Program-made: the position numbers and the translations under genes
In this document: positions 1-64,000 of the stretch, in pieces
Layout: each line of letters begins with the position of its first letter
Position numbering within the stretch: position 1 is the stretch's first letter
Notes under the pieces: generated by a model
The model's input: only the letters and a program-made list of their open reading frames with translations
Told to the model about the DNA's origin: nothing
Databases searched by the model: none
DNA from: Streptomyces sp. B3I8
GTDB taxonomy: Bacteria; Actinomycetota; Actinomycetes; Streptomycetales; Streptomycetaceae
Length of the DNA: 64,000 nt
Assembly (NCBI RefSeq): GCF_030816915.1
Contig: NZ_JAUSYN010000002.1
Span: 5,407,501 to 5,471,500, forward strand
Direction of reading: 5' to 3'

Positions 1-1
1 C

Positions 2-394
2 ATCACCCAGCAGGGCGGCATCGTCGACGAGGTCGAGGGTCCGCTCGGCTGGGAGCTGCGGGCCCAGGTGCCCGTGCAGCTGCCGGACGGCACCGGCGGC
101 TTCCAGGTGGTGCGGTTCGTCGGCGTGGACGGCCCCCGCTGGTTCCTGCGCGGGGTGATCTCCGGGCAGGGCGCCGTGCAGCCGCAGGCGGCCGGGCTCC
201 TTGAGCAGATCTTCAGGGACACGGTCGTGGTCCGCGGCGAGGGCCCGATGGCGCCCCGCGACCCGATCGTCCTCAAGCTGCCCAACGACGCGCAGATGGT
301 GCCCGAGAGCGTGCAGCAGCAGGAGGAGGGCTCGCGCTTCTCCGGCGGCATGGGGCAGCTCCAACGCGGACCGGAGATCACCGAGGTCCGCTGA
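2..394 (+). CDS. DUF3710 domain protein, C-terminal part (5' end outside window)
   Basis: The reading frame is open from the window edge to TGA at 392-394, so only the last ~130 residues are present. The segment reads [15 protein letters not shown] then [20 protein letters not shown], the conserved core I associate with the actinobacterial DUF3710 family, which often sits near dut in Streptomyces. The C-terminus is glutamine- and glycine-rich. No catalytic function is known to me. The frame shows the expected G/C third-position bias. Family call is fairly secure; function is unknown. Confidence 0.8.
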
Positions 395-609
395 GGACGC
401 CGTCCGCCGAGCGTGCCCGCTCCGCTTCGTACGGGGGCCGCATCCCTGGTGGGGTGCGGCCCTTTCGCCTGTCCGCACCCGTACGGGGGACATCCGGCGA
501 CCCGGGAACCCGGGCCGCCTCCCGGCCGTTCGACGGGCGAGCGCGGATGGGGATCGCGGGTGGGAATCCGGTGAGAACGCCGGACGCGTCGGCACACGGG
601 GGAGGGTTC

Positions 610-1326
610 ATGAGCCTGGTCGTCACCAAAAACGGTACCGGGGCGCAGACCGGGACGATGGTGCGCGTCGAGGAGGTCCACAAGTCGTACGGCACCGGCG
701 CCGCCGCCGTGCACGCGCTGCGCGGCGTCTCCTTCGACGTGCCCGGGGGCGAGCTCGTCGCCCTCAAAGGCCGTTCCGGGTCCGGCAAGACCACCCTGCT
801 CAATCTGATCGGCGGGCTCGACGAGCCGGACGCGGGCCGGATCACCGTCGCCGGACTCGACCTCGGTGACCTCGGCGAGGAGGACCTGCTCGCACTGCGG
901 CGGGACCGGATCGGCTTCGTCTTCCAGACCTTCGGCCTCATACCGATCCTCACCGCCGCCGAGAACGTGGGGGTGCCGCTGCGGCTGCGCCGTGCGGCCC
1001 GCCGGGAGCGGGAGGAGCGGGTGGCGCTGCTGCTGTCGCTCGTCGGACTCGCCGACCAAGCGGAGCAGCGGCCGGGCGAACTGTCCGGGGGACAGCAGCA
1101 GCGGGTGGCCATCGCACGGGCGCTGGCCAACAGCCCGTCGCTCCTGATAGCGGACGAGCCGACCGGACAGCTCGACGCGGAGACGGGGCTCGCGGTGATG
1201 GAACTGCTGCGCGCGGTGGTGCGCAGCGAGGGCGTCACGGCCGTGGTCGCCACGCACGACGCGACGCTGCTGGGGCTGGCGGACCGGGTACTGGAACTCG
1301 GCGACGGCGAGCTGACCGAAGGCTGA
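610..1326 (+). CDS. Orphan ABC transporter ATP-binding protein (MacB/LolD type)
   Basis: 238-residue nucleotide-binding protein. Walker [10 protein letters not shown] lies near residues 54-62, the signature [15 protein letters not shown] near 160, and Walker B LLIADEP follows. The Q-loop reads [18 protein letters not shown], which is the MacB/LolD/FtsE style used with FtsX-like permeases for lipoprotein, peptide or drug export. ATG at 610 is chosen because GGAGGG lies directly upstream; an internal ATG at 658 also fits and matches the usual family N-terminus. No permease gene is adjacent on either side, so the partner must be encoded elsewhere. Role is inferred from family only. Confidence 0.85.
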
Positions 1327-1490
1327 ACGCTCGCGGCCGACCCCGTGGGCGTGACCGCCGTCAGCGTTGCGTCAAGGACGCCGTGAACCGTGCCCACCGC
1401 TCGTTTCGCCACAATCATGAGCCGTAGGTTCGACGCCGCGCACGCGGTGGGACATGGCGGCGCGGTGCGGCACGGAGGGACGATGAGGCG

Positions 1491-4100
1491 ATGGGACGCG
1501 GCACACTACGGATCTATCTCGGGGCGGCACCGGGCGTCGGCAAGACCTACGCCATGCTCTGCGAGGCCGGGCGCCGTGTCGAACGCGGCACCGACTGCGT
1601 CGTCGGCCACGTCGAACCCCACGGCCGCCCCCGCACCGAGGCGCTGCTGCACGGCCTGGAGCAGGTGCCGCACCGGGAGTTGGAGTACCGGGGCGGCGTC
1701 CTCACCGAGATGGACGTCGACGCCGTACTGCGCCGCGCGCCCGCCGTCGTCATGGTCGACGAACTCGCCCACACCAACGTCCCCGGCTCGCGCAACGCCA
1801 AGCGCTGGCAGGACGTGGAGGAACTGCTGGCCGCCGGGATCGACGTCGTCTCCACCGTCAACATCCAGCACCTGGAGTCACTCGGCGACGTCGTCGAGTC
1901 GATCACGGGGGTGCGGCAGCGGGAGACCGTCCCCGACGAGTTCGTGCGCCGCGCCGACCAGGTCGAGCTCGTCGACATGTCGCCCCAGGCGCTGCGCCGC
2001 CGTATGGCGCACGGCAACATCTACCGGTCGGAGAAGGTCGACGCCGCCCTGTCGCACCACTTCCGCCCCGGCAACCTCGCCGCCCTGCGCGAGCTGGCCC
2101 TGCTGTGGGTCGCCGACCGGGTCGACGAACACCTCACCCAGTACCGCAGCGACCACCGGGTCTCGACGATATGGGGCTCCCGGGAGCGCATCCTGGTCGG
2201 ACTGACCGGCGGCCCCGAGGGACGCACCCTGATCCGCCGCGCCGCACGGCTCGCCGAGAAGGGGGCGGGCGGCGAGGTGCTCGCCGTCTACGTCGCCCAC
2301 AGCGACGGGCTGACCTCCGCCTCGCCCAAGGAACTCGCCGTCCAGCGCACCCTCGTCGAGGACCTCGGCGGCACCTTCCACCACGTGATCGGCGACGACG
2401 TCTCCGCCGCGCTGCTCGATTTCGCGCGCGGCGCCAACGCCACACAGATCGTCCTCGGCTCCTCGCGCCGCAAGACCTGGCAGTACGTTCTCGGACCCGG
2501 CGTGGGCGCCACGGTCGCCCGGGACTGCGGCCCCGACCTGGACGTGCACATCGTCACCCACGAGGAGGTCGCCAAGGGGCGCGGGTTGCCGGCCGCCCGC
2601 GGCGCCCGGCTCGGCCGGGCCCGCATCGTCGCCGGCTGGATCACCGGCGTCGCCGGTCCGGCCCTCCTCGCCCTGCTGCTCGGCACCGTCGACCTCGGTC
2701 TCGCCAACGACATGCTGCTCTTCCTGGCGCTGACGGTGGCCGCCGCCCTGCTCGGCGGGCTGCTGCCGGCGCTCGCCTCCGCGGCGGTCGGCTCGGTGCT
2801 CCTGAACTACTTCTACGCACCCCCGCTGCACCGCTTCACCATCGCCGACCCGAGGAACATCGTCGGCATCCTGATCTTCGTCGGGGTCGCGCTCGCGGTC
2901 GCCTCCGTGGTGGATCTCGCGGCCCGGCGCACCCAGCAGGCGGCCCGGCTGCGCGCCGAGTCCGAGATCCTCTCCTTCCTCGCGGGCAGCGTGCTGCGCG
3001 GCGAGACCAGCCTGGAGGCGCTCCTGGAGCGGGTGCGGGAGACGTTCGCCATGGAGTCGGCGGCGCTGCTGGAACGCGCGGGCGGCGTCGCCCCGTGGAC
3101 CTGCGCGGGCGCGGTCGGCTCCGGCACCCGCGTGGCGCGGCCGGAGGACGCCGACGTGGACGTGTCCGTCGGCGACCACATGGCGCTGGCGCTGTCCGGA
3201 CGGGTGCTGCCCGCCTCCGACCGCCGGGTGCTGGCCGCGTTCGCCGCGCAGGCCGCGGTCGTCCTGGACCGGCAGCGGCTGCGGCAGGCCGCCGAGCAGG
3301 CCCGGAGGCTCGCCGAGGGCAACCGCATCCGCACCGCGCTGCTCGCCGCCGTCAGCCACGACCTGCGTACCCCGCTCGCCGCCATCAAGGCGGCGGTCAG
3401 CTCCCTGCGTGCGGACGACGTGGCCTGGTCGGAGGAGGACAGGGCGGAGCTCCTCGAAGGCATCGAGGAGGGCGCCGACCGGCTCGACCACCTGGTCGGA
3501 AACCTGCTCGACATGTCCAGGCTGCAGACCGGCACCGTCACCCCGCTGATCCGTGAGATCGACGTGGACGAGGTGGTGCCGATGGCGCTCGGCGGGGTCC
3601 CCGAGGACAGCGTGGAGCTCGACATCCCCGAGACACTGCCCATGGTCGCCGTCGACCCCGGACTCCTGGAACGGTCGGTGGCCAACCTCGTCGAGAACGC
3701 CGTCAAGTACGGCCCGCCCGGGACACAGGTCCTCGTCGCCGCCAGCGCGCTGGCCGACCGGGTCGAGGTGCGGGTCGTCGACCGCGGGTCCGGGGTGCCG
3801 GACGAGGCGAAGGAACGCATCTTCGAGCCCTTTCAGCGCCACGGGGACGCCCCGCGCGGCTCCGGCGTCGGACTCGGCCTCGCGGTGGCGCGCGGCTTCG
3901 CCGAGGCGATGGGCGGCACGCTGACCGCCGAGGACACCCCCGGCGGCGGGCTGACGATGGTGCTGACCCTGCGAGCGGCCCCGCGGCCGGCGGATCCGGC
4001 GGACGTGGCCGGTCCGGATGCTCCCGCTACGGTCGGCTCCGATGTGGCCGGTTCCGCCGCGGCCGGTTCGCTCGCCCTATCGGAGAGGCAGGCCTCATGA
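1491..4100 (+). CDS. kdpD: KdpD-type osmosensitive K+ sensor histidine kinase
   Basis: 869 residues, normal for KdpD. The N-terminal KdpD domain has Walker [11 protein letters not shown] at 11-20 and the [13 protein letters not shown] block near 90; a universal-stress-like domain follows (about 230-355). Four hydrophobic segments lie near 380-490, then a GAF-like region, then the kinase core with [12 protein letters not shown] (phospho-accepting His about 623), [11 protein letters not shown]-box near 735 and [14 protein letters not shown]-box. The start has GGAGGG ten bases upstream. Its stop overlaps the kdpE start (ATGA at 4097-4100), so the pair is translationally coupled. The KdpFABC pump genes are not next to it, so it acts on a distant kdp operon or other targets. 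Confidence 0.95.
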
Positions 4101-4780
4101 CGCGTGTGCTGGTGGTCGACGACGAGCCGGGTATCGTGCGCGCCCTGGTGATCAACCTGAGGGCGCGCGCGTACGAGGTGGACGCGGCGCACGACGGTGC
4201 CACCGCGCTCCGGCTGGCGGCGGCACGCCGTCCCGACGTGATCGTCCTCGACCTCGGACTGCCGGACGTCGACGGCGTCGAGGTCATCCGGGGGCTGCGC
4301 CGCTGGACCAGGGTGCCGATCCTGGTGCTGTCGGCGCGCCACTCCTCCGACGAGAAGGTCTGCGCGCTCGACGCGGGCGCCGACGACTACGTCACCAAGC
4401 CGTTCGGCATGGACGAACTGCTGGCCCGGCTCCGCGCCGCCGTGCGTCGCGCGGAGCCGGTGGGCGCCGGTGAGGGCGACGTGGTCGTGGAGACCGAGGG
4501 GTTCACCGTCGACCTCGCCGCGAAGAAGGTCGACCGAGGGGGCCGGGACGTACGCCTCACGCCCACCGAGTGGCACCTGCTGGAAGTGCTGGTGCGCAGC
4601 CCCGGTCGGCTGGTCGGCCAGAAACAACTGCTGCGGGAGGTGTGGGGGCCGTCGTACGGCACGGAGACGAACTACCTGCGGGTGTACATGGCCCAACTGC
4701 GCCGCAAGCTGGAGGCCGACCCCGCGCATCCGCGGCACTTCATCACGGAACCGGGTATGGGGTACCGCTTCGAGAAATAG
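4097..4780 (+). CDS. kdpE: KdpE-type response regulator (OmpR/PhoB family)
   Basis: 227 residues. The receiver domain starts VLVVDDEPG, has the phospho-acceptor in VIVLDLGLPDVDG (Asp52) and the conserved DDYVTKPF lysine near residue 102. The C-terminal winged helix reads LTPTEWHLLEVLVRSPGRLV and ends with FITEPGMGYRFEK, typical of KdpE. The start overlaps the KdpD stop by four bases, which argues for equimolar expression of kinase and regulator. By family it should activate K+ uptake genes under low K+ or turgor; DNA targets are not visible here. Three near-copies of CTTCGAGAA lie across its stop codon and the short gap after it (about 4767-4811), of unknown meaning. Confidence 0.95.
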   Translation: MTRVLVVDDEPGIVRALVINLRARAYEVDAAHDGATALRLAAARRPDVIVLDLGLPDVDGVEVIRGLRRWTRVPILVLSARHSSDEKVCALDAGADDYVTKPFGMDELLARLRAAVRRAEPVGAGEGDVVVETEGFTVDLAAKKVDRGGRDVRLTPTEWHLLEVLVRSPGRLVGQKQLLREVWGPSYGTETNYLRVYMAQLRRKLEADPAHPRHFITEPGMGYRFEK

Positions 4781-4853
4781 CTCATGCCTTCGAGAAGTGA
4801 CCTTCGAGAAGTGGCCGTACGTACGTGTCGGCGGCCCCCGGTACGCTTTCGGT

Positions 4854-5252
4854 ATGAATGCTGTTCCGCGTTCCGAGAAGCCGGTGGGCCGGTTCAGGCG
4901 CATGCTCGACCGGCTCTCCTCGTCGCAGGAGGACCTGGAGTCGGAGGAGCTGCGGGAGGACACCGAGACCGCGGGGTGCACCCGCATCGGTGACTGCCGT
5001 GACCGCCAGCTGGTCACCGTTACTGGTACCTTGCGCACGGTCACGCTGCGCCCGCGGGCCGGGGTGCCGGCCCTGGAGGCCGAGCTGTTCGACGGCACGG
5101 CCGTGCTGGACGTGGTCTGGCTCGGCAGGCGCTCCATCGTCGGGATAGAACCGGGGCGCAAACTGATCGCCTCGGGGCGGATCTCGATGAGCCGGGGCCG
5201 CAGAGTGTTGTTCAACCCGAAATACGAACTGAGACCGCTCGGACGGGAGTAG
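4854..5252 (+). CDS. OB-fold nucleic acid-binding domain protein
   Basis: 132 residues. After a charged N-terminal helix (about 1-45) the segment RQLVTVTGTLRTVTLRP through VVWLGRRSIVGIEPGRKL to GRRVLFNPKYELRPL matches the single OB-fold protein conserved beside DUF3159 in Streptomyces. ATG 4854 has no clear Shine-Dalgarno, but TACGCT at 4842-4847 ends six bases upstream, so a leaderless transcript starting at the ATG is plausible. The in-frame open region upstream overlaps kdpE and is not coding. It is three bases ahead of the DUF3159 gene and likely shares its transcript. Function is unknown beyond probable nucleic-acid binding. Confidence 0.8.
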   Translation: MNAVPRSEKPVGRFRRMLDRLSSSQEDLESEELREDTETAGCTRIGDCRDRQLVTVTGTLRTVTLRPRAGVPALEAELFDGTAVLDVVWLGRRSIVGIEPGRKLIASGRISMSRGRRVLFNPKYELRPLGRE

Positions 5253-5255
5253 CCG

Positions 5256-5969
5256 GTGACCTCACTCGAGAAGCCGACCGAAGACGACGCCGCGCACGAT
5301 TCGCGCGCGGTCACCGAGGCCGCGCTCTTCGAGGCGTTCGGCGGTGTCCGGGGCATGGTCGAGACGGTGCTGCCGGGGCTGCTCTTCGTCAGCATCTTCA
5401 CGATCAACAAGAACCTGCACGTGTCGGCGATCGCCGCGCTCGTGGTGTCGCTGCTGCTGGTCGCGGTGCGGCTGGTCCGCCGGGACACGGTCAAGCACGC
5501 CTTCAGCGGGGTCTTCGGCGTCGCCTTCGGCGTCGTGTTCGCGATGATGACCGGCAACGCGAAGGACTTCTACCTGCCGGGCATGCTCTACACGCTCGGC
5601 CTGGCGCTGGCGTACATCGTGACGACGCTGGCGGGCGTGCCGTTGATCGGCCTGATGCTCGGGCCGGTCTTCAAGGAGAACCTGTCCTGGCGCACGCGCA
5701 ACCCCGGCCGCAAGAAGGCGTACGCCAAGGCGAGCTGGGCGTGGGGCCTGATCCTGCTCGCCAAGTGCGCGGTGCTGTTCCCGCTGTACTGGTGGGCGGA
5801 CACGGCGCAGCTCGGCTGGGTCCTGATCGCGCTGAAGATCCCCCCGTTCCTGCTGGCGGTCTGGCTGACGTGGGTCTTCCTGGCGAAGGCCCCGGCGCCG
5901 ATCGACGTCTTCGCGGAGATGGAAGCGGAGGAAAAGGCGGCGGAGGCGCGGGAGCAGAGCGCGCCGTAG
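5256..5969 (+). CDS. DUF3159 family membrane protein
   Basis: 237 residues starting at GTG with GGGAG just upstream. Multiple hydrophobic spans are visible: VLPGLLFVSIFTINK, SAIAALVVSLLLVAV, the segment around FGVAFGVVFAMMTG, a span near YTLGLALAYIVTTLAG, and two near the C-terminus. This order and the motif FKENLSWRTRNPGRKKAYAKAS are characteristic of DUF3159 as I know it. The C-terminus is a charged cytoplasmic tail. Three bases separate it from the OB-fold gene. It resembles intracellular septation/channel-like proteins, but no function is established. Confidence 0.85.
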   Translation: MTSLEKPTEDDAAHDSRAVTEAALFEAFGGVRGMVETVLPGLLFVSIFTINKNLHVSAIAALVVSLLLVAVRLVRRDTVKHAFSGVFGVAFGVVFAMMTGNAKDFYLPGMLYTLGLALAYIVTTLAGVPLIGLMLGPVFKENLSWRTRNPGRKKAYAKASWAWGLILLAKCAVLFPLYWWADTAQLGWVLIALKIPPFLLAVWLTWVFLAKAPAPIDVFAEMEAEEKAAEAREQSAP

Positions 5970-5979
5970 GCCTTTCGCC

Positions 5980-6052
5980 CGGTTCCCCGCGCCCCTGTTC
6001 TTCAGGAGCGCGGGGAACCGCGTGTCTTCGGAGGGCCGGGGGCGGAGCCCCC
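5980..6052. terminator. Two hairpins between convergent genes
   Basis: A perfect 13-bp stem pairs 5980-5992 with 6008-6020 (arm CGGTTCCCCGCGC), a sequence style widely repeated between Streptomyces genes. A second G/C hairpin lies at 6038-6052 (GGGGGC-gga-GCCCCC). They sit between the convergent DUF3159 and trkA-like genes, so a bidirectional terminator is likely. No U-tract is needed in this group. Confidence 0.65.
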
Positions 6053-6100
6053 GTGGGTTGGGCAGGGAAGGGGCGGCGGGGGCGAAAACCCCTCCCGCGG

Positions 6101-6778
6101 TCAGCCGACCGCGTCCTCCCGCCGCACCGAGAGCAGATCCTCCAGCTGCTCCTCCCGCGACTGCGCCGCGACGAACAGCAACTCGTCACCCACCTCCAGC
6201 GCGTCCTCCGGCGACGGCGTCAACACCCGCGTCCCCCGGATGATCGTCACCAGTGACGTGTCCTCGGGCCACCGCACCTCGCCCACCTGCGTCCCCGCCA
6301 GCGCGGACTCCGGCGGCAGCGTCAGCTCCACCAGGTTCGCGTCCCCGTGACTGAAGCGCAGCAGCCGTACGAGATCACCGACGCTCACCGCCTCCTCCAC
6401 CAGCGCCGACATCAGCCGCGGGGTGGAGACGGCGACATCGACGCCCCACGCCTCGTTGAACAGCCACTCGTTCTTCGGGTTGTTCACCCGGGCGACGACG
6501 CGCGGCACCCCGTACTCCGTCTTGGCGAGAAGCGAGACGACGAGGTTGACCTTGTCGTCACCCGTCGCCGCGATGACGACGTTGCAGCGCTGCAGCGCGG
6601 CCTCGTCCAGCGACGTGATCTCGCAGGCGTCGGCCAGCAGCCACTCCGCCCGCGGCACCCGCTCCACCGAGATCGCGGTCGGCGCCTTGTCGATCAGCAG
6701 TACCTCGTGGCCGTTCTCCAGCAGTTCGCCCGCGATCGAGCGACCCACCGCACCGGCCCCGGCAATGGCGACCCTCAT
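6101..6778 (-). CDS. TrkA-family K+ uptake regulatory protein (distal copy)
   Basis: 225 residues. It starts MRVAIAGAGAVGRSIAGELLENG, a Rossmann NAD(H)/ATP-binding fold (RCK/KTN domain, about 1-130) with GxGxxG, and ends with a TrkA_C domain (about 145-215, including TQVGEVRWPEDTSLVTIIRG). Such proteins gate K+ channels or Trk/Ktr transporters from the cytosolic side in response to nucleotide. Its ATG overlaps the stop of the preceding paralogue by one base (TGATG), so both are made together. No Trk membrane subunit is adjacent. Confidence 0.9.
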   Translation of the reverse strand: MRVAIAGAGAVGRSIAGELLENGHEVLLIDKAPTAISVERVPRAEWLLADACEITSLDEAALQRCNVVIAATGDDKVNLVVSLLAKTEYGVPRVVARVNNPKNEWLFNEAWGVDVAVSTPRLMSALVEEAVSVGDLVRLLRFSHGDANLVELTLPPESALAGTQVGEVRWPEDTSLVTIIRGTRVLTPSPEDALEVGDELLFVAAQSREEQLEDLLSVRREDAVG

Positions 6779-7449
6779 CAGTGACCGGCCTCCTTCTCAG
6801 GGCCCTCGGCGAACGTCGCCTCGACCTTCTCGACGTCGTCCGTGCGCATCATCACGTGCACCAGATCGCCCTCCTGCAGCACCGTCTGGGAAGAAGGCAG
6901 CATCGCCTCGCCCAGACGGGTGAGGAACGCGACCCGTACCCCGGTCTCCTCCTGCAGCCGGCTGATCTTCTCGCCCACCCAGGACGGGGAGGCGTGCACC
7001 TCGGCGAGCTGCACCCCGCCGGTGGGGTCCCGCCACAGCGGCTCGGCGCCCGAGGGCAGCAGCCGGCGCAGCATCTGGTCGGCGGTCCAGCGCACGGTCG
7101 CCACGGTCGGGATGCCGAGCCGCTGGTAGACCTCGGCACGCCGGGGGTCGTAGATGCGCGCCGCCACGTTCTCGATGCCGAACATCTCGCGGGCCACCCG
7201 GGCGGCGATGATGTTGGAGTTGTCGCCGCTGGAGACGGCGGCGAACGCCCCGGCCTCCTCGATGCCCGCCTCGCGCAGGGTGTCCTGGTCGAAGCCGACC
7301 CCGGTGACGCGTCGGCCGCCGAACCCGGCGCCGAGCCGACGGAAGGCGGTGGGGTCCTGGTCGATCACGGCGACCGTGTGCCCCTGCTGCTCCAGGTTCT
7401 GGGCGAGAGCGGAACCCACTCTGCCGCAGCCCATGATCACAATGTGCAC
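6778..7449 (-). CDS. TrkA-family K+ uptake regulatory protein (proximal copy)
   Basis: 223 residues from GTG 7449 (MHIVIMGCGRVGSALAQNLEQ). The KTN Rossmann domain shows GCGRVG and an acidic VIDQD at the end of strand 2; the C-terminal TrkA_C domain lies near 135-215 (WVGEKISRLQEETGVRVAFL). GTG at 7449 gives the usual N-terminus; the open frame continues a few codons further to 7464. It is paralogous to the gene immediately downstream, and the two probably form a hetero-oligomeric gating ring. Divergent from the acyltransferase gene. Confidence 0.9.
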   Translation of the reverse strand: MHIVIMGCGRVGSALAQNLEQQGHTVAVIDQDPTAFRRLGAGFGGRRVTGVGFDQDTLREAGIEEAGAFAAVSSGDNSNIIAARVAREMFGIENVAARIYDPRRAEVYQRLGIPTVATVRWTADQMLRRLLPSGAEPLWRDPTGGVQLAEVHASPSWVGEKISRLQEETGVRVAFLTRLGEAMLPSSQTVLQEGDLVHVMMRTDDVEKVEATFAEGPEKEAGH

Positions 7450-7740
7450 GGCCCTACACCACACTCCCCGCGGACCTCGCGGCCCGCGTACGCGTCCTGC
7501 TCATGGCTCTCTTTCGGCTCGCCCGGCAACAGTGGCGGCCCGATGTGCGGGCCGCGGTGCACCATCATGCCGGTGGAACACCGTGGCGGACTCCCCCGGG
7601 GACCGGTCCGTCGCCCCGCGTCCGACGTAACGGCAGCGGCAAGTGGGCCGTGGGGCACCACCACGCTCACCCGCGACCCGGCGGCCCCGCGCCCGCTACC
7701 GTCGCGCACGGGGCTCATACGGGGCGTGTGCGGGTTCGCC

Positions 7741-7835
7741 TACGAGCCCACGGACCTACAAGCCCACGGACCTACGAGCCCACGGACCTACGAGCCCACG
7801 AACCTACGAGCCCACGAAACCTACGAGCCCACGGG
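7741..7835. repeat. Six tandem ~16-bp repeats upstream of the acyltransferase gene
   Basis: Units of TACGAGCCCACGGACC run head to tail: 7741-7756, 7757-7772 (one change), 7773-7788, 7789-7804, 7805-7821 (one extra base) and a partial copy 7822-7835. The period is not a multiple of three and one unit has an extra base, so this is not coding repeat. It lies in the intergenic space between divergent trkA-like and acyltransferase genes. Confidence 0.85.
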
Positions 7836-7917
7836 TCCCGGACCCCGGGCCCGCGCCGGACCAGTAACCCTGCCGCCCCCGATACCGACACGGACACCGA
7901 CCCGAGAAGAGGCATGC

Positions 7918-8832
7918 GTGACCGGAGCCAATCCGTTCGAATCCCCCGAGCCCGAGCCCGAGGCCCCCCAGCCCGAGCCCTCGCTCACCGCCGACCTGCT
8001 GCGCGAGTTCCTCGCCGCCGGCAGCGACGCGCTGGCACGGCTGGCCTCCGACGACGGCGCCGTCGACGACTTCGGCTTCGACCCCGACCTCACCGACGAG
8101 CTGATCATGCCCCTCCTCCGGCCGCTCTACGAGAAGTACTTCCGGGTCGACGTGGAGGGGCTGGAGCACGTCCCGGCCGAGGGCGGCGCGCTGCTCGTCG
8201 CCAACCATTCCGGCACACTGCCGCTGGACGCGCTCATGCTCCAGGTCGCCCTGCGCGACCACCATCCCGCCCACCGCCGGCTGCGGCTGCTCGCCGCCGA
8301 CCTCGTCTTCGAGCTGCCGCTGCTCCGCGACGTCGCCCGCAAGGCGGGCCACGTACGCGCCTGCCGGGCCAACGCGACCCGGCTGCTGGACGCCGGGGAC
8401 CTCGTCGGCGTCATGCCCGAGGGCTACAAGGGCCTCGGCAAGCCGTACGAGGAGCGTTACCGGCTGCGCCGCTTCGGCCGGGGCGGCTTCGCCGCGGTGG
8501 CGCTGCGCACGGGCCGGCCCCTCGTGCCGTGCGCGATCGTCGGCGCCGAGGAGACGTACCCGATGATCGGCGAGTCCCGTACCCTCGCGCGGCTGCTGAA
8601 CCTGCCGTACTTCCCGATCACGCCGACCTTCCCGCTGCTGGGCGTGCTCGGCCTGGTCCCGCTGCCGAGCAAGTGGACCATCCGCTTCGGTGCGCCGATC
8701 ACCGTGGACGGCTTCCCCGAGAACGCCGCCGACGACCCGCGGACGGTGGAGAAGCTCGCCCGCGAGGTGAAGGACACCATCCAGCACTCCCTGAACGAGT
8801 TGCTCGCCCACCGTCAGTCGCCGTTCGGCTGA
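7918..8832 (+). CDS. PlsC-like lysophospholipid acyltransferase
   Basis: 304 residues from GTG 7918 (MTGANPFESPEPE). The acyltransferase block ALLVANHSGTLPLDALML carries the NH...D catalytic pair, with six rather than four residues between His and Asp, as in the MGAT-like LPLAT subgroup. It is followed by GVMPEGYKGLGKPYEERY, the substrate-binding EG-K region, and LVPCAIVGAEETYPM. The Pro/Glu-rich N-terminal 25 residues are variable. The open frame extends far upstream through trkA and the tandem repeat, but that part lacks coding character. Probable role: acyl transfer to a lysophosphatidate or other lipid acceptor at the membrane. Substrate is not predictable. Confidence 0.85.
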   Translation: MTGANPFESPEPEPEAPQPEPSLTADLLREFLAAGSDALARLASDDGAVDDFGFDPDLTDELIMPLLRPLYEKYFRVDVEGLEHVPAEGGALLVANHSGTLPLDALMLQVALRDHHPAHRRLRLLAADLVFELPLLRDVARKAGHVRACRANATRLLDAGDLVGVMPEGYKGLGKPYEERYRLRRFGRGGFAAVALRTGRPLVPCAIVGAEETYPMIGESRTLARLLNLPYFPITPTFPLLGVLGLVPLPSKWTIRFGAPITVDGFPENAADDPRTVEKLAREVKDTIQHSLNELLAHRQSPFG

Positions 8833-9022
8833 GGCCGAGCCCCGCCCGCACCCGTTCCCATGGCCCTCTTCCCGGATCCCCGGCAAGATTCCGTTAAGAA
8901 TTCGCCGCCGGTCGTTCCGGGCACAGGGCCGTTCTCCTGCGGGAATCGGCGATCCGCCGCCCTCGACACGATGGGGGTGGCGGGTGGGCGCCCCCGTGTT
9001 CGAACCCTTAACATCCCCTGTT

Positions 9023-11089
9023 GTGTCCAAACTGACCGACGTGCCCAAACGCATCCTCATCGGGCGCGCACTGCGCAGCGACCGGCTCGGAGAAACGCTC
9101 CTGCCGAAGCGCATCGCACTCCCCGTGTTCGCCTCCGACCCGCTCTCCTCCGTCGCCTATGCGCCGGGGGAGGTGCTGCTGGTCCTCTCCATCGCGGGCG
9201 TGTCGTCGTACCACTTCAGTCCCTGGATCGCGGCCGCGGTCGTCGTCCTGATGTTCACCGTGGTGGCGTCCTACCGGCAGAACGTGCACGCGTACCCCAG
9301 CGGCGGCGGCGACTACGAGGTGGCCACCACCAACCTCGGCCCGAAGGCCGGCCTGACCGTCGCCAGCGCCCTGCTCGTCGACTACGTCCTCACGGTCGCC
9401 GTGTCGATCGCCTCCGGCATCGAGAACCTCGGCTCCGCGATCCCGTTCGTCGTCGAGCACAAGGTGATCTGCGCGGTCGTCGTGGTGGTCCTGCTCACGC
9501 TGATGAACCTGCGCGGGGTGAAGGAGTCGGGCAAGCTCTTCGCGATCCCGACGTACGTCTTCGTCGGCGGCGTCTTCATCATGATCGTGTGGGGCGCGTT
9601 CCGGGGCCTGATCCTGGGCGACACCATGCGGGCACCGACGGCCGGCTTCCACATCCGGGCCGAGCACTCGGGTCTGTCCGGGTTCGCCCTGGTCTTCCTG
9701 CTGCTGCGGGCCTTCTCCTCCGGCTGTGCCGCGCTGACCGGCGTCGAGGCCATCTCCAACGGCGTCCCCGCCTTCCGCAAGCCCAAGTCGAAGAACGCGG
9801 CGACGACGCTCGCGATGATGGGCCTCCTCGCGGTCACCATGTTCTGCGGGATCATCGCGCTGGCCATGGTCACCAAGGTCCGCATGGCCGAGAACCCGGC
9901 CGCCGACCTGATCCGGGGCGGCTCGCCGGTCGGCTCCTCCTTCGTGCAGGACCCGGTGATCTCCCAGGTCGCCGAGGCCGTCTTCGGCAACGGCAGCTTC
10001 CTGTTCATCGTGCTGGCCGCGGCCACCGCGCTGGTGCTGTTCCTCGCCGCGAACACCGCGTACAACGGCTTCCCGCTGCTGGGCTCGATCCTCGCCCAGG
10101 ACCGCTACCTGCCGCGCCAGCTCCACACCCGCGGCGACCGGCTCGCCTTCTCCAACGGCATCGTGCTGCTCGCGGGCGCGGCGACGCTGCTCCTCATCAT
10201 CTACGGGGCCGACTCCACCCGGCTGATCCAGCTCTACATCGTCGGCGTCTTCGTCTCCTTCACGCTCAGCCAGATCGGCATGGTCCGGCACTGGAACCGG
10301 CATCTGCGCACCGAGAAGGACCAGCTCAAGCGGCGCCACATGATCCGCTCCCGTGCGATCAACACCTTCGGCGCCTTCTTCACCGGCCTGGTGCTCGTCG
10401 TCGTCCTGGCCACCAAGTTCAGCCACGGCGCCTGGGTGGCGCTGCTCGGCATGTGCATCTTCTACGTGACGATGACGGCGATCCGTAAGCACTACGACCG
10501 GGTCGCCGACGAGATCGCCGCCCCCGAGGACGAGGTGCCCAGGGACGACATGGTCCGGCCCAGCCGGGTCCACTCCGTCGTCCTGATCTCCAAGATCCAC
10601 CGGCCCGCGCTGCGTGCCCTGGCCTATGCCAAACTGCTGCGCGCCGACAGCCTGGAGGCCCTCAGCGTCAACGTCGACGCGACGGAGACCAAGGCGCTGC
10701 GCGCCGAGTGGGAACGGCGCGGCATCGACGTCCCCCTCAAGATCCTCGACTCGCCCTACCGCGAGGTGACCCGGCCGGTCATCGACTACGTCAAGAGCCT
10801 GCGCAAGGAGTCCCCGCGCGACGCGGTGTCGGTGATCATCCCGGAGTACGTGGTGGGTCACTGGTACGAGCACCTGCTGCACAACCAGAGCGCGCTGCGG
10901 CTCAAGGGCCGGCTGCTGTTCACGCCGGGTGTCATGGTGACCTCGGTGCCGTACCAGCTCCAGTCCTCCGAGGCGGCGAAGCTGCGGGCCCGCAGGCGCC
11001 AGGAGTGGAACGCGCCGGGCGCGGTCCGCCGGGGTCCGGCGGAGCACCGGGACGCTCACCACCACCGGGAGGCCGGCAGCAAGCGCTGA
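9023..11089 (+). CDS. KimA-like K+ / APC superfamily permease
   Basis: 688 residues from GTG 9023 (MSKLTDVPKRILIGRAL). About twelve hydrophobic spans occupy residues 35-490, followed by a ~190-residue soluble domain (SVVLISKIHRPALRALAYAKLL). The first helix has FASDPLSSVAYAPGEVLL and the next YPSGGGDYEVATTNLG. In Bacillus subtilis KimA, a K+/H+ symporter, the equivalent Asp and Tyr (here Asp39 and Tyr46) are part of the transport site, so K+ import is a reasonable inference; many annotations say only APC amino-acid permease. The location beside kdpDE and two trkA genes supports potassium. Confidence 0.8.
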   Translation: MSKLTDVPKRILIGRALRSDRLGETLLPKRIALPVFASDPLSSVAYAPGEVLLVLSIAGVSSYHFSPWIAAAVVVLMFTVVASYRQNVHAYPSGGGDYEVATTNLGPKAGLTVASALLVDYVLTVAVSIASGIENLGSAIPFVVEHKVICAVVVVVLLTLMNLRGVKESGKLFAIPTYVFVGGVFIMIVWGAFRGLILGDTMRAPTAGFHIRAEHSGLSGFALVFLLLRAFSSGCAALTGVEAISNGVPAFRKPKSKNAATTLAMMGLLAVTMFCGIIALAMVTKVRMAENPAADLIRGGSPVGSSFVQDPVISQVAEAVFGNGSFLFIVLAAATALVLFLAANTAYNGFPLLGSILAQDRYLPRQLHTRGDRLAFSNGIVLLAGAATLLLIIYGADSTRLIQLYIVGVFVSFTLSQIGMVRHWNRHLRTEKDQLKRRHMIRSRAINTFGAFFTGLVLVVVLATKFSHGAWVALLGMCIFYVTMTAIRKHYDRVADEIAAPEDEVPRDDMVRPSRVHSVVLISKIHRPALRALAYAKLLRADSLEALSVNVDATETKALRAEWERRGIDVPLKILDSPYREVTRPVIDYVKSLRKESPRDAVSVIIPEYVVGHWYEHLLHNQSALRLKGRLLFTPGVMVTSVPYQLQSSEAAKLRARRRQEWNAPGAVRRGPAEHRDAHHHREAGSKR

Positions 11090-11246
11090 GGGCGGGGCAG
11101 GGCGGTCCGGTCCGGGCCGGGCCGGCTGGGGCCGAGAGGCGTGGGCAGCCACCCCGGGCACGTAGACTGGTGGGCTGTTGCCCACCGGCGGACGGACGCG
11201 TGCCGCCCCTCCGCACCCCCTCTTGATCATCTGGAGTACTCCCCCC

Positions 11247-12575
11247 ATGCAGGCAGAACCGAGGAAGTCGCTGGTGGGACAGGAGTACGAGGTCGAGGTC
11301 GGCCCCGTCGCCCACGGCGGCCACTGCATCGCCCGCACGGCCGAGGGGCAGGTCCTCTTCGTCCGGCACACGCTCCCCGGCGAGCGGGTCGTGGCCCGGG
11401 TGACCGAGGGCGAGGAGGGCGCCCGCTTCCTGCGCGCGGACGCGGTGACCGTGCTGGAGGCGTCCAAGGACCGCATCGACGCCCCCTGCCCCTACGCCGG
11501 CCCCGGCCTCTGCGGCGGCTGCGACTGGCAGCACGCCAAGCCGGGCGCCCAGCGGCGGCTCAAGGCCGACGTCATCGCCGAACAGCTCCAGCGGTTGGCC
11601 GGGCTCACCCCGGAGGAGGCCGGCTGGGACGGCACGGTGCTGCCCGCCGAGGGCGACAAGCTCCCCGCGGGCGAGGTCCCGGCCTGGCGCACCCGGGTGA
11701 GTTACGCGGTCGACCCCTCCGGACGGGCGGGCCTGCGCCGCCATCGCTCGCACGAGGTCGAGCCGATCGAACACTGCATGATCGCCGCGCCCGGCGTGAG
11801 TGAACTGGGCATCGAGCGCCGGCAGTGGCCCGGAATGGACTCCGTCGAGGCGATCGCGGCGACCGGTTCCCAGGACCGCCAGGTCGTCCTCACCCCGAAG
11901 CCGGGGGCGCGGCTGCCCCTGGTGGAGCTGGACCGCCCGGTCTCCGTCCTCCGGGTCGACGAACGCTCCGGTGGCGTGCACCGCGTCCACGGCCGCCCCT
12001 TCGTGCGCGAACGCGCCGACGGCCGCACCCACCGGGTCGGCGCCGGCGGCTTCTGGCAGGTCCACCCCAAGGCCGCCGACACCCTCGTCGCGGCCGTGAT
12101 GCAGGGCCTCCTCCCACGCAAGGGCGACACCGCGCTCGACCTGTACTGCGGAGTGGGTCTCTTCGCGGGCGCGCTGGCCGACCGGGTCGGCGAGAAGGGC
12201 GCCGTCCTCGGTATCGAGTCGGGCAAGCGCGCGGTGGAGGACGCCCGGCACAACCTCGCCGAGTTCGACCGCGTCCGCATCGAGATGGGCAAGGTCGAGG
12301 CCGCGCTGCCGCGCACGGGCATCACCGAGGCCGACCTGATCGTCCTCGACCCGCCCCGCGCCGGCGCCGGCCGCAAGACCGTGGAGCACCTGTCCTCGCT
12401 GGGCGCCCGCCGCATCGCCTACGTCGCCTGCGACCCGGCCGCCCTCGCACGTGACCTCGCGTACTTCCGCGAGGGCGGCTACCGGGTGCGGTCGCTGCGG
12501 GCGTTCGATCTGTTTCCGATGACGCACCATGTGGAGTGCGTCGCCATCCTCGAACCGGCCGCGAAGGGCGCCTGA
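11247..12575 (+). CDS. TRAM-domain class I SAM-dependent RNA (uracil-5-) methyltransferase
   Basis: 442 residues from ATG 11247, with GGAG ten bases upstream. An N-terminal TRAM domain (about 8-65) is followed by the Fe-S cysteine cluster CPYAGPGLCGGCDWQH. The SAM domain has LDLYCGVGLFAGALADRVG, then IVLDPPRAGAGRKTVEHL and the catalytic YVACDPAALARDL cysteine. This is the RlmC/RlmD/TrmA family that makes m5U in 23S rRNA or tRNA. It is a single gene, 157 bases after the permease. The family is certain; the exact RNA target is not. Confidence 0.9.
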   Translation: MQAEPRKSLVGQEYEVEVGPVAHGGHCIARTAEGQVLFVRHTLPGERVVARVTEGEEGARFLRADAVTVLEASKDRIDAPCPYAGPGLCGGCDWQHAKPGAQRRLKADVIAEQLQRLAGLTPEEAGWDGTVLPAEGDKLPAGEVPAWRTRVSYAVDPSGRAGLRRHRSHEVEPIEHCMIAAPGVSELGIERRQWPGMDSVEAIAATGSQDRQVVLTPKPGARLPLVELDRPVSVLRVDERSGGVHRVHGRPFVRERADGRTHRVGAGGFWQVHPKAADTLVAAVMQGLLPRKGDTALDLYCGVGLFAGALADRVGEKGAVLGIESGKRAVEDARHNLAEFDRVRIEMGKVEAALPRTGITEADLIVLDPPRAGAGRKTVEHLSSLGARRIAYVACDPAALARDLAYFREGGYRVRSLRAFDLFPMTHHVECVAILEPAAKGA

Positions 12576-13079
12576 CCCACGGTTTTCCCGAGTGGGAGGC
12601 ATCCGACATCGCCTCGGCGAGGTTCGGGTCCGCGTCATCGAGTGCACGGCATCGCCGATGCGTGAGCCGGATGCGTGCGATGCGGTCCGTCCGGGGGCGG
12701 GCGGAAGTGGACGCGTGACGCGCGAGGCGCGGTGCGGCGGCTTTCAGGGGCGCGCCCGGCGCGGGGCCGGAACCCCTGGGCCAGGGACGGTGCTGATCCG
12801 GGCGGTGCGCGCAGCCCGGCGCAGTCGTCCCGCATCACCCGGGTGTTACGCGGCCGGGGAGGGGCGCAATGCGCCGGTTTCCTTCATGTGTTGGGCGTAC
12901 AGGCCGAACTCACCCGGTTCCGGCCCGCACTCTCCCGCCGTGAAGCCGGCCTCTTCCCGAGACGGAGTCCGAAGCGGATGCCGCAGCAGAGGAGGACTCT
13001 TCCGATCGCGCCGAGCCCATCGTGCCCGGGACGGGAAAGGCGGAGAAGGGAACTCCTGTGCCGGCCCTTCGAAGGGAAC
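12576..13079. other. Gene-free spacer at the core/accessory junction
   Basis: About 500 bases between the RNA methyltransferase gene and the terminator of the flavoreductase gene. Frames are open because of GC content but none shows start, ribosome site and codon bias together. It marks where the conserved-looking block gives way to the NRPS region. I see no repeat or tRNA remnant in it. Confidence 0.5.
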
Positions 13080-13112
13080 GAGGGTGTCCCCGTGGCGAAT
13101 GGGGACACCCTC
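13080..13112 (-). terminator. 12-bp stem terminator of the flavoreductase gene
   Basis: A perfect stem pairs 13080-13091 with 13101-13112 (arms GAGGGTGTCCCC / GGGGACACCCTC, loop of nine). It starts five bases beyond the flavoreductase stop codon, as expected for an intrinsic terminator. Confidence 0.8.
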
Positions 13113-13116
13113 CGGG

Positions 13117-13671
13117 TCAGGCGAAGGTGCCGTTGTTTTCGCGTGCCTCGGCCGCAGCGCCGGCGAGGTCGTCCAGGAGGGCACGCAGGGCGGTGACGGT
13201 CGGCTCGTCCGTGACCCTGCCGTCCGTGAACTTCCGTGCGGCCTGCGGGATGCGCAGCTGCTGGGGGATCACCCGGACCCCCATCACGGCGAGGGTCTGC
13301 GACAGCCAGGCCCTGGCGTTGTCACCGCCGGTGATCGCGGTGGACGCGCTGACCAGGGCCACCGGCTTGGCGGCGATCTCACCTCCCCCGACCAGCCACT
13401 CCAGCGCGTTCTTCAGCACGCCGGAAGTGCCGTGGGCGTACTCGGGGCTCGCGATGAGCACACCGTCGCACGCGTCGACCGCCGCACGCAGTTCGACCAC
13501 GACGCCGGGCAGCGCGGACTCCTCCACCTCGGCGTTGAAGAAGGGCAGGCGGCCGAGGTCCGGCCACACGACGAGTTCCCGCGGGGCGACGGTCAGATCC
13601 ACCGCCGTGCGCAGCACGGAGGCATTGAACGAGCCCGATCGCAGACTTCCGCACAGACCGAGAATTCTCAT
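13117..13671 (-). CDS. NAD(P)H-dependent FMN reductase
   Basis: 184 residues from ATG 13671 (MRILGLCGSLRSGSFNASVL); an in-frame TTG three codons earlier is less likely. The GSLRSGSFN phosphate-binding loop for FMN and the central LIASPEYAHGTSGVLKNALEWL block are diagnostic for the NADPH-dependent FMN reductase family. It would supply reduced flavin or reduce quinones or azo compounds. It lies 320 bases downstream of the P450 in the same orientation, with its own terminator. It could serve the NRPS cluster, but nothing in the sequence ties it to that pathway. Confidence 0.85.
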   Translation of the reverse strand: MRILGLCGSLRSGSFNASVLRTAVDLTVAPRELVVWPDLGRLPFFNAEVEESALPGVVVELRAAVDACDGVLIASPEYAHGTSGVLKNALEWLVGGGEIAAKPVALVSASTAITGGDNARAWLSQTLAVMGVRVIPQQLRIPQAARKFTDGRVTDEPTVTALRALLDDLAGAAAEARENNGTFA

Positions 13672-13992
13672 GTTGATCAACCTACGTTCCTGGAGGTCAC
13701 CGGCAGTAAGGAATGCGCTCGGGAGACGGTGGAGGGACGGAAGGACGGCTCACCGTCCAGGGCCGGTACGGGCAGTTTCGCGCACACCGGCGGCACCGCG
13801 ACGCGCGCCTGCGGGCGTGCACGCGGCGCCCCCCGGGCAGGGTGACGCGGTGTGCCCGCCCCCTCCTCGTGCGGCGTGGCGTACGCCGGGTGGGGGTGGG
13901 CGACGGACCCGGGGGTGAACAGGGGGTCGGCGGTGCGGGGACAGGCGGTCACGGAAGGTCCGTTCGGGAGGCGGGCGGTCGGCGCGGGCGGG
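13672..13992. other. Spacer between P450 and flavoreductase genes
   Basis: About 320 bases with no supportable gene. It should contain the flavoreductase promoter on the minus strand and the end of the P450 transcript, but I see no convincing -35/-10 pair or hairpin. Confidence 0.4.
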
Positions 13993-15186
13993 TCACCAGG
14001 TGACGGGGAGTTCGCGGACGCCGTAGAGCACCATGTCGTGGCGGAACGGCAGTTCGTCGAGAGCCCGTGCCGGGCGCAGCCCGGGCAGCCGTTCGAGCAG
14101 GCCGCCGAAGACCTCGGTGAGTTCGACGCGGGCAAGGGTGGCTCCGACGCACTTGTGGAAACCGTGGCCGAAGGCGAGGTGTTTGCCGTTGTTCACGCGG
14201 CGGATGTCGAAGGTGTCGGCGTCCTCGAACACGGTCTCGTCGCGGTTGGCGGCGTTCAGCATCACCAGGACGCCGTCCCCGGCCCGGATCAGCTGGTCGC
14301 CGACGACCACGTCCTCGGTGACACCGCGCGGCAGTCCCGCGTGGTTGATGGACAGGTACCGCAGCATCTCCTCCACGGCGCCCGGCAGCAGCGCGTCGTC
14401 GCGCCTCAACGCGTCCAGCTGGTCGGGGTGTTCGAAGAGAGTGACCGTGCCGATACCGATCATCTGGGCCATGGTGTCGTAGCCGCCGAGCAGCAGCAGG
14501 GCGGCCATGCCGACGAGTTCCTCGTGGGTGAGGCCGCCGTCGGCGGAACGGGCGACCATGCGCCCGAACAGGTCCTCGGACGGCTTCTCCTCCTTGGCGG
14601 TGACCAGCCGGTCGAAGTAGCCCATGAGCTCGCCGGCCGCCCGCACCGCCTGTTCGGGGGTGCTCGTGCGGTCCAGGACGGTGTCGGTGAGCGACACGAA
14701 CAGGACGTGGTCCTCGAAGGGGACGCCGAGGATCTCGCAGATGGTCATGGCGGCCATGGGCAGCGCGAACTCACGGACCAGATCGCCCGATCTGCGGCCG
14801 TCGGCACTCATGCGGTCGACCAGTCCGTCGAGGACGCGGCGCATCGTGGGCCGCAGCGCCTCCATCTGGTTGATCAGGAACTCCCGCGTCACCGTGCGGC
14901 GCAGCCGTCCGTGGTCCGGAGGGTCGGCCTGCATGAAGAAGCCCGCCGGCGGGGGCACGTCTCCGGTGACATAGGTGGGGAATCCGGGCGTGCGGGGGTC
15001 CGAGCTGAAGGCACGGTGGGTGAGCACGGCCCGCACGTCCTCGTGGCGGGTGACGATCCAGGCGGTGTCCCCGCGAGGCGTACGCACCTGGAAGACCGGG
15101 CGTTCGGCGCTGAGAGCGCGGTACTGGGGCGGTGGGTCGAGCGGGTGCTCGCGCGGCATCGGGAATTCGGGCAGGACGGCGGTCAT
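13993..15186 (-). CDS. Cytochrome P450, tailoring enzyme of the lipodipeptide cluster
   Basis: 397 residues, standard for soluble actinobacterial P450s. The I-helix reads LLLLGGYDTMAQM (oxygen-activating G-x-D-T), the K-helix ExxR is in AVEEMLRYLS, and the heme loop is FGHGFHKCVGATLARVEL (Cys about 349). The N-terminus is hydrophilic with no membrane anchor, so it uses a soluble ferredoxin partner not encoded here. It is the last gene of the minus-strand set, 45 bases after the ACP. Most likely it hydroxylates or epoxidises the acyl chain or the peptide; which one cannot be told. Confidence 0.92.
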   Translation of the reverse strand: MTAVLPEFPMPREHPLDPPPQYRALSAERPVFQVRTPRGDTAWIVTRHEDVRAVLTHRAFSSDPRTPGFPTYVTGDVPPPAGFFMQADPPDHGRLRRTVTREFLINQMEALRPTMRRVLDGLVDRMSADGRRSGDLVREFALPMAAMTICEILGVPFEDHVLFVSLTDTVLDRTSTPEQAVRAAGELMGYFDRLVTAKEEKPSEDLFGRMVARSADGGLTHEELVGMAALLLLGGYDTMAQMIGIGTVTLFEHPDQLDALRRDDALLPGAVEEMLRYLSINHAGLPRGVTEDVVVGDQLIRAGDGVLVMLNAANRDETVFEDADTFDIRRVNNGKHLAFGHGFHKCVGATLARVELTEVFGGLLERLPGLRPARALDELPFRHDMVLYGVRELPVTW

Positions 15187-15231
15187 CGCGGTGGCTCCGG
15201 GTGTGGTGGCGGGACGTGGGGGGCGGACGGT

Positions 15232-15507
15232 TCAGCGCGTGGCGATCAGCGGCAGCAGGGCGTCGGCGAGCGGGGCGAGGGAGGTGTTGTCCCACATGAC
15301 GGTCGGCTCCACCTCGATGCCGTAGCGGTCCTCGATCTCGGCGCACATGCCGAGCACGTACACCGAGTCCAGGCCGTACTCGCTGAGCGGGACGTCGGGG
15401 GCGATCTCCTCGGCCGGGCGGCCGGTCTGGGCCGCCACCCGGCCGCGCAGCCACTCGACGAGCTCGGTGGCAGCCGACTGCGGGGTCTCGGCGGTGATGT
15501 CGGACAT
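15232..15507 (-). CDS. Discrete acyl carrier protein
   Basis: 91 residues from ATG 15507 with AGGAGAG upstream. The phosphopantetheine site is SEYGLDSVYVLGM (Ser48). An Asp/Glu-rich helix II follows, and the size fits a free ACP. Placed in the FAAL/dehydrogenase operon, it most likely receives the acyl chain from the FAAL, carries it through desaturation and presents it to the first condensation domain, as DptF or the ramoplanin ACP do. The gap to the upstream dehydrogenase gene is 20 bases. Confidence 0.92.
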   Translation of the reverse strand: MSDITAETPQSAATELVEWLRGRVAAQTGRPAEEIAPDVPLSEYGLDSVYVLGMCAEIEDRYGIEVEPTVMWDNTSLAPLADALLPLIATR

Positions 15508-15527
15508 GGTTCTCTCCTGGCGGCGGT

Positions 15528-17282
15528 TCAGGCCCCGGTGGGGCGGCTGTCGAGATCGAAGGTGAGGCCGGCGTCGAAGCGCCGGAGGAGTTCGGCGTGC
15601 AGCGGCTCGGCGAGGTGACGCGGCAGGGGCTCGCGGTGGTGGTCGAGGTGAGTGCCGAGCCGGTGCAGAAGGGCGAGCGGGACGGCCGGGTCCGCGGCGC
15701 CGGGCGTGGTCCCGTCCGGGCGGCACCACCAGGTGTTCAGGCACGCCGACGCGGCCAGTACGCCGGTCCAGCGGGTGGTGAGGCCGAAGGCGTACGGGGG
15801 AGCGTCGGGCCCGATGAGGGCGGGGGCGAGGCCGGCCGCGTCCACGGTCAGCGCCGCCAGTTCCGCGCACCAGGCGCGGCCGGACGCCGTGAGGGGGTCG
15901 TCGGTGTCCGCGGCCTCGGTGGCGGTGACGAGCGAGCGGGCCAGCGGATCGCGCCCGGCGGCCGAGACGGTGAGGTCGGCGAAGCGCAGCCCGGGCAGCG
16001 GCCGGCCGGTGCGGAAGGTGTCCGCGGGCAGCGGGGCTGCGGCGTCGGCCCGCCAGCCGCGGCGCGCGGTGAGCGGCAGCTGCGGGAGCAGTGCGGACTG
16101 GCAGGAGACCCGGGAGGCATGCCCGAAAGCCGACGGCTGGACGTCCCGCAGCAGTTTCTGGAAGAGCGGCTGCTCGCCGTCGCGCAGGTAGAACTGCGAG
16201 CCGAGCAGCTCCGACAGACGGCTCACGGCACGGATCAGAACTGTCGGTACGAAGGCCTTGACGGCGCTCGCGTAGACGCCCGTCTGCGCCGGCGCCGTGT
16301 GTGCGGCCCGGGCGGCGACCATGGTGAAGGTGTCCGCGAGCAGCAGGTCGGCGAAAACCTCCGTGAGGATCGACCGGGACAGCGGCAGATCGGCCGCGGG
16401 GCCGCCGTAGAGGGTGCGTCCGCGTACGCCGCGCAGGGCGGTGCGCAGGGCGGTGTCGAGCAGGCCGATGGTCATGCCGGGCAGGGCGATGCGGGTGAGC
16501 TGGAAGGAGCGCAGGGCGGTCTCCACGCCCTGTCCCGGGCGGCCGACGACGCTGCCGTCGGGTACCGGGCAGTCGGTGAACTCGATGCCTCCGAGCTGCA
16601 CGCCGCGCATGCCCACGGTGGTGAACCGGTCGAGGTGCCGTACGGCCCCGGCGGGCAGGTCCTCGGTGTCCAGGAGCAGCTGGGAGTGGCTGCGGCTGCC
16701 CCGGGCCGGATCGGTGCGGGCGAAGAGGACCATGGTCTCGGCCCGCCGCAGGTTGGCCACGACCTCCTTGCGGCCGTTGAGACGGAGCCGGCCGTCGGCT
16801 CCGGGCAGGGCGGTGAGACCGGCCCGGGTGAAGTCGTTGCCGTGGTCGAGCTCGTGGTAGGCGCAGGACGCCCGGCCGCCGGACAGCAGTCGCCGGGCGA
16901 GAAGGGCGCGTTGCTCGGCGCTGCCCGCCGTCCACACGTTGACGGCGGCCATGAAGGAGCCGGCGCCGTAGCCGAGACCCAGGCAGGGGTCGCGCCGGTA
17001 GACGGCCCGCATGACGCGGACGAGGTCGTCGAGCCGGCTGAGACGGCCGCCCAGCTCCGTGGGGACGAAGTGGGCATTCAGTCCGTAAGAGGTCAACAGC
17101 TCCTCTCCGGCAGGAAGCATCTCGCCGCTGTCGTCGGCGGCGAGGACTGCGGCGCGGCCGACCGGGTTCGCCGGGTCACCGGCGTCCGCGAAGAGCCTCT
17201 CCAGGTGGTCGGTGGCCTCATCGGTGGCAGGCCTGTCCACCGGCCACGGGCCGGGCTCGTGCACCCTGCTCGCCGAGGTCAT
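15528..17282 (-). CDS. Acyl-CoA/ACP dehydrogenase (long form), copy 2
   Basis: 584 residues from ATG 17282, whose ATGA overlaps the stop of the other dehydrogenase. It shows the acyl-CoA dehydrogenase order: N-terminal helical domain with PTELGGRLSRLDDLVRV, middle beta domain LNGRKEVVANLRRAETMVLFART with GMRGVQLGGIEF, and a C-terminal helical domain. It is some 200 residues longer than fatty-acid oxidation enzymes because of a C-terminal extension, as in lipopeptide starter-unit dehydrogenases. The open frame continues upstream to 18488 but overlaps the other dehydrogenase and is not coding. Expected role: FAD-dependent introduction of a double bond into the ACP-bound acyl chain. It has diverged from copy 1. 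Confidence 0.88.
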   Translation of the reverse strand: MTSASRVHEPGPWPVDRPATDEATDHLERLFADAGDPANPVGRAAVLAADDSGEMLPAGEELLTSYGLNAHFVPTELGGRLSRLDDLVRVMRAVYRRDPCLGLGYGAGSFMAAVNVWTAGSAEQRALLARRLLSGGRASCAYHELDHGNDFTRAGLTALPGADGRLRLNGRKEVVANLRRAETMVLFARTDPARGSRSHSQLLLDTEDLPAGAVRHLDRFTTVGMRGVQLGGIEFTDCPVPDGSVVGRPGQGVETALRSFQLTRIALPGMTIGLLDTALRTALRGVRGRTLYGGPAADLPLSRSILTEVFADLLLADTFTMVAARAAHTAPAQTGVYASAVKAFVPTVLIRAVSRLSELLGSQFYLRDGEQPLFQKLLRDVQPSAFGHASRVSCQSALLPQLPLTARRGWRADAAAPLPADTFRTGRPLPGLRFADLTVSAAGRDPLARSLVTATEAADTDDPLTASGRAWCAELAALTVDAAGLAPALIGPDAPPYAFGLTTRWTGVLAASACLNTWWCRPDGTTPGAADPAVPLALLHRLGTHLDHHREPLPRHLAEPLHAELLRRFDAGLTFDLDSRPTGA

Positions 17283-18961
17283 GCCATCAGCTCCTTCGCC
17301 GGTCGCGAGAGCGTCGCCGCTGTCGGCTCGTACGCCTCCTGCGGTGCCTCGTGGCCCGGGCGCAGCAGTTCCAGGGCCCTTTCGAGGGCGGCTGTGAGGA
17401 GGGTGACGCGCTCTGGGTCGCCGGGGTCCGCGAGCAGCAGGTGGGCGGCCGCGGCGCCCGCGTAGCAGCGTTCGTAGCGACGGGCGGTCTCGAACGCCTC
17501 GGGGGGTGTGTCGCGGCCGGCCGGGTACGGGCCCGCCATGGCGTCCGCGACCGCGGCCGACTCCTCGGCCAGGGCCCCGGCCAGGTCGTGGACCCGCTCC
17601 GGTACGGTGCCGGCGGCGGCGAGCGCGGAGAGCCGGCCGGCGGCGGCGGGCAGCGCCTGCACCACGCTGCAGCCGGTACGGCTCGTCAGGCGCAACGCCC
17701 CGAAGTCGAGCGGCGGGAGCGGTCCCGCGGAAACGGCGGTGGCGAGACCCGCGTTGTCGTGCCCGCCGGTGGTCATCCGGCGGGCAAGCAGGGGGAACTG
17801 GCTGATCAGCGCGGAGCGGTTCACCGCGGTGCTGCCGTCGAAGATGGCGACGACACGGTGGTCGCGTTCGAGTTTCTGGAAGCGGCCGTGCTCGTAGTGG
17901 TCGGTCAGGAAGCCACGCGCGCCGATGAGTTCGGCGAGGTCGTCGATGGCCGACTGGACGAGGTCCGGCACACCGGCCTTGACGACCGCCGACACCACGC
18001 TCATCTCCCCGGTCAGGCAGTGGGCCGAGCGCGCCGACAGCAGCGAGGCGGCGTCGGCGAGCGCGAGCGAGGCCGCCGCCCGTCCGAGCACCCGGCGGGC
18101 CAGCGGGAGCCGTGACAGGACGGTGCCGTGCAGGGCGCGCCCGGCCGCGAACCCGTGGGCCAGCCGCAGCGCGTGTTCCCCGGCGCCCAGCGACAGGGAG
18201 GTGCAGACGGTCCTGGTCAGCTGGAGGGAGCGCAGGACGATCTCCAGGCCGTCGCCGGCCCGGCCGGTCAGGGCGTCCTCGGGGACCCGCGCGCCCTCGA
18301 AGCGGACGCCGCTGATGTCGGCGCCCCGGACGCCGTGCGTGGGCTCCTTGGGCAGGGGGCGCCAACTGCCCGGCGCCAGCCCCTGCTTGTCGACGAGGAA
18401 CAGGCTGAACCCGCGCGGTCCGCCCTCGGACGCGGTACGGGCCAGCACCGAGACGAGGCGACCCCGGGTGGCGTTGTTGACGGGCCACTTGACGCCGTCG
18501 AGCCGCCAGCCCCCGTCCGGCGCGGGCACGGCGGTCAGCTCGCCGGCCAGCAGGTCGCTGCCGTGCCCGGGTTCGGTCAGCCCCCAGGACACCACCGCGC
18601 CGTCGAGGATCTCGGCGGCGAGATCCCGACGCTGGTCGTCCCGGCCGGCCACCCAGGTCGGAACCGAGCCCAGGAAGGTCTTGCCGTGCGCGACGGCGAC
18701 GGTCACGTCCCGGCGGGCCACCGCGCGCAGCGCCGCGACCAGCTCGGGCAGGCCGCCGGGTGCGCCGCCCAGTGCGGCCGGCACGTAGGCACGGGCGATG
18801 CCGCAGGCGTCCAGGACCGCGCAGGCCTCGGCGGGGAATTCCTCCCGGGCGTCCAGCCGGGCACTGGTCGCCGGGTGGAACGGCCCGTCCGCCGCGGCGT
18901 CCATGGCGGTCTCCAGGATGCCGGGCAGACCGGTCGGCCAGTCCGCCGCGCCGCCGCTCAC
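17279..18961 (-). CDS. Acyl-CoA/ACP dehydrogenase (long form), copy 1
   Basis: 560 residues from GTG 18961 in a GTGA overlap with the FAAL stop. The FAD-contacting segment VVSWGLTEPGHGSDLLAGELTAV and the substrate block WRLDGVKWPVNNATRG are clear, followed by GVRGADISGVRFEGARVP and a helical C-terminal domain with HRVVAIFDGSTAVNRSALI. The length matches starter-unit dehydrogenases rather than beta-oxidation enzymes. Two such enzymes next to a FAAL and ACP recall the ramoplanin and enduracidin clusters, where the starter is a 2,4-dienoyl chain, so a doubly unsaturated lipid tail is a fair inference. Confidence 0.88.
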   Translation of the reverse strand: MSGGAADWPTGLPGILETAMDAAADGPFHPATSARLDAREEFPAEACAVLDACGIARAYVPAALGGAPGGLPELVAALRAVARRDVTVAVAHGKTFLGSVPTWVAGRDDQRRDLAAEILDGAVVSWGLTEPGHGSDLLAGELTAVPAPDGGWRLDGVKWPVNNATRGRLVSVLARTASEGGPRGFSLFLVDKQGLAPGSWRPLPKEPTHGVRGADISGVRFEGARVPEDALTGRAGDGLEIVLRSLQLTRTVCTSLSLGAGEHALRLAHGFAAGRALHGTVLSRLPLARRVLGRAAASLALADAASLLSARSAHCLTGEMSVVSAVVKAGVPDLVQSAIDDLAELIGARGFLTDHYEHGRFQKLERDHRVVAIFDGSTAVNRSALISQFPLLARRMTTGGHDNAGLATAVSAGPLPPLDFGALRLTSRTGCSVVQALPAAAGRLSALAAAGTVPERVHDLAGALAEESAAVADAMAGPYPAGRDTPPEAFETARRYERCYAGAAAAHLLLADPGDPERVTLLTAALERALELLRPGHEAPQEAYEPTAATLSRPAKELMA

Positions 18962-20715
18962 GCGGGTTCCCCGTTCACCAGCGCGTCCACCACCGGTTCC
19001 AGGTGGGCGTGGACGGGGGTGAGGACGCCGTCGAGGAACAGCCGGCGCATCTCGCCGCGCTGCACCTTGCCGCTGGTGGTCTTGCGGACCGACCCGGGCC
19101 TGAGCAGGACCAGGCCGGCCGTACGCACCCCGAACTCCTGGTAGACCGTGGTGCGCATGTCCCGGGCCAGCTCCTCGTACTGCTCCTCGGTGAACCGGCC
19201 GCGGACCTCGTGCAGCACGACGATCTCCTCCCGCGGCACGGACACGGTGAACGCGGTGCCGGCCAGCGTGGCGAGCGCGGGGTGCCGGAGCCGCAGTTCG
19301 TGCTCGATGTCCTGCGGGTAGAGGTTGCGGCCGTGCACGATCAGCAGGTCCTTGCTGCGTCCGGTCACATAGATCTCACCGTCCTGCAAGGCGCCCAGGT
19401 CGCCCGTACGCAGGAACGGTCCTTCGCCTTCGGCGGTACGGGCGCCGAAGGTCTGCTCGGTGGCGTCCGGCCGGCCCCAGTAGCCCGTGGCCACGCTGGG
19501 ACCGCGCAGCCAGATCTCCCCCGTGGTGCCGTCGGGCAGTACCGTGCCGTCGTCCGGGTCCACGATCCGCACGTCGAGGTCCGGCACGTTCCCGCAGCCC
19601 ACCAGTTCGCGGACCGGTCCCCCGGGCGGTGGGGGCTGCAGGACGTGCTTCTCCAGGGCGTCGGAGTCGACGGGGGTGATCCGGGGCGGCCGGCCGGCCA
19701 GGCCGGACACGAAGACGGTGGCCTCGGCCATCCCGTAGCAGGGGGCGAGGGCCTCGGCGCGGAATCCGGCAGGGGCGAAGCGCTCGGCGAAGTCGCGCAG
19801 GGTGGAGGCCTGGATCGGTTCGGAGCCGTCGGCCGCGAACCGCCACCGGGACAGGTCGAGCCGCTCCAGCTGAGCGTCGGTCACCCGGCGCACGCACAGC
19901 TCGTAGGCGAAGTCGGGCGCGGCCGAGTATCCGATGTCGTAGCGGTCGATGAGGCCGAGCCACTGGTGGGGGCGCTTGAGGAACGCCATCGGAGACATGA
20001 GTGCGCAGCTGCTGCCGAGGAACAGGCCGGGCAGCAGCTGCCCCATCAGGCCCATGTCGTGGTACAGCGGGATCCAGCCGCCGAAATTGGTGTCCTCGCG
20101 CAGCCCGAGGGCGCGGCGCAGGCTGTCGGCGTTGTGCAGCAGATTGCCATGGTCGACCATGACGCCCTTGGGGTCGCCGGTGGACCCGGAGGTGTACTGG
20201 AGCAGGACCAGGTCGCGGGCCGCGGCCGAGGGGTCGCGCCAGCTGCCGGCGGCGCCGAAGTCCGCACTGTCGCTGGCCGCCACGGTGAAGCCGAGGCCCT
20301 CGGCGTCGATCCAGCGGCGTGCCTCGTCGAGCTGTCCGGTGTCGGTGAGCGCCACGCTCACCCCGGCGTCCAGCGCGATGCCGGTGACCCGGCGCTGCTG
20401 GTACCGGAACTGTCCGGGCATCGGCGAGGGCACCGCGATCGTGCCCGCGTACAGGCAGCCCAGGAACGCGGTGACGAAGGGCAGACCCGGCGGGTGCAGC
20501 AGCAGGACACGGTCGCCGGGCGCGCAGCGCTCCTGGAGCCAGGAGGCCACGCGCCGGGCCTCCGCGTCGAGTGCCGCGTAGTCGAGGGTGCGGGCGCCGT
20601 CGGGCGCGTCGTGGTCGTGGACGAAGGTGACCGCCGCCCGGCCGGGCCGTTCGGCGGCGTGGCGGCGCAGCAGGTGCAGGGCGCTGGGCCCGTCCAGCAG
20701 CGAGGAGTCGGTCAT
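18958..20715 (-). CDS. Fatty acyl-AMP ligase (FAAL)
   Basis: 585 residues from ATG 20715, overlapping the NRPS stop by ATGA. It has LLQYTSGSTGDPKGVMVDHGNLLHN (AMP-binding loop), the FAAL-like FGGWIPLYHDMGLMGQLLPGLFLGSSC, CYGMAEATVFVSGL and EIYVTGRSKDLLIVHGRN. PLYHDMGL and the long GIALDAGVSVALTDT stretch are typical of FAALs, which load fatty acids as adenylates onto ACPs without CoA. It should activate a free fatty acid and pass it to the ACP at 15232-15507. Coupling with NRPS and dehydrogenases makes it the lipo-initiation enzyme. Chain length is not predictable. Confidence 0.93.
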   Translation of the reverse strand: MTDSSLLDGPSALHLLRRHAAERPGRAAVTFVHDHDAPDGARTLDYAALDAEARRVASWLQERCAPGDRVLLLHPPGLPFVTAFLGCLYAGTIAVPSPMPGQFRYQQRRVTGIALDAGVSVALTDTGQLDEARRWIDAEGLGFTVAASDSADFGAAGSWRDPSAAARDLVLLQYTSGSTGDPKGVMVDHGNLLHNADSLRRALGLREDTNFGGWIPLYHDMGLMGQLLPGLFLGSSCALMSPMAFLKRPHQWLGLIDRYDIGYSAAPDFAYELCVRRVTDAQLERLDLSRWRFAADGSEPIQASTLRDFAERFAPAGFRAEALAPCYGMAEATVFVSGLAGRPPRITPVDSDALEKHVLQPPPPGGPVRELVGCGNVPDLDVRIVDPDDGTVLPDGTTGEIWLRGPSVATGYWGRPDATEQTFGARTAEGEGPFLRTGDLGALQDGEIYVTGRSKDLLIVHGRNLYPQDIEHELRLRHPALATLAGTAFTVSVPREEIVVLHEVRGRFTEEQYEELARDMRTTVYQEFGVRTAGLVLLRPGSVRKTTSGKVQRGEMRRLFLDGVLTPVHAHLEPVVDALVNGEPA

Positions 20716-22420
20716 GGGGCTGTCCTCTCGGCGCGCGCGGGCAGGAAGCGGGTGGCTTCGAAGTGGTCGAGGTAGCGGCCGACCAGCTCACGCTCGGGTG
20801 GCAGGCAGACGATGCCCGAACCGGCCAGCGCCGCCCGCAGGTTGGTGGTGTCGAAGACGGGCCGGCTGCCCCGGTAACCGAGGTCCTCGGCAGGCCGGTC
20901 GGAGTCGAACAGGGGCAGGAAGCGCGCGAGTTCGTTCTCCTCGCCCCGTTCGACGGCCCGGGTCAGCTCGGCGTACCAGTCGGCGTACGAGAGCCCGCGC
21001 AGCGGGTAACCGCACTCGCCGAGCAGCTCGACCAGCCGGTCCCAGGCGAGCGGATGGCCGCCCGGCAGGTTGAAGGCGGTGCCGTGGCCCCGTCCCCCGA
21101 GGGCGATGTGGGCGACCGCCGCGGCGCAGAAGTCGACCGGGGTCATCTCCAGGAACACGTCGAACTCCAGGGCCGCGCCGAGCTGGACGCAGCCTTTGAG
21201 GGTGGCGTTGAGGAACGTGTCCTCGGCGCAGGCGCCCGTGGTCTGGGCTCCGGTGATCTGACCGGGCCGGTAGACGCAGGTGGGCAGGCCCCGTTCGTGG
21301 GCCTGCGCCATCATGCGGTCGCCGACCCACTTGGTCTGCCGGTACCCGCCGACCACTCCCTCGGGGCCGGCCGCCGCGTCCTCCGCCCAGCGCTGCTCCC
21401 CGGGCCGGCCCGGATAGACCGCGAGGGAGGAGATGTAGTGCACCGGCTTGATCCGGTGCCGTGCGGCGAGCCGCAGCACCTCCTGGGTGCCGAGCACGTT
21501 GACCGGCTTGAGCCGCCGGTACGGCAGCGCGTAGCTGGACCAGGCACCGTTGTGGACGATCATCTGCACGTCGCGGGCGAGCCGTCGGTAGGTGCCGTGG
21601 TCGAGCCCGAAGTAGGGCCGGGCGAGGTCGCCGGGCACCCCGGTGAACCGTTCACCGTCGCCGTCCCGCCACACCCCGTACAGCTCCATCGCCGCCCGGA
21701 CCCGGTCCGCGGCCTGCCGGGGCGTGTCCGAGCGCACCAGGACGTACAGATGGGCGTCGGACCGGTCGAGCAGCTCACGCATCAGGAACGCCCCGGTGTA
21801 TCCGGTGCCTCCGGTGAGCAGGACGGTGGTGTACGGCGTCGGCGCCGGCGGGAGTGCGCCGTCCGCCGGTTCGATGTCGGCGGGCAGCACGGCCTCCGCC
21901 GCCAGGTCCGCGCCGGCGATCGACCGCGGGTGCCGGCCGCTGTCCGCGGTGGGCGCCGGGCCGTCCTGAGCGCCGAGGTGGCGGGCCAGGCGTTCCGGGG
22001 TCGGGTGGTCGAACAGGCCGCGCAGGCTCACCTGGAGGCCGGTCGCCGCACGCAGCCGGGCCGCCATCTGCGCCGCCGCGAGGGAGTCGCCGCCCAGTTC
22101 GAAGAAATTGTCCTTCAGGCCGACCTGGCCGACGCCGAGCAGATCTGCCCAGATGCCGGCGAGCTCGATCTCCAGGGGCGTCCGCGGCGCCACGTAGGCG
22201 GTGCCGGCACCGTCACCGTCGGGCACCGCGGGCAGCCGGCCGCGGTCCACTTTGCCGTTGGGCAGCTTGGGCAGCTCGGGCAGGACGACGAAACGGGAGG
22301 GGACCATCGCCTCCGGCAGCTGGTCGGCGGCGAACTCCCGCAGCCGGGTGCGGAAGGCGGCCCAGGCCGTCTGGGCCAGTGGATCGTTGGCCAGGGGCGG
22401 GGTGGATGTGTTCACGGTCC

Positions 22421-22424
<4 letters not shown>
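20712..22424 (-). CDS. NRPS: A-domain tail (A9-A10), carrier, terminal reductase
   Basis: 570 residues from GTG 22424 (GTGA overlap with the upstream NRPS stop). It begins with the missing end of an adenylation domain: LPEAMVPSRFVVLPELP (A9, about 36-52) and LPNGKVDRG (A10, catalytic Lys58). A carrier domain follows with NFFELGGDSLAAAQ (Ser114), then a thioester reductase (about 190-560) with VLLTGGTGYTGAFL for NADPH, VHNGAWSSYALPYRRL, and YRQTKWVGDRM with the catalytic Tyr/Lys. There is no thioesterase. Release should give an aldehyde, or an alcohol after a second reduction. A GTG three codons later is an alternative start, but 22424 reproduces the 4-base overlap seen through the operon. Confidence 0.93.
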
Positions 22425-29653
<7,229 letters not shown>

Positions 29654-29960
29654 GTCGATGTGACTCTCCCCCGTAGGGATCGCTTCGTGGCCCGGTGGAT
29701 GCACTCCGCGGACCGTTCAAAGCTGCCAAGAAATCTCGAAATCAGCCACTACTTGTTCGAGTAGTTGACGGACCGAAGAGAGGTGAGGTAAGGCGGCGCG
29801 CAGAGTGCGGAATCGGCCTCGCGATCGGCCGGAAAGCGTAGGTCGGACATGGGATCCCCTTTACCCGGGTCGGTTAACGTCGCATACGGGGTTCAGGGCG
29901 TCATGCCTCGCGAACACGTGCCGAAGCGATTGCTGCATCAGGCACACACCGGGGAGAAAA
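29654..29960. promoter_or_regulatory. Divergent promoter region, NRPS operon / LuxR regulator
   Basis: About 300 bases between the two divergent starts, noticeably less GC-rich than the flanking genes. GGGGAG about 12 bases upstream of ATG 29653 is the NRPS ribosome site; GGGGAG at 29951-29956 serves GTG 29961. Both promoters and any binding site for the LuxR protein must lie here; I cannot single out a convincing -35/-10 pair. Confidence 0.6.
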
Positions 29961-31208
29961 GTGAATTTGTACGGCCGTGTCCATGAGCAACGGGTATTAC
30001 GGCGATGTTTACACCGAATAAGGAGCAGGCCGAGTAATTTGGTCCTGCTGCACGGTCCGAAGGGCTGCGGGAAGACCGTCCTGGTCGATCGAATTTCGGA
30101 CACCGCGCGACGGACCGGCTTCGATGTCGTGAACGGCCCCGCGGCGCGGCACAGGAGACTGTTGCTGGCGGTTTCTTTGATGACGGGCCCGCCCCGTTCC
30201 CGGATATTTCCCGGCTCGGCCGAGCCGGACGCACCCACGCCTGGGCCGAACCTCCTGGACGCGGCCCTCGACGCCGAACTGCCGGGCCCTCGCCATGCCA
30301 CGGCCCGGCCTGTGCTCATCGCCCTGGACGATGTCGTCTGGGACGATCCCGACGTTCTGGCCGCCCTGCGCGGGTTGCCCGCCGCACCGTCGGACCGCCG
30401 TGTGGTGTGGCTGCTGTGCGGCACCGGGGGACCGGCCCCGCACGCGCTGTTCCGGCATCCGGACTCCGTCGGCCTCGCGCTCGGCCCGCTGGGACCTCAA
30501 GACGCGTTACGGATGGCCGCGGACCGGCTCGGGGAATCGCCGGACGCATCGGTGGAGCGCCTGATCACGGCCTGTGGCGGACATCCCGCCCTGTTGGGGG
30601 CGGTGCTGGACGAGCTGGTCGCCGGTGCGGGCCACAGGGTGCGCGGCGACGTCGCCGGTCCGGCGTCGACGGCACTTCCGCCGCGCGTGCTGACCACGCT
30701 GCTGCGTGCGGATCCCCGGCTGTCCGGCCCGGCCCGAGACCTCCTGCAGGAGCTCGCCGCACGGCAGCTCTCGCCGTGGACGAGCGAGTTGATGCGCCTC
30801 CCGGACGGCCGTGCGGTGTCCGTGCTCGCCTCCGTGCGCGAGGCCGTGGAGGCCGGTGTGCTCGTCCTCGACGGTGACCGGCTTCGCTTCCGCCATCCGC
30901 TGCTGTGCAGGGCCGCCGGCCTGCTGAGGCAGGAGCGGTCGGTGGACGACGGGGAGTGCGGTCTGCTGAGCCCCACCGAGCGGGCCATCACGCGGCTCGT
31001 CGCGGAAGGACTGACGAACCGCCAGATAGCCTCCCGCGTCAAGCTGTCACCTCATACCGTCAACTTCCATCTCCGGAAGATCTTCAAAAAGCTCGGCGTC
31101 TCCTCGCGCGTCGAACTGGTGGGAACCCGTCTCCGCCAGCTCCGCCCCGCTGACGACGCCTGCCCCACGCCGCCCGTCGATGAGAGCAGGCCCGCACACG
31201 CGGGGTGA
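29961..31208 (+). CDS. LAL-type LuxR-family regulator of the NRPS cluster, with three TTA codons
   Basis: 415 residues from GTG 29961. An N-terminal ATPase-like region has Walker A HGPKGCGKTVLVDRI (about 31-45) and a Walker-B-like VLIALDDVVWDD; the C-terminal LuxR helix-turn-helix is LSPTERAITRLVAEGLTNRQ through SPHTVNFHLRKIFKKLGVSS. It is shorter than classic LAL regulators (~900 residues) and lacks the TPR-rich middle. Leucines 13, 17 and 183 are TTA (29997, 30009, 30507), the rare codon read by bldA tRNA, so its translation should be tied to development. Divergent placement makes it the likely pathway-specific activator of the NRPS operon. Confidence 0.88.
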   Translation: MNLYGRVHEQRVLRRCLHRIRSRPSNLVLLHGPKGCGKTVLVDRISDTARRTGFDVVNGPAARHRRLLLAVSLMTGPPRSRIFPGSAEPDAPTPGPNLLDAALDAELPGPRHATARPVLIALDDVVWDDPDVLAALRGLPAAPSDRRVVWLLCGTGGPAPHALFRHPDSVGLALGPLGPQDALRMAADRLGESPDASVERLITACGGHPALLGAVLDELVAGAGHRVRGDVAGPASTALPPRVLTTLLRADPRLSGPARDLLQELAARQLSPWTSELMRLPDGRAVSVLASVREAVEAGVLVLDGDRLRFRHPLLCRAAGLLRQERSVDDGECGLLSPTERAITRLVAEGLTNRQIASRVKLSPHTVNFHLRKIFKKLGVSSRVELVGTRLRQLRPADDACPTPPVDESRPAHAG

Positions 31209-31602
31209 CAGGTCCGCCTCCGTCACCGACCGGAGAGGGACGGCGGACACACGGTCGGGTCGCCCCGCACCGCTCGCACTCCCCGCTGCCGGGCCGAACG
31301 CCGGACCCCTTGTGGATCGACACGGTTCATGGTGCCCGGGCGCGTCTCGGAGCGCGTCGTGGACGAGGGTGCCGTCGGCGACGCCAGGTGCCCTTTCTCG
31401 CCGAACAGCTCGGCGAGAACCATGCCGGGTTGGTCGATGGGTTCCGCGTGCCCCTCCAGTGGTACTCGTGCCCGCCGGACGGATCCCTCGTGTTCGACGA
31501 GGGCATCGGCCCGTCGTCGCGTAGGTGCGCGGCGGGTGGGCCGTGAGGGCGTGGGACACCGCCGCAGGTGAGGTGGGGCGCGGGGCGCGGGATGAATCGG
31601 TA
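31209..31602. other. Spacer with a possible short coding remnant
   Basis: No complete gene is supported. On the plus strand 31386-31530 one frame reads like real protein (VPFLAEQLGENHAGLVDGF and LQWYSCPPDGSLVFDEG) without a plausible start or ribosome site. It could be the remains of a lost gene. I do not recognise the family. Confidence 0.25.
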
Positions 31603-31603
31603 C

Positions 31604-31621
31604 TAATGGTTTGACACATTA
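31604..31621. promoter_or_regulatory. Palindrome TAATG-N8-CATTA overlapping a -35 box
   Basis: The inverted repeat extends to CTAATG at 31603-31608 and CATTAG at 31617-31622. A perfect -35 hexamer TTGACA (31611-31616) lies inside it; 17 bases on is CAGTGT, then ATG 31646. A protein bound here would block transcription. The same palindrome with the same spacing occurs at 33531-33548. Confidence 0.6.
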
Positions 31622-31645
31622 GGTGGTACGAGGCAGTGTGGGGGC

Positions 31646-32434
31646 ATGGTTCAGGTGTCTGCCGAGGTACCAGCACAGTCCGAAGCCCGGCTGAGGGCGG
31701 TGATGCGTCACTGCACTGTCGACTGGTTGCCCGGCACATGGGTCTTCCGTGAAGGCGCGGAGGCCGAGACCGCGGACGCTGCCCAGGCGGCGATCGCGAG
31801 AGTGAGCGACGAAGGCCGGGTGAGCGCCCTGATGCCGGGCGGCTCGGACGGCTCGGGTGGCTCGGACGGTGAGGTCTTCGCCGTCTTCCGCGTGATCCTG
31901 CCGGCCGGTGTCGACGACAGCGGCTTCGTGGGATGGTTCGCCGGCGCCGTCAAGGCCGCCACCGGGAGCGGTCTGTTCGTCATCTGCGGCTACGACCGCC
32001 GACGCGGCGGCATCTACGACTACTACGGCGTGCCGCAGGGTGTCGCCGGTGAAGTCAGACGCGTCGTCACCGCACTCGCGGGTGAACCGCTCGGTGCCGG
32101 AGGCACGGTCCTCCGGCCCGCACCGACCAGCCTCAGCCCGGTGTTCGGGCCACAGGCCGTGTTCTGTCTGGACCGGAACGCCGACGGAATCGTCGCCAGA
32201 TACGGCGGAGGGAACATCGCGCACGGGATGCTCGCCGCTTCGTGCGCGGCAGACGAAACAACGGCCACGTTCCGGTATCTGCACGTCGACGTCGACGGCA
32301 CCCCCCGAAGCGGAGACTTCGAGGGCCGACTCTTCCGTGACGCTTCCGGCAGTTGGGTCCTGTCGGCACCCTCGGTGCCGGGCGAGGACGCGTGGACGCG
32401 TGATCCGGCGCCGTTGGTGTTGCGCCAGGCGTGA
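31646..32434 (+). CDS. Hypothetical protein with shared operator
   Basis: 262 residues. No signal peptide or membrane span. The first half (about 1-100) reads WLPGTWVFREGAEAETADAA and includes a Gly/Ser/Asp repeat (GGSDGSGGSDG, about 63-75). The second half has FVICGYDRRRGGIYDYYGVP and a beta-rich C-terminus with ATFRYLHVDVDGTPRSGDFE. Third-position bias supports coding. It starts very close to the putative -10, so the mRNA leader is short or absent. I do not recognise the family with confidence. The TAATG-N8-CATTA palindrome in its promoter matches one in the promoter of the CGNR regulator gene, suggesting that regulator controls it. Confidence 0.75.
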   Translation: MVQVSAEVPAQSEARLRAVMRHCTVDWLPGTWVFREGAEAETADAAQAAIARVSDEGRVSALMPGGSDGSGGSDGEVFAVFRVILPAGVDDSGFVGWFAGAVKAATGSGLFVICGYDRRRGGIYDYYGVPQGVAGEVRRVVTALAGEPLGAGGTVLRPAPTSLSPVFGPQAVFCLDRNADGIVARYGGGNIAHGMLAASCAADETTATFRYLHVDVDGTPRSGDFEGRLFRDASGSWVLSAPSVPGEDAWTRDPAPLVLRQA

Positions 32435-32987
32435 TGCGTCGTCAGTGGGTGCTCGGCCCGAGGTCACCTTGCGGGTGGAGAGTGGCTGAGGGTGGCGCTC
32501 GACCGCCCCGCTCACGTGCCCGGCGTGGTGACGGAGGGTAGCCGCGTCGCCCGACTGCTCCCCGCCGTTGGTGACTTGCCGGACGCGGGAGGGGAGTTCA
32601 ATCACGGTCATGCCCACGTGTCCGGTCGCCGTCGCCGTCGCCGTCTCCGGCTCTGGTGCGATCAGTGCCTGTGCCTCGGCCTGTCGCCTTCACGTGAGAC
32701 GGCGGGCAGCCGTCCACCGCCCGAACAACCAGGGCAACTCACGCGTTCTTCGCAGCGTCGGCACTGTTCGGAGAGCGTGCGTTCCGCACCCCGTCCGGCG
32801 AGCACCCGGTCGTGCTACGCGAGCAGATACGTCATCGGAACGTCCAGGCCGACGAAGTCGACCTCGTCGGTTGCGAGGTGCACGAACGCGTTGACGATCG
32901 CGACGGCGCGCAACCGTCTCCCCGGCAGCGGGGCGGCGCCGGCGATCGGGAAGCCGGCTCAACTGTGGCGGACCGGTACGACCTCCG
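32435..32987. other. Gene-free spacer with a decayed minus-strand fragment
   Basis: About 550 bases without an intact gene. On the minus strand, from about 32960 to TAG at 32815-32817, one frame reads AAPLPGRRLRAVAIVNAFV then HLATDEVDFVGLDVPMTY with good codon bias, but it has no start and is preceded by an in-frame stop. It looks like the C-terminal remnant of a lost gene of unknown family. Confidence 0.3.
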
Positions 32988-33512
32988 TCACGAGTGACGG
33001 CGTGCGTGTGCCGCCACTCGGGCACGGTTGCCGCATACGCGCGTGTCGCACCAGCGACGGTTGGCACGTGTGCCGGCGAACACCTTGCGGCAGTCCGTGC
33101 CCTCGCACCGTCGCAGTCCGGCCGCCTGGGGGCTGAGGAGGAGGTCGACCGTCGATCGTGCGAGCAGATGAGAGATCGCTTCGAGGGGCGGCACCCGGCC
33201 CACGGCCGCGCCGCCGGCCGTCGGCCGCAGGCGAAAAGGTGCTGCTTCCAGTCCCGCGTCCGTCGCCAGGGCGAACGCGGCCGCGGAGGGTTTGCGGCCG
33301 TCGGCCACCGCGTGCAGTACCGACTGGGTGGCATCGCGGCGTTCCAGCAGGCTCCCCAAGCCGGCGGCGGTCAGCCGGTCGGCAAGCGGCTGCAGCGTCG
33401 GCCAGTTCTTCGTCCACCCGCGGAACTCCTCGAGCGTGCCGATCCGGTCCCGCAGCGAGGACGAGAGGGTGTTGGCGAAGGACACGGAGAGCGGTTCCGG
33501 GTCGGTGAGCAC
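32988..33512 (-). CDS. ABATE-domain / CGNR zinc-finger transcriptional regulator
   Basis: 174 residues from GTG 33512. The N-terminal half (SVSFANTLSSSLRDRIGTLE) corresponds to the ABATE ligand-sensing region and the C-terminus has the CGNR finger: LRRCEGTDCRKVFAGTRANR followed by RWCDTRVCGNRARVAAHARR with the expected four cysteines. This family contains stress-responsive DNA-binding proteins of actinobacteria. TAGAGT on the minus strand (33524-33519) ends six bases before the GTG, so the mRNA may be leaderless. The palindrome TAATG-N8-CATTA sits just upstream, which fits autoregulation. Confidence 0.85.
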   Translation of the reverse strand: MLTDPEPLSVSFANTLSSSLRDRIGTLEEFRGWTKNWPTLQPLADRLTAAGLGSLLERRDATQSVLHAVADGRKPSAAAFALATDAGLEAAPFRLRPTAGGAAVGRVPPLEAISHLLARSTVDLLLSPQAAGLRRCEGTDCRKVFAGTRANRRWCDTRVCGNRARVAAHARRHS

Positions 33513-33518
33513 TCCCGC

Positions 33519-33548
33519 ACTCTACCCGACTAATGGGTCAGGCCATTA
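33519..33548 (-). promoter_or_regulatory. Promoter and operator of the CGNR regulator gene
   Basis: The -10-like TAGAGT (33524-33519 on the minus strand) lies just before the GTG start. The palindrome TAATG (33531-33535), eight bases, CATTA (33544-33548) covers the spacer/-35 region. The half-sites and spacing are the same as at 31604-31621. Confidence 0.6.
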
Positions 33549-33614
33549 TTCGGGGGCGATGGAGGCCACCGGGCCGGGTGCGTCGGCGAGGGACTAGGCC
33601 GGGCAGCAACGCGG

Positions 33615-33866
33615 TCACGCTTCCGCCCCGCGGGGCCGGCAGGAGGTCACCCGGCGGTCGCGGACGTCCCCGGTGCCGCTGACAGTGCTTTCCTGGTCCG
33701 CTTTCCAGCGGGCGTACTTCCCGGGCAGGCATACGGCGCAGGGTCGGTGTCCGGCCGCGATCGCGGTCGCCTCGTCGGGGAAGAACACCCTGGGCTCCAC
33801 CGCATGGGGTGGCGGCGGAAGCCGTTCCCGCCACGGACCGGGCGGTGCCGCACGGGGAAGATCATC
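33615..33866 (-). pseudogene. Remnant of an Ada metal-binding domain protein
   Basis: The frame reads RVFFPDEATAIAAGHRPCAVCLPGKYARWK in two adjoining stretches, which is the C-terminal half of the small Zn-binding (Ada N-terminal-like) proteins that carry CAVCLP and a YARWK ending. The upstream half, which should carry the first cysteine pair (the DCPSA-type motif), is replaced by unrelated sequence (PRAAPPGPWRERLPPPPHA). Two of the four expected zinc ligands are therefore missing and no start is credible. It adjoins an alkyltransferase gene pair, so an older alkylation-repair locus may have decayed here. Confidence 0.55.
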
Positions 33867-34324
33867 CCTCGCCGTTCCGCAGGACCAGCGGGGGAGTGAG
33901 CGCCACTCCTTCCTCGTCCAACCGGGCCTACCGGTCCGCCCAGTTGCCGTTGCCGAGGGCCGGAAGAGTCCTGTCGTGCGGGACGAGGGGTGCCGGGTCT
34001 GCCGGTGCGGTGTCGCTGAACAGGGCGTCCGAAGCGGGGGAGGGCTGGGCGAAGGAGCGGCCTTCGCGCGGTTGTCGGTCAGGGGGCTCCGCCCGGTGAC
34101 CGCCGCTGCTCCTCGCCCGCGCCGGCAAAATTCGGACTTCGCGTTCGTGGCGACAGGGTGCCGGTGGTCGTCCGGAAGAATCGGCTGCCGGGGAGGGCCG
34201 CCGCCCGGACGTTTCAGGGGAGCAGGCCGACCGGCGACTCCTCCGGCTCCTCCCGCTTCTCCCCGAACGGAAGCACTATGGCCTCGCACCTCACATTCCC
34301 GCGCTGCCACGTCGTTTACCAGAC
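33867..34324. other. Spacer upstream of the sigma factor gene
   Basis: About 460 bases with no supportable gene on either strand. Frames are open but show neither coding bias nor ribosome sites. The sigma factor promoter must lie near its 3' end. Confidence 0.4.
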
Positions 34325-34858
34325 GTGACCAAACCACCTTTCGAACAGATCGTGAGCGACCACGGGCCGACGGTCCTGCGGGTGTGCCGGGCCGTCCTGG
34401 GACCGAACGACGCCGAGGACGCGTGGTCCGAGACGTTCCTCGCCGCGATGAAGGCCTATCCGCGCCTCGCGGTCGACGCCAACATCGAAGCCTGGCTGGT
34501 CACGATCGCCCACCGGAAAGCCATCGACATCGTCCGGGCCAACAACCGGCGCCCGATCGCCGTGGACGAGCCACCCGAACCCCCGCCCCCGGCTCACACC
34601 GGCTCGACCCCGGGCCGGGGCGGCGCACTGTGGGACGAAGCGTCGTGGGACGGCGCCCTGTGGGACGCGCTGAAAGCACTGCCCGAGCGGCAACGCCAGA
34701 CCGTGGCGTACCACCACGTGGCGGGAATGCCGTACAAGGAGATCGCCGCACTGATCGGCGGCAGCGCCGACGCCGCTCGCCGAGCCGCAGCCGACGGCAT
34801 CAAGAGGTTGCGCAGTACATATCCACAACTGATCGCAGAGAGGGGAGCCCGACAGTGA
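34325..34858 (+). CDS. ECF RNA polymerase sigma factor
   Basis: 177 residues from GTG 34325 (MTKPPFEQIVSDHGPTVLRV). Region 2 has LGPNDAEDAWSETFLAAMKA and LVTIAHRKAIDIVRANNR; after a Pro/Trp-rich linker with a short repeat (ALWDEASWDGALWDAL), region 4 reads ALPERQRQTVAYHHVAGMPY through IGGSADAARRAAADGIKRLR. The stop overlaps the alkyltransferase start by GTGA, so the two proteins are made together. Pairing with a DNA-repair protein instead of an anti-sigma factor suggests control of an alkylation-damage response. Confidence 0.88.
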   Translation: MTKPPFEQIVSDHGPTVLRVCRAVLGPNDAEDAWSETFLAAMKAYPRLAVDANIEAWLVTIAHRKAIDIVRANNRRPIAVDEPPEPPPPAHTGSTPGRGGALWDEASWDGALWDALKALPERQRQTVAYHHVAGMPYKEIAALIGGSADAARRAAADGIKRLRSTYPQLIAERGARQ

Positions 34859-35478
34859 ACACGCACGACGACGACTACTACGGTGGGCGCCTTGCCGCGG
34901 CACTGCTGCCACCGGAGGACCAGGTCATGGGCCGGCTGCACGCACGGCTGGTGAGGCAGGCGCACGAGGAGGACGTCCTCGACCTCTCCTACCGGACCAT
35001 GGACACACCGGTCGGAACACTTCTGCTGGCCGCCACCCCCCGCGGCCTGGTCAAGGTCGCCTACGCGGTCCAGGACCACGCCGAGGTCCTGCAGTCGCTG
35101 GCCGACACGGTCGGCCCCCGCGTCCTCCACGCGCCGCGTCTGCTGGATCCCGTCAGCCGCCAGCTCGACGAATACTTCGCCGGCCGGCGGCGCGGCTTCG
35201 ACCTCGCGCTGGACTGGCGGCTGTCCCGGGGCTTCCGCCACGAAGTCCTCACCCATCTCGCCGACATCGCCTACGGGCGCACCGCGAGCTACGCCCAGGT
35301 CGCCGCGGCCACCACCAGCCCCCGGGCGGTGCGTGCTGTCGGCACGGCGTGCGCCACCAATCCGCTCCCCGTCGTGGTGCCGTGCCATCGCGTGGTGCGC
35401 TCGGACGGTTCGGCGGGACAGTACGTCGGCGGCGCCGAGGCCAAGCGCGCTCTCCTCACTCTGGAAACCACCGCCTGA
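34855..35478 (+). CDS. ogt: Methylated-DNA-[protein]-cysteine S-methyltransferase with N-terminal extension
   Basis: 207 residues from GTG 34855, in a GTGA overlap with the sigma factor. The active site is VVVPCHRVVRSDGSAGQYVGG (PCHR cysteine) and the helix-turn-helix block is AYGRTASYAQVAAATTSPRA. It repairs O6-methylguanine by irreversible transfer to cysteine. Residues 1-45 (DDDYYGGRLAAALLPPEDQV and following acidic residues) precede the normal Ogt fold and are not part of the usual family; their position just after a sigma factor invites the idea of a sigma-binding segment. The longer open frame upstream lies over the sigma gene and is not coding. Confidence 0.9.
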   Translation: MNTHDDDYYGGRLAAALLPPEDQVMGRLHARLVRQAHEEDVLDLSYRTMDTPVGTLLLAATPRGLVKVAYAVQDHAEVLQSLADTVGPRVLHAPRLLDPVSRQLDEYFAGRRRGFDLALDWRLSRGFRHEVLTHLADIAYGRTASYAQVAAATTSPRAVRAVGTACATNPLPVVVPCHRVVRSDGSAGQYVGGAEAKRALLTLETTA

Positions 35479-35580
35479 CCGTCATTCCGCGGACGGATTT
35501 CGATTCCCGCGTCACATGCCGTCCGCGGCCGGCTTCTTCCCGGTCAGGGATCCGGGAAGACCCGCGAAGACAAGCACGCG

Positions 35581-36047
35581 ATGCACAAGGAGTACGTCGT
35601 GCCGACAGAAGAGAACAAGGCAGTGGTCGGTCGCTGGTTCACCGAGTTCTGGGGGCCGGAAGTCAACCCCGCCGTCATCGACGAGGTGGCGGCACCCGAC
35701 ATCCGATTCGCATACTCCCTGCACGCCCCGTGCCGTGGACGTGACGAGGTGCGCGCCTTCGCCACCGAGTTCCGCACGGTCTTCCCCGGCCTCGCCTTCT
35801 CCGGCACCACCTCGCTTCCGAGTCGTCTTCTCGATGCCGGAAGCGAAAGCCCCGACCTCCGGGAAATGGCGGGCGGACGGACAGGGTGGGAATGGTGCAG
35901 GAGCGCCTGAAGGACGTCGAGGTGCAGTACTTCGAGACCGGTGTCAGCCTTCTCGAGGCCGAGGACGGGATCATCACGGAGGAACTCGGATACGACGGGA
36001 CCTTCCTCTCTCGGCGACGCCCCGGTGAGGGCGGCGAGGCGATGTGA
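35581..36047 (+). pseudogene. Frameshifted SnoaL-like ester cyclase
   Basis: The first frame (35581-35910) begins with a good SnoaL/NTF2-like N-terminus, ENKAVVGRWFTEFWGPEVNP and SLHAPCRGRDEVRAFATEFR, then turns into unrelated residues and stops. A second frame from about 35895 to TGA 36045-36047 reads YFETGVSLLEAEDGIITEEL, matching the C-terminal strand of the same fold. The middle of the domain, with the usual GxWxGxHxG region, is degraded or missing. I therefore call a decayed gene rather than two small proteins. Confidence 0.65.
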
Positions 36048-36061
36048 ATCACCGGGCCTGC

Positions 36062-37018
36062 TCAGGAACGGGCCGTGAGGAAATCGATGAGTGCCGCGTT
36101 GACCTCGTCCGGGCGTTCCTGCTGGGTCCAGTGTCCGCAGCCCGCCAGTGCGACGGGCGCGCGGTGCAGGTTGGGCATGCGGTCGGGCAGGCTTGCGATG
36201 AACTCGGGGGCGCCGGGGAAGGCGGGGACGGGGTCGCGGTCGCCGTAGAGGTAGAGGGCGGGCGGGGTGATGGCGGCGCCCTGCCAGGGTGCCGTCAGCT
36301 CCCAGTTGCGGTCGAGGTTGCGGTACCAGTTCAGGGCTCCGGTGAAGCCCTGGGAGAAGCTGTCGGTGAGGGCGTCGAGGTCGGTCTCGGTGAACCAGTC
36401 CGGCAGCACCTCGGGGTCGGGCATGGCGGCGAGCCAGCCCCGCTCCGGGTCGACCAGCGGCTGTTCGACCTCGCCGGGCCGGTCGCCGGAGGCCGCGTAG
36501 AAGAACTTGCGGAGCGCGGTGCGCGGGTCCTGCCCGAACTCGGCGTCGGCGACTCCGGGGCGGTCGAAGTAGTTCCAGTAGAAGCGCCCGCCGAACTTCT
36601 TCTCCATGGCCACCAGCGGAGGTTCCGGGCCCCGGGTCGGCGGCGGCACGCTCAGGCCGGCCACCCCGAGCACCACGTCCGGCCGCAGCAGGGCGGTGTG
36701 CCAGGCGACCGGCGCACCCCAGTCGTGCCCGACGACGTACGCCCTCTCCTCGCCCAGCGCGTGGATCAGGCCGACGACGTCGCCGACCAGGTGCAGGATG
36801 CTGTACGCGGCCACGTCGGCGGGGTGGTCGCTGCGCCCGTAGCCACGCTGGTCGGGGGCGACCACCCGGAAGCCCGCGGCGGCCAGCGGGCCGAACTGGC
36901 GGTGCCAGGAGTGCCATGACTCGGGAAAGCCGTGCAGCAGCACGACCAGGGGGCCCTCGCCTTCCTCGGCGATGTGCAGCCGGACCCCGTTCACGTCGAT
37001 CATCCGATGCTCAACCAT
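36062..37018 (-). CDS. Alpha/beta hydrolase, epoxide hydrolase type
   Basis: 318 residues from ATG 37018. The oxyanion motif is LLHGFPESWHSW, the nucleophile elbow VVGHDWGAPVAWH carries Asp rather than Ser, and the general base His is in GCGHWTQQERPDEVN. Asp as nucleophile plus HGFPESW identifies soluble epoxide hydrolases (or haloalkane dehalogenases less likely). The family hydrates epoxides to vicinal diols in the cytosol. A second, broken epoxide hydrolase of a different subfamily follows immediately upstream on the same strand. Confidence 0.9.
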   Translation of the reverse strand: MVEHRMIDVNGVRLHIAEEGEGPLVVLLHGFPESWHSWHRQFGPLAAAGFRVVAPDQRGYGRSDHPADVAAYSILHLVGDVVGLIHALGEERAYVVGHDWGAPVAWHTALLRPDVVLGVAGLSVPPPTRGPEPPLVAMEKKFGGRFYWNYFDRPGVADAEFGQDPRTALRKFFYAASGDRPGEVEQPLVDPERGWLAAMPDPEVLPDWFTETDLDALTDSFSQGFTGALNWYRNLDRNWELTAPWQGAAITPPALYLYGDRDPVPAFPGAPEFIASLPDRMPNLHRAPVALAGCGHWTQQERPDEVNAALIDFLTARS

Positions 37019-37101
37019 GTGCCCGAGCGTACGTGGCGTGATCTTCGACGGGGTTCCGATCGCGGACTTCGTCCCCCGGTTCCGGCACCCCGCCCCAGGG
37101 C

Positions 37102-38252
37102 TCACGACCGGCGTTCGTGGGCCCTGAGTTCGCGGAAGAACGTGACGATGTCGTCGGCGAGCAGGGCGGGTTCCTCGTGGGCGGCGAAGTGTCCACCGCG
37201 GGGCATGAGCGTGTGGCGCGTGAGCCGGTGGGTGCGCTCGGCCCAGCTGCGCGGCGGCCGGGAGAGGTCCGCGGGGAACTGGGCGAGCGCGGTGGGGACC
37301 TCGACGCGGCGTACTCGTCGGGTCAGGTGGTGTGCGTACTCGTAGTACGGGCGGAGGGACGTGGAGACGGTGCCGGTGAACCAGTAGAGGGACGCCTGGG
37401 TGAGGAGGAAGTCGTCGCTGAAGCGGGTGGACAGGTCGCCTCCGCAGTCGCTCCAGGCGCGGTACTTCTCCACGATCCAGGAGAGCAGTCCGGCGGGTGA
37501 GTCGCTCAGGGCGGGGGGGCGAGGGTGAGCGGGCGGGTGGCCTGCTGGTGCAGATAGCCGCCCTCCTCCGCCTGCCAGGCCGCGACGGACGCGAGATACG
37601 CCCGCTCCTCGGGGGTCGACGAGGCCGGGTCGTGGTCGGCCGGTGCCGCGACGGCGAGCAGGTGGATGCCGACGAGGGCCTCGGGGTGCGCCTCTGCGAG
37701 CCGGGAGGTGATGCCGGCGCCCAGGTCGCCGCCGTGGGCCGCGTAGCGGGCGAAGCCGAGGTGGTCGTGCATCAGCCGGTGCCAGAGGTCGTGGGTCTGC
37801 TCGCCGCCGCCGAGTGTGGGCCGCTGCGGGGAGAAGGCGAAGCCCGGCAGCGAGGGGACGACGACGGTGAAGGCGTCCCGGGCGTCGCCGCCGTGACGGG
37901 AGGGAGCGGCCAGGCGTTCGGCAAGGGCGGTGAGTTCCAGGACGGTGCTCGGCCAGCCGTGGGTGAGCACGATCGGCAGGGCGCCCGGGTGCTCGCCGTC
38001 GTAGCGGAGGTAGTGCACCGGCGTGCCGCCGATGTCGGCGAAGTGGGACGGCAGCGTGTTGACGGCGGCCTCGTGGGCCCGCCAGTCGTAGCCCGAGGCC
38101 CAGTACGCGACGAGGCGGCGGAGTTCGGCCGCGGATGTGCCTGCCTCCCAGCCGTCGAGGGGCCAGGGCTCGGCCCACCGGGTGGCACGCAGCCGGGCGC
38201 GGAGGTCCTCGAGGTCGGCGTCGGTGACGCGGATGACGGGGGTGGTGGGCAC
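37102..38252 (-). pseudogene. Epoxide hydrolase (EHN-type) interrupted by a frameshift
   Basis: Two frames together encode one complete EHN-family epoxide hydrolase. The first part, from GTG 38252 with AGGAG upstream, runs through LTHGWPSTVLELTALAERLA and AHGGDLGAGITSRLAEAHPE to a stop at 37506. The second frame continues SDSPAGLLSWIVEKYRAWSD to the catalytic HFAAHEEPALLADDIVTFFR and ends at 37102. The break falls in a run of seven G at 37512-37521, a typical slippage or sequencing-error site. It may be a real pseudogene or an intact gene with a base-count error. Confidence 0.75.
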
Positions 38253-38311
38253 GGTGCTCTCCTCAGGAGGGGGCTCGGGCGGGGTGCGCGGGTGAGTGGG
38301 GGTACGGACGC

Positions 38312-38923
38312 TCACCTGAGCGGACCGGTCGCCGCGGGGCCGAGCGTGTGCACGACGGCCGCCCGGATCTCCTCACCGGATTCCGGCTCCGTGGAGAGCA
38401 GCGTGTGCATGATCATTCCCTCCAGGAGGGCGTCCAGACGGGCGGCGGTCTCGGGCCCGGTGCAGCGGGCCAGCACCGCCCGGCTGGACCGGGTCCACTC
38501 CTGGGTCAGTGCACGCAGCGCGGGATCCCGCAGCGCGGCCAGGTGCAGTTCGAAGCCGAGGACCGCGCTGCGGTGCCGGGACGGACCTCCCCGGACCTGT
38601 TCCACCAGGACGTCGACCAGATCCTCGCGCGAGGCCGCCTCGGCGAAGAGCGCCTCGTACTCGCCGCTTTGCCGCTCGACGTACCTGGCGAACGCCCGCG
38701 CGCAGAGTTCGGTCAGGCTCGCGAAGTGGTACGTGACGGAGCCCAGCGGTACGTCCGCCCGGGCGGCCACCTTGCGGTGCGTGATCCCGGCGACCCCGAC
38801 CTCGGCGAGTACGTCCAGCGCGGCGTCGAGTATGTGCTCCCTGCGCCGTGGGTCGTGGCGGCGGACGCGTCGCCCCTGACCGCCCGCCGTCCCCCGCCTG
38901 CCGGATGTTCCCTCGGGATCCAT
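38312..38923 (-). CDS. TetR-family transcriptional regulator
   Basis: 203 residues from ATG 38923. The N-terminal helix-turn-helix is ILDAALDVLAEVGVAGITHR followed by KVAARADVPLGSVTYHFASL, typical of TetR. The C-terminal ligand domain has ELHLAALRDPALRALTQEW. No clear ribosome site precedes the ATG; the AT-rich stretch just upstream may hold the promoter for a nearly leaderless mRNA. It lies between the broken epoxide hydrolase (same strand) and divergent ridA-like gene, and probably controls one or both. Confidence 0.88.
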   Translation of the reverse strand: MDPEGTSGRRGTAGGQGRRVRRHDPRRREHILDAALDVLAEVGVAGITHRKVAARADVPLGSVTYHFASLTELCARAFARYVERQSGEYEALFAEAASREDLVDVLVEQVRGGPSRHRSAVLGFELHLAALRDPALRALTQEWTRSSRAVLARCTGPETAARLDALLEGMIMHTLLSTEPESGEEIRAAVVHTLGPAATGPLR

Positions 38924-39065
38924 AAGAACAAACGTACACTGTGAGGGGCGGTCGTCCAGCGAGGAAGTCCTTCGAGCGGCGACAGCTCGGCCGGCGGCCC
39001 GGCCATGGCACCGGGGAGGCGGGCGGTGTGAAAAAGGGAGGGCGAAGCCGGCCGGCCGTTGGCAG

Positions 39066-39167
39066 GATGTCCCCGCTCGACAACCGAGGCACGACATCGA
39101 GGCTCGGCATCCTCGAAATGACGTCGAGGCCCGACATCCGAGGCTCGGACTCGAGGCTCGACTCCTG
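39066..39167. repeat. About 27-bp tandem repeats upstream of the RidA gene
   Basis: Units at 39066-39092, 39093-39119, 39120-39146 and a partial 39147-39167 share CGACATCGAGGCTCGG-like sequence with substitutions. On the minus strand they would encode a degenerate 9-residue repeat, but no gene there is plausible. They lie in the leader of the RidA gene. Confidence 0.6.
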
Positions 39168-39188
39168 ATGGGAAAGGACCCGACGACC

Positions 39189-39599
39189 ATGGCCCGTGCC
39201 GTCACCCTGATCCGCTCCGCCTCCCTGTCCGACGTCGCCGAGTACGCCTACGCGGCCACGGCGCCCGCCGAGGCGCGCCTGATCTTCCTCGCCGGGGCAT
39301 GTCCACTGAACGAGGACGGCTCCACGGCGGCGATCGGCGATCACGCGGGCCAGGCGGCGAAAGCCATGGAGAACATGCGGCTCGCGCTCGCCGCCGCGGG
39401 TGCGTCACTGCGGGACGTCATCAGTACCCGGGTTCTTGTCGCGTCGGCCCGGCAGGAGGACCTGGTGGCCGCCTGGGAGGTGGTCCGGGACGTGTTCGCC
39501 GACCACGACGTCCCGAGCACTTTGATGGGCGTCACCGTGCTCGGTTACAAGGACCAGCTCGTGGAGATCGAGGGCGTGGCCGCCGTGCTCGATTCCTGA
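39189..39599 (+). CDS. RidA-family protein
   Basis: 136 residues from ATG 39189; an ATG at 39168 gives seven more residues but lacks a ribosome site. RidA features are IFLAGACPLNEDGSTAAIGD, QAAKAMENMRLALAAAGASL, DVISTRVLVASARQ and VEIEGVAAVLDS. The family forms trimers that hydrolyse reactive imines/enamines. The usual catalytic Arg in the VR-x-x-V region corresponds to TRVLVAS. It is divergent from TetR and convergent with the ABC transporter gene. Confidence 0.88.
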   Translation: MARAVTLIRSASLSDVAEYAYAATAPAEARLIFLAGACPLNEDGSTAAIGDHAGQAAKAMENMRLALAAAGASLRDVISTRVLVASARQEDLVAAWEVVRDVFADHDVPSTLMGVTVLGYKDQLVEIEGVAAVLDS

Positions 39600-39624
39600 G
39601 ATCGTCCGAGACGGAGTCGGCGGG

Positions 39625-41628
39625 TCACACGGGATCGGTGACGGTGGGGGAGCCGCCGGGGCGGGGGACGGCGGGTGCGGGGGCGGGTACGGGGGCGTAC
39701 TGGGCGGCCTGGGCGTCGAACATCGCGGCGTAGCGGCCCCGGGCGGCCATGAGTTCGTCGTGGCTGCCCTGCTCGACGAGCCGTCCGTGGTGCAGGACGT
39801 AGATGCGGTCGGCGTGGCGGACGCCGGACATGCGGTGGGTGACGAGGACGACGGCCCGGTTGGGGGCGGCCAGCCGGCGGATGCGGTCGAACGCGGCGAT
39901 CTCGGCCTCCGGGTCGAGGGCGGAGGTCGGCTCGTCCACGATGAGCACCCCGTCGGCGTCCGAGGTGGAGCTGCGCCAGTGGGTGCGGGCGAGCCCGACC
40001 TTCTGCCACTCGCCGCCGGACAGTTCGCTCGCGCCGCGGAACACCCGGGCCAGCAGGGTGCCCAGGCCGTCGGGGAGTTTCGCGACGACCGGTTCGGCAC
40101 CCGCGTACTCCACGGACGGCTGGAGGTCCGCCGGTTCCGCCGCCCTGCCGGGCCGGCCGATCCGGATGTTCAACGCCGCCGTCACGGGCCAGCGTTGGAA
40201 GTCCTGGGTGAGCAGCGCGACGCGGTCGAAGACGTCGAAGCGGTCCAGGGCGGCGAGGTCGGACGTCCCCCATCGCACGGTCCCGCTCTGCGGCAGCAGC
40301 AGGCCCGACAGCACCTTCATCAGGGTGCTCTTGCCGGAACCGTTCTCGCCGACCACGGCGGTGACCGAGCCCATGGGCAGGGCGAGGGACACCTCGTCCA
40401 GGGCGGCGGTCTCCCGGTCGGGGTAGCGGTAGCTCACTTTTTCCAGTGCGATCCGCTCCACCCGGGCCGGGACGGGATCGCCCCCGGCGGAGATCGTGCG
40501 CAGCGCCGCCTCGTCCAGGAACCGGGAGTGGTCGCGCACGTAGAGGGACTCCTCGTGCAGTTGGTTGACGTTCATCACCAGCGCCCCCAACCCCGCCGAG
40601 CCGGACCGGACGGCGATGACGGCGGTGCCGGCCACGGCCAGGCTCATGTGCCCGCTCCTGATCAGCCAGAACATGGCCGCGTACGTCGCCGCCAGGGCGA
40701 GGCCGGACAGCGCGGCGGCCGCCCACTCGGTGACGGCCTTGCCGGCCGCCAGGCGCTCCTGCTCGGTCTCGGCGCTCTCTGCCATCCGTTCGTAGCGGCT
40801 GAGCAGGAACGGCCCGACGGCGTGGATGCGCACCTCCTGGGCGGCGTCGCGCTCGGTGAGCAGGTTGCCGATGAGGCGGCCGGCCCGCACGTGCTCGACC
40901 CAGGTCAGCATGGACACGTACCGTTCCTGCGCCACCCGCATCGCGCCCCAGCCGCGCGGCGCCGCGATCAGGAGCAGCATCGGCAGCAGGACGGGGTGGA
41001 GGAGAGTGAGCACGCCGGCCGTGGAGACCAGGGAGATGACGCCGTTCAGCGCGGCCACGCAGGCGCTGATCATGCGGCGGGCGGACGCGGCACCGTACTG
41101 GGCGACGTCGATGAGCCGCCGGAACTCCGGGTCCTCGATGGCCTCCAGCTCGACCGACGCGGCGGCGGCCAGGTACTGGGTGGTGGCGATCCGCTCCACC
41201 AGGGGCTCCAGCCGGCCCGCCCGTGAGGTGGACCAGCCGGACAGGCCCGAGTTGACCACGGCGGCCCCGGCGGCGGCGAACAGTCCGGGCAGGATCGCGT
41301 GCAGCCGCTGCCCGGGGGTGCCGGAACCGAGCAGCGCGTGCATCACGGCGTTGACCGCGAGCAGCCCGACCGCCGCGGTGAGCCCCTGGCCGATCTCGCT
41401 GAGGGCCACCGTGAGCAGGGCGCGGCGGTCCGCCTGCCATGCCATCCGCAGGGTCGCCCCCACCAGTTTCGGCATGGAGCGCAGCGCCGAGAGCATCGTC
41501 AGGTCGAGCCAGGCGCGCTCGTGTTCGGACCAGCCCATGTCGTAGCGCAGCGGGCCGCCGAAGAGTTCCCGCTCGGCGTCGGAGACCTCCGGCTCGGCCA
41601 TCCGTACGCGTCCGAAGAGCTTCTTCAC
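39625..41628 (-). CDS. ABC exporter, fused membrane and ATPase domains
   Basis: 667 residues from GTG 41628, with GGGAGG upstream. Six membrane helices occupy about 60-400 (AAVGLLAVNAVMHALLG, ILPGLFAAAGAAVVN and others). The ATPase has Walker A VVGENGSGKSTLMKVLSGLL, signature SELSGGEWQKVGLARTHWRS and Walker B VLIVDEPTSALDPEAE. This half-transporter type works as a homodimer and often exports peptides or natural products. The open frame upstream to 42030 contains a 2x30-bp repeat and has weaker coding character, so I exclude it. No substrate gene is adjacent. Confidence 0.85.
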   Translation of the reverse strand: MKKLFGRVRMAEPEVSDAERELFGGPLRYDMGWSEHERAWLDLTMLSALRSMPKLVGATLRMAWQADRRALLTVALSEIGQGLTAAVGLLAVNAVMHALLGSGTPGQRLHAILPGLFAAAGAAVVNSGLSGWSTSRAGRLEPLVERIATTQYLAAAASVELEAIEDPEFRRLIDVAQYGAASARRMISACVAALNGVISLVSTAGVLTLLHPVLLPMLLLIAAPRGWGAMRVAQERYVSMLTWVEHVRAGRLIGNLLTERDAAQEVRIHAVGPFLLSRYERMAESAETEQERLAAGKAVTEWAAAALSGLALAATYAAMFWLIRSGHMSLAVAGTAVIAVRSGSAGLGALVMNVNQLHEESLYVRDHSRFLDEAALRTISAGGDPVPARVERIALEKVSYRYPDRETAALDEVSLALPMGSVTAVVGENGSGKSTLMKVLSGLLLPQSGTVRWGTSDLAALDRFDVFDRVALLTQDFQRWPVTAALNIRIGRPGRAAEPADLQPSVEYAGAEPVVAKLPDGLGTLLARVFRGASELSGGEWQKVGLARTHWRSSTSDADGVLIVDEPTSALDPEAEIAAFDRIRRLAAPNRAVVLVTHRMSGVRHADRIYVLHHGRLVEQGSHDELMAARGRYAAMFDAQAAQYAPVPAPAPAVPRPGGSPTVTDPV

Positions 41629-42197
41629 CGGGCGCCTCCCGGTGCGGCGGGGCGGCGGCGCGATGACCGGGACGCGGGCGCCTGCGCGGGCCGTGCCGGT
41701 GCGGGCGGAGTCGCTGTGTGCGGTGCCGGTGGACGCGGAGTCACTGTGTGCGGACTCGCGTGTGCGGGTGTCCTGGCCGAAGTCAACATGGTCCCCTTCG
41801 ACGGCGGTAGGGCTGCTCGCGCGGTTCAACGAGCCGACCGCGCTTTCGAACACATGTGTTTCGGCCGAGTCGCCACCCCTGCGGTCGTGCGCGCGTCGGA
41901 GGCTGCGGGGTACACCGACCCTTGCGGGCCCGGGGGAGGGGAGCGGAACGGGAGTGGCCGAAACGCCGTGGGCGTACGCGACCGCCCCGGCCCCGGCGAG
42001 ACCGTCCGGGCCGAGTGCCCGACGGCTCACCGGGCCTGACGGACGTCCGGCTCGACGAGATGCCGGTCATCCCCGCCTGGAGTAGGCGCCGTTGACCCCT
42101 GTGAGGCGACCCGCCCGCGTGGTAAGAACCTGATGCTGCCTCACTTTATGACCGTTTTCACCGATCGGTCGACACCGGACGTCAGGAGCCCTCGGCT
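41629..42197. repeat. Spacer with two 30-bp direct repeats
   Basis: Between the ABC exporter and DUF262 genes. The 30-base unit starting GTGCCGGTG occurs at 41693-41722 and again at 41723-41752 with four changes. If the exporter started upstream it would be a disordered Ser/Thr/Ala repeat in its N-terminus. The last 90 bases hold the DUF262 gene's promoter and its ribosome site (AGGAG near 42184). Confidence 0.5.
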
Positions 42198-44474
42198 GTG
42201 CCACCCACCTTGTATCGCGTCACCAACTACACACTCCGGCATCTGATCGAGAACATCGAAGGCGGCCGGATCGGACTGCCCGACATCCAGCGTCCGTTCG
42301 TCTGGTCCGCGGCGAAGACCCGTGACCTCTTCGACTCGATGTACCGGGGTTACCCGATCGGCTCCCTGATGTTCTGGGAGACCGGTGCCGAGGTGGGGAC
42401 GCGTCAGATCGGCACCGAAGCCGGTGACCGGGCGCCCCAGTTACTCGTCGTCGACGGACAGCAGCGGCTCACCGCCCTGTTCGCCGTCCTCACCGGGCGC
42501 AAGATCGTCACCAAGTCATTCGACGAGATCAATGTGCGTATCGCCTTCCGCCCGGAGGATCAGACGTTCGAGGTGACGGACGCGGCGATCGAGCGGGACG
42601 CCCATTTCATTCCGGACATCACCGCGCTGTGGGACCGGGGCGGTTACAAGTCCACCGTCCGGCAGTTCTTCGGGCGGCTCGCACAGACCTCCGGACAGCC
42701 CCTGTCGGACGAGGTCAAGGATCAGCTCGAAGAACGCATCTACTGGGTCCGGGACCTGCACGACTTCCACTTCCAAGTGGTGGAGCTCGGTGCTTCGGCC
42801 GACGAGGAGCAGGTCGCCGACATCTTCGTACGCATCAACTCCGAAGGTGTGAAGCTCAACCAGTCCGACTTCATCCTCACCCTGATGTCGGTGCACTGGG
42901 AGAAGGGGCGCCGTCAGCTCGAGGACTTCAGCCGGGACGCGGTGATCGCGGGACTTCCCGGTCCCAGCCCCCGCAACGCCTTCCTGGACCCCAGCCCGGA
43001 CCAACTGCTGCGCGTGGCCGTCGCGGTCGCCTTCCGGCGCGCCCGGCTGCAACACGTCTACAGCGTCCTGCGGGGGAAGGACCTCGAAACCGGCAAGGTC
43101 ACCGCCGAGCGACGGCAGCAACAGTTCGACCGGCTCGCCCAGGCGCACACGAAGGCGCTCGACCTGGAGAACTGGCACGAGTTCTTCCAGTGCGTCACGA
43201 CGGCCGGCTTCCGCAGCCGCAAGATGATCACCTCCGACAACGCCCTGCTGTACAGCTACACGATCTGGCTGATCGGACGCCACGACTTCGGGCTGACGGC
43301 CGACGAACTCCGTCCCGTGATCGCCCGGTGGTTCTTCATGGCGCACACCACCGGCCGGTACTCCAACTCGCCCGAGTCGCAGATGGAGTTCGACCTCGGA
43401 CGGATCGGCAGTCTGCCGTCGGGCGACGGCCGGGCCTTCACCGCGGAACTCGACCGGATCATCGCGGCGAACTTCACCGGCGACTACTGGGACATCTCCC
43501 TGCCGAACCGGCTGGACACCTCCTCCTCGCGGTCCCCGGTGCTGTTCGCCTACCAGGCGGCGCTCAACATCCTCGACGCCGAGACGCTCTTCGGCGATCA
43601 ACGCCTTCGTGATCTGCTGGACCCCTCGGTCAAACCCGCCAGGACCGTCGACCGGCACAACCTGTTCCCCCGCAAGACGCTCGCCGGACTGGGTGTCGCG
43701 GACCGGCGCCAGGTCAACGCCATCGCCAACATGGCCTACGTGACGTGGCCGGAGGGCGAGCAGTCCCGCGCCGACGCGCCGCACGAATACTGGCCGCGCA
43801 TCACGGACGCGATGGACCCGGAGGTACTCCAGCGGCAGATGCGCTGGCACGCGCTCCCGGTCGGCTGGGAACAACTCGACTACTTCACCTTCCTGGAGCG
43901 GCGGCGCCGGCTCATCGCCAAGGTCGTACAGGAAGCGTTCGAGACCCTCACGGGGGAACGCCCCGCGTACGTCCCGACCACCCCGGCCGACATGATCGCC
44001 GCCGGGGAGTCCCAGGCCACCGAGTTCAAGGCCAGCGCCCGCTGGAACGTGTACACCCGGCAGGCCGACAAGTCCCTGCGGCACAACATCGTCAAGGCCG
44101 TCTGCGGCTTCCTGAACGGCGAGGGCGGGAACCTGTTCATCGGGGTCGCCGACGACGGGACTCTCCTCGGCATCGGCAACGACCTCGCCACCCTGGAGTC
44201 GCAGGCGAGCGTCGACGGCTACGAGCTCTTCGTGCGCCAGCTCCTCGACAGCAACCTGTCGGCCCCGACGGCGACCACCGTCCGCGTGCGCTTCCCCGAG
44301 GTGTCCGGCAACGTGGTCTGTCAGATCAGCGTGGCCGCGGCGGGCAGGCCGGTGTTCGCCCGGCCCGCCAAGGGCGGCAACGGCGCCACCGACTTCTGGG
44401 TCCGGGTGGGCAACGCCACCAAGCAGCTCCACGGCGACGACCTCGTGCGCTACAAGGAGGAGCACTGGGGATGA
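42198..44474 (+). CDS. DUF262 (GmrS-like) - AlbA_2 (Schlafen-type) fusion, candidate defence protein
   Basis: 758 residues from GTG 42198, AGGAG nine bases upstream. The N-terminal DUF262 domain (about 1-330) begins LRHLIENIEGGRIGLPDIQR and has the nucleotide-binding VVDGQQRLTAL (DGQQR at 86-90) and FVRINSEGVKLNQSDFIL. A middle region with DRHNLFPRKTLAGLG (about 485) and VNAIANMAYV resembles the DUF1524/HNH end of GmrSD proteins but lacks a full HNH set. The C-terminal part (about 600-758) is AlbA_2: ESQATEFKASARWN then CGFLNGEGGNLFIGVADDGT. DUF262 proteins include type IV restriction and BREX enzymes; AlbA_2 is the Schlafen-like nucleic-acid domain. Leu82 is a TTA codon (42441). It stands alone. 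Confidence 0.85.
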   Translation: MPPTLYRVTNYTLRHLIENIEGGRIGLPDIQRPFVWSAAKTRDLFDSMYRGYPIGSLMFWETGAEVGTRQIGTEAGDRAPQLLVVDGQQRLTALFAVLTGRKIVTKSFDEINVRIAFRPEDQTFEVTDAAIERDAHFIPDITALWDRGGYKSTVRQFFGRLAQTSGQPLSDEVKDQLEERIYWVRDLHDFHFQVVELGASADEEQVADIFVRINSEGVKLNQSDFILTLMSVHWEKGRRQLEDFSRDAVIAGLPGPSPRNAFLDPSPDQLLRVAVAVAFRRARLQHVYSVLRGKDLETGKVTAERRQQQFDRLAQAHTKALDLENWHEFFQCVTTAGFRSRKMITSDNALLYSYTIWLIGRHDFGLTADELRPVIARWFFMAHTTGRYSNSPESQMEFDLGRIGSLPSGDGRAFTAELDRIIAANFTGDYWDISLPNRLDTSSSRSPVLFAYQAALNILDAETLFGDQRLRDLLDPSVKPARTVDRHNLFPRKTLAGLGVADRRQVNAIANMAYVTWPEGEQSRADAPHEYWPRITDAMDPEVLQRQMRWHALPVGWEQLDYFTFLERRRRLIAKVVQEAFETLTGERPAYVPTTPADMIAAGESQATEFKASARWNVYTRQADKSLRHNIVKAVCGFLNGEGGNLFIGVADDGTLLGIGNDLATLESQASVDGYELFVRQLLDSNLSAPTATTVRVRFPEVSGNVVCQISVAAAGRPVFARPAKGGNGATDFWVRVGNATKQLHGDDLVRYKEEHWG

Positions 44475-44502
44475 ACGGCACCGCGGCCGCCCCGCCCGCA
44501 CC

Positions 44503-44680
44503 TCAGGTGTGGCCGGGGCGGAAGGTGACGCCGCCTGAGGCGACGGGCACGTCGACGGCTCCGAAGGCCGCCTTGGCGCTCTCGCGCGGGATGACGCCCA
44601 GCGCCTTGATGTCCGGCCGCAGCCCGGGGTGCGCACCAGCTCGCGGAGCAGGCTGTTGTCCTCGTGGCAGGAGACGGGGC
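44503..44680 (-). pseudogene. C-terminal remnant of an unidentified gene
   Basis: On the minus strand one frame ends LRPDIKALGVIPRESAKAAF then GAVDVPVASGGVTFRPGHT and stop at 44503. A different frame just upstream (to about 44680) reads SCHEDNSLLRELV, so the original gene seems to be frameshifted and lacks its start. No family recognised. It fills most of the gap between the DUF262 gene and the methyltransferase gene. Confidence 0.3.
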
Positions 44681-44767
44681 GCGCCGAACCGATCGGAGCC
44701 GCCGCGCCCGTTCCTCGTCCGGCCGGCAGTGTGCGCCGGGGGCGGAAGCCCCGGTGTCACCTGCGCG

Positions 44768-45775
44768 TCAGCTCGGCCTCGCGACCATCAGATGCGTCTC
44801 CAGAGGCAGATCGTGGATGGTCTCCAGGGTGAAGCCGGCCTTGGCGAGGAGGGTGCGGTACTGCGTCTCGTCCCGCTCCCGGCCGCCCCCGAGGACCACC
44901 AGCATGTGCATGTTGTAACCCTGGGTCAGTGAAGAGCCGGTGCCCGGGACCAGTACGCGTTCCAGGATCACCAGCTTGCCGTCGGGGGCCATCGCGCTAC
45001 GGCAGTTGGCGAGGATCCGCCCGCACGCCTCGTCGTCGAAGCAGTGCAGGATGCGGGAGAGAAGGTAGACGTCTCCGTCGGGCGGGACCGACTCGAAGAA
45101 GTTCCCGGCGACCCGTTCGCACCGGTCCGCGTGGTCCGTGGCGATCGGGCGGTCCGCGCTCTCCTCGATCACGTGCGGGGCGTCGAACAGGACGGCGCGC
45201 GGGCCCTGGTTGGCGTTGAGGATCTCGTTGAGAAGCGCTCCGTGCCCGCCCGCGACGTCCACGATCCGTCGCGCACCGGAGAAGTCGCAGGCGCTGTTGA
45301 CCTCGGCGAAGAAGGGGGTCCCCGCCACCATGGCCCGCTCGTAGGTCAGCGAGACCTCGGGGTTCTGGTGCAGGTACGAGAACAGGTCGGTGCCGTAGAC
45401 GTGCGCGAACGCCGAGCGTCCGGTGCGCAGCGAATGGGACAGCGCGCCCCAGGCCGGGTAGAAGTGCGAGCCGTAGATGCGTACGTGGTCGCGCATCGAG
45501 TCGCGGGTGTCGGCGCGCAGCAGGTCGCCGATCTCGGTCAGCGCCCAGCCGCCGGCCTCGTCACCCTCGACCACTCCCAGGCTCTCCAGGAACAGCAGGA
45601 GCCGCCCCAGGGCATCGGCGTCGGTGCGGGTCGCGAGGGACAGGGCGATGGTCGGAGCGCGGCCCGCGGCCGCGATGGCGTCGACGGTGCCCGACTCGAC
45701 GGCGAGGTGGACGGCCTGGGTCTTCCAGAACCCGGCCATCAGCTCGAACAGTTGACGCCCTGCTGTTTCCCTCAT
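44768..45775 (-). CDS. SAM-dependent O-methyltransferase (plant-type, Methyltransf_2)
   Basis: 335 residues from ATG 45775, two bases after the ligase stop. The N-terminal dimerisation domain (RQLFELMAGFWKTQAVHLAV) is followed by the SAM-binding RIVDVAGGHGALLNEILNAN and the downstream LFDAPHVIEES, LSRILHCFDDEACGRILANC and LVILERVLVPG. This family methylates phenolic hydroxyls in aromatic and polyketide products. As last gene of the FMO-ligase-OMT set it may methylate the hydroxyl of 3-amino-4-hydroxybenzoate or of the hydroxylated product. Confidence 0.88.
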   Translation of the reverse strand: MRETAGRQLFELMAGFWKTQAVHLAVESGTVDAIAAAGRAPTIALSLATRTDADALGRLLLFLESLGVVEGDEAGGWALTEIGDLLRADTRDSMRDHVRIYGSHFYPAWGALSHSLRTGRSAFAHVYGTDLFSYLHQNPEVSLTYERAMVAGTPFFAEVNSACDFSGARRIVDVAGGHGALLNEILNANQGPRAVLFDAPHVIEESADRPIATDHADRCERVAGNFFESVPPDGDVYLLSRILHCFDDEACGRILANCRSAMAPDGKLVILERVLVPGTGSSLTQGYNMHMLVVLGGGRERDETQYRTLLAKAGFTLETIHDLPLETHLMVARPS

Positions 45776-45777
45776 GG

Positions 45778-47436
45778 TCAGGCCCCCTTCGTAGTGTCCG
45801 GCACCGCGCGCATCCCGCCGGGGGGCGGGTGCTCCTCCCACAGCCGTCGGGCGAGTTCGGAACGTTGTATCTTCCGGGTCGAGGTGCGCGGCAGGTCGTC
45901 GAACCGGAGTTGGCGGAAGGCGCTCATCGGGGGCAGGTCGACGGTCGCCCGCCGCCACCGGCTCTCGTCGAGGGGCGCTTCGCCCCTGGTGGCCACGACC
46001 GGGACCGGCTCGCCCCGCGGGTCCGCCACGATCACCACTTCCCGCAGCTCTTCGAGGCGGCCCATCAGGAGGTCCTCGACCGCGAGGCTGCTGTCCACGG
46101 CATCGATCCGGTCCACCTCGCGGTCCATCAGGTGCAGCAGCCCCCGGCGGTCGAGGTAGCCCGTGTCACCGACCCGCCACCAGCCGTCGCGCAGTTCGCT
46201 CCGGAACCGCTCGTCCTCGCCCAGGTAGGTGAGGATCCGGGTGCGGCTGCGCACTTCGAGGTGGCCGCTCCGTCCGGGTCCGAGCCGTCGGCCCGAGTCG
46301 TCGACGACGCGCAGGGAGACGAAGCCGGGCAGCGGAAGCCCGACGCAGCGGCCGTCGGCCTTGTGGGCGGTGCGGCGTGTGTACCAGCGGCCGGCCATGG
46401 GACCGATCTCCGACTGTCCGTAGAACTGGACGAAGACCGGTCGCCGGTGCCGTGAGGCGGCGAGCATCCGCTGGATGGTGCGCGGGTGCATCGCGTCGAA
46501 CGTGGCACCGAAGACGCGGACGCTGGACAGGGGAGCGCCGGGCGCGTGGTCGAGCTCCTCCCAGTCGATGTAGGTGTTGGGATGAGTCTCGATGTATCCG
46601 GGGCGGGTCCGGACGAACAGCGGGCCGATCTTGTCGGGGTGCGGATCCACGGCGATCACCATCGGGTTGCCGTGGCTGAGGAACATGGCGAGCCCCTGGT
46701 AGAAGCGGGAGTGCACGAACGTCATGCACAGCGCGGCCGTCTCCTTCCCCCGGATGGGCCAGGAGACCACCCGCTGCGGAACGAGCCGGTGCCAGCCGGC
46801 CTCGGGGCAGTGCACGGCAAGCTTCGGGATGCCGGTCGTACCGGAGCTGTGTGTGATCAGTGACGGCTGGCGCGGGTGGAGGAAGACCGGCTCGGGTACG
46901 GGGGCATCCGCGTACTCGGCGAGCGCGATCGGCTCGACGGTCCGGTCGGCGGTTTCCGCGACGAGGTCGGGGGGAGCCGTCCCGGCGGACAGCAGGACCT
47001 GGCGTACGTCGTCGGCCAGGGGCACGCCGCGCAGCTTGCCCGCGAGGGTGTCGCCGTCGGTCAGCAGCCACGGCTTCTCGAGCCGGACGAGCAGTTCGTG
47101 CGCGACCGCGCCGTCCAGGGCAGGTGACAGCAGCGCGGGTACGGCGCCGATCCGCGCGGCGGCGCAGGCGAGCAGGGCGATGTCGAAGTCGTCGCTCTTG
47201 TACAGCGCCACCCGTTCGGTGGGCCGGACTCCCACCGCCCAGAGGCGGGCCGCCAGCTCATCTATCTGATCGGCCAGTTGGCCGACGGTGAAGTGCGTTC
47301 CCCGGTCCGGCGCGTACTGCGGCGGGCGGTCCAGCGTGATCTGTGTCGTGGCGTCCCGGCGCGCGGCGGCGTGGAAGATGTCGCCGATGTAGAAGCCGTT
47401 CCCGCGGGTGACCCGGCTCAACAGCGTGTGCAGCAC
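45778..47436 (-). CDS. AMP-dependent acyl/aryl ligase of the 3,4-AHBA cluster
   Basis: 552 residues from GTG 47436 (GAGGAG upstream). ANL motifs are SLITHSSGTTGIPKLAVH, VQFYGQSEIGPMAGR, RDGWWRVGDTGYLDRRG and the catalytic-lysine end TSTRKIQRSELARRLWEE. Adenylates a carboxylic acid and passes it to CoA or a carrier. In AHBA clusters such ligases activate AHBA or a cinnamoyl partner, and that is the likeliest role here. The stop is two bases from the methyltransferase start, and its own start is 16 bases after the FMO stop. The open frame extends further upstream over the FMO gene and is discounted. Confidence 0.9.
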   Translation of the reverse strand: MLHTLLSRVTRGNGFYIGDIFHAAARRDATTQITLDRPPQYAPDRGTHFTVGQLADQIDELAARLWAVGVRPTERVALYKSDDFDIALLACAAARIGAVPALLSPALDGAVAHELLVRLEKPWLLTDGDTLAGKLRGVPLADDVRQVLLSAGTAPPDLVAETADRTVEPIALAEYADAPVPEPVFLHPRQPSLITHSSGTTGIPKLAVHCPEAGWHRLVPQRVVSWPIRGKETAALCMTFVHSRFYQGLAMFLSHGNPMVIAVDPHPDKIGPLFVRTRPGYIETHPNTYIDWEELDHAPGAPLSSVRVFGATFDAMHPRTIQRMLAASRHRRPVFVQFYGQSEIGPMAGRWYTRRTAHKADGRCVGLPLPGFVSLRVVDDSGRRLGPGRSGHLEVRSRTRILTYLGEDERFRSELRDGWWRVGDTGYLDRRGLLHLMDREVDRIDAVDSSLAVEDLLMGRLEELREVVIVADPRGEPVPVVATRGEAPLDESRWRRATVDLPPMSAFRQLRFDDLPRTSTRKIQRSELARRLWEEHPPPGGMRAVPDTTKGA

Positions 47437-47452
47437 TGGTTCTCCTCGTAGG

Positions 47453-48685
47453 TCAGGGGCGAGCGGTGAGGCGTCCGGCCGAGGGCTCCCGTCCGGGTTC
47501 CGGGGCCGTGGTCGTCGCGACGGCTTCGTGGCCGTACAGCCAGTCGAGGTGCTCCAGGTCCTGTCGCGCGCGCATCTCACGGTCGCGCCGCTCCTGGTGC
47601 GTGCCGTCGGGGAGGTGGAACGTCCGCCCGAGGGCGCGGGCGCGCCGGTGGACATCGGCGGTACGGGGCATGCGCAGCCTCTCGTAGCGGCGGACGGCCC
47701 CGGTCAGGTCGCCGGGACGGGCCTCCTTCAGGCAGCGCGCGAGCACCTCGGCGTCCTCCAGCGCCTGGTTCGCCCCTTGCGAGAGGTAGGGGAGGGTGGG
47801 GTGTGCGGCATCGCCGAGCAGTACCACCCGACCGGTGGCGTACCGGTCGGCCATGTCACGGTCGAACAGGTTCCACCGGGTGACCGACGTGGCGGCGGTC
47901 ACCACCCGTCGGACCTCCTCGTGCCAGCCGGCGAACGCCGCGTCGAGGTCCTCGACGGCGCCAGGGGCCGAGGAGGAACCGGAAGGGGTGTCCGGGTCGG
48001 CGCCGACGGCGCTGAAGTGGACGGTGTCGCCGCCCGCGACGGGGTAGTACGTGACGTGCCGCCCGGGGCCGAGCCAGAACATCACTCGCGGATCATGGGC
48101 GAAGGAGGGCACCACCTCGGCCGGGACGAGGCCTCGGTGCACCGAGTAGCCCGAGTGCCGCGGCGCGTCGTCCACGACCGCCCGGCGGACGACGGAGTGC
48201 ACGCCGTCGGCCCCGATCACCAGGTCGGCGGTGGTCACGGAGCCGTCCGTGAGGTGGAGTTCGACCGTGTCGGGCCGTTGAACCAGGCGGGTGCAGCCCC
48301 TGCCGAGTTCGACGATGCCCTCGGGCACGGCGGACACCAGGCAGCGCTGCAGATCCGCGCGGTGGATCAGGTAGTACGGGGCGCCGAACCGTTCGTCGCA
48401 CAGGGTGCCGTGCGGCACCCGGGAGATCGGGCTTCCGTCGTCCCACCGCCGGGTCTCGACGGCACCGGCTCGTACCGCGGTCCGGGCGAGGGCGTCGGCG
48501 AGCCCGAGCCGGTGCAGGACGCGTACTCCGTTGGGGGAGAGCTGGATGCCGGCGCCCACGGCTCCCCACACCGGTGTCCGCTCGAAAAGCCGGACGTCCA
48601 TGCCATGGCCGTGCAGAAGCGTGGCGGTGACCAGACCGGCCACGCCACCTCCCACGATGGCTACCTGTGCCTTCGACGGGGCCAT
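47453..48685 (-). CDS. FAD-dependent aromatic monooxygenase
   Basis: 410 residues. It starts MAPSKAQVAIVGGGVAGLVT (GxGxxG for FAD), has the mid-chain DG motif LVIGADGVHSVVRRAVV and the GD motif VVLLGDAAHPTLPYLSQGANQALEDAEVL. This is the salicylate / 3-hydroxybenzoate hydroxylase branch, which hydroxylates phenolic rings, sometimes with loss of carboxylate. Following it are the ligase and methyltransferase genes, so an AHBA-derived ring is the likely substrate. No membrane segment. The terminator at 48858-48896 separates it from the exporter gene upstream. Confidence 0.9.
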   Translation of the reverse strand: MAPSKAQVAIVGGGVAGLVTATLLHGHGMDVRLFERTPVWGAVGAGIQLSPNGVRVLHRLGLADALARTAVRAGAVETRRWDDGSPISRVPHGTLCDERFGAPYYLIHRADLQRCLVSAVPEGIVELGRGCTRLVQRPDTVELHLTDGSVTTADLVIGADGVHSVVRRAVVDDAPRHSGYSVHRGLVPAEVVPSFAHDPRVMFWLGPGRHVTYYPVAGGDTVHFSAVGADPDTPSGSSSAPGAVEDLDAAFAGWHEEVRRVVTAATSVTRWNLFDRDMADRYATGRVVLLGDAAHPTLPYLSQGANQALEDAEVLARCLKEARPGDLTGAVRRYERLRMPRTADVHRRARALGRTFHLPDGTHQERRDREMRARQDLEHLDWLYGHEAVATTTAPEPGREPSAGRLTARP

Positions 48686-48857
48686 GCGCGTCCTCTCGAC
48701 CAGGGTGGACCGGGTGACGCCGTGGGGGCCGGTTCACCGTCCGGGCCACGGGGTTTCGCCAGCGTCGCAGAGGCCTGTCGAGGTCGAGCAGTAGGAGTGC
48801 TCAATGCCATGGGCAGGGTGGGGCAGCGGGAAGAAGCGGGGTGGGGAAGTGGAAAGA

Positions 48858-48896
48858 GGCAGGAGCCCGTCCCGGGGGATTGGACGGACTCCTGCC
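48858..48896 (-). terminator. Hairpin after the MFS exporter gene
   Basis: Arm GGCAGGAG-c-CCGTCC (48858-48872) pairs with GGACGG-a-CTCCTGCC (48882-48896), 14 pairs with one mismatch and a nine-base loop. It lies 35 bases beyond the MFS stop on the minus strand and upstream of the FMO gene. Confidence 0.7.
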
Positions 48897-48930
48897 GGTC
48901 GCGGTGCGGCGTCGCTCCGTGGCGGAGCGC

Positions 48931-50208
48931 TCAGCCGCGTCGGTCCTGTTCGATCCGGCGTGGTGAGAGCCGGGCGATGGGGGCGAGCATGAGCAGGGTG
49001 ACGGCGGCGAGGAGACCGAAGCCGAGACGGTAGTCACCGGTGGCATCGCGCAGGCCGCCCACGACCACCGGTCCGACGGCCGCGCACGCGTACCCGACGA
49101 AGAACGCCATGGCGGCGAAGCGCCCGGCCTGTGCGGCGTCCCGGCTCGCCGAGACGGGCAGGGTCAGCACCAGCGTGAACAGTCCGCCGTGTCCGATGCC
49201 CATGGCGAGGACCCAGAGCCAGGTGCCGGTGCCGGGGCTGAAGGCGAAGCCCACGAATCCCACGGCGGTCAGCGCCGTCGTCACCGCGAGTCCGAGGCGT
49301 TTGTCGTCGCGCTCGCCGAGCAGGACAGGAACGCCCAGCATCGCGACGACCTGGATGGAGATCATCACCGTCAGCATGAAGCCGGCCCGGGCCTCGGTCA
49401 GTCCGCCGTCGTCGTGCAGCAACGGCGCGATCCACGCCAACTCGCAGTAGTACAGGGCGGAGTTGCCGGCGGAGATCGCGGTGATCCGCCAGGCCAGGCC
49501 GGAACGCCAGGGCAGACCGGTGGTGGCCGGGCCCTTGGGGCCGTCGATGTGGGCGAGGCGCAGCGGCCCCTTCGCCGCCGACCAGAGCACGATGCCGGCG
49601 ACGGCGAGGAGCGCCCAGGAGGCCAGGGCCGCGGGCCAGGAGTCGAGCGCGTCGGCCAGCGGGGCGCTGACCCCGGCCGCCACCGCGCCGCCCAGTCCGA
49701 GCCCCGCCGTGTAGATCCCGGTCACCAGGCCTGCGCGGTCGGCGAAGCGGGTCTTCACGACGGCCGGCAGCAGCGTCTGGGAGATGGCGATGCCGGCGCC
49801 CACGACGGCGGCGCAGCACAGCTGGAGCCAGGTGGCCGTGCTCAGCCCCCGGGCCGCGGTGGCCGCGGCGACGACGACCAGGCCGATCAGCACGCCTCGC
49901 TGCAGTCCCCACCTGCGGCCCACCGACGCGGCCAGCGGAGCGCACAGGCCCATGGCCAGGGTCGGGATGGTCGTCAACAGGGACACCGCGGTCGCCGACA
50001 GGCCGAGGTCCGTGCGGATCCGGTCCACCAGGGGCGAGACCGCGGCGATCGCGGGACGCAGGTTGGCCGCCGCCACGAACAGGGCCACGGCGGCGAACCC
50101 GAGGGCCGCGTGCTCCCGTCCAGAGGCCGAAGCGGCGTCTTCCGAGCGGTGCCCCGGCGTCGCGGCAGCGGGTGACGTGGGAGTTAAACGATCTTCAGTC
50201 TCACTCAT
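48931..50208 (-). CDS. MFS exporter, CynX/NimT-like
   Basis: 425 residues from ATG 50208; a GTG three codons upstream is possible. About twelve hydrophobic helices are visible, with LLTTIPTLAMGLCAPLAASVGRR (loop 2-3) and VVVGAGIAISQTLLPAVVKT-like segments, fitting the CynX/NimT family of small-anion and drug permeases. Leu8 is TTA (50187-50185), so translation may depend on bldA. Divergent from the Rrf2 gene with an operator-like repeat between them. It probably exports the AHBA-derived compound or confers resistance, but the substrate is not readable from sequence. Confidence 0.88.
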   Translation of the reverse strand: MSETEDRLTPTSPAAATPGHRSEDAASASGREHAALGFAAVALFVAAANLRPAIAAVSPLVDRIRTDLGLSATAVSLLTTIPTLAMGLCAPLAASVGRRWGLQRGVLIGLVVVAAATAARGLSTATWLQLCCAAVVGAGIAISQTLLPAVVKTRFADRAGLVTGIYTAGLGLGGAVAAGVSAPLADALDSWPAALASWALLAVAGIVLWSAAKGPLRLAHIDGPKGPATTGLPWRSGLAWRITAISAGNSALYYCELAWIAPLLHDDGGLTEARAGFMLTVMISIQVVAMLGVPVLLGERDDKRLGLAVTTALTAVGFVGFAFSPGTGTWLWVLAMGIGHGGLFTLVLTLPVSASRDAAQAGRFAAMAFFVGYACAAVGPVVVGGLRDATGDYRLGFGLLAAVTLLMLAPIARLSPRRIEQDRRG

Positions 50209-50225
50209 GACCTGCACCTTCGTCC

Positions 50226-50304
50226 ATCTCGGGTCTGTCCCCGTTCTATCTCGGATACTTGGTGTCCTTGTTTATACCAGGATCTCGGACAGTAAACATC
50301 CGAG
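50226..50304. promoter_or_regulatory. Operator region between MFS and Rrf2 genes
   Basis: A perfect inverted repeat CTCGGA (50284-50289), nine bases, TCCGAG (50299-50304) lies 18 bases upstream of the rrf2 start. The motif ATCTCGG occurs three times in the same direction at 50226, 50248 and 50282. Position and symmetry fit binding by the Rrf2-type protein to control both genes. Confidence 0.6.
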
Positions 50305-50321
50305 ACTGCTATCCTGGCGTC

Positions 50322-50801
50322 ATGAAGCTGTCCAACGGAGTCGAGTGGGCGCTGCACTGCTGTGTTTCCCTGACCCAGAGTCAGGCCCCCGTGTCCGCCG
50401 CACGGATCGCGAAGCTGCACGGCATTCCTTCGGCCTATCTCGCCAAGCACCTGCAGTCGCTGTCGCAGGCCGGCATCCTGCGCTCCACCCCGGGGCCGAC
50501 CGGCGGGTACGTGCTCACAAGGGCCCCCGCCCAGATCACCGTCCTGGACGTCGTCCTGGCGATCGACGGCCCCGAACCGGCCTTCCGCTGCACGGAGATC
50601 CGCAGGAAGGGCCCGCTCGGCCTGGGCCCCGAGAAGTGCCGTACGCCCTGTGCCGTGTCGCGGGCCATGGCTGTCGCCGACTCCGCGTGGCGGGCGGCGC
50701 TCAAGGGCATCACGATCGCCGACCTCGCCCAGGACATCGAGGCCGACAGCTCGGGATCGGCCATGGGACCGGTACGGCAGTGGCTGGCCGCCACCGGTTG
50801 A
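50322..50801 (+). CDS. Rrf2-family transcriptional regulator, possible Fe-S sensor
   Basis: 159 residues from ATG 50322 (MKLSNGVEWALHCCVSLTQS). Winged helix: ARIAKLHGIPSAYLAKHLQS and TPGPTGGYVLTRAPAQITVL (the wing GPxGGY). Three cysteines, FRCTEIRR and GPEKCRTPCAVS, are spaced C-x15-C-x3-C, close to the cluster ligand pattern of Rrf2 redox sensors such as NsrR/RsrR, though spacing differs from NsrR. Two further cysteines are at 13-14. Divergent from an MFS gene whose shared promoter holds a CTCGGA dyad. It likely represses the exporter in response to redox or to the product. Confidence 0.88.
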   Translation: MKLSNGVEWALHCCVSLTQSQAPVSAARIAKLHGIPSAYLAKHLQSLSQAGILRSTPGPTGGYVLTRAPAQITVLDVVLAIDGPEPAFRCTEIRRKGPLGLGPEKCRTPCAVSRAMAVADSAWRAALKGITIADLAQDIEADSSGSAMGPVRQWLAATG

Positions 50802-50877
50802 TCGGCGCCGGGTGACCGGCCCTTCGTTCCGCCCGCACCGCCCCCCTTACCGCGTGTTCCCGGAGGTGCATCGAGCA

Positions 50878-51903
50878 ATGAGCCCCGACGAGTGCCTCGT
50901 GTCCGCACTCGATTGCGAACTGTCCACCGCGGCGACGGTGCCGATCGCCCGCCTGCTGCCGGCCGACTCCCCCCGCCACCGCGGCGAGGACGACGAGCAC
51001 GTCCGTCTGCTCGCCGAATCGGAGCTGCCGCTGCCGCCGATCACCGTGCACCGCCCCTCCATGCGTGTCATCGACGGCATGCACCGACTGCTGGCCGCCC
51101 GGTGGCGCGGCAGGCAGGAGATCCAGGTGCGATTCTTCGACGGGCCGGCCAAGGACGCGTTCGTCCTCGGGGTCGAGGCCAACGTCCGACACGGACTGCC
51201 GCTGTCCACGGCCGAGCGCGTCACCGCCGCGGTCCGCATCATTCGCACGCACCCGGAGTGGTCGGACCGCGTCATCGCCTCCGTCACCGGTCTGTCGGCC
51301 AAGACGGTGGCCGCCCAACGCTTCGGAGTCCAGGGCGATGCGGCCGGGACGGCCCGCATCGGCAAGGACGGCCGTGTCCGCCCGCTCAGCAGCGCCGAGG
51401 GGCGCAGGACCGCGGCCCGGCTCATCGTCGAGGACCCGTCCGCCTCACTGCGCAGCGTCGCGAGGAGGGCGGGCATCGCCCCGGGAACCGTCCGTGACGT
51501 GCGCGACAGACTCGGGCGTGGCGAGGATCCCGTGCCGTCCAGGGCGCAGCCGGCACCGGCCACGCCCATGTCGCGGCCCGCACCGCCGCGCCTGGTCGTC
51601 CGCCAGGACACGGTCCCCATGTCGGCCGAGGCCCGGGAGGCGATGTTCCGCAGCCTGTGCCGGGATCCGTCCCTGCGGATGACCGAGACGGGGCGTCTGC
51701 TGCTGCGGATGATGGAGATCCATATGGCCGCGGACCACCGGCACATCGCCGCGGGAGTGCCGGCGCACTGCGCGGAGTCGATCTCCGTGATGGCCACGGC
51801 CTGCGCGCAGGTCTGGCAGGAACTGGCCGCCCTGGTCAAGCCGTCCGCGCCCGCCCCGTCGTTCCACCAGGCGCCTCCGTGGAGCGCCGCCTCCGCCCTG
51901 TAG
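50878..51903 (+). CDS. StrR/NovG-type pathway activator (ParB-like N-terminal domain)
   Basis: 341 residues from ATG 50878, GGAGG 11 bases upstream. The ParB-like domain reads VPIARLLPADSPRHRGEDDE, HVRLLAESELPLPPITVHRP, MRVIDGMHRLLAARWRG and VEANVRHGLPLSTAERVTAA, nearly the canonical StrR pattern. A helix-turn-helix follows (ASVTGLSAKTVAAQR, and RSVARRAGIAPGTVRDVRD). This family activates antibiotic clusters such as streptomycin and novobiocin. The C-terminal 100 residues contain several Met/His-rich helices. It faces the SARP gene across a 23-bp hairpin. The targets are most likely the AHBA genes on either side. Confidence 0.88.
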   Translation: MSPDECLVSALDCELSTAATVPIARLLPADSPRHRGEDDEHVRLLAESELPLPPITVHRPSMRVIDGMHRLLAARWRGRQEIQVRFFDGPAKDAFVLGVEANVRHGLPLSTAERVTAAVRIIRTHPEWSDRVIASVTGLSAKTVAAQRFGVQGDAAGTARIGKDGRVRPLSSAEGRRTAARLIVEDPSASLRSVARRAGIAPGTVRDVRDRLGRGEDPVPSRAQPAPATPMSRPAPPRLVVRQDTVPMSAEAREAMFRSLCRDPSLRMTETGRLLLRMMEIHMAADHRHIAAGVPAHCAESISVMATACAQVWQELAALVKPSAPAPSFHQAPPWSAASAL

Positions 51904-51910
51904 GGCCCCT

Positions 51911-51960
51911 GCGGCGGCCGGGGTACCGGAAACAACCGTTTCCGGTACCCCGGCCGCCGC
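51911..51960. terminator. 23-bp perfect stem between convergent regulators
   Basis: Arms 51911-51933 and 51938-51960 are exactly complementary with a four-base loop (AACC). It begins eight bases after the StrR-like stop and precedes the SARP stop by 70 bases, so it ends transcription from both directions. Confidence 0.85.
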
Positions 51961-52028
51961 CGGCGCGCGGCCACCGAGGCGGGCGGTCCGGTGCTGGTGG
52001 ACACGCCCTCGCGCGGCTGGAACCCGGC

Positions 52029-52892
52029 TCAGATGGCGAGGGCGTCCGAGGTCAGGATGGCCAGTTGCAGGTCCTGGAGCGGGGCTCCGGGTTCGATCCC
52101 GATCTCGTTCACCAGACGCAGTCGCAGGGAGCGCAGGACCTCCAGAGCCTCGGCGCGACGGCCGCCGAGCGCGAGTGCCTGCACGTACTGGTGGTGCAGG
52201 GCCTCGTGCAGCGGGTGTTCCCGGGTGACGGCGGCGAGCTGGGTGATGGCCCGCTGATGCAGTCCTGCCCTGATCTGTGCCTCGGCGCGCGTGGCTATCG
52301 CGTCGAGTCTCGATTCCTCGAACAGTCTCCGCTTGGATTCGAGCACGCGGCCGGCCGGTGCGTCCGCCAGCGCGTCCCCCCGCCACAGGTCCAGGGCCGC
52401 GTCCAGCAGACCGATGCCCTCGGCCGTCTCCCCTTCGCCCAGTGCTCTGCGTCCGCGCCCCGTCAGACGCTGGAACTCCAGCCAGTCGAGCTGGAGGTGG
52501 TCACCTTTCAGGCAGTAGCCGCCGGATCCGGTCACCAGCACCTCCCGGGAGACCCGGGCGGCGGAGCATCCGATGATGCGGGTCAGCAGTTTCCGGCAAT
52601 TCAGAATGTAGGTCTGCAGGGTGCGCAGACCTGTCACGGGCGGGTTCTCCTGCCACAGCTCCCGTACAAGGCTCTGGACGGGAACCACCTGGTCGACGTG
52701 GACCAGCAGCATGGCCAGAACCGTTCGAATCTTCGGTGCGACCGCGACGGCTTCGACCGCCCCGTCGACACCTATGTGCAGGGCACCCAGGACCCTGGCG
52801 TGCACTAGAGGGTGAGCACGCGCGGTTCGAGGGGCGTCGCGCACGAGGCGTGAATCGAGCCCTGAGTCGGTCGCGTAGTTCGACTGATACAC
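52029..52892 (-). CDS. SARP-family activator (OmpR-like DNA-binding plus BTAD)
   Basis: 287 residues from GTG 52892 with GGGGGAC upstream. DNA-binding part: VAPKIRTVLAMLLVHVDQVV, LVRELWQENPPVTGLRTLQT and YILNCRKLL. Bacterial transcriptional activation domain: ALGEGETAEGIGLLDAALDL and following helical repeats through HEALHHQYVQALALGGRRAE. The length is that of short SARPs such as ActII-ORF4 and RedD. It is divergent from griI/griH, whose promoter it probably activates. SARPs bind direct heptamer repeats; I did not find a clear pair, but a 33-base palindrome lies in the intergenic region. Confidence 0.9.
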   Translation of the reverse strand: MYQSNYATDSGLDSRLVRDAPRTARAHPLVHARVLGALHIGVDGAVEAVAVAPKIRTVLAMLLVHVDQVVPVQSLVRELWQENPPVTGLRTLQTYILNCRKLLTRIIGCSAARVSREVLVTGSGGYCLKGDHLQLDWLEFQRLTGRGRRALGEGETAEGIGLLDAALDLWRGDALADAPAGRVLESKRRLFEESRLDAIATRAEAQIRAGLHQRAITQLAAVTREHPLHEALHHQYVQALALGGRRAEALEVLRSLRLRLVNEIGIEPGAPLQDLQLAILTSDALAI

Positions 52893-53052
52893 ATGTCCCC
52901 CATCACTCGAATCCGGTCACCTATTGCCAGAGATCGGCGGCGTGGATTGACTGGAGCGTCCCCAAAGGTAACAGCCCCCCTTCACCCGCTCAGATCGATT
53001 TCGGACGACCTGGCTGTAAACAGTGAAGGGAATATCGGCTACCGCTTCCGCC

Positions 53053-53085
53053 CTGTGCAACCGAGGAAATTCCTCGGTTGCACAG
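53053..53085. promoter_or_regulatory. 33-base near-perfect palindrome upstream of griI
   Basis: Arm CTGTGCAACCGAGGAA (53053-53068) and its exact complement (53070-53085) flank one central base. It lies about 170 bases upstream of griI and 160 upstream of the SARP gene, with AT-richer surroundings. With almost no loop it is better explained as a protein-binding site than as a terminator; the rest of 52893-53253 is promoter space without genes. Confidence 0.65.
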
Positions 53086-53253
53086 CGGTCCGCGCGACCT
53101 GCGATCGAACGGCGCGCAGCAGCCGTCTCACAGGTCCGGGCTGTATCTCAACGGTTCCTTCGACTGTTTCTTGAACGCCTTCTGTGACGCTGCGAGTGCC
53201 CCGCCGAAATCAACCTCCGACTGTTCCACAGCAGCCGGCAGAAGGAGTACCCG

Positions 53254-54069
53254 ATGGCGCGTGCACCATTGACCGGTAGAGCATTACGTCTGGCCAGACT
53301 CTCCAGTCATGACGACGGACGGCTTCTGCTCGTTCCCCTGGACCATTCGGTGTCCGACGGCCCCATCACCACGGCCGCGGACTTCGGTGACCTGGTACGT
53401 GACATCGTGCACGGGGGAGCGGACGGCATCGTCGTGCACAAGGGCCGGGCCCGCTCGCTCGCTCCGCGGCTGTTCTCCAGCTGCTCGCTCATCGTCCACC
53501 TCAGCGCCAGTACCGCGCTCGGGCCCGACAGTGATGCCAAAGTCCTGGTCGGGGACGTCGAGGAGGCGGTCCGGCTGGGAGCGGACGCGGTCAGCGTCCA
53601 TGTGAACATCGGAGCCGACACCGAGGCCGCTCAACTCGCCGATCTGGGCGCGGTCTCGGCGGCGTGCGACCGGTGGAGCATGCCCCTGCTCGCGATGGCG
53701 TACCCGCGCGGTCCGCGACTGACCGGGCCCGCCTCCCCCGAGCAGGTGGCACACGTGGCCAACATCGCCGCCGACCTCGGTGCCGACGTGGTCAAGACGG
53801 TCTTCGTCGGCCCGGCGGAACGCATGGCCGAGGTCGTCGCCGGCTCACCCGTGCCGATCCTGGTGGCGGGAGGCGCCGCGGACGAGCAGAGCCTGGTCGA
53901 TTTCGCCCGTACCGCGCTGGCCGGCGGGTGCTGCGGCCTCGCCGTGGGGCGGCGCGTCTTCACCTCCCGCGCTCCGGGGCGCGTCGTCCGCGAACTCGCC
54001 GACATCGTGCACGGCCCGGCCGGGGCCACCGACCCCCTCCCTTCCCGACACATGGCAGGTGTGATGTGA
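53254..54069 (+). CDS. griI: GriI-type aldolase for 3-amino-4-hydroxybenzoate synthesis
   Basis: 271 residues from ATG 53254, GAAGGAG six bases upstream. It is a DhnA-like class I aldolase: LLLVPLDHSVSDGPITTAAD, ADGIVVHKGRARSLAPRLFS, DAVSVHVNIGADTEAAQLAD and DVVKTVFVGPAERMAEVVAG with the Schiff-base lysine, then PILVAGGAADEQSLVDFA. GriI condenses aspartate semialdehyde and dihydroxyacetone phosphate to a C7 aminophosphoketoacid. Codon 11 is TTA (53284-53286), hence possible bldA control. The stop overlaps griH by GTGA. Pairing with griH makes the assignment secure. Confidence 0.95.
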   Translation: MARAPLTGRALRLARLSSHDDGRLLLVPLDHSVSDGPITTAADFGDLVRDIVHGGADGIVVHKGRARSLAPRLFSSCSLIVHLSASTALGPDSDAKVLVGDVEEAVRLGADAVSVHVNIGADTEAAQLADLGAVSAACDRWSMPLLAMAYPRGPRLTGPASPEQVAHVANIAADLGADVVKTVFVGPAERMAEVVAGSPVPILVAGGAADEQSLVDFARTALAGGCCGLAVGRRVFTSRAPGRVVRELADIVHGPAGATDPLPSRHMAGVM

Positions 54070-55169
54070 AGCTCAGCTGGATCGACATCCGTGACCTCGG
54101 CTCCGCGAAGGACGCCATCCTCCAAGAAGCGATACACGCGCGCGTCGACGGCATCCTCGCCGCGGTCCCCGAGGACCTCGAGCACCTGCCGCCGACCGTG
54201 AAGAAGATCCTGTTCCCCCAGGACCGGCCGCTGCCCGAGGACTTCGGTGCCGCGGACGTGGTCATCGTCGACCCGGCCAAGCACGGGGACCCCGGCGAGC
54301 TGGCCGGCCGCCACCCGGACATCGAGTTCGGCCGGTATGTCGAGATCAGGGATGCCGCGACCCTGGAGGACGCCTGCGCGTCCGGCCGCACGGACAAATG
54401 GAGTCTGCTGTTCTTCCGCGACCCCACGAAGATCCCGCTGGAGATCGTGATCGCCGCGGCGGCCGGGTCGAAGGGCAGCCTGATCACCGTCGCGCAGGAC
54501 GTCGAGGAAGCCGGGATCATCTTCGGCGTGCTGGAGCTGGGCTCGGACGGGGTACTCATGGCCCCGGCCCGGGTGGGCGACGTCACGGCGCTGCGGCAGG
54601 CGGCCGAGACCGGGGTACCCGATCTGGCCCTGGTCGAGCTCGAGATCACGGCGACGGCCCACGTGGGTATGGGGGAGCGGGCCTGCGTGGACACCGCCAC
54701 GTACTTCCGCAAGGACGAGGGCATCCTCGTCGGCTCGCACTCCAAGGGCATGATCCTCTGTGTCAGCGAGACCCACCCCCTGCCGTACATGCCCACCCGG
54801 CCGTTCCGCGTCAACGCCGGGGCGATCCACTCGTACACGCTGGCCATGGACCAGCGCACCAGTTATCTGAGCGAGTTGAAGGCGGGCAGCAAGGTCACCG
54901 CGGTGGACATCCACGGCCGGTCCCGGCTGGTGACCGTGGGCCGTGTCAAGATCGAGTCCCGTCCGCTGCTGTCCGTCGACGCCGTCGGGCCCGACGGACG
55001 CACCGCCAACCTGATCCTCCAGGACGACTGGCACGTGCGGGTCCTCGGACCGGGCGGCACGGTACTCAACAGCACCGAGCTCAAGCCCGGCGACAAGGTG
55101 CTCGGCTACCTGCCCGTGGAAGACCGTCATGTCGGCTATCCGATCGACGAGTTCTGCCTGGAGAAGTGA
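54066..55169 (+). CDS. griH: GriH-type 3-amino-4-hydroxybenzoate synthase
   Basis: 367 residues from GTG 54066. It resembles archaeal-type 3-dehydroquinate synthase II: MKLSWIDIRDLGSAKDAILQ, VVIVDPAKHGDPGELAGRHP, VLMAPARVGDVTALRQAAE, VGMGERACVDTATYF, GMILCVSETHPLPYMPTRPF and RVNAGAIHSYT. GriH turns the GriI product into 3-amino-4-hydroxybenzoic acid, the precursor for grixazone, bagremycin, ferroverdin and manumycin-type compounds. The four-base overlap shows coupled synthesis with GriI. Confidence 0.95.
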   Translation: MKLSWIDIRDLGSAKDAILQEAIHARVDGILAAVPEDLEHLPPTVKKILFPQDRPLPEDFGAADVVIVDPAKHGDPGELAGRHPDIEFGRYVEIRDAATLEDACASGRTDKWSLLFFRDPTKIPLEIVIAAAAGSKGSLITVAQDVEEAGIIFGVLELGSDGVLMAPARVGDVTALRQAAETGVPDLALVELEITATAHVGMGERACVDTATYFRKDEGILVGSHSKGMILCVSETHPLPYMPTRPFRVNAGAIHSYTLAMDQRTSYLSELKAGSKVTAVDIHGRSRLVTVGRVKIESRPLLSVDAVGPDGRTANLILQDDWHVRVLGPGGTVLNSTELKPGDKVLGYLPVEDRHVGYPIDEFCLEK

Positions 55170-55246
55170 GTCCCCGGCCGGGGCGTTCCCCCTCGCCCCG
55201 GCCGGGTCCGCCCCGGACCGCACGGACGTCACAGGGAGAGTGCCTC

Positions 55247-55696
55247 ATGCCCAGCACACACGCTTCCCCTCACCGGTCGGCCCCCCGGCCGGCGCGGCGG
55301 CGAGAAACGGCCCTCGAACGGCGCGGTCTCGCCCTCCGGTTCGTCCTGATCATCGGGGACCAGCGGCTGGCCGAGGCCCACCACATCCTGTGCGACCAGG
55401 ACACCGTGGTGGTGGACTTCCCCGAATCGACCGTCCGTATCGGCCTGTCCAGGCTGTTGCCCGAGCCGGACGGAGGCGTCGTGCTGGACTGCCGCGTCCA
55501 GCTCCACGACGAGGACGGCACTCCGCGCGGCTGCGCCGCCACCTCGTGGCAGCGGGTGCTCACCGGCCGGCCGGGCGCCCTGCACCAGCGGGAGGCGCTG
55601 TTGCGCGAGGTGGTGGCGGCCAGAAGCCGGGTCCCCGACCGAGCCGTCGCCCGCCCGCGACTGGCGACGGTGCACTACCTGGCGGCAGCGGTGTGA
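55247..55696 (+). CDS. Hypothetical protein in the griIH operon
   Basis: 149 residues from ATG 55247 with GGGAG about eight bases upstream, 77 bases after griH on the same strand. The sequence is soluble and basic at the N-terminus (a 25-residue Arg/Pro-rich lead), then LRFVLIIGDQRLAEAHHILC, TVVVDFPESTVRIGLSRLL, and VVLDCRVQLHDEDGTPRGCA. No family recognised. It could be a cluster-specific accessory protein. Its stop is ten bases from the convergent MFS gene with no hairpin between. Confidence 0.75.
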   Translation: MPSTHASPHRSAPRPARRRETALERRGLALRFVLIIGDQRLAEAHHILCDQDTVVVDFPESTVRIGLSRLLPEPDGGVVLDCRVQLHDEDGTPRGCAATSWQRVLTGRPGALHQREALLREVVAARSRVPDRAVARPRLATVHYLAAAV

Positions 55697-55706
55697 ACCA
55701 AGCCTT

Positions 55707-56951
55707 CTAGGCCGGGTTCTCGAAGCGCGCCACGCCGGGCACGGCCAGGCTCAGGAGGCTCGACGCGGCGACCACGGTACCTCCGGCGACGAGGGTGGCG
55801 GTCATGCCCAGCCAGTCGACCATGGGGCCGACGAGCGCGAATCCGACCGGCAGGAGCGCGTACGCGCCCAGTTGGTCCAGAGCGAAGACCTTGCCGAGGA
55901 GCGCGTCCGGGAAGGCGCGCTGCAACGCCGAGACCCAGTACACGAAGTACAGCTCGACCACGAAGCCGCCCAGCGCGAAACAGAGAATCACCACGGGCAA
56001 CGGAAACGGCGCGGCCAGACTCAGCGGCACCAGCGCGTACCCGGTCAGCGCGAGCATCGACACGGTTCCCCGTGCCCGGGGCCGCATGCGTCCCGCCAGC
56101 ACGATCGCCGGGAGAGCGCCGACCCCCATGGCGGCCAGCACGACGCCGTACGCCACATCGCCGCCGAAGTCGCGCCGTGCCACGATCGGCAGGAGCGTGA
56201 GCGCGGTCGCCGAGCCGGCGAACAGGTGCAGGCACACCGTGCCCATCACGGCCATGACCCAGGGACGCCGGCGAATGGCCCGGAGCCCGGCGGCCACCTC
56301 ACCGAGTACGGACGCACGGGCGGCCGCCGAGGGCTTGGCGTCCGACACCCGCAGGACACAGAGCGAGGCCAGCGCGAACACGGTGCCGGTCACCAGCAGC
56401 GCGGGCCGGACCCCGATCAGGGTCACCGCGGTCACCCCGACCAGCGCACCACCGACGGCCGCGCTCCGCTGCGCCGCGGAGACCAGGGCGTTGCCCCGCT
56501 CCAGGAGGCCGTCGGGCAGCAGGTTCGGCAGCAGCGAGCGCGACGCCGGCCGGGAGAGGGCCTCGCCGGCCCCGACCAGCGCGGTGATCAGGGGCAGGGC
56601 GCCCAGTGGCAGCCGGGTGAGGAGGACGGCGGTGACGAGCAGGACGGCCGCGCGGAACCCGTCGGCCGCGATCAGGATGCGCGTGCGGCGCAACCGGTCC
56701 GCGATCACGCCGCCGGCCAGCAGACACGCCACCAGGGCCACACCCCGGCCGGCCAGTACCAGGCCGACCTGCCCGGCACCGCCTCCCTCGTGCAGGACAT
56801 ACAGGCTCAAGGACACCGGGAACACCTGGTCGCCGACGGCCCCGGCGGCCTGTCCCGCCCACAGCCGCAGGAACTGCGGGTGATCCCGTAACTTCCCGTC
56901 GTCCGGCGCGTCCTCGTCTACGCGGCGGGCCGCGGTGGTGTCTTCCGTCAT
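55707..56951 (-). CDS. MFS exporter of the peptide locus
   Basis: 414 residues from ATG 56951, overlapping the cupin stop by ATGA. Twelve hydrophobic spans typical of the MFS_3/EntS-like group: FLRLWAGQAAGAVGDQVFPV, GLVLAGRGVALVACLLAGGVIADRLRR (loop motif A) and ASRSLLPNLLPDGLLERGNA. Leu21 is TTA (56891-56889). A long open frame upstream is not coding. As the coupled last gene of the SagB/cupin set it should export the modified product or protect the host from it. Confidence 0.88.
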   Translation of the reverse strand: MTEDTTAARRVDEDAPDDGKLRDHPQFLRLWAGQAAGAVGDQVFPVSLSLYVLHEGGGAGQVGLVLAGRGVALVACLLAGGVIADRLRRTRILIAADGFRAAVLLVTAVLLTRLPLGALPLITALVGAGEALSRPASRSLLPNLLPDGLLERGNALVSAAQRSAAVGGALVGVTAVTLIGVRPALLVTGTVFALASLCVLRVSDAKPSAAARASVLGEVAAGLRAIRRRPWVMAVMGTVCLHLFAGSATALTLLPIVARRDFGGDVAYGVVLAAMGVGALPAIVLAGRMRPRARGTVSMLALTGYALVPLSLAAPFPLPVVILCFALGGFVVELYFVYWVSALQRAFPDALLGKVFALDQLGAYALLPVGFALVGPMVDWLGMTATLVAGGTVVAASSLLSLAVPGVARFENPA

Positions 56952-58231
56952 GAGTGGTCCGGATCGCTTTCTCTTCCCGGTGCGCCGTCCGGCCGCACCG
57001 CCTCCTGCGATGTGGTGGCGTCCCAGGGCGCGGAGGGTGGCAGCAGCAGACCGATGTCGACCAGTGCCGCGGCCACCTTTCGTGCGTTGTCCTCGCCCAG
57101 GGCCGCGGTGAGCCCCGCCGTGTCCGCGACCTGGTCGCGGTGCAACGCCGTCAGGAAGGGCGACACCGATGCGGGCAGCCGCACCCGACGGTTTCCCACC
57201 GACAGCTGAATGCCATCCTTCACGGAGGCCGTGTGAAAGTACACGCCCGCCCGCAGCCGGTGAACACCTCGCGGCCGTACGTCCTTCGGCACGGGCAGGA
57301 TCGGCACGGGTTCCGGCGTCTGTTCCCGGAACGCCGCTTTCCGCACCGCCCACAGCACGTCTTCCGGTGCCGCGTCGGCGGCCAGCGCCGCGAGCCGTTC
57401 GCCGGCTTTCCCGAGCAGCTCCCGCGCGAGCCGGGGGTCGCTCATGAGCCCGTTGGTGTCGACAGCGACGCGCATCCACTCGTCGTCGACCGCCTCGCGG
57501 ACCAGTTCGCCGAGCAGATCGTGCCGGGTGATCGTGGAAACGGCGACGGTGAGGTGGATGGACAGCGTGTCCCGTGTCATCGGTGAGTGCATCGTCCCCC
57601 GCGGCAGGTACAGACTGTCGCCGGTCCGCAGGACCAGATCCGCGAGCGGCCGGGCGGCCGCTCGCATCTCCTCCCGCCGCCGCGCCGGAACGTCGAACCA
57701 GGCGTGGGCCGGCAGGGGGTCGGGCAGCGGAGGCGTACGCAGCAGCCACCGCTTGTCGCCCGCTATCTGCAGAACCAGCACGTCCTGGACGTCGAAGTGC
57801 AGATCCACCCCTTGCGAGCCGGGCGGTGTGACGAAGGCGTTGACCTTGACGGGGTGACCGAGCTCGGCCGCCAGCTCATGCGCGAAGCGCCGTACCGGAG
57901 GGTGGAAGCGGTGCAGGGAGCGCACGATCAGGGTCTGCCCCGAGGCGAGCGCCTGCCGCAGACCGTCGGTGTCGGGAAACGGCGCCGCTCCGGGCGCGTC
58001 ACCCGATTCGGCGACGCAGCCCCGGGCCACGTCACCTTCCACGCCGTCACGCACGAGTCGCAGCGAAGAGGTGCGCAGTCCGCCCGAGAGCAGTTCCTCC
58101 AGGGCCTGGGGCGAGAACAGGTCGGTGAAGTCGGCCGCCAGATCGGCGGCCCGGGTGTGCAGGTACGAGTGACCGAACACCGCTGTGCGGAACTCGTCCG
58201 GCGGCAGCGCGACACATCGCTTCAGACTCAT
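56948..58231 (-). CDS. JmjC-like cupin oxygenase with C-terminal winged-helix segment
   Basis: 427 residues from ATG 58231 (GCAGGAG upstream). The fold resembles cupin_4/ROX arginine hydroxylases: VDLHFDVQDVLVLQIAGDKR gives His145-x-Asp147, and LYLPRGTMHSPM gives His215, the Fe(II) triad of 2-oxoglutarate dioxygenases. The SIHLTVAVSTITRHDLL segment follows. Residues about 345-400 (VGNRRVRLPASVSPFLTALH then GEDNARKVAAALVDIGLLLP) look like a small winged helix, similar in pattern to the N-terminus of the neighbouring SagB protein. By family it hydroxylates a peptide or protein side chain; here the 20-residue peptide is the obvious candidate. Start is 58 bases after the SagB stop. Confidence 0.85.
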   Translation of the reverse strand: MSLKRCVALPPDEFRTAVFGHSYLHTRAADLAADFTDLFSPQALEELLSGGLRTSSLRLVRDGVEGDVARGCVAESGDAPGAAPFPDTDGLRQALASGQTLIVRSLHRFHPPVRRFAHELAAELGHPVKVNAFVTPPGSQGVDLHFDVQDVLVLQIAGDKRWLLRTPPLPDPLPAHAWFDVPARRREEMRAAARPLADLVLRTGDSLYLPRGTMHSPMTRDTLSIHLTVAVSTITRHDLLGELVREAVDDEWMRVAVDTNGLMSDPRLARELLGKAGERLAALAADAAPEDVLWAVRKAAFREQTPEPVPILPVPKDVRPRGVHRLRAGVYFHTASVKDGIQLSVGNRRVRLPASVSPFLTALHRDQVADTAGLTAALGEDNARKVAAALVDIGLLLPPSAPWDATTSQEAVRPDGAPGRESDPDHS

Positions 58232-58289
58232 GACCCACTCCTGCGGCAGAAGGCCCGGTGCGGGAGACGAACCACTGCGAACCGCTGTG

Positions 58290-59387
58290 TCATCGCACCA
58301 CTCCCGGGCTCGGGAAGGCGAAATCGGCCGGGAGCAGGGAGTCGGGTTCCTCCGGAACCCCCGCGGCCAGCAGATAGACGGCGAACTCGTCGTCGGGGTC
58401 GACACCCAGGAATTGCTCCACCCGGCTGTCGGCGAAGGCGACGGTCTGGAAGGGGCCGAGACCCAGAGCCGTGGCGGTCAGCGAGAAGGTCTGCCCGTAG
58501 TGCCCGGCGTCGTACATCCACAGGCGATAGGCGCGTGGGTGACGGTACTTCCAGGCCAGACGGTTGGCGACGGCCGTTGTGAGAATGGTGAACGCGCCCT
58601 GGTACGAGGCGTCCTGGTGGTACGTCAGGTCGGCCAGCCGTGCCCGGTCGGCCCGGGCGTCCAGGAGCTCCAGCGCATGGCGCACCACCGAGTAGTGGTA
58701 CAGGCCGGGCGGAACACCGGTGACGTTGTGGGCGACGACGTACGCCTCGACCTCGTGACGGCCGCCGGCCGAAGCGCTCACCCGGCACTGCTGCGTGCCG
58801 AAGTCTCCGCCGTCGATGAACCGGTGCGGCGCGAAGCTGTGGAAGAGCAGCGTTCCGAGCCGGTCGAGACTGACGGGGGCGTCCGCGAACCGGCGATGGG
58901 TACGCCGTGCGGCGAACACCTCGTCCACGGGCGTGGTCAGGGGCAGGGGCCTGCGCGGCAGCAGCACGACAGGGCTGTCCGGATACTCCTTGTACGCCGG
59001 CGGCGCATCGCCGCCGGCGAGGATCGCCTGCGCCTCGTCGGTCCGTCTCGGTGAGTCGACGAGGTAATCGACATCCCGCGTCTCGGTGTGGAAGCGCCGC
59101 GTGAGACCGCCCCAGCGCTGCCACAGGTCCGGAACCCGCTGGTCCCCGTCCACGGGGGCGAGCACCCCGAGCCGGAGCAGACCGGTCACCGCCCGGCGCA
59201 CGCCGGCCTCGTGCCGCGAGCCGAACGCGGCCGCCAGGTCGTCCAGGTCGATTCCGTCCCCGGCCCGGTCCAGTACCTTGCGCAGATCGTCCGAGAGCCT
59301 GATCCACTGCGCCCGTCCCGGGACGCCGACCTCAAGTCCCTCGGGACGCCACCTCAGGACGAGGTGTTCGGGACGGCGGACCTTCAT
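58290..59387 (-). CDS. SagB/ThcOx-type FMN dehydrogenase with N-terminal winged-helix segment
   Basis: 365 residues from ATG 59387 (AAAGGAAG upstream). Residues about 20-78 form a helix-rich lead (WIRLSDDLRKVLDRAGDGID, AGVRRAVTGLLRLGVL) resembling a winged helix. The nitroreductase-fold part (about 155-350) reads VFAARRTHRRFADAPVSLDR, GTLLFHSFAPHRF, VSASAGGRHEVEAYVVAHNV, GLYHYSVVRHALELL and MYDAGHYGQTFSLTATALGL. In azole-forming RiPP pathways SagB oxidises azolines with FMN; no YcaO cyclodehydratase is present here, so it may oxidise another bond. It follows the small peptide gene by 94 bases with a hairpin between. Confidence 0.9.
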   Translation of the reverse strand: MKVRRPEHLVLRWRPEGLEVGVPGRAQWIRLSDDLRKVLDRAGDGIDLDDLAAAFGSRHEAGVRRAVTGLLRLGVLAPVDGDQRVPDLWQRWGGLTRRFHTETRDVDYLVDSPRRTDEAQAILAGGDAPPAYKEYPDSPVVLLPRRPLPLTTPVDEVFAARRTHRRFADAPVSLDRLGTLLFHSFAPHRFIDGGDFGTQQCRVSASAGGRHEVEAYVVAHNVTGVPPGLYHYSVVRHALELLDARADRARLADLTYHQDASYQGAFTILTTAVANRLAWKYRHPRAYRLWMYDAGHYGQTFSLTATALGLGPFQTVAFADSRVEQFLGVDPDDEFAVYLLAAGVPEEPDSLLPADFAFPSPGVVR

Positions 59388-59422
59388 GCACGTCTTCCTT
59401 TCGGCGAGCGCTCCTTGGATGT

Positions 59423-59458
59423 GGTCCGGCTGTGACGCACAAGCGGCACAGCCGGACC
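59423..59458 (-). terminator. Intergenic hairpin between peptide and SagB genes
   Basis: A perfect 12-bp stem pairs 59423-59434 with 59447-59458 (arm GGTCCGGCTGTG), loop of 12. It is about 24 bases past the peptide stop and upstream of the SagB ribosome site. Such partial terminators commonly raise precursor over enzyme levels in peptide operons. Confidence 0.6.
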
Positions 59459-59481
59459 TGCCGTTCGTTCACGCGGGACGA

Positions 59482-59544
59482 TCAGGTGGACGGGTGGTGC
59501 AGCAGCACCTGGCCGTCCTCGACGATCTCGATGTCGAGCTCCAT
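59482..59544 (-). CDS. Putative 20-residue RiPP precursor peptide
   Basis: ATG 59544 to TGA 59482 encodes MELDIEIVEDGQVLLHHPST. AGGGGGTG ends about six bases before the ATG, an excellent ribosome site. Residues 1-11 are acidic/hydrophobic (leader-like, with LDIEIVED); the C-terminus QVLLHHPST has two His, Ser and Thr but no Cys, so it offers groups for hydroxylation or dehydrogenation rather than thiazole formation. It precedes SagB and cupin genes on the same strand with a hairpin between. The frame is open upstream to 59910, but that extension lacks ribosome site and coding bias. Known precursor families are not matched from memory. Translation and role are inference. Confidence 0.65.
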   Translation of the reverse strand: MELDIEIVEDGQVLLHHPST

Positions 59545-60291
59545 TTTTGTCACCCCCTGTTGCCTGGTCCGTGGTTTCCCGGTACGTCGGCGGAGAGGAA
59601 AAGCGAACCCATTCGCATCCTGGGCCGCTATTCGTCCTGCCGGCGCCTTCGACATTAGGGCCGTGGTTTCGGCTCCGGCAAGACGCCCCGCGCTCAATGG
59701 CCAAAAATGCGGCCGTGCCGCGCCAACTCTATGAAGAAACCCCAGGTGAAGCCCTACTCGACCGATTCGACTCCGCCGCTCATCGCTTCCTGAATCAGTC
59801 TTCACGGAATTACGGAACAAATCTTGAGTGGTTCTCCACAGGGTGCCGCTAGGATCTCCCGCCCGGGAACAGTGTAATGACGCGGCGACCCTGTTTCGAG
59901 GGTCCGCCATTTCCGGAAGACCTGGGAATTACTCACGGCCGTGCCGTGGGGGGGGGAGAGAGAGAACGCGGGTGCGACGAGGAAGGTGAGGCAGCGCTGG
60001 GCGGTGGCGCGGGAGACGCCGATCCGTTCGCCGACCCGGCCGGCGGAGAGCGGGGTGGGGGAGTTCTGACGGCCGTCAGGACCGCGTCGCCCGTCACCGT
60101 GCGCACGGTGGGGCGCGGTCTCGGACGGCCCTTGGGCAGGCGACGAAGTCGCACACCACCATCCGGACCGTCGTGAGCGTCTGCGGGCCGCTGATGGCGC
60201 TGCTGCTGTCGGTGTTCGCCCGACGTGGGCCCGCCGTAGCGGTGGTGATCAACGGCTGTGCGACGAGCGGGCGTTGGGGCATGCTGGCCCC
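59545..60291. other. Promoter space of the peptide locus and a decayed regulator fragment
   Basis: Bases 59545-59880 are less GC-rich than neighbours and must hold the peptide promoter on the minus strand. On the minus strand about 60150-59960, one frame reads VRTVTGDAVLTAVRT and another SAGRVGERIGVSRATAQRCL, the helix-turn-helix of a CitB/DcuR-like response regulator, split by a frameshift and lacking the receiver domain. I take it as a gene remnant. No intact gene is supported. Confidence 0.4.
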
Positions 60292-60969
60292 ATGACCGGT
60301 CGAGACGGCGGCACCCGGGAGCGTGTGCTGCCCGCCGTGCTGCGGATGCCGCTGGGGGTGGTCGGCGGGCTCGCCGCGCTCGTGGTCGTCGCGCTGGGGG
60401 TGCTGTACGCCGGGCGCGGCACGCCCGGCCGGGCGGACCGGTGGGTGTTCTCGCCGACCGCGGACAGTGTGCGGCCGCCGTGGCGGTATGCCGCGCTGGC
60501 CGTCGACTTTGTCGGGGAGCCCGGCGGAGCGGTGCTGTCGATCGCGGCGGCCGTGGTGGGGTGCCTGCTGGCGCGGTGGCCGCGTGCGGCGGTGTTCGTC
60601 GTCGTGGCCTGTGGACTGGTCGTGGGGACGACGACGCTGCTCAAGCATCTCGTGGGGCGCACGATCCATGGCGACGGGAACCTGTCGTACCCCAGTGGGC
60701 ACACCGCGTTCGCCACGACGCTCGCCGTGGTGGCGGGGGTGTTGGCCGCGGGGTGGCTCGGGCTCGGCAGGACGAGGGGAACGGTGCTGGTGGTGGCCGT
60801 GTCGGTGGGGGGCGGTGCGGTGATGGGGTGGGCGGAAGTCGCCCTTGGGGCGCATTACGTGACGGATGCGGTTGCGGGGTGGTGTACGGGGTTGGCGCTG
60901 ACGCCGGTGGCGGCGGGGATGGCCGACCTGGTGATTCGCCCCCGCCGCCCCTGCCCGTCCCGTCCCTGA
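60292..60969 (+). CDS. PAP2-family membrane phosphatase
   Basis: 225 residues from ATG 60292. Five to six hydrophobic helices are visible, beginning VVGGLAALVVVALGVLYAG. Phosphatase motifs are KHLVGRTIHGDG (motif 1), SYPSGHTAFATT (motif 2, catalytic His) and ALGAHYVTDAVAGW (motif 3, His nucleophile and Asp; the usual SR is replaced by AL, so it is atypical). The family dephosphorylates lipid phosphates such as phosphatidate or undecaprenyl pyrophosphate at the outer membrane face. The last codons lie inside the terminator stem. Confidence 0.85.
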   Translation: MTGRDGGTRERVLPAVLRMPLGVVGGLAALVVVALGVLYAGRGTPGRADRWVFSPTADSVRPPWRYAALAVDFVGEPGGAVLSIAAAVVGCLLARWPRAAVFVVVACGLVVGTTTLLKHLVGRTIHGDGNLSYPSGHTAFATTLAVVAGVLAAGWLGLGRTRGTVLVVAVSVGGGAVMGWAEVALGAHYVTDAVAGWCTGLALTPVAAGMADLVIRPRRPCPSRP

Positions 60970-61009
60970 CCCGGAGCCTCCGGGTCAGGGACGGGACGGG
61001 CAGGGGCGG
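60945..61009. terminator. 30-bp perfect stem bidirectional terminator
   Basis: Arms 60945-60974 and 60980-61009 are exactly complementary with a five-base loop (AGCCT). The 5' arm covers the last eight codons and stop of the PAP2 gene. It lies between convergent genes and is the longest perfect hairpin I found in the window. Confidence 0.9.
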
Positions 61010-61025
61010 AACACCCTACGGCGGC

Positions 61026-62351
61026 CTACGGGACGCGGCGGAAGACCGGTTGCACCGGGCGGCCGCCGAGCCACGGTGTCGGATCGCCCGCGTCCAGCGC
61101 CTTGCGGTAGACCGCGCAGGCCTGCGACACCACCTCCACCGTGTGGGCGATGTCCGCTTCACTGAGCGCCGCGCTCACCACGAACGACGGGGCCAGTACC
61201 CCACCCGCCAGCAGCCGCCGCAGGAACAGCGTGCGGTACGGCTGCGAGGGCCGCCCGCTCTCGTCGAGCGTCGCGAAGACGAGGTTGCTGGCCCGGCCCC
61301 GGACGAGGACGTGGTCGCCGACGCCCATGCCGGCCGCCGCCTCGCGGACCCCCGCCGCCAGCCGTTCGCCGAGGGCGTGCAGCCGCGCGGTGACGCCCTC
61401 CTCCACATACGTGGCCTGCACGGCCATCGCCGCCGCCAGGGAGTGCGTCTCCGCGCCGTGCGTCGTGGAGAGCAGGAACACCCGCTCACCGCAGTGCCGC
61501 AGCCCGCCCCGCTCCATCAGCTCCCGGCGCCCGGCCAGCGCCGAGACGGCGAAGCCGTTGCCGAGCGCCTTGCCGAACGTGGAGAGGTCGGGCGTGACCC
61601 CGTACAACCCCTGGGCGCCCGCCTCCGACCAGCGGAAACCGGTGATCATCTCGTCGAAGACCAGGACGCAGCCGTGCCGGGAGGCCAGTTCGCGCAGTCC
61701 CGCCAGATATCCGGGCGGGGGCTCTGCGGCGGCGGCCGGTTCCAGGATCAGGCAGGCGATCTCGCCCTCGTACCGGGTGAGCAGTTCCTTCGTCGCGGCC
61801 AGGTCGCCGTACGGGAAGGACACGGTCAGCTCGGTGATCGCCGCCGGGATGCCGGCGGACATCGGGGTCGTCCCGATGAACCAGTCGTCGACGGAGAAGA
61901 AGGGGTGGTCGGCGCAGACGGCCACGCGTGGGCGCCCCGTGGCGGCGCGGGCGAGCCGCACCGCCGCCGTCGTCGCGTCGGAGCCGTTCTTCGCGAACTT
62001 CACCATCTCGGCGGTCGGCACCGTCGCCAGGAACCGTTCCGCGGCCGCCAGTTCCACCACGGACGGCCGGACGAAGTTGCTGCCCCGCTCCAGTTCGCGC
62101 CGCACCGCCTCCGTCACACGAGGGTGGGCGTGGCCGAGGCTGACCGAGCGCAGCCCGGAGCCGTACTCGACGTACCGGTTGCCGTCGACGTCCCACACAT
62201 GGGCACCGCGCCCGTGGCTGATGACCGGGGCCAGGTCCTCGGGGTACTGGTCGTCGCCCTTGGCATAGGTGTGCGCGCCGCCGGGGACCAGCGCGTGCAG
62301 TCGCGCGTTGGCCTGCCGGGAGCGGGGCAGTTCGAACTCTTCGGTGGTCAC
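61026..62351 (-). CDS. Class III aminotransferase, glutamate-1-semialdehyde mutase-like
   Basis: 441 residues from GTG 62351. PLP-binding features: VWDVDGNRYVEYGSGLRSVS, FAKNGSDATTAAVRLARAAT, ACLILEPAAAAEPPPGYLAG, VLVFDEMITGFRWSEAGAQG and the Schiff-base lysine in STFGKALGNGFAVSALAGR. It is the HemL-like branch, which includes sugar and amino-acid aminotransferases besides the tetrapyrrole enzyme. Sitting seven bases after an RmlC-like gene and next to a pyruvyl transferase, it is probably a tailoring enzyme for a surface sugar or metabolite, not the housekeeping hemL. Confidence 0.88.
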   Translation of the reverse strand: MTTEEFELPRSRQANARLHALVPGGAHTYAKGDDQYPEDLAPVISHGRGAHVWDVDGNRYVEYGSGLRSVSLGHAHPRVTEAVRRELERGSNFVRPSVVELAAAERFLATVPTAEMVKFAKNGSDATTAAVRLARAATGRPRVAVCADHPFFSVDDWFIGTTPMSAGIPAAITELTVSFPYGDLAATKELLTRYEGEIACLILEPAAAAEPPPGYLAGLRELASRHGCVLVFDEMITGFRWSEAGAQGLYGVTPDLSTFGKALGNGFAVSALAGRRELMERGGLRHCGERVFLLSTTHGAETHSLAAAMAVQATYVEEGVTARLHALGERLAAGVREAAAGMGVGDHVLVRGRASNLVFATLDESGRPSQPYRTLFLRRLLAGGVLAPSFVVSAALSEADIAHTVEVVSQACAVYRKALDAGDPTPWLGGRPVQPVFRRVP

Positions 62352-62358
62352 GGGGGCC

Positions 62359-62910
62359 TCACTTCTCCAGCTGCTTCAGTACCTCGGCCAGGCTCGGCGC
62401 CTCCCGGTCCCGCGCGGACATCGACGTGACCGGCAGCGGCCAGGGGATGGCGAGTTCGGGGTCGTCGAAGCGGATCGTCACGTCCTCGGCCGGGTCGTGC
62501 GGGCGGTCGATGCGGTACGACGTGTCGGCGGTGTCCGTCAGCGCCTGGAAGCCGTGCGCGCAGCCCGCCGGGATGTACACGGTCCGCTGCGTCTCGCCGG
62601 ACAGGTCGAGGAACGCCCGGCCCAGGTACGTCGGCGAGTCCGGGCGCAGATCGACGACGACGTCGAAGACCCTCCCGTACGAGCAGCGCACCAGCTTGGC
62701 CTCCCCGGCGCCCGCGCGCAGATGCATCCCGCGCACCACGCCCCCGGCCGAGCGGGACAGGCTGTCCTGGACGAAGGCGCCGGGGTCGAGGCCGGCCGAG
62801 CGCATCACGTCGGCGTCGAAGGTGCGGCAGAAGAAGCCGCGTTCGTCGGCGCGGGGCGTCGGCTCGAACAGGAACGCCCCGGCGATCGCCGGGACTTCGG
62901 TCGCCTTCAC
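62359..62910 (-). CDS. dTDP-4-dehydrorhamnose 3,5-epimerase-like (RmlC family) protein
   Basis: 183 residues from GTG 62910, which overlaps the pyruvyl transferase stop by GTGA. RmlC pattern: ADERGFFCRTFDADVMRSAG, QDSLSRSAGGVVRGMHLRAG (catalytic His in GMH), GRVFDVVVDLRPDSPTYLG, and VYIPAGCAHGFQALTDTADT followed by SYRIDRPHDP. The family epimerises dTDP-4-keto-6-deoxyglucose at C3 and C5. No rmlA, rmlB or rmlD gene is in the window, so a variant sugar or a relaxed role is possible. The long frame upstream overlaps the transferase gene and is discounted. Confidence 0.88.
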   Translation of the reverse strand: MKATEVPAIAGAFLFEPTPRADERGFFCRTFDADVMRSAGLDPGAFVQDSLSRSAGGVVRGMHLRAGAGEAKLVRCSYGRVFDVVVDLRPDSPTYLGRAFLDLSGETQRTVYIPAGCAHGFQALTDTADTSYRIDRPHDPAEDVTIRFDDPELAIPWPLPVTSMSARDREAPSLAEVLKQLEK

Positions 62911-64000
62911 AAGGCCTCCTGCGGGGTTCCAGGCGTTCCAGGGGTTCCGGAGCTTTGAGGAGTCGCGTCGTTTCCGCGGGGCGTCGGGAACAGGGCAGCC
63001 GTCAACATGGCGAACTCGCGGGCCAGTTGGCGGGCCACCGTCTCGTTCCGCTCGGCCAGGGTCCGCCGCAGCTCCGGCGCCCGCTTCTGCAGCTCGCGGA
63101 ACTGTTCGAGCAGCCGGTCGGCGTCGACCTCGCGGGCCGGGTGGCAGTGGGCGCCGAGCCCCATCCGGTCCATGAGCGCGTCGCTCTTCGCCGCGTAGCC
63201 GAGGGCGAGCGTCGGCGTACCGGTCCGCAGCGCGCAGACCAGGTTGTGGTAGCGGGTCGCCACCACGGCCTCGGCCGCCGCCGTCTCCGCCATCAGTTCG
63301 GCGAGCGAGGCCGCGGGGGAGGCGGTGACCAGCGGCGAGTCCACCGCGTCGAGGATCGCGGCGACCACGGACGCGTCGCACGCGTCGCCGGTGAGCAGCC
63401 GTACCGGTCTGCCCTCCTCGGCCAGCACCCGGACGAAGCGGGTCGTGCCGTCGAGGTAGCGCCGGTGGATCTCCTCGGCCCGGTCGCGGTCGTCGTCGCT
63501 CCCGTGGAAGTCCATGACACCGACGCAGACCTGGCCCGGCGGTCCCGGGCGCGCCTTCGGCGTGGGCAGGGCGAAGGCCAGATCCGGGCAGACCTCGTCG
63601 CCCGTGGTGTCCACGCCCATCGCGCGCATCGCGTCGCGGGACTGCTCGTCCCGGTACGAGCGGTACGCGGCAAGGCGTGCCGACCGCCGCACCAGGGCCC
63701 GGGTCGCCCGGCTGCCGATGGGTGCGGCGCCCACCCCGGCCAGCGCGACCCGCGTGCCCAGCAGCCTCCCGCTCGCGCACAGCAGGAACAGCGCGTACGG
63801 GAACCCCCACGGCCGCAGCGGCAGCGTGGCCTCCAGGACGCCCATGCCCGGCACGATCACCACGTCGTGCCGGCGCACCCAGGCGGCGGTGCGGAACGCG
63901 TCGACGAGCTTGCCGAGTCCCTTCCCGGCGACCGCGCCCGCGCGGGACGCGGTCCGGTACTCCCCGCGGTACCAGTGCAGCCGCGTCGCCGGGATGCCGT
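62907..64000 (-). CDS. Polysaccharide pyruvyl transferase family protein (5' end outside window)
   Basis: At least 364 codons, open through the right edge, so the start is not in the window. The sequence HDVVIVPGMGVLEATLPLRP, DEVCPDLAFALPTPKARPGP, VATRYHNLVCALRTGTPTLA and GYAAKSDALMDRMGLGAHCH is the CsaB/PssM-type pyruvyl transferase pattern (the RYHN and GY-xKSDAL blocks). These enzymes add ketal-linked pyruvate to cell-surface sugars. The C-terminus is Ser/Thr/Pro/Gly-rich. Translationally coupled to the RmlC-like gene. Confidence 0.88.
   Translation of the reverse strand, partial: GIPATRLHWYRGEYRTASRAGAVAGKGLGKLVDAFRTAAWVRRHDVVIVPGMGVLEATLPLRPWGFPYALFLLCASGRLLGTRVALAGVGAAPIGSRATRALVRRSARLAAYRSYRDEQSRDAMRAMGVDTTGDEVCPDLAFALPTPKARPGPPGQVCVGVMDFHGSDDDRDRAEEIHRRYLDGTTRFVRVLAEEGRPVRLLTGDACDASVVAAILDAVDSPLVTASPAASLAELMAETAAAEAVVATRYHNLVCALRTGTPTLALGYAAKSDALMDRMGLGAHCHPAREVDADRLLEQFRELQKRAPELRRTLAERNETVARQLAREFAMLTAALFPTPRGNDATPQSSGTPGTPGTPQEAL

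Follow-up and report, generated by a model that had tools for sequence, protein, structure and literature searches.

Organization of the locus

The window, the whole 64,000-nucleotide stretch of the Streptomyces sp. B3I8 genome analyzed here, carries the cassette on its minus strand, starting at 59544 and ending at 55707. Its parts, all in one orientation, are in this order a 20-codon gene, a hairpin and the genes for a dehydrogenase of the SagB type, an oxygenase of the JmjC type and a transporter of the MFS type (Table 1). The parts described in the initial annotation (20-codon gene, hairpin, SagB-type enzyme, Fe(II)-cupin and MFS exporter) were all found again, and Pfam and NCBIfam agree with the names given to them. 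The genes are co-oriented as described, while partial overlap is seen for the JmjC and MFS genes alone, which share 4 bases; SagB and JmjC are separated by a gap of 58 bases. The ribosome site, which had been called strong, is weaker than the GGAGG of most relatives. Among the genes called between 44.8 and 63.9 kb (with no confident gene at 50.3–52.0 kb), the Pfam search agreed with the initial annotation that no YcaO, lanthionine (LanB/LanM-type), radical-SAM or protease gene lies nearby; removal of a leader by host proteases is possible.

Table 1. Features of the SagB cassette and of its surroundings in the window.
Feature	Position	Strand	Remarks
Precursor-like peptide gene	59482..59544 (ATG 59544, stop 59482)	-	20 codons, MELDIEIVEDGQVLLHHPST; kept in 15/16 close loci
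Ribosome site AGGGGG	59553..59558	-	8 bases before the peptide ATG
Hairpin between peptide gene and SagB	59423..59458	-	about -32 kcal/mol, no T-run 3'; covariation over 15 loci
SagB/ThcOx-type FMN dehydrogenase	58290..59387	-	365 aa; predicted RRE-like winged helix at about residues 1-80
JmjC/cupin 2-oxoglutarate Fe(II) oxygenase	56948..58231	-	427 aa; H145-x-D147 ... H215 invariant
MFS exporter (predicted)	55707..56951	-	414 aa; Pfam, NCBIfam
Hypothetical protein beside 3,4-AHBA genes	55247..55696	+	present in 5 close loci; no match in Pfam and NCBIfam searches
3,4-AHBA synthase-like, BagC/FevH family	54066..55169	+	NF041224 681.5 bits (cut-off 750); PF01959
DhnA-type aldolase, BagB/FevI family	53254..54069	+	NF041223 280 bits (cut-off 500); PRK07226 304 bits (cut-off 241)
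SARP regulator	52029..52892	-	Pfam/NCBIfam, context gene
Second MFS transporter	48931..50217	-	context gene
FAD monooxygenase	47453..48685	-	PF01494, context gene
AMP-binding ligase, start uncertain	45778..47430	-	context gene, possible CreM-like role
O-methyltransferase	44768..45958	-	PF00891, context gene

A conserved short peptide gene precedes sagB

A SagB alignment used as query against GTDB species genomes yielded 13 loci, two of which duplicated earlier ones (L038 = G306 = L033; L043 = G071 = L035). Together with the window, L034 and L096, these make up a close-family set of 16 distinct SagB loci from Streptomyces, Streptoalloteichus, Amycolatopsis and Micromonospora. The initial annotation had proposed a search for a conserved short ORF upstream of SagB-cupin pairs and had named its absence as a ground for refutation; such a gene is present in 15 of the 16 loci, the sole exception being L096 (G355), a decayed locus in which JmjC is fragmentary and MFS has been lost. 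The gene is easily overlooked owing to its very small size.

The peptide MELDIEIVEDGQVLLHHPST is shared by the window, L037 and L038; that of S. atratus is MALDIEIIEDGQVLLHHPST, and L040, L044 and L042 encode MKLVIEIVEDSRVLVHHPGT, MALDIKIVEDGKKLLHHPSV and MDIVIIEDTEVVAHHPSL, respectively. MDIVIIEDREVVAHHPSL occurs three times in L034 (the last copy ending in K), twice in S. roseus and once, together with a diverged copy, in S. silvae. Streptoalloteichus peptides are MFEIEIVEDDVTLLNHPTL and MFEIEIVEDEMTLLNHPTL, a single Amycolatopsis genome has both MEFEIEIVENDASLLDHPSG and MQFEIEIVEDDAQLLHHPTT, and the Micromonospora peptide is MAFEIVIVETDEELLHHPTT. The peptide starts of the close loci are preceded by a purine-rich site, mostly with GGAGG or GAGG, and where two or three copies stand in tandem (L034, L041, L043) every copy has a ribosome site of its own.

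Scanning for the peptide motif plus ribosome site recovered the peptide in 14/16 true upstream regions against 0/6,400 Markov-resampled ones; the two misses are due to the GGGGG site of the window and to the decay of L096. Written as a degenerate DNA pattern, the peptide matched at five places in 3/392 genomes of the genus, every one of them before this SagB, and the reversed pattern gave none in 392; the pattern overlooked the true case of G071, which has one codon outside it. The short peptide gene is real and not a chance ORF. A longer in-frame ORF (142 aa, 59482-59910) was rejected as the true gene, because its frame is closed by a stop just upstream in L033 (= L038) and because most relatives align over the last 18–20 codons alone.

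The close family is rare. A search with the JmjC protein through 392 genomes of the genus found three others with a close protein (89, 59 and 57% identity), each with adjoining SagB and MFS genes; among 61 relatives of G071 only G071 itself has the family, and among 394 genomes of the class the close SagB form occurs in the window's own genome alone.

In the window's numbering, Ile5, Ile7, Glu9 and His17 are invariant across the 19 peptide copies; position 16 is restricted to His, Asn or Asp, and position 18 holds Pro in 18 copies. Comparing the peptide genes of the window and L037, 4.8 synonymous changes were expected and none was seen (P 0.004); synonymous sites are likewise quiet within the window's clade for L039 (P 0.004), L040 (P 0.002) and L038 (P 0.06). 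Variation among L034, L041 and L043 is as expected, and L042 against L043 gives P 0.04. The quiet sites in the window's clade hint at a constraint at the RNA level, and are not decisive.

A covarying hairpin separates the peptide gene from sagB

A hairpin lies between the peptide gene and SagB in all 15 peptide-bearing close loci, and also before SagB in L096 (= L094). In 15 aligned stems (L039 left out), 93% of the cells pair and 10 of 15 pairs have changed on both sides; sliding the partner strand by 1–3 bases lowers pairing to 30–45%. Four of five measures in a shuffle test lay above the shuffles, the number of further pair types not doing so (reached in 438/500). The single Rfam match was far below cut-off (E 0.53). 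No T-run follows the hairpin in the loci compared (0–5 T in 15 bases), which leaves an intrinsic terminator unsupported, and for this reason we read the element as one that stabilizes the mRNA or acts as a partial stop rather than as a classical terminator.

Enzymes and transporter of the cassette

The window SagB matches the Pfam nitroreductase family (1.4e-18) and the TIGR03605 SagB domain (106.6 bits, cut-off 78.4), and scores 134.5 bits, below the cut-off of 240, with the related TIGR04511. The SagB domain, the FMN fold and the Lys-Tyr pair, which we take to be catalytic, are all present. A first AF2 model was poor beyond residues 1–80 and was therefore used for the N-terminal domain alone, for which it predicts an RRE-like winged helix (strands, then three helices) with RiPP enzymes as the top PDB matches. 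A model from a deeper alignment reached pLDDT 91.5 with a ThcOx-like fold; since its flavin domain filled the list of PDB matches, those to the RRE-like domain come from the first model alone. By sequence, the Pfam PqqD family matched 0/15 SagB members and the Pfam LanB N-terminus 3/15. SagB is predicted by modelling to carry an RRE-like fold.

The JmjC protein matches PF08007 (6e-22), and its iron triad H145, D147 and H215, the HxD...H pattern of JmjC 2-oxoglutarate hydroxylases of the NO66/MINA/ROXA type, is invariant across 48 sequences. The initial annotation had described SagB and JmjC as a pair; among the close loci JmjC is absent in two and doubled in four. It is not essential to the cassette, and with zero, one or two copies of JmjC the core consists of peptide, SagB and MFS. 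The MFS gene is found in 15/15 peptide-bearing close loci, split in two pieces in L042, and its product in the window distantly resembles the enterobactin exporter EntS (60 bits, cut-off 324). Distant JmjC relatives (26/30 loci, 37–44% identity) have no such SagB or MFS above 45 bits in their short flanks and were set aside on this ground.

Distance from YcaO genes and placement among RiPP classes

YcaO genes were searched for in 18 genomes, five of them close-family, and in none of these five was one found near SagB. The distance is 2.4 Mb in the window's genome, and 1.7 and 4.5 Mb for the genes of G269; the two YcaO genes of G071 are on other contigs, no YcaO exceeds the cut-off in G306, and G355 has none. 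The window genome's only YcaO (C2:3016952) adjoins its other SagB (C2:3013604), which is 30% identical, and this YcaO-linked second SagB makes a useful internal contrast. In G353 a YcaO stands directly beside a wider-family SagB that has no short peptide, and another lies 14 kb from a second SagB.

An azole pathway (TOMM or linear azol(in)e-containing peptides) was rejected because no YcaO was found near SagB in these five genomes and the peptide has no Cys. A Cys/Ser/Thr-rich core of the TOMM type is not seen in the 19 copies, which hold no Cys and at most three Ser/Thr per peptide. The FxLD lanthipeptide precursor family matched the peptide at E 0.12 and 12.4 bits (cut-off 30). A gene-encoded precursor-like peptide beside putative modifying enzymes, as expected of a RiPP, is found at 15 of 16 close loci, and the support for a RiPP-type system is good.

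The cassette in cremeomycin-like 3,4-AHBA clusters

The initial annotation had described a minimal peptide locus. At five loci, those of the window, L037, L038, L039 and L040, 3,4-AHBA synthase-type genes are found no more than 8 kb away. The cassette of the window, like those of these four relatives, is not isolated but, judging from gene families, part of a cremeomycin-like 3,4-AHBA cluster. The other 10 of 15 close loci keep the peptide and have no 3,4-AHBA genes (within up to 8 kb per side; about 3 kb downstream for L044 and L047); the cassette thus seems able to stand alone.

Further along in the window lie genes for an FAD monooxygenase, an AMP ligase and an O-methyltransferase, and the cremeomycin-type 3,4-AHBA synthase pair, hydroxylase, O-methyltransferase and ANL ligase are represented in it at family level. 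We assume that CreL-like and CreN-like roles are possible for the FAD monooxygenase and the O-methyltransferase, respectively. AMP-ligase relatives of 68–90% identity occur in 6/14 related genomes, on the cassette contig in G306, L037, L039 and L040 on a separate short contig for L044 and, for L047, on a contig that may or may not be linked to the cassette; at E ≤ 1e-80 seven of the 14 have no match, and G071 has 45% matches only. None of the 120 matches listed of 1059 AMP-ligase matches bears the name CreM.

Amid the 3,4-AHBA genes of L039 lie genes that we take, by family features, to be CreD-like and CreE-like, and L040 presumably has one CreE-like gene, named in the same way; no CreD- or CreE-like gene, and hence no sign of the CreD/CreE nitrite pathway of cremeomycin-type diazo clusters, is found in the window. 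A search with the CreE-like protein of L039 gave no match at 1e-30 in the window's genome and a 38% match in G306; matches of 61–100% came from the genomes belonging to L037, L039 and L040, the one in L037 lying away from the cassette contig. UniRef names a SagB relative (P0020, 68% identical to the window SagB) CreA and a JmjC relative (P0139, 65% identical to the window JmjC) CreB; we infer that these two likely belong to the cremeomycin system of S. cremeus.

More distant SagB loci

For SagB relatives of about 30–46% identity, the upstream DNA was read at 24 distinct loci. In 13 of them a 19–34-residue ORF with a ribosome site is followed by a hairpin and then by SagB, with peptides such as MKKVELAAKPVQARSIKIHYQR, MRKMTVNVKPVVTEEKYLVLHSA, MRRIEMKHRIAIRADRPRAGEGSTWNWTWAYRQA and MIKIEPVEELTIIIQFSPS, whose starts are mostly alike and whose ends are unlike. 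As for the other 11, candidates in L064, L065 and L095 are unlike these, L083 adjoins a YcaO, L066 allowed no judgement, L090 and L092 have an uncertain SagB start, and none was seen in the remainder. A regular expression for the group matched 12/14 against 9/5,600 in the null, a post hoc figure, since the expression was drawn from known peptides and the loci were preselected for a candidate, so that the fair count is 13/24. By a motif that was recognized after the fact, these sequences suggest that the wider loci form a class, with the window cassette as one family within it.

Proposed function and alternative explanations

We consider the locus, with a probability of roughly 0.8, to be a small RiPP cassette made of a precursor, an RRE-like SagB, an optional JmjC and MFS export, whose binding, reactions, export and product we infer from its genes. 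The 20-codon gene would encode the precursor peptide, and the hairpin probably holds precursor mRNA in excess of enzyme mRNA. Going by the modelled fold, LDIEIVED, which makes up the peptide's N-terminal half, would add a beta strand to the RRE-like domain of SagB, which would direct the C-terminal half (GQVLLHHPST) towards the FMN site of the enzyme. SagB would there take two hydrogens off a Cα–Cβ bond, with the invariant His17 or an adjacent residue as the most likely site, and JmjC, if present, would hydroxylate the side chain of residue 16 (His/Asn/Asp). The product would be exported by the MFS protein, and in the window the cassette would act within, or next to, a small-molecule pathway that derives from 3,4-AHBA. 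On the precedents of PMC12636437, PMC12707348 and PMC12257519, as far as excerpts of these describe them, our best guess is a change of -2 by SagB at the conserved H-P end and of +16 by JmjC at the H/N/D residue.

The short ORF might instead be a regulatory leader peptide, on which ribosome stalling would alter the hairpin and so control the SagB-JmjC-MFS operon. A short ORF with a conserved hairpin right behind it (15/15 peptide loci, and a hairpin in L096 too), an operon with an exporter, as with leader peptides before efflux or resistance genes, strong conservation at the C-terminal end of the peptide and, within one clade, quiet synonymous sites would all suit such a role. The two or three tandem copies with ribosome sites in L034, L041 and L043, however, fit an attenuator badly, and tandem copies are common for precursors; moreover, the hairpin has no T-run, the dehydrogenase of the operon has a predicted RRE-like domain, and distant SagB relatives accompany quite different peptides, all of which makes a leader peptide very unlikely. 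We regard as highly improbable that SagB, JmjC and MFS serve tailoring, protection or export in a cremeomycin-like 3,4-AHBA pathway with the peptide being incidental or structural. The linkage of 3,4-AHBA genes in 5/15 close loci, the names CreA and CreB, and the genes following the cassette, with AMP-ligase relatives of at least 68% in 6/14 genomes, speak for it, but it has to face the 10/15 close loci that keep the peptide without 3,4-AHBA genes in the surveyed flanks, the genomes in which the ligase is unmatched (7/14) or matched at 45% only (G071), and the predicted RRE-like fold of SagB.

It appears unlikely to us that the peptide, in place of an exported antibiotic, serves as a scaffold or as the precursor of a cofactor, with the modified peptide or a fragment of it as a PQQ- or mycofactocin-like product or a His-based metal binder, perhaps with the leader retained. 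Its very small size, its conservation over the whole length, the His near the C-terminal end, the lack of a protease among the genes called and the distant EntS match of the MFS protein are consistent with such a product. The patchy spread of the family speaks against a general cofactor, with a JmjC of at least 57% identity in 3/391 other genomes of the genus and the close SagB in a single genome among the 394 of the class.

Relation to known systems and implications

Returning to the RiPP cassette, both enzyme roles have reported precedents, in PflD and BipG (PMC12636437, PMC12707348). According to excerpts of a preprint, in the pfl/pos system of Pseudomonas the nitroreductase PflD makes Z-dehydroPhe (-2 Da) in a RiPP precursor without YcaO, an iron oxygenase hydroxylates a neighbouring residue (+16 Da), and other nitroreductases of this kind could yield other dehydroamino acids (PMC12636437). 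The PflD pathway as described there combines an MNIO-nitroreductase fusion, a HEXXH enzyme and a long leader, whereas the window has an RRE-like SagB, a JmjC protein and a precursor of the 18–20-residue kind. JmjC or JmjC-related hydroxylases are reported to act on precursor residues (PMC12707348, PMC12257519), BipG being a JmjC hydroxylase of a RiPP (PMC12707348). The biphenomycin systems (bip/bpm) resemble the window in a JmjC protein acting on a ribosomal precursor and an MFS gene in the bip operon, and differ in their MNIO, B12 radical-SAM and arginase-type chemistry; the excerpts name no SagB (PMC12707348, PMC12257519). Unlike the azole-forming SagB/McbC/ThcOx enzymes of TOMM/LAP and cyanobactin pathways, the window enzyme was found with no YcaO nearby, and its putative precursor has no Cys and is far shorter. 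With the cremeomycin cluster (cre, BGC0001295; PMC11705231), the window shares relatives of the proteins named CreA and CreB and adjacent 3,4-AHBA synthase-type genes, whereas its genome has no CreE match and the window no CreD-like gene.

In the literature searched, mostly at the level of titles and the beginnings of abstracts, we found no description of the cassette; the peptide strings gave no biological match among the matches listed, and no paper was found that joins cremeomycin with SagB. The initial annotation's suggestion of a new RiPP family gains from the conserved peptide, the predicted RRE-like fold and the distance from YcaO, and is tempered by the precedents for the enzyme roles; overall, this looks like a new family. 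More tentatively, and with odds somewhat against it, RRE-like SagB enzymes without YcaO may define a widespread actinobacterial RiPP class with easily missed precursors of 18–34 residues, performing Cα–Cβ desaturation and not azole oxidation; the peptide of the window's branch would be doubly modified at the H/N/D-H-P motif, and the branch built into cremeomycin-like clusters, partnering or carrying a 3,4-AHBA-derived compound.

If the RiPP reading is true, the locus is a compact system of one 18–20-residue peptide, one flavoenzyme, an optional oxygenase and one exporter, in which the SagB enzyme must perform something besides azole oxidation. The role of nitroreductases without YcaO is a question raised in the excerpted preprint (PMC12636437), and this family brings it within reach of experiments that need two genes and a synthetic peptide. 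An RRE-like SagB N-terminus, a hairpin and a tiny ORF together provide a search rule that already yields distant loci with very different peptides. The cassette could also account for CreA and CreB, through a peptide gene possibly overlooked in the annotation of the cremeomycin cluster.

Short peptides and JmjC genes in related SagB loci

The distant SagB relatives of the wider group (L059-L062 and L097-L105) are preceded by peptides of 19-34 residues that are very unlike the window peptide, together with hairpins, and the C-terminus is rich in Trp/Tyr in some of these peptides. The N-terminal LDIEIVE of the window peptide bears a weak likeness (12.4 bits, E 0.12) to the precursors of FxLD lanthipeptides. 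Among the close SagB loci, L034, L041, L042 and L043 carry a second JmjC gene, JmjC-A, placed between SagB and JmjC-B, and have a common upstream neighbourhood, which includes a gene that we take, from its sequence features, to be ketosynthase-like. In another close locus, L096, the cassette is decayed: SagB has been retained, the peptide is lost while a ribosome-site-like stretch remains, the JmjC is reduced to a fragment and the MFS is absent.

Other genes in the window

No genes resembling CreD/CreE, the nitrite pathway of the cremeomycin-type diazo cluster, were found in the cremeomycin-like gene set beside the cassette. Downstream of the NRPS, one gene encodes an AMP ligase and another an acyl-CoA dehydrogenase. 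The GmrSD_N/AlbA_2 protein is resembled by the candidate anti-phage proteins HEC-05.

Coordinates of the features described (window positions unless a genome is named)
Feature	Position	Content
NRPS region	17279-29704	NRPS of 2427 aa; adenylation, condensation, methyltransferase domains
758-aa protein	42198-44474	GmrSD_N and Schlafen AlbA_2 domains
Cremeomycin-like gene set	44768-55696	O-methyltransferase, AMP ligase, FAD monooxygenase, MFS, SARP, 3,4-AHBA aldolase and synthase
Window peptide	59485-59544	
Consecutive genes	61026-63878	glutamate-1-semialdehyde-type aminotransferase, dTDP-4-dehydrorhamnose epimerase, polysaccharide pyruvyl transferase
L096	G355:C1:1658000-1672500	decayed cassette copy
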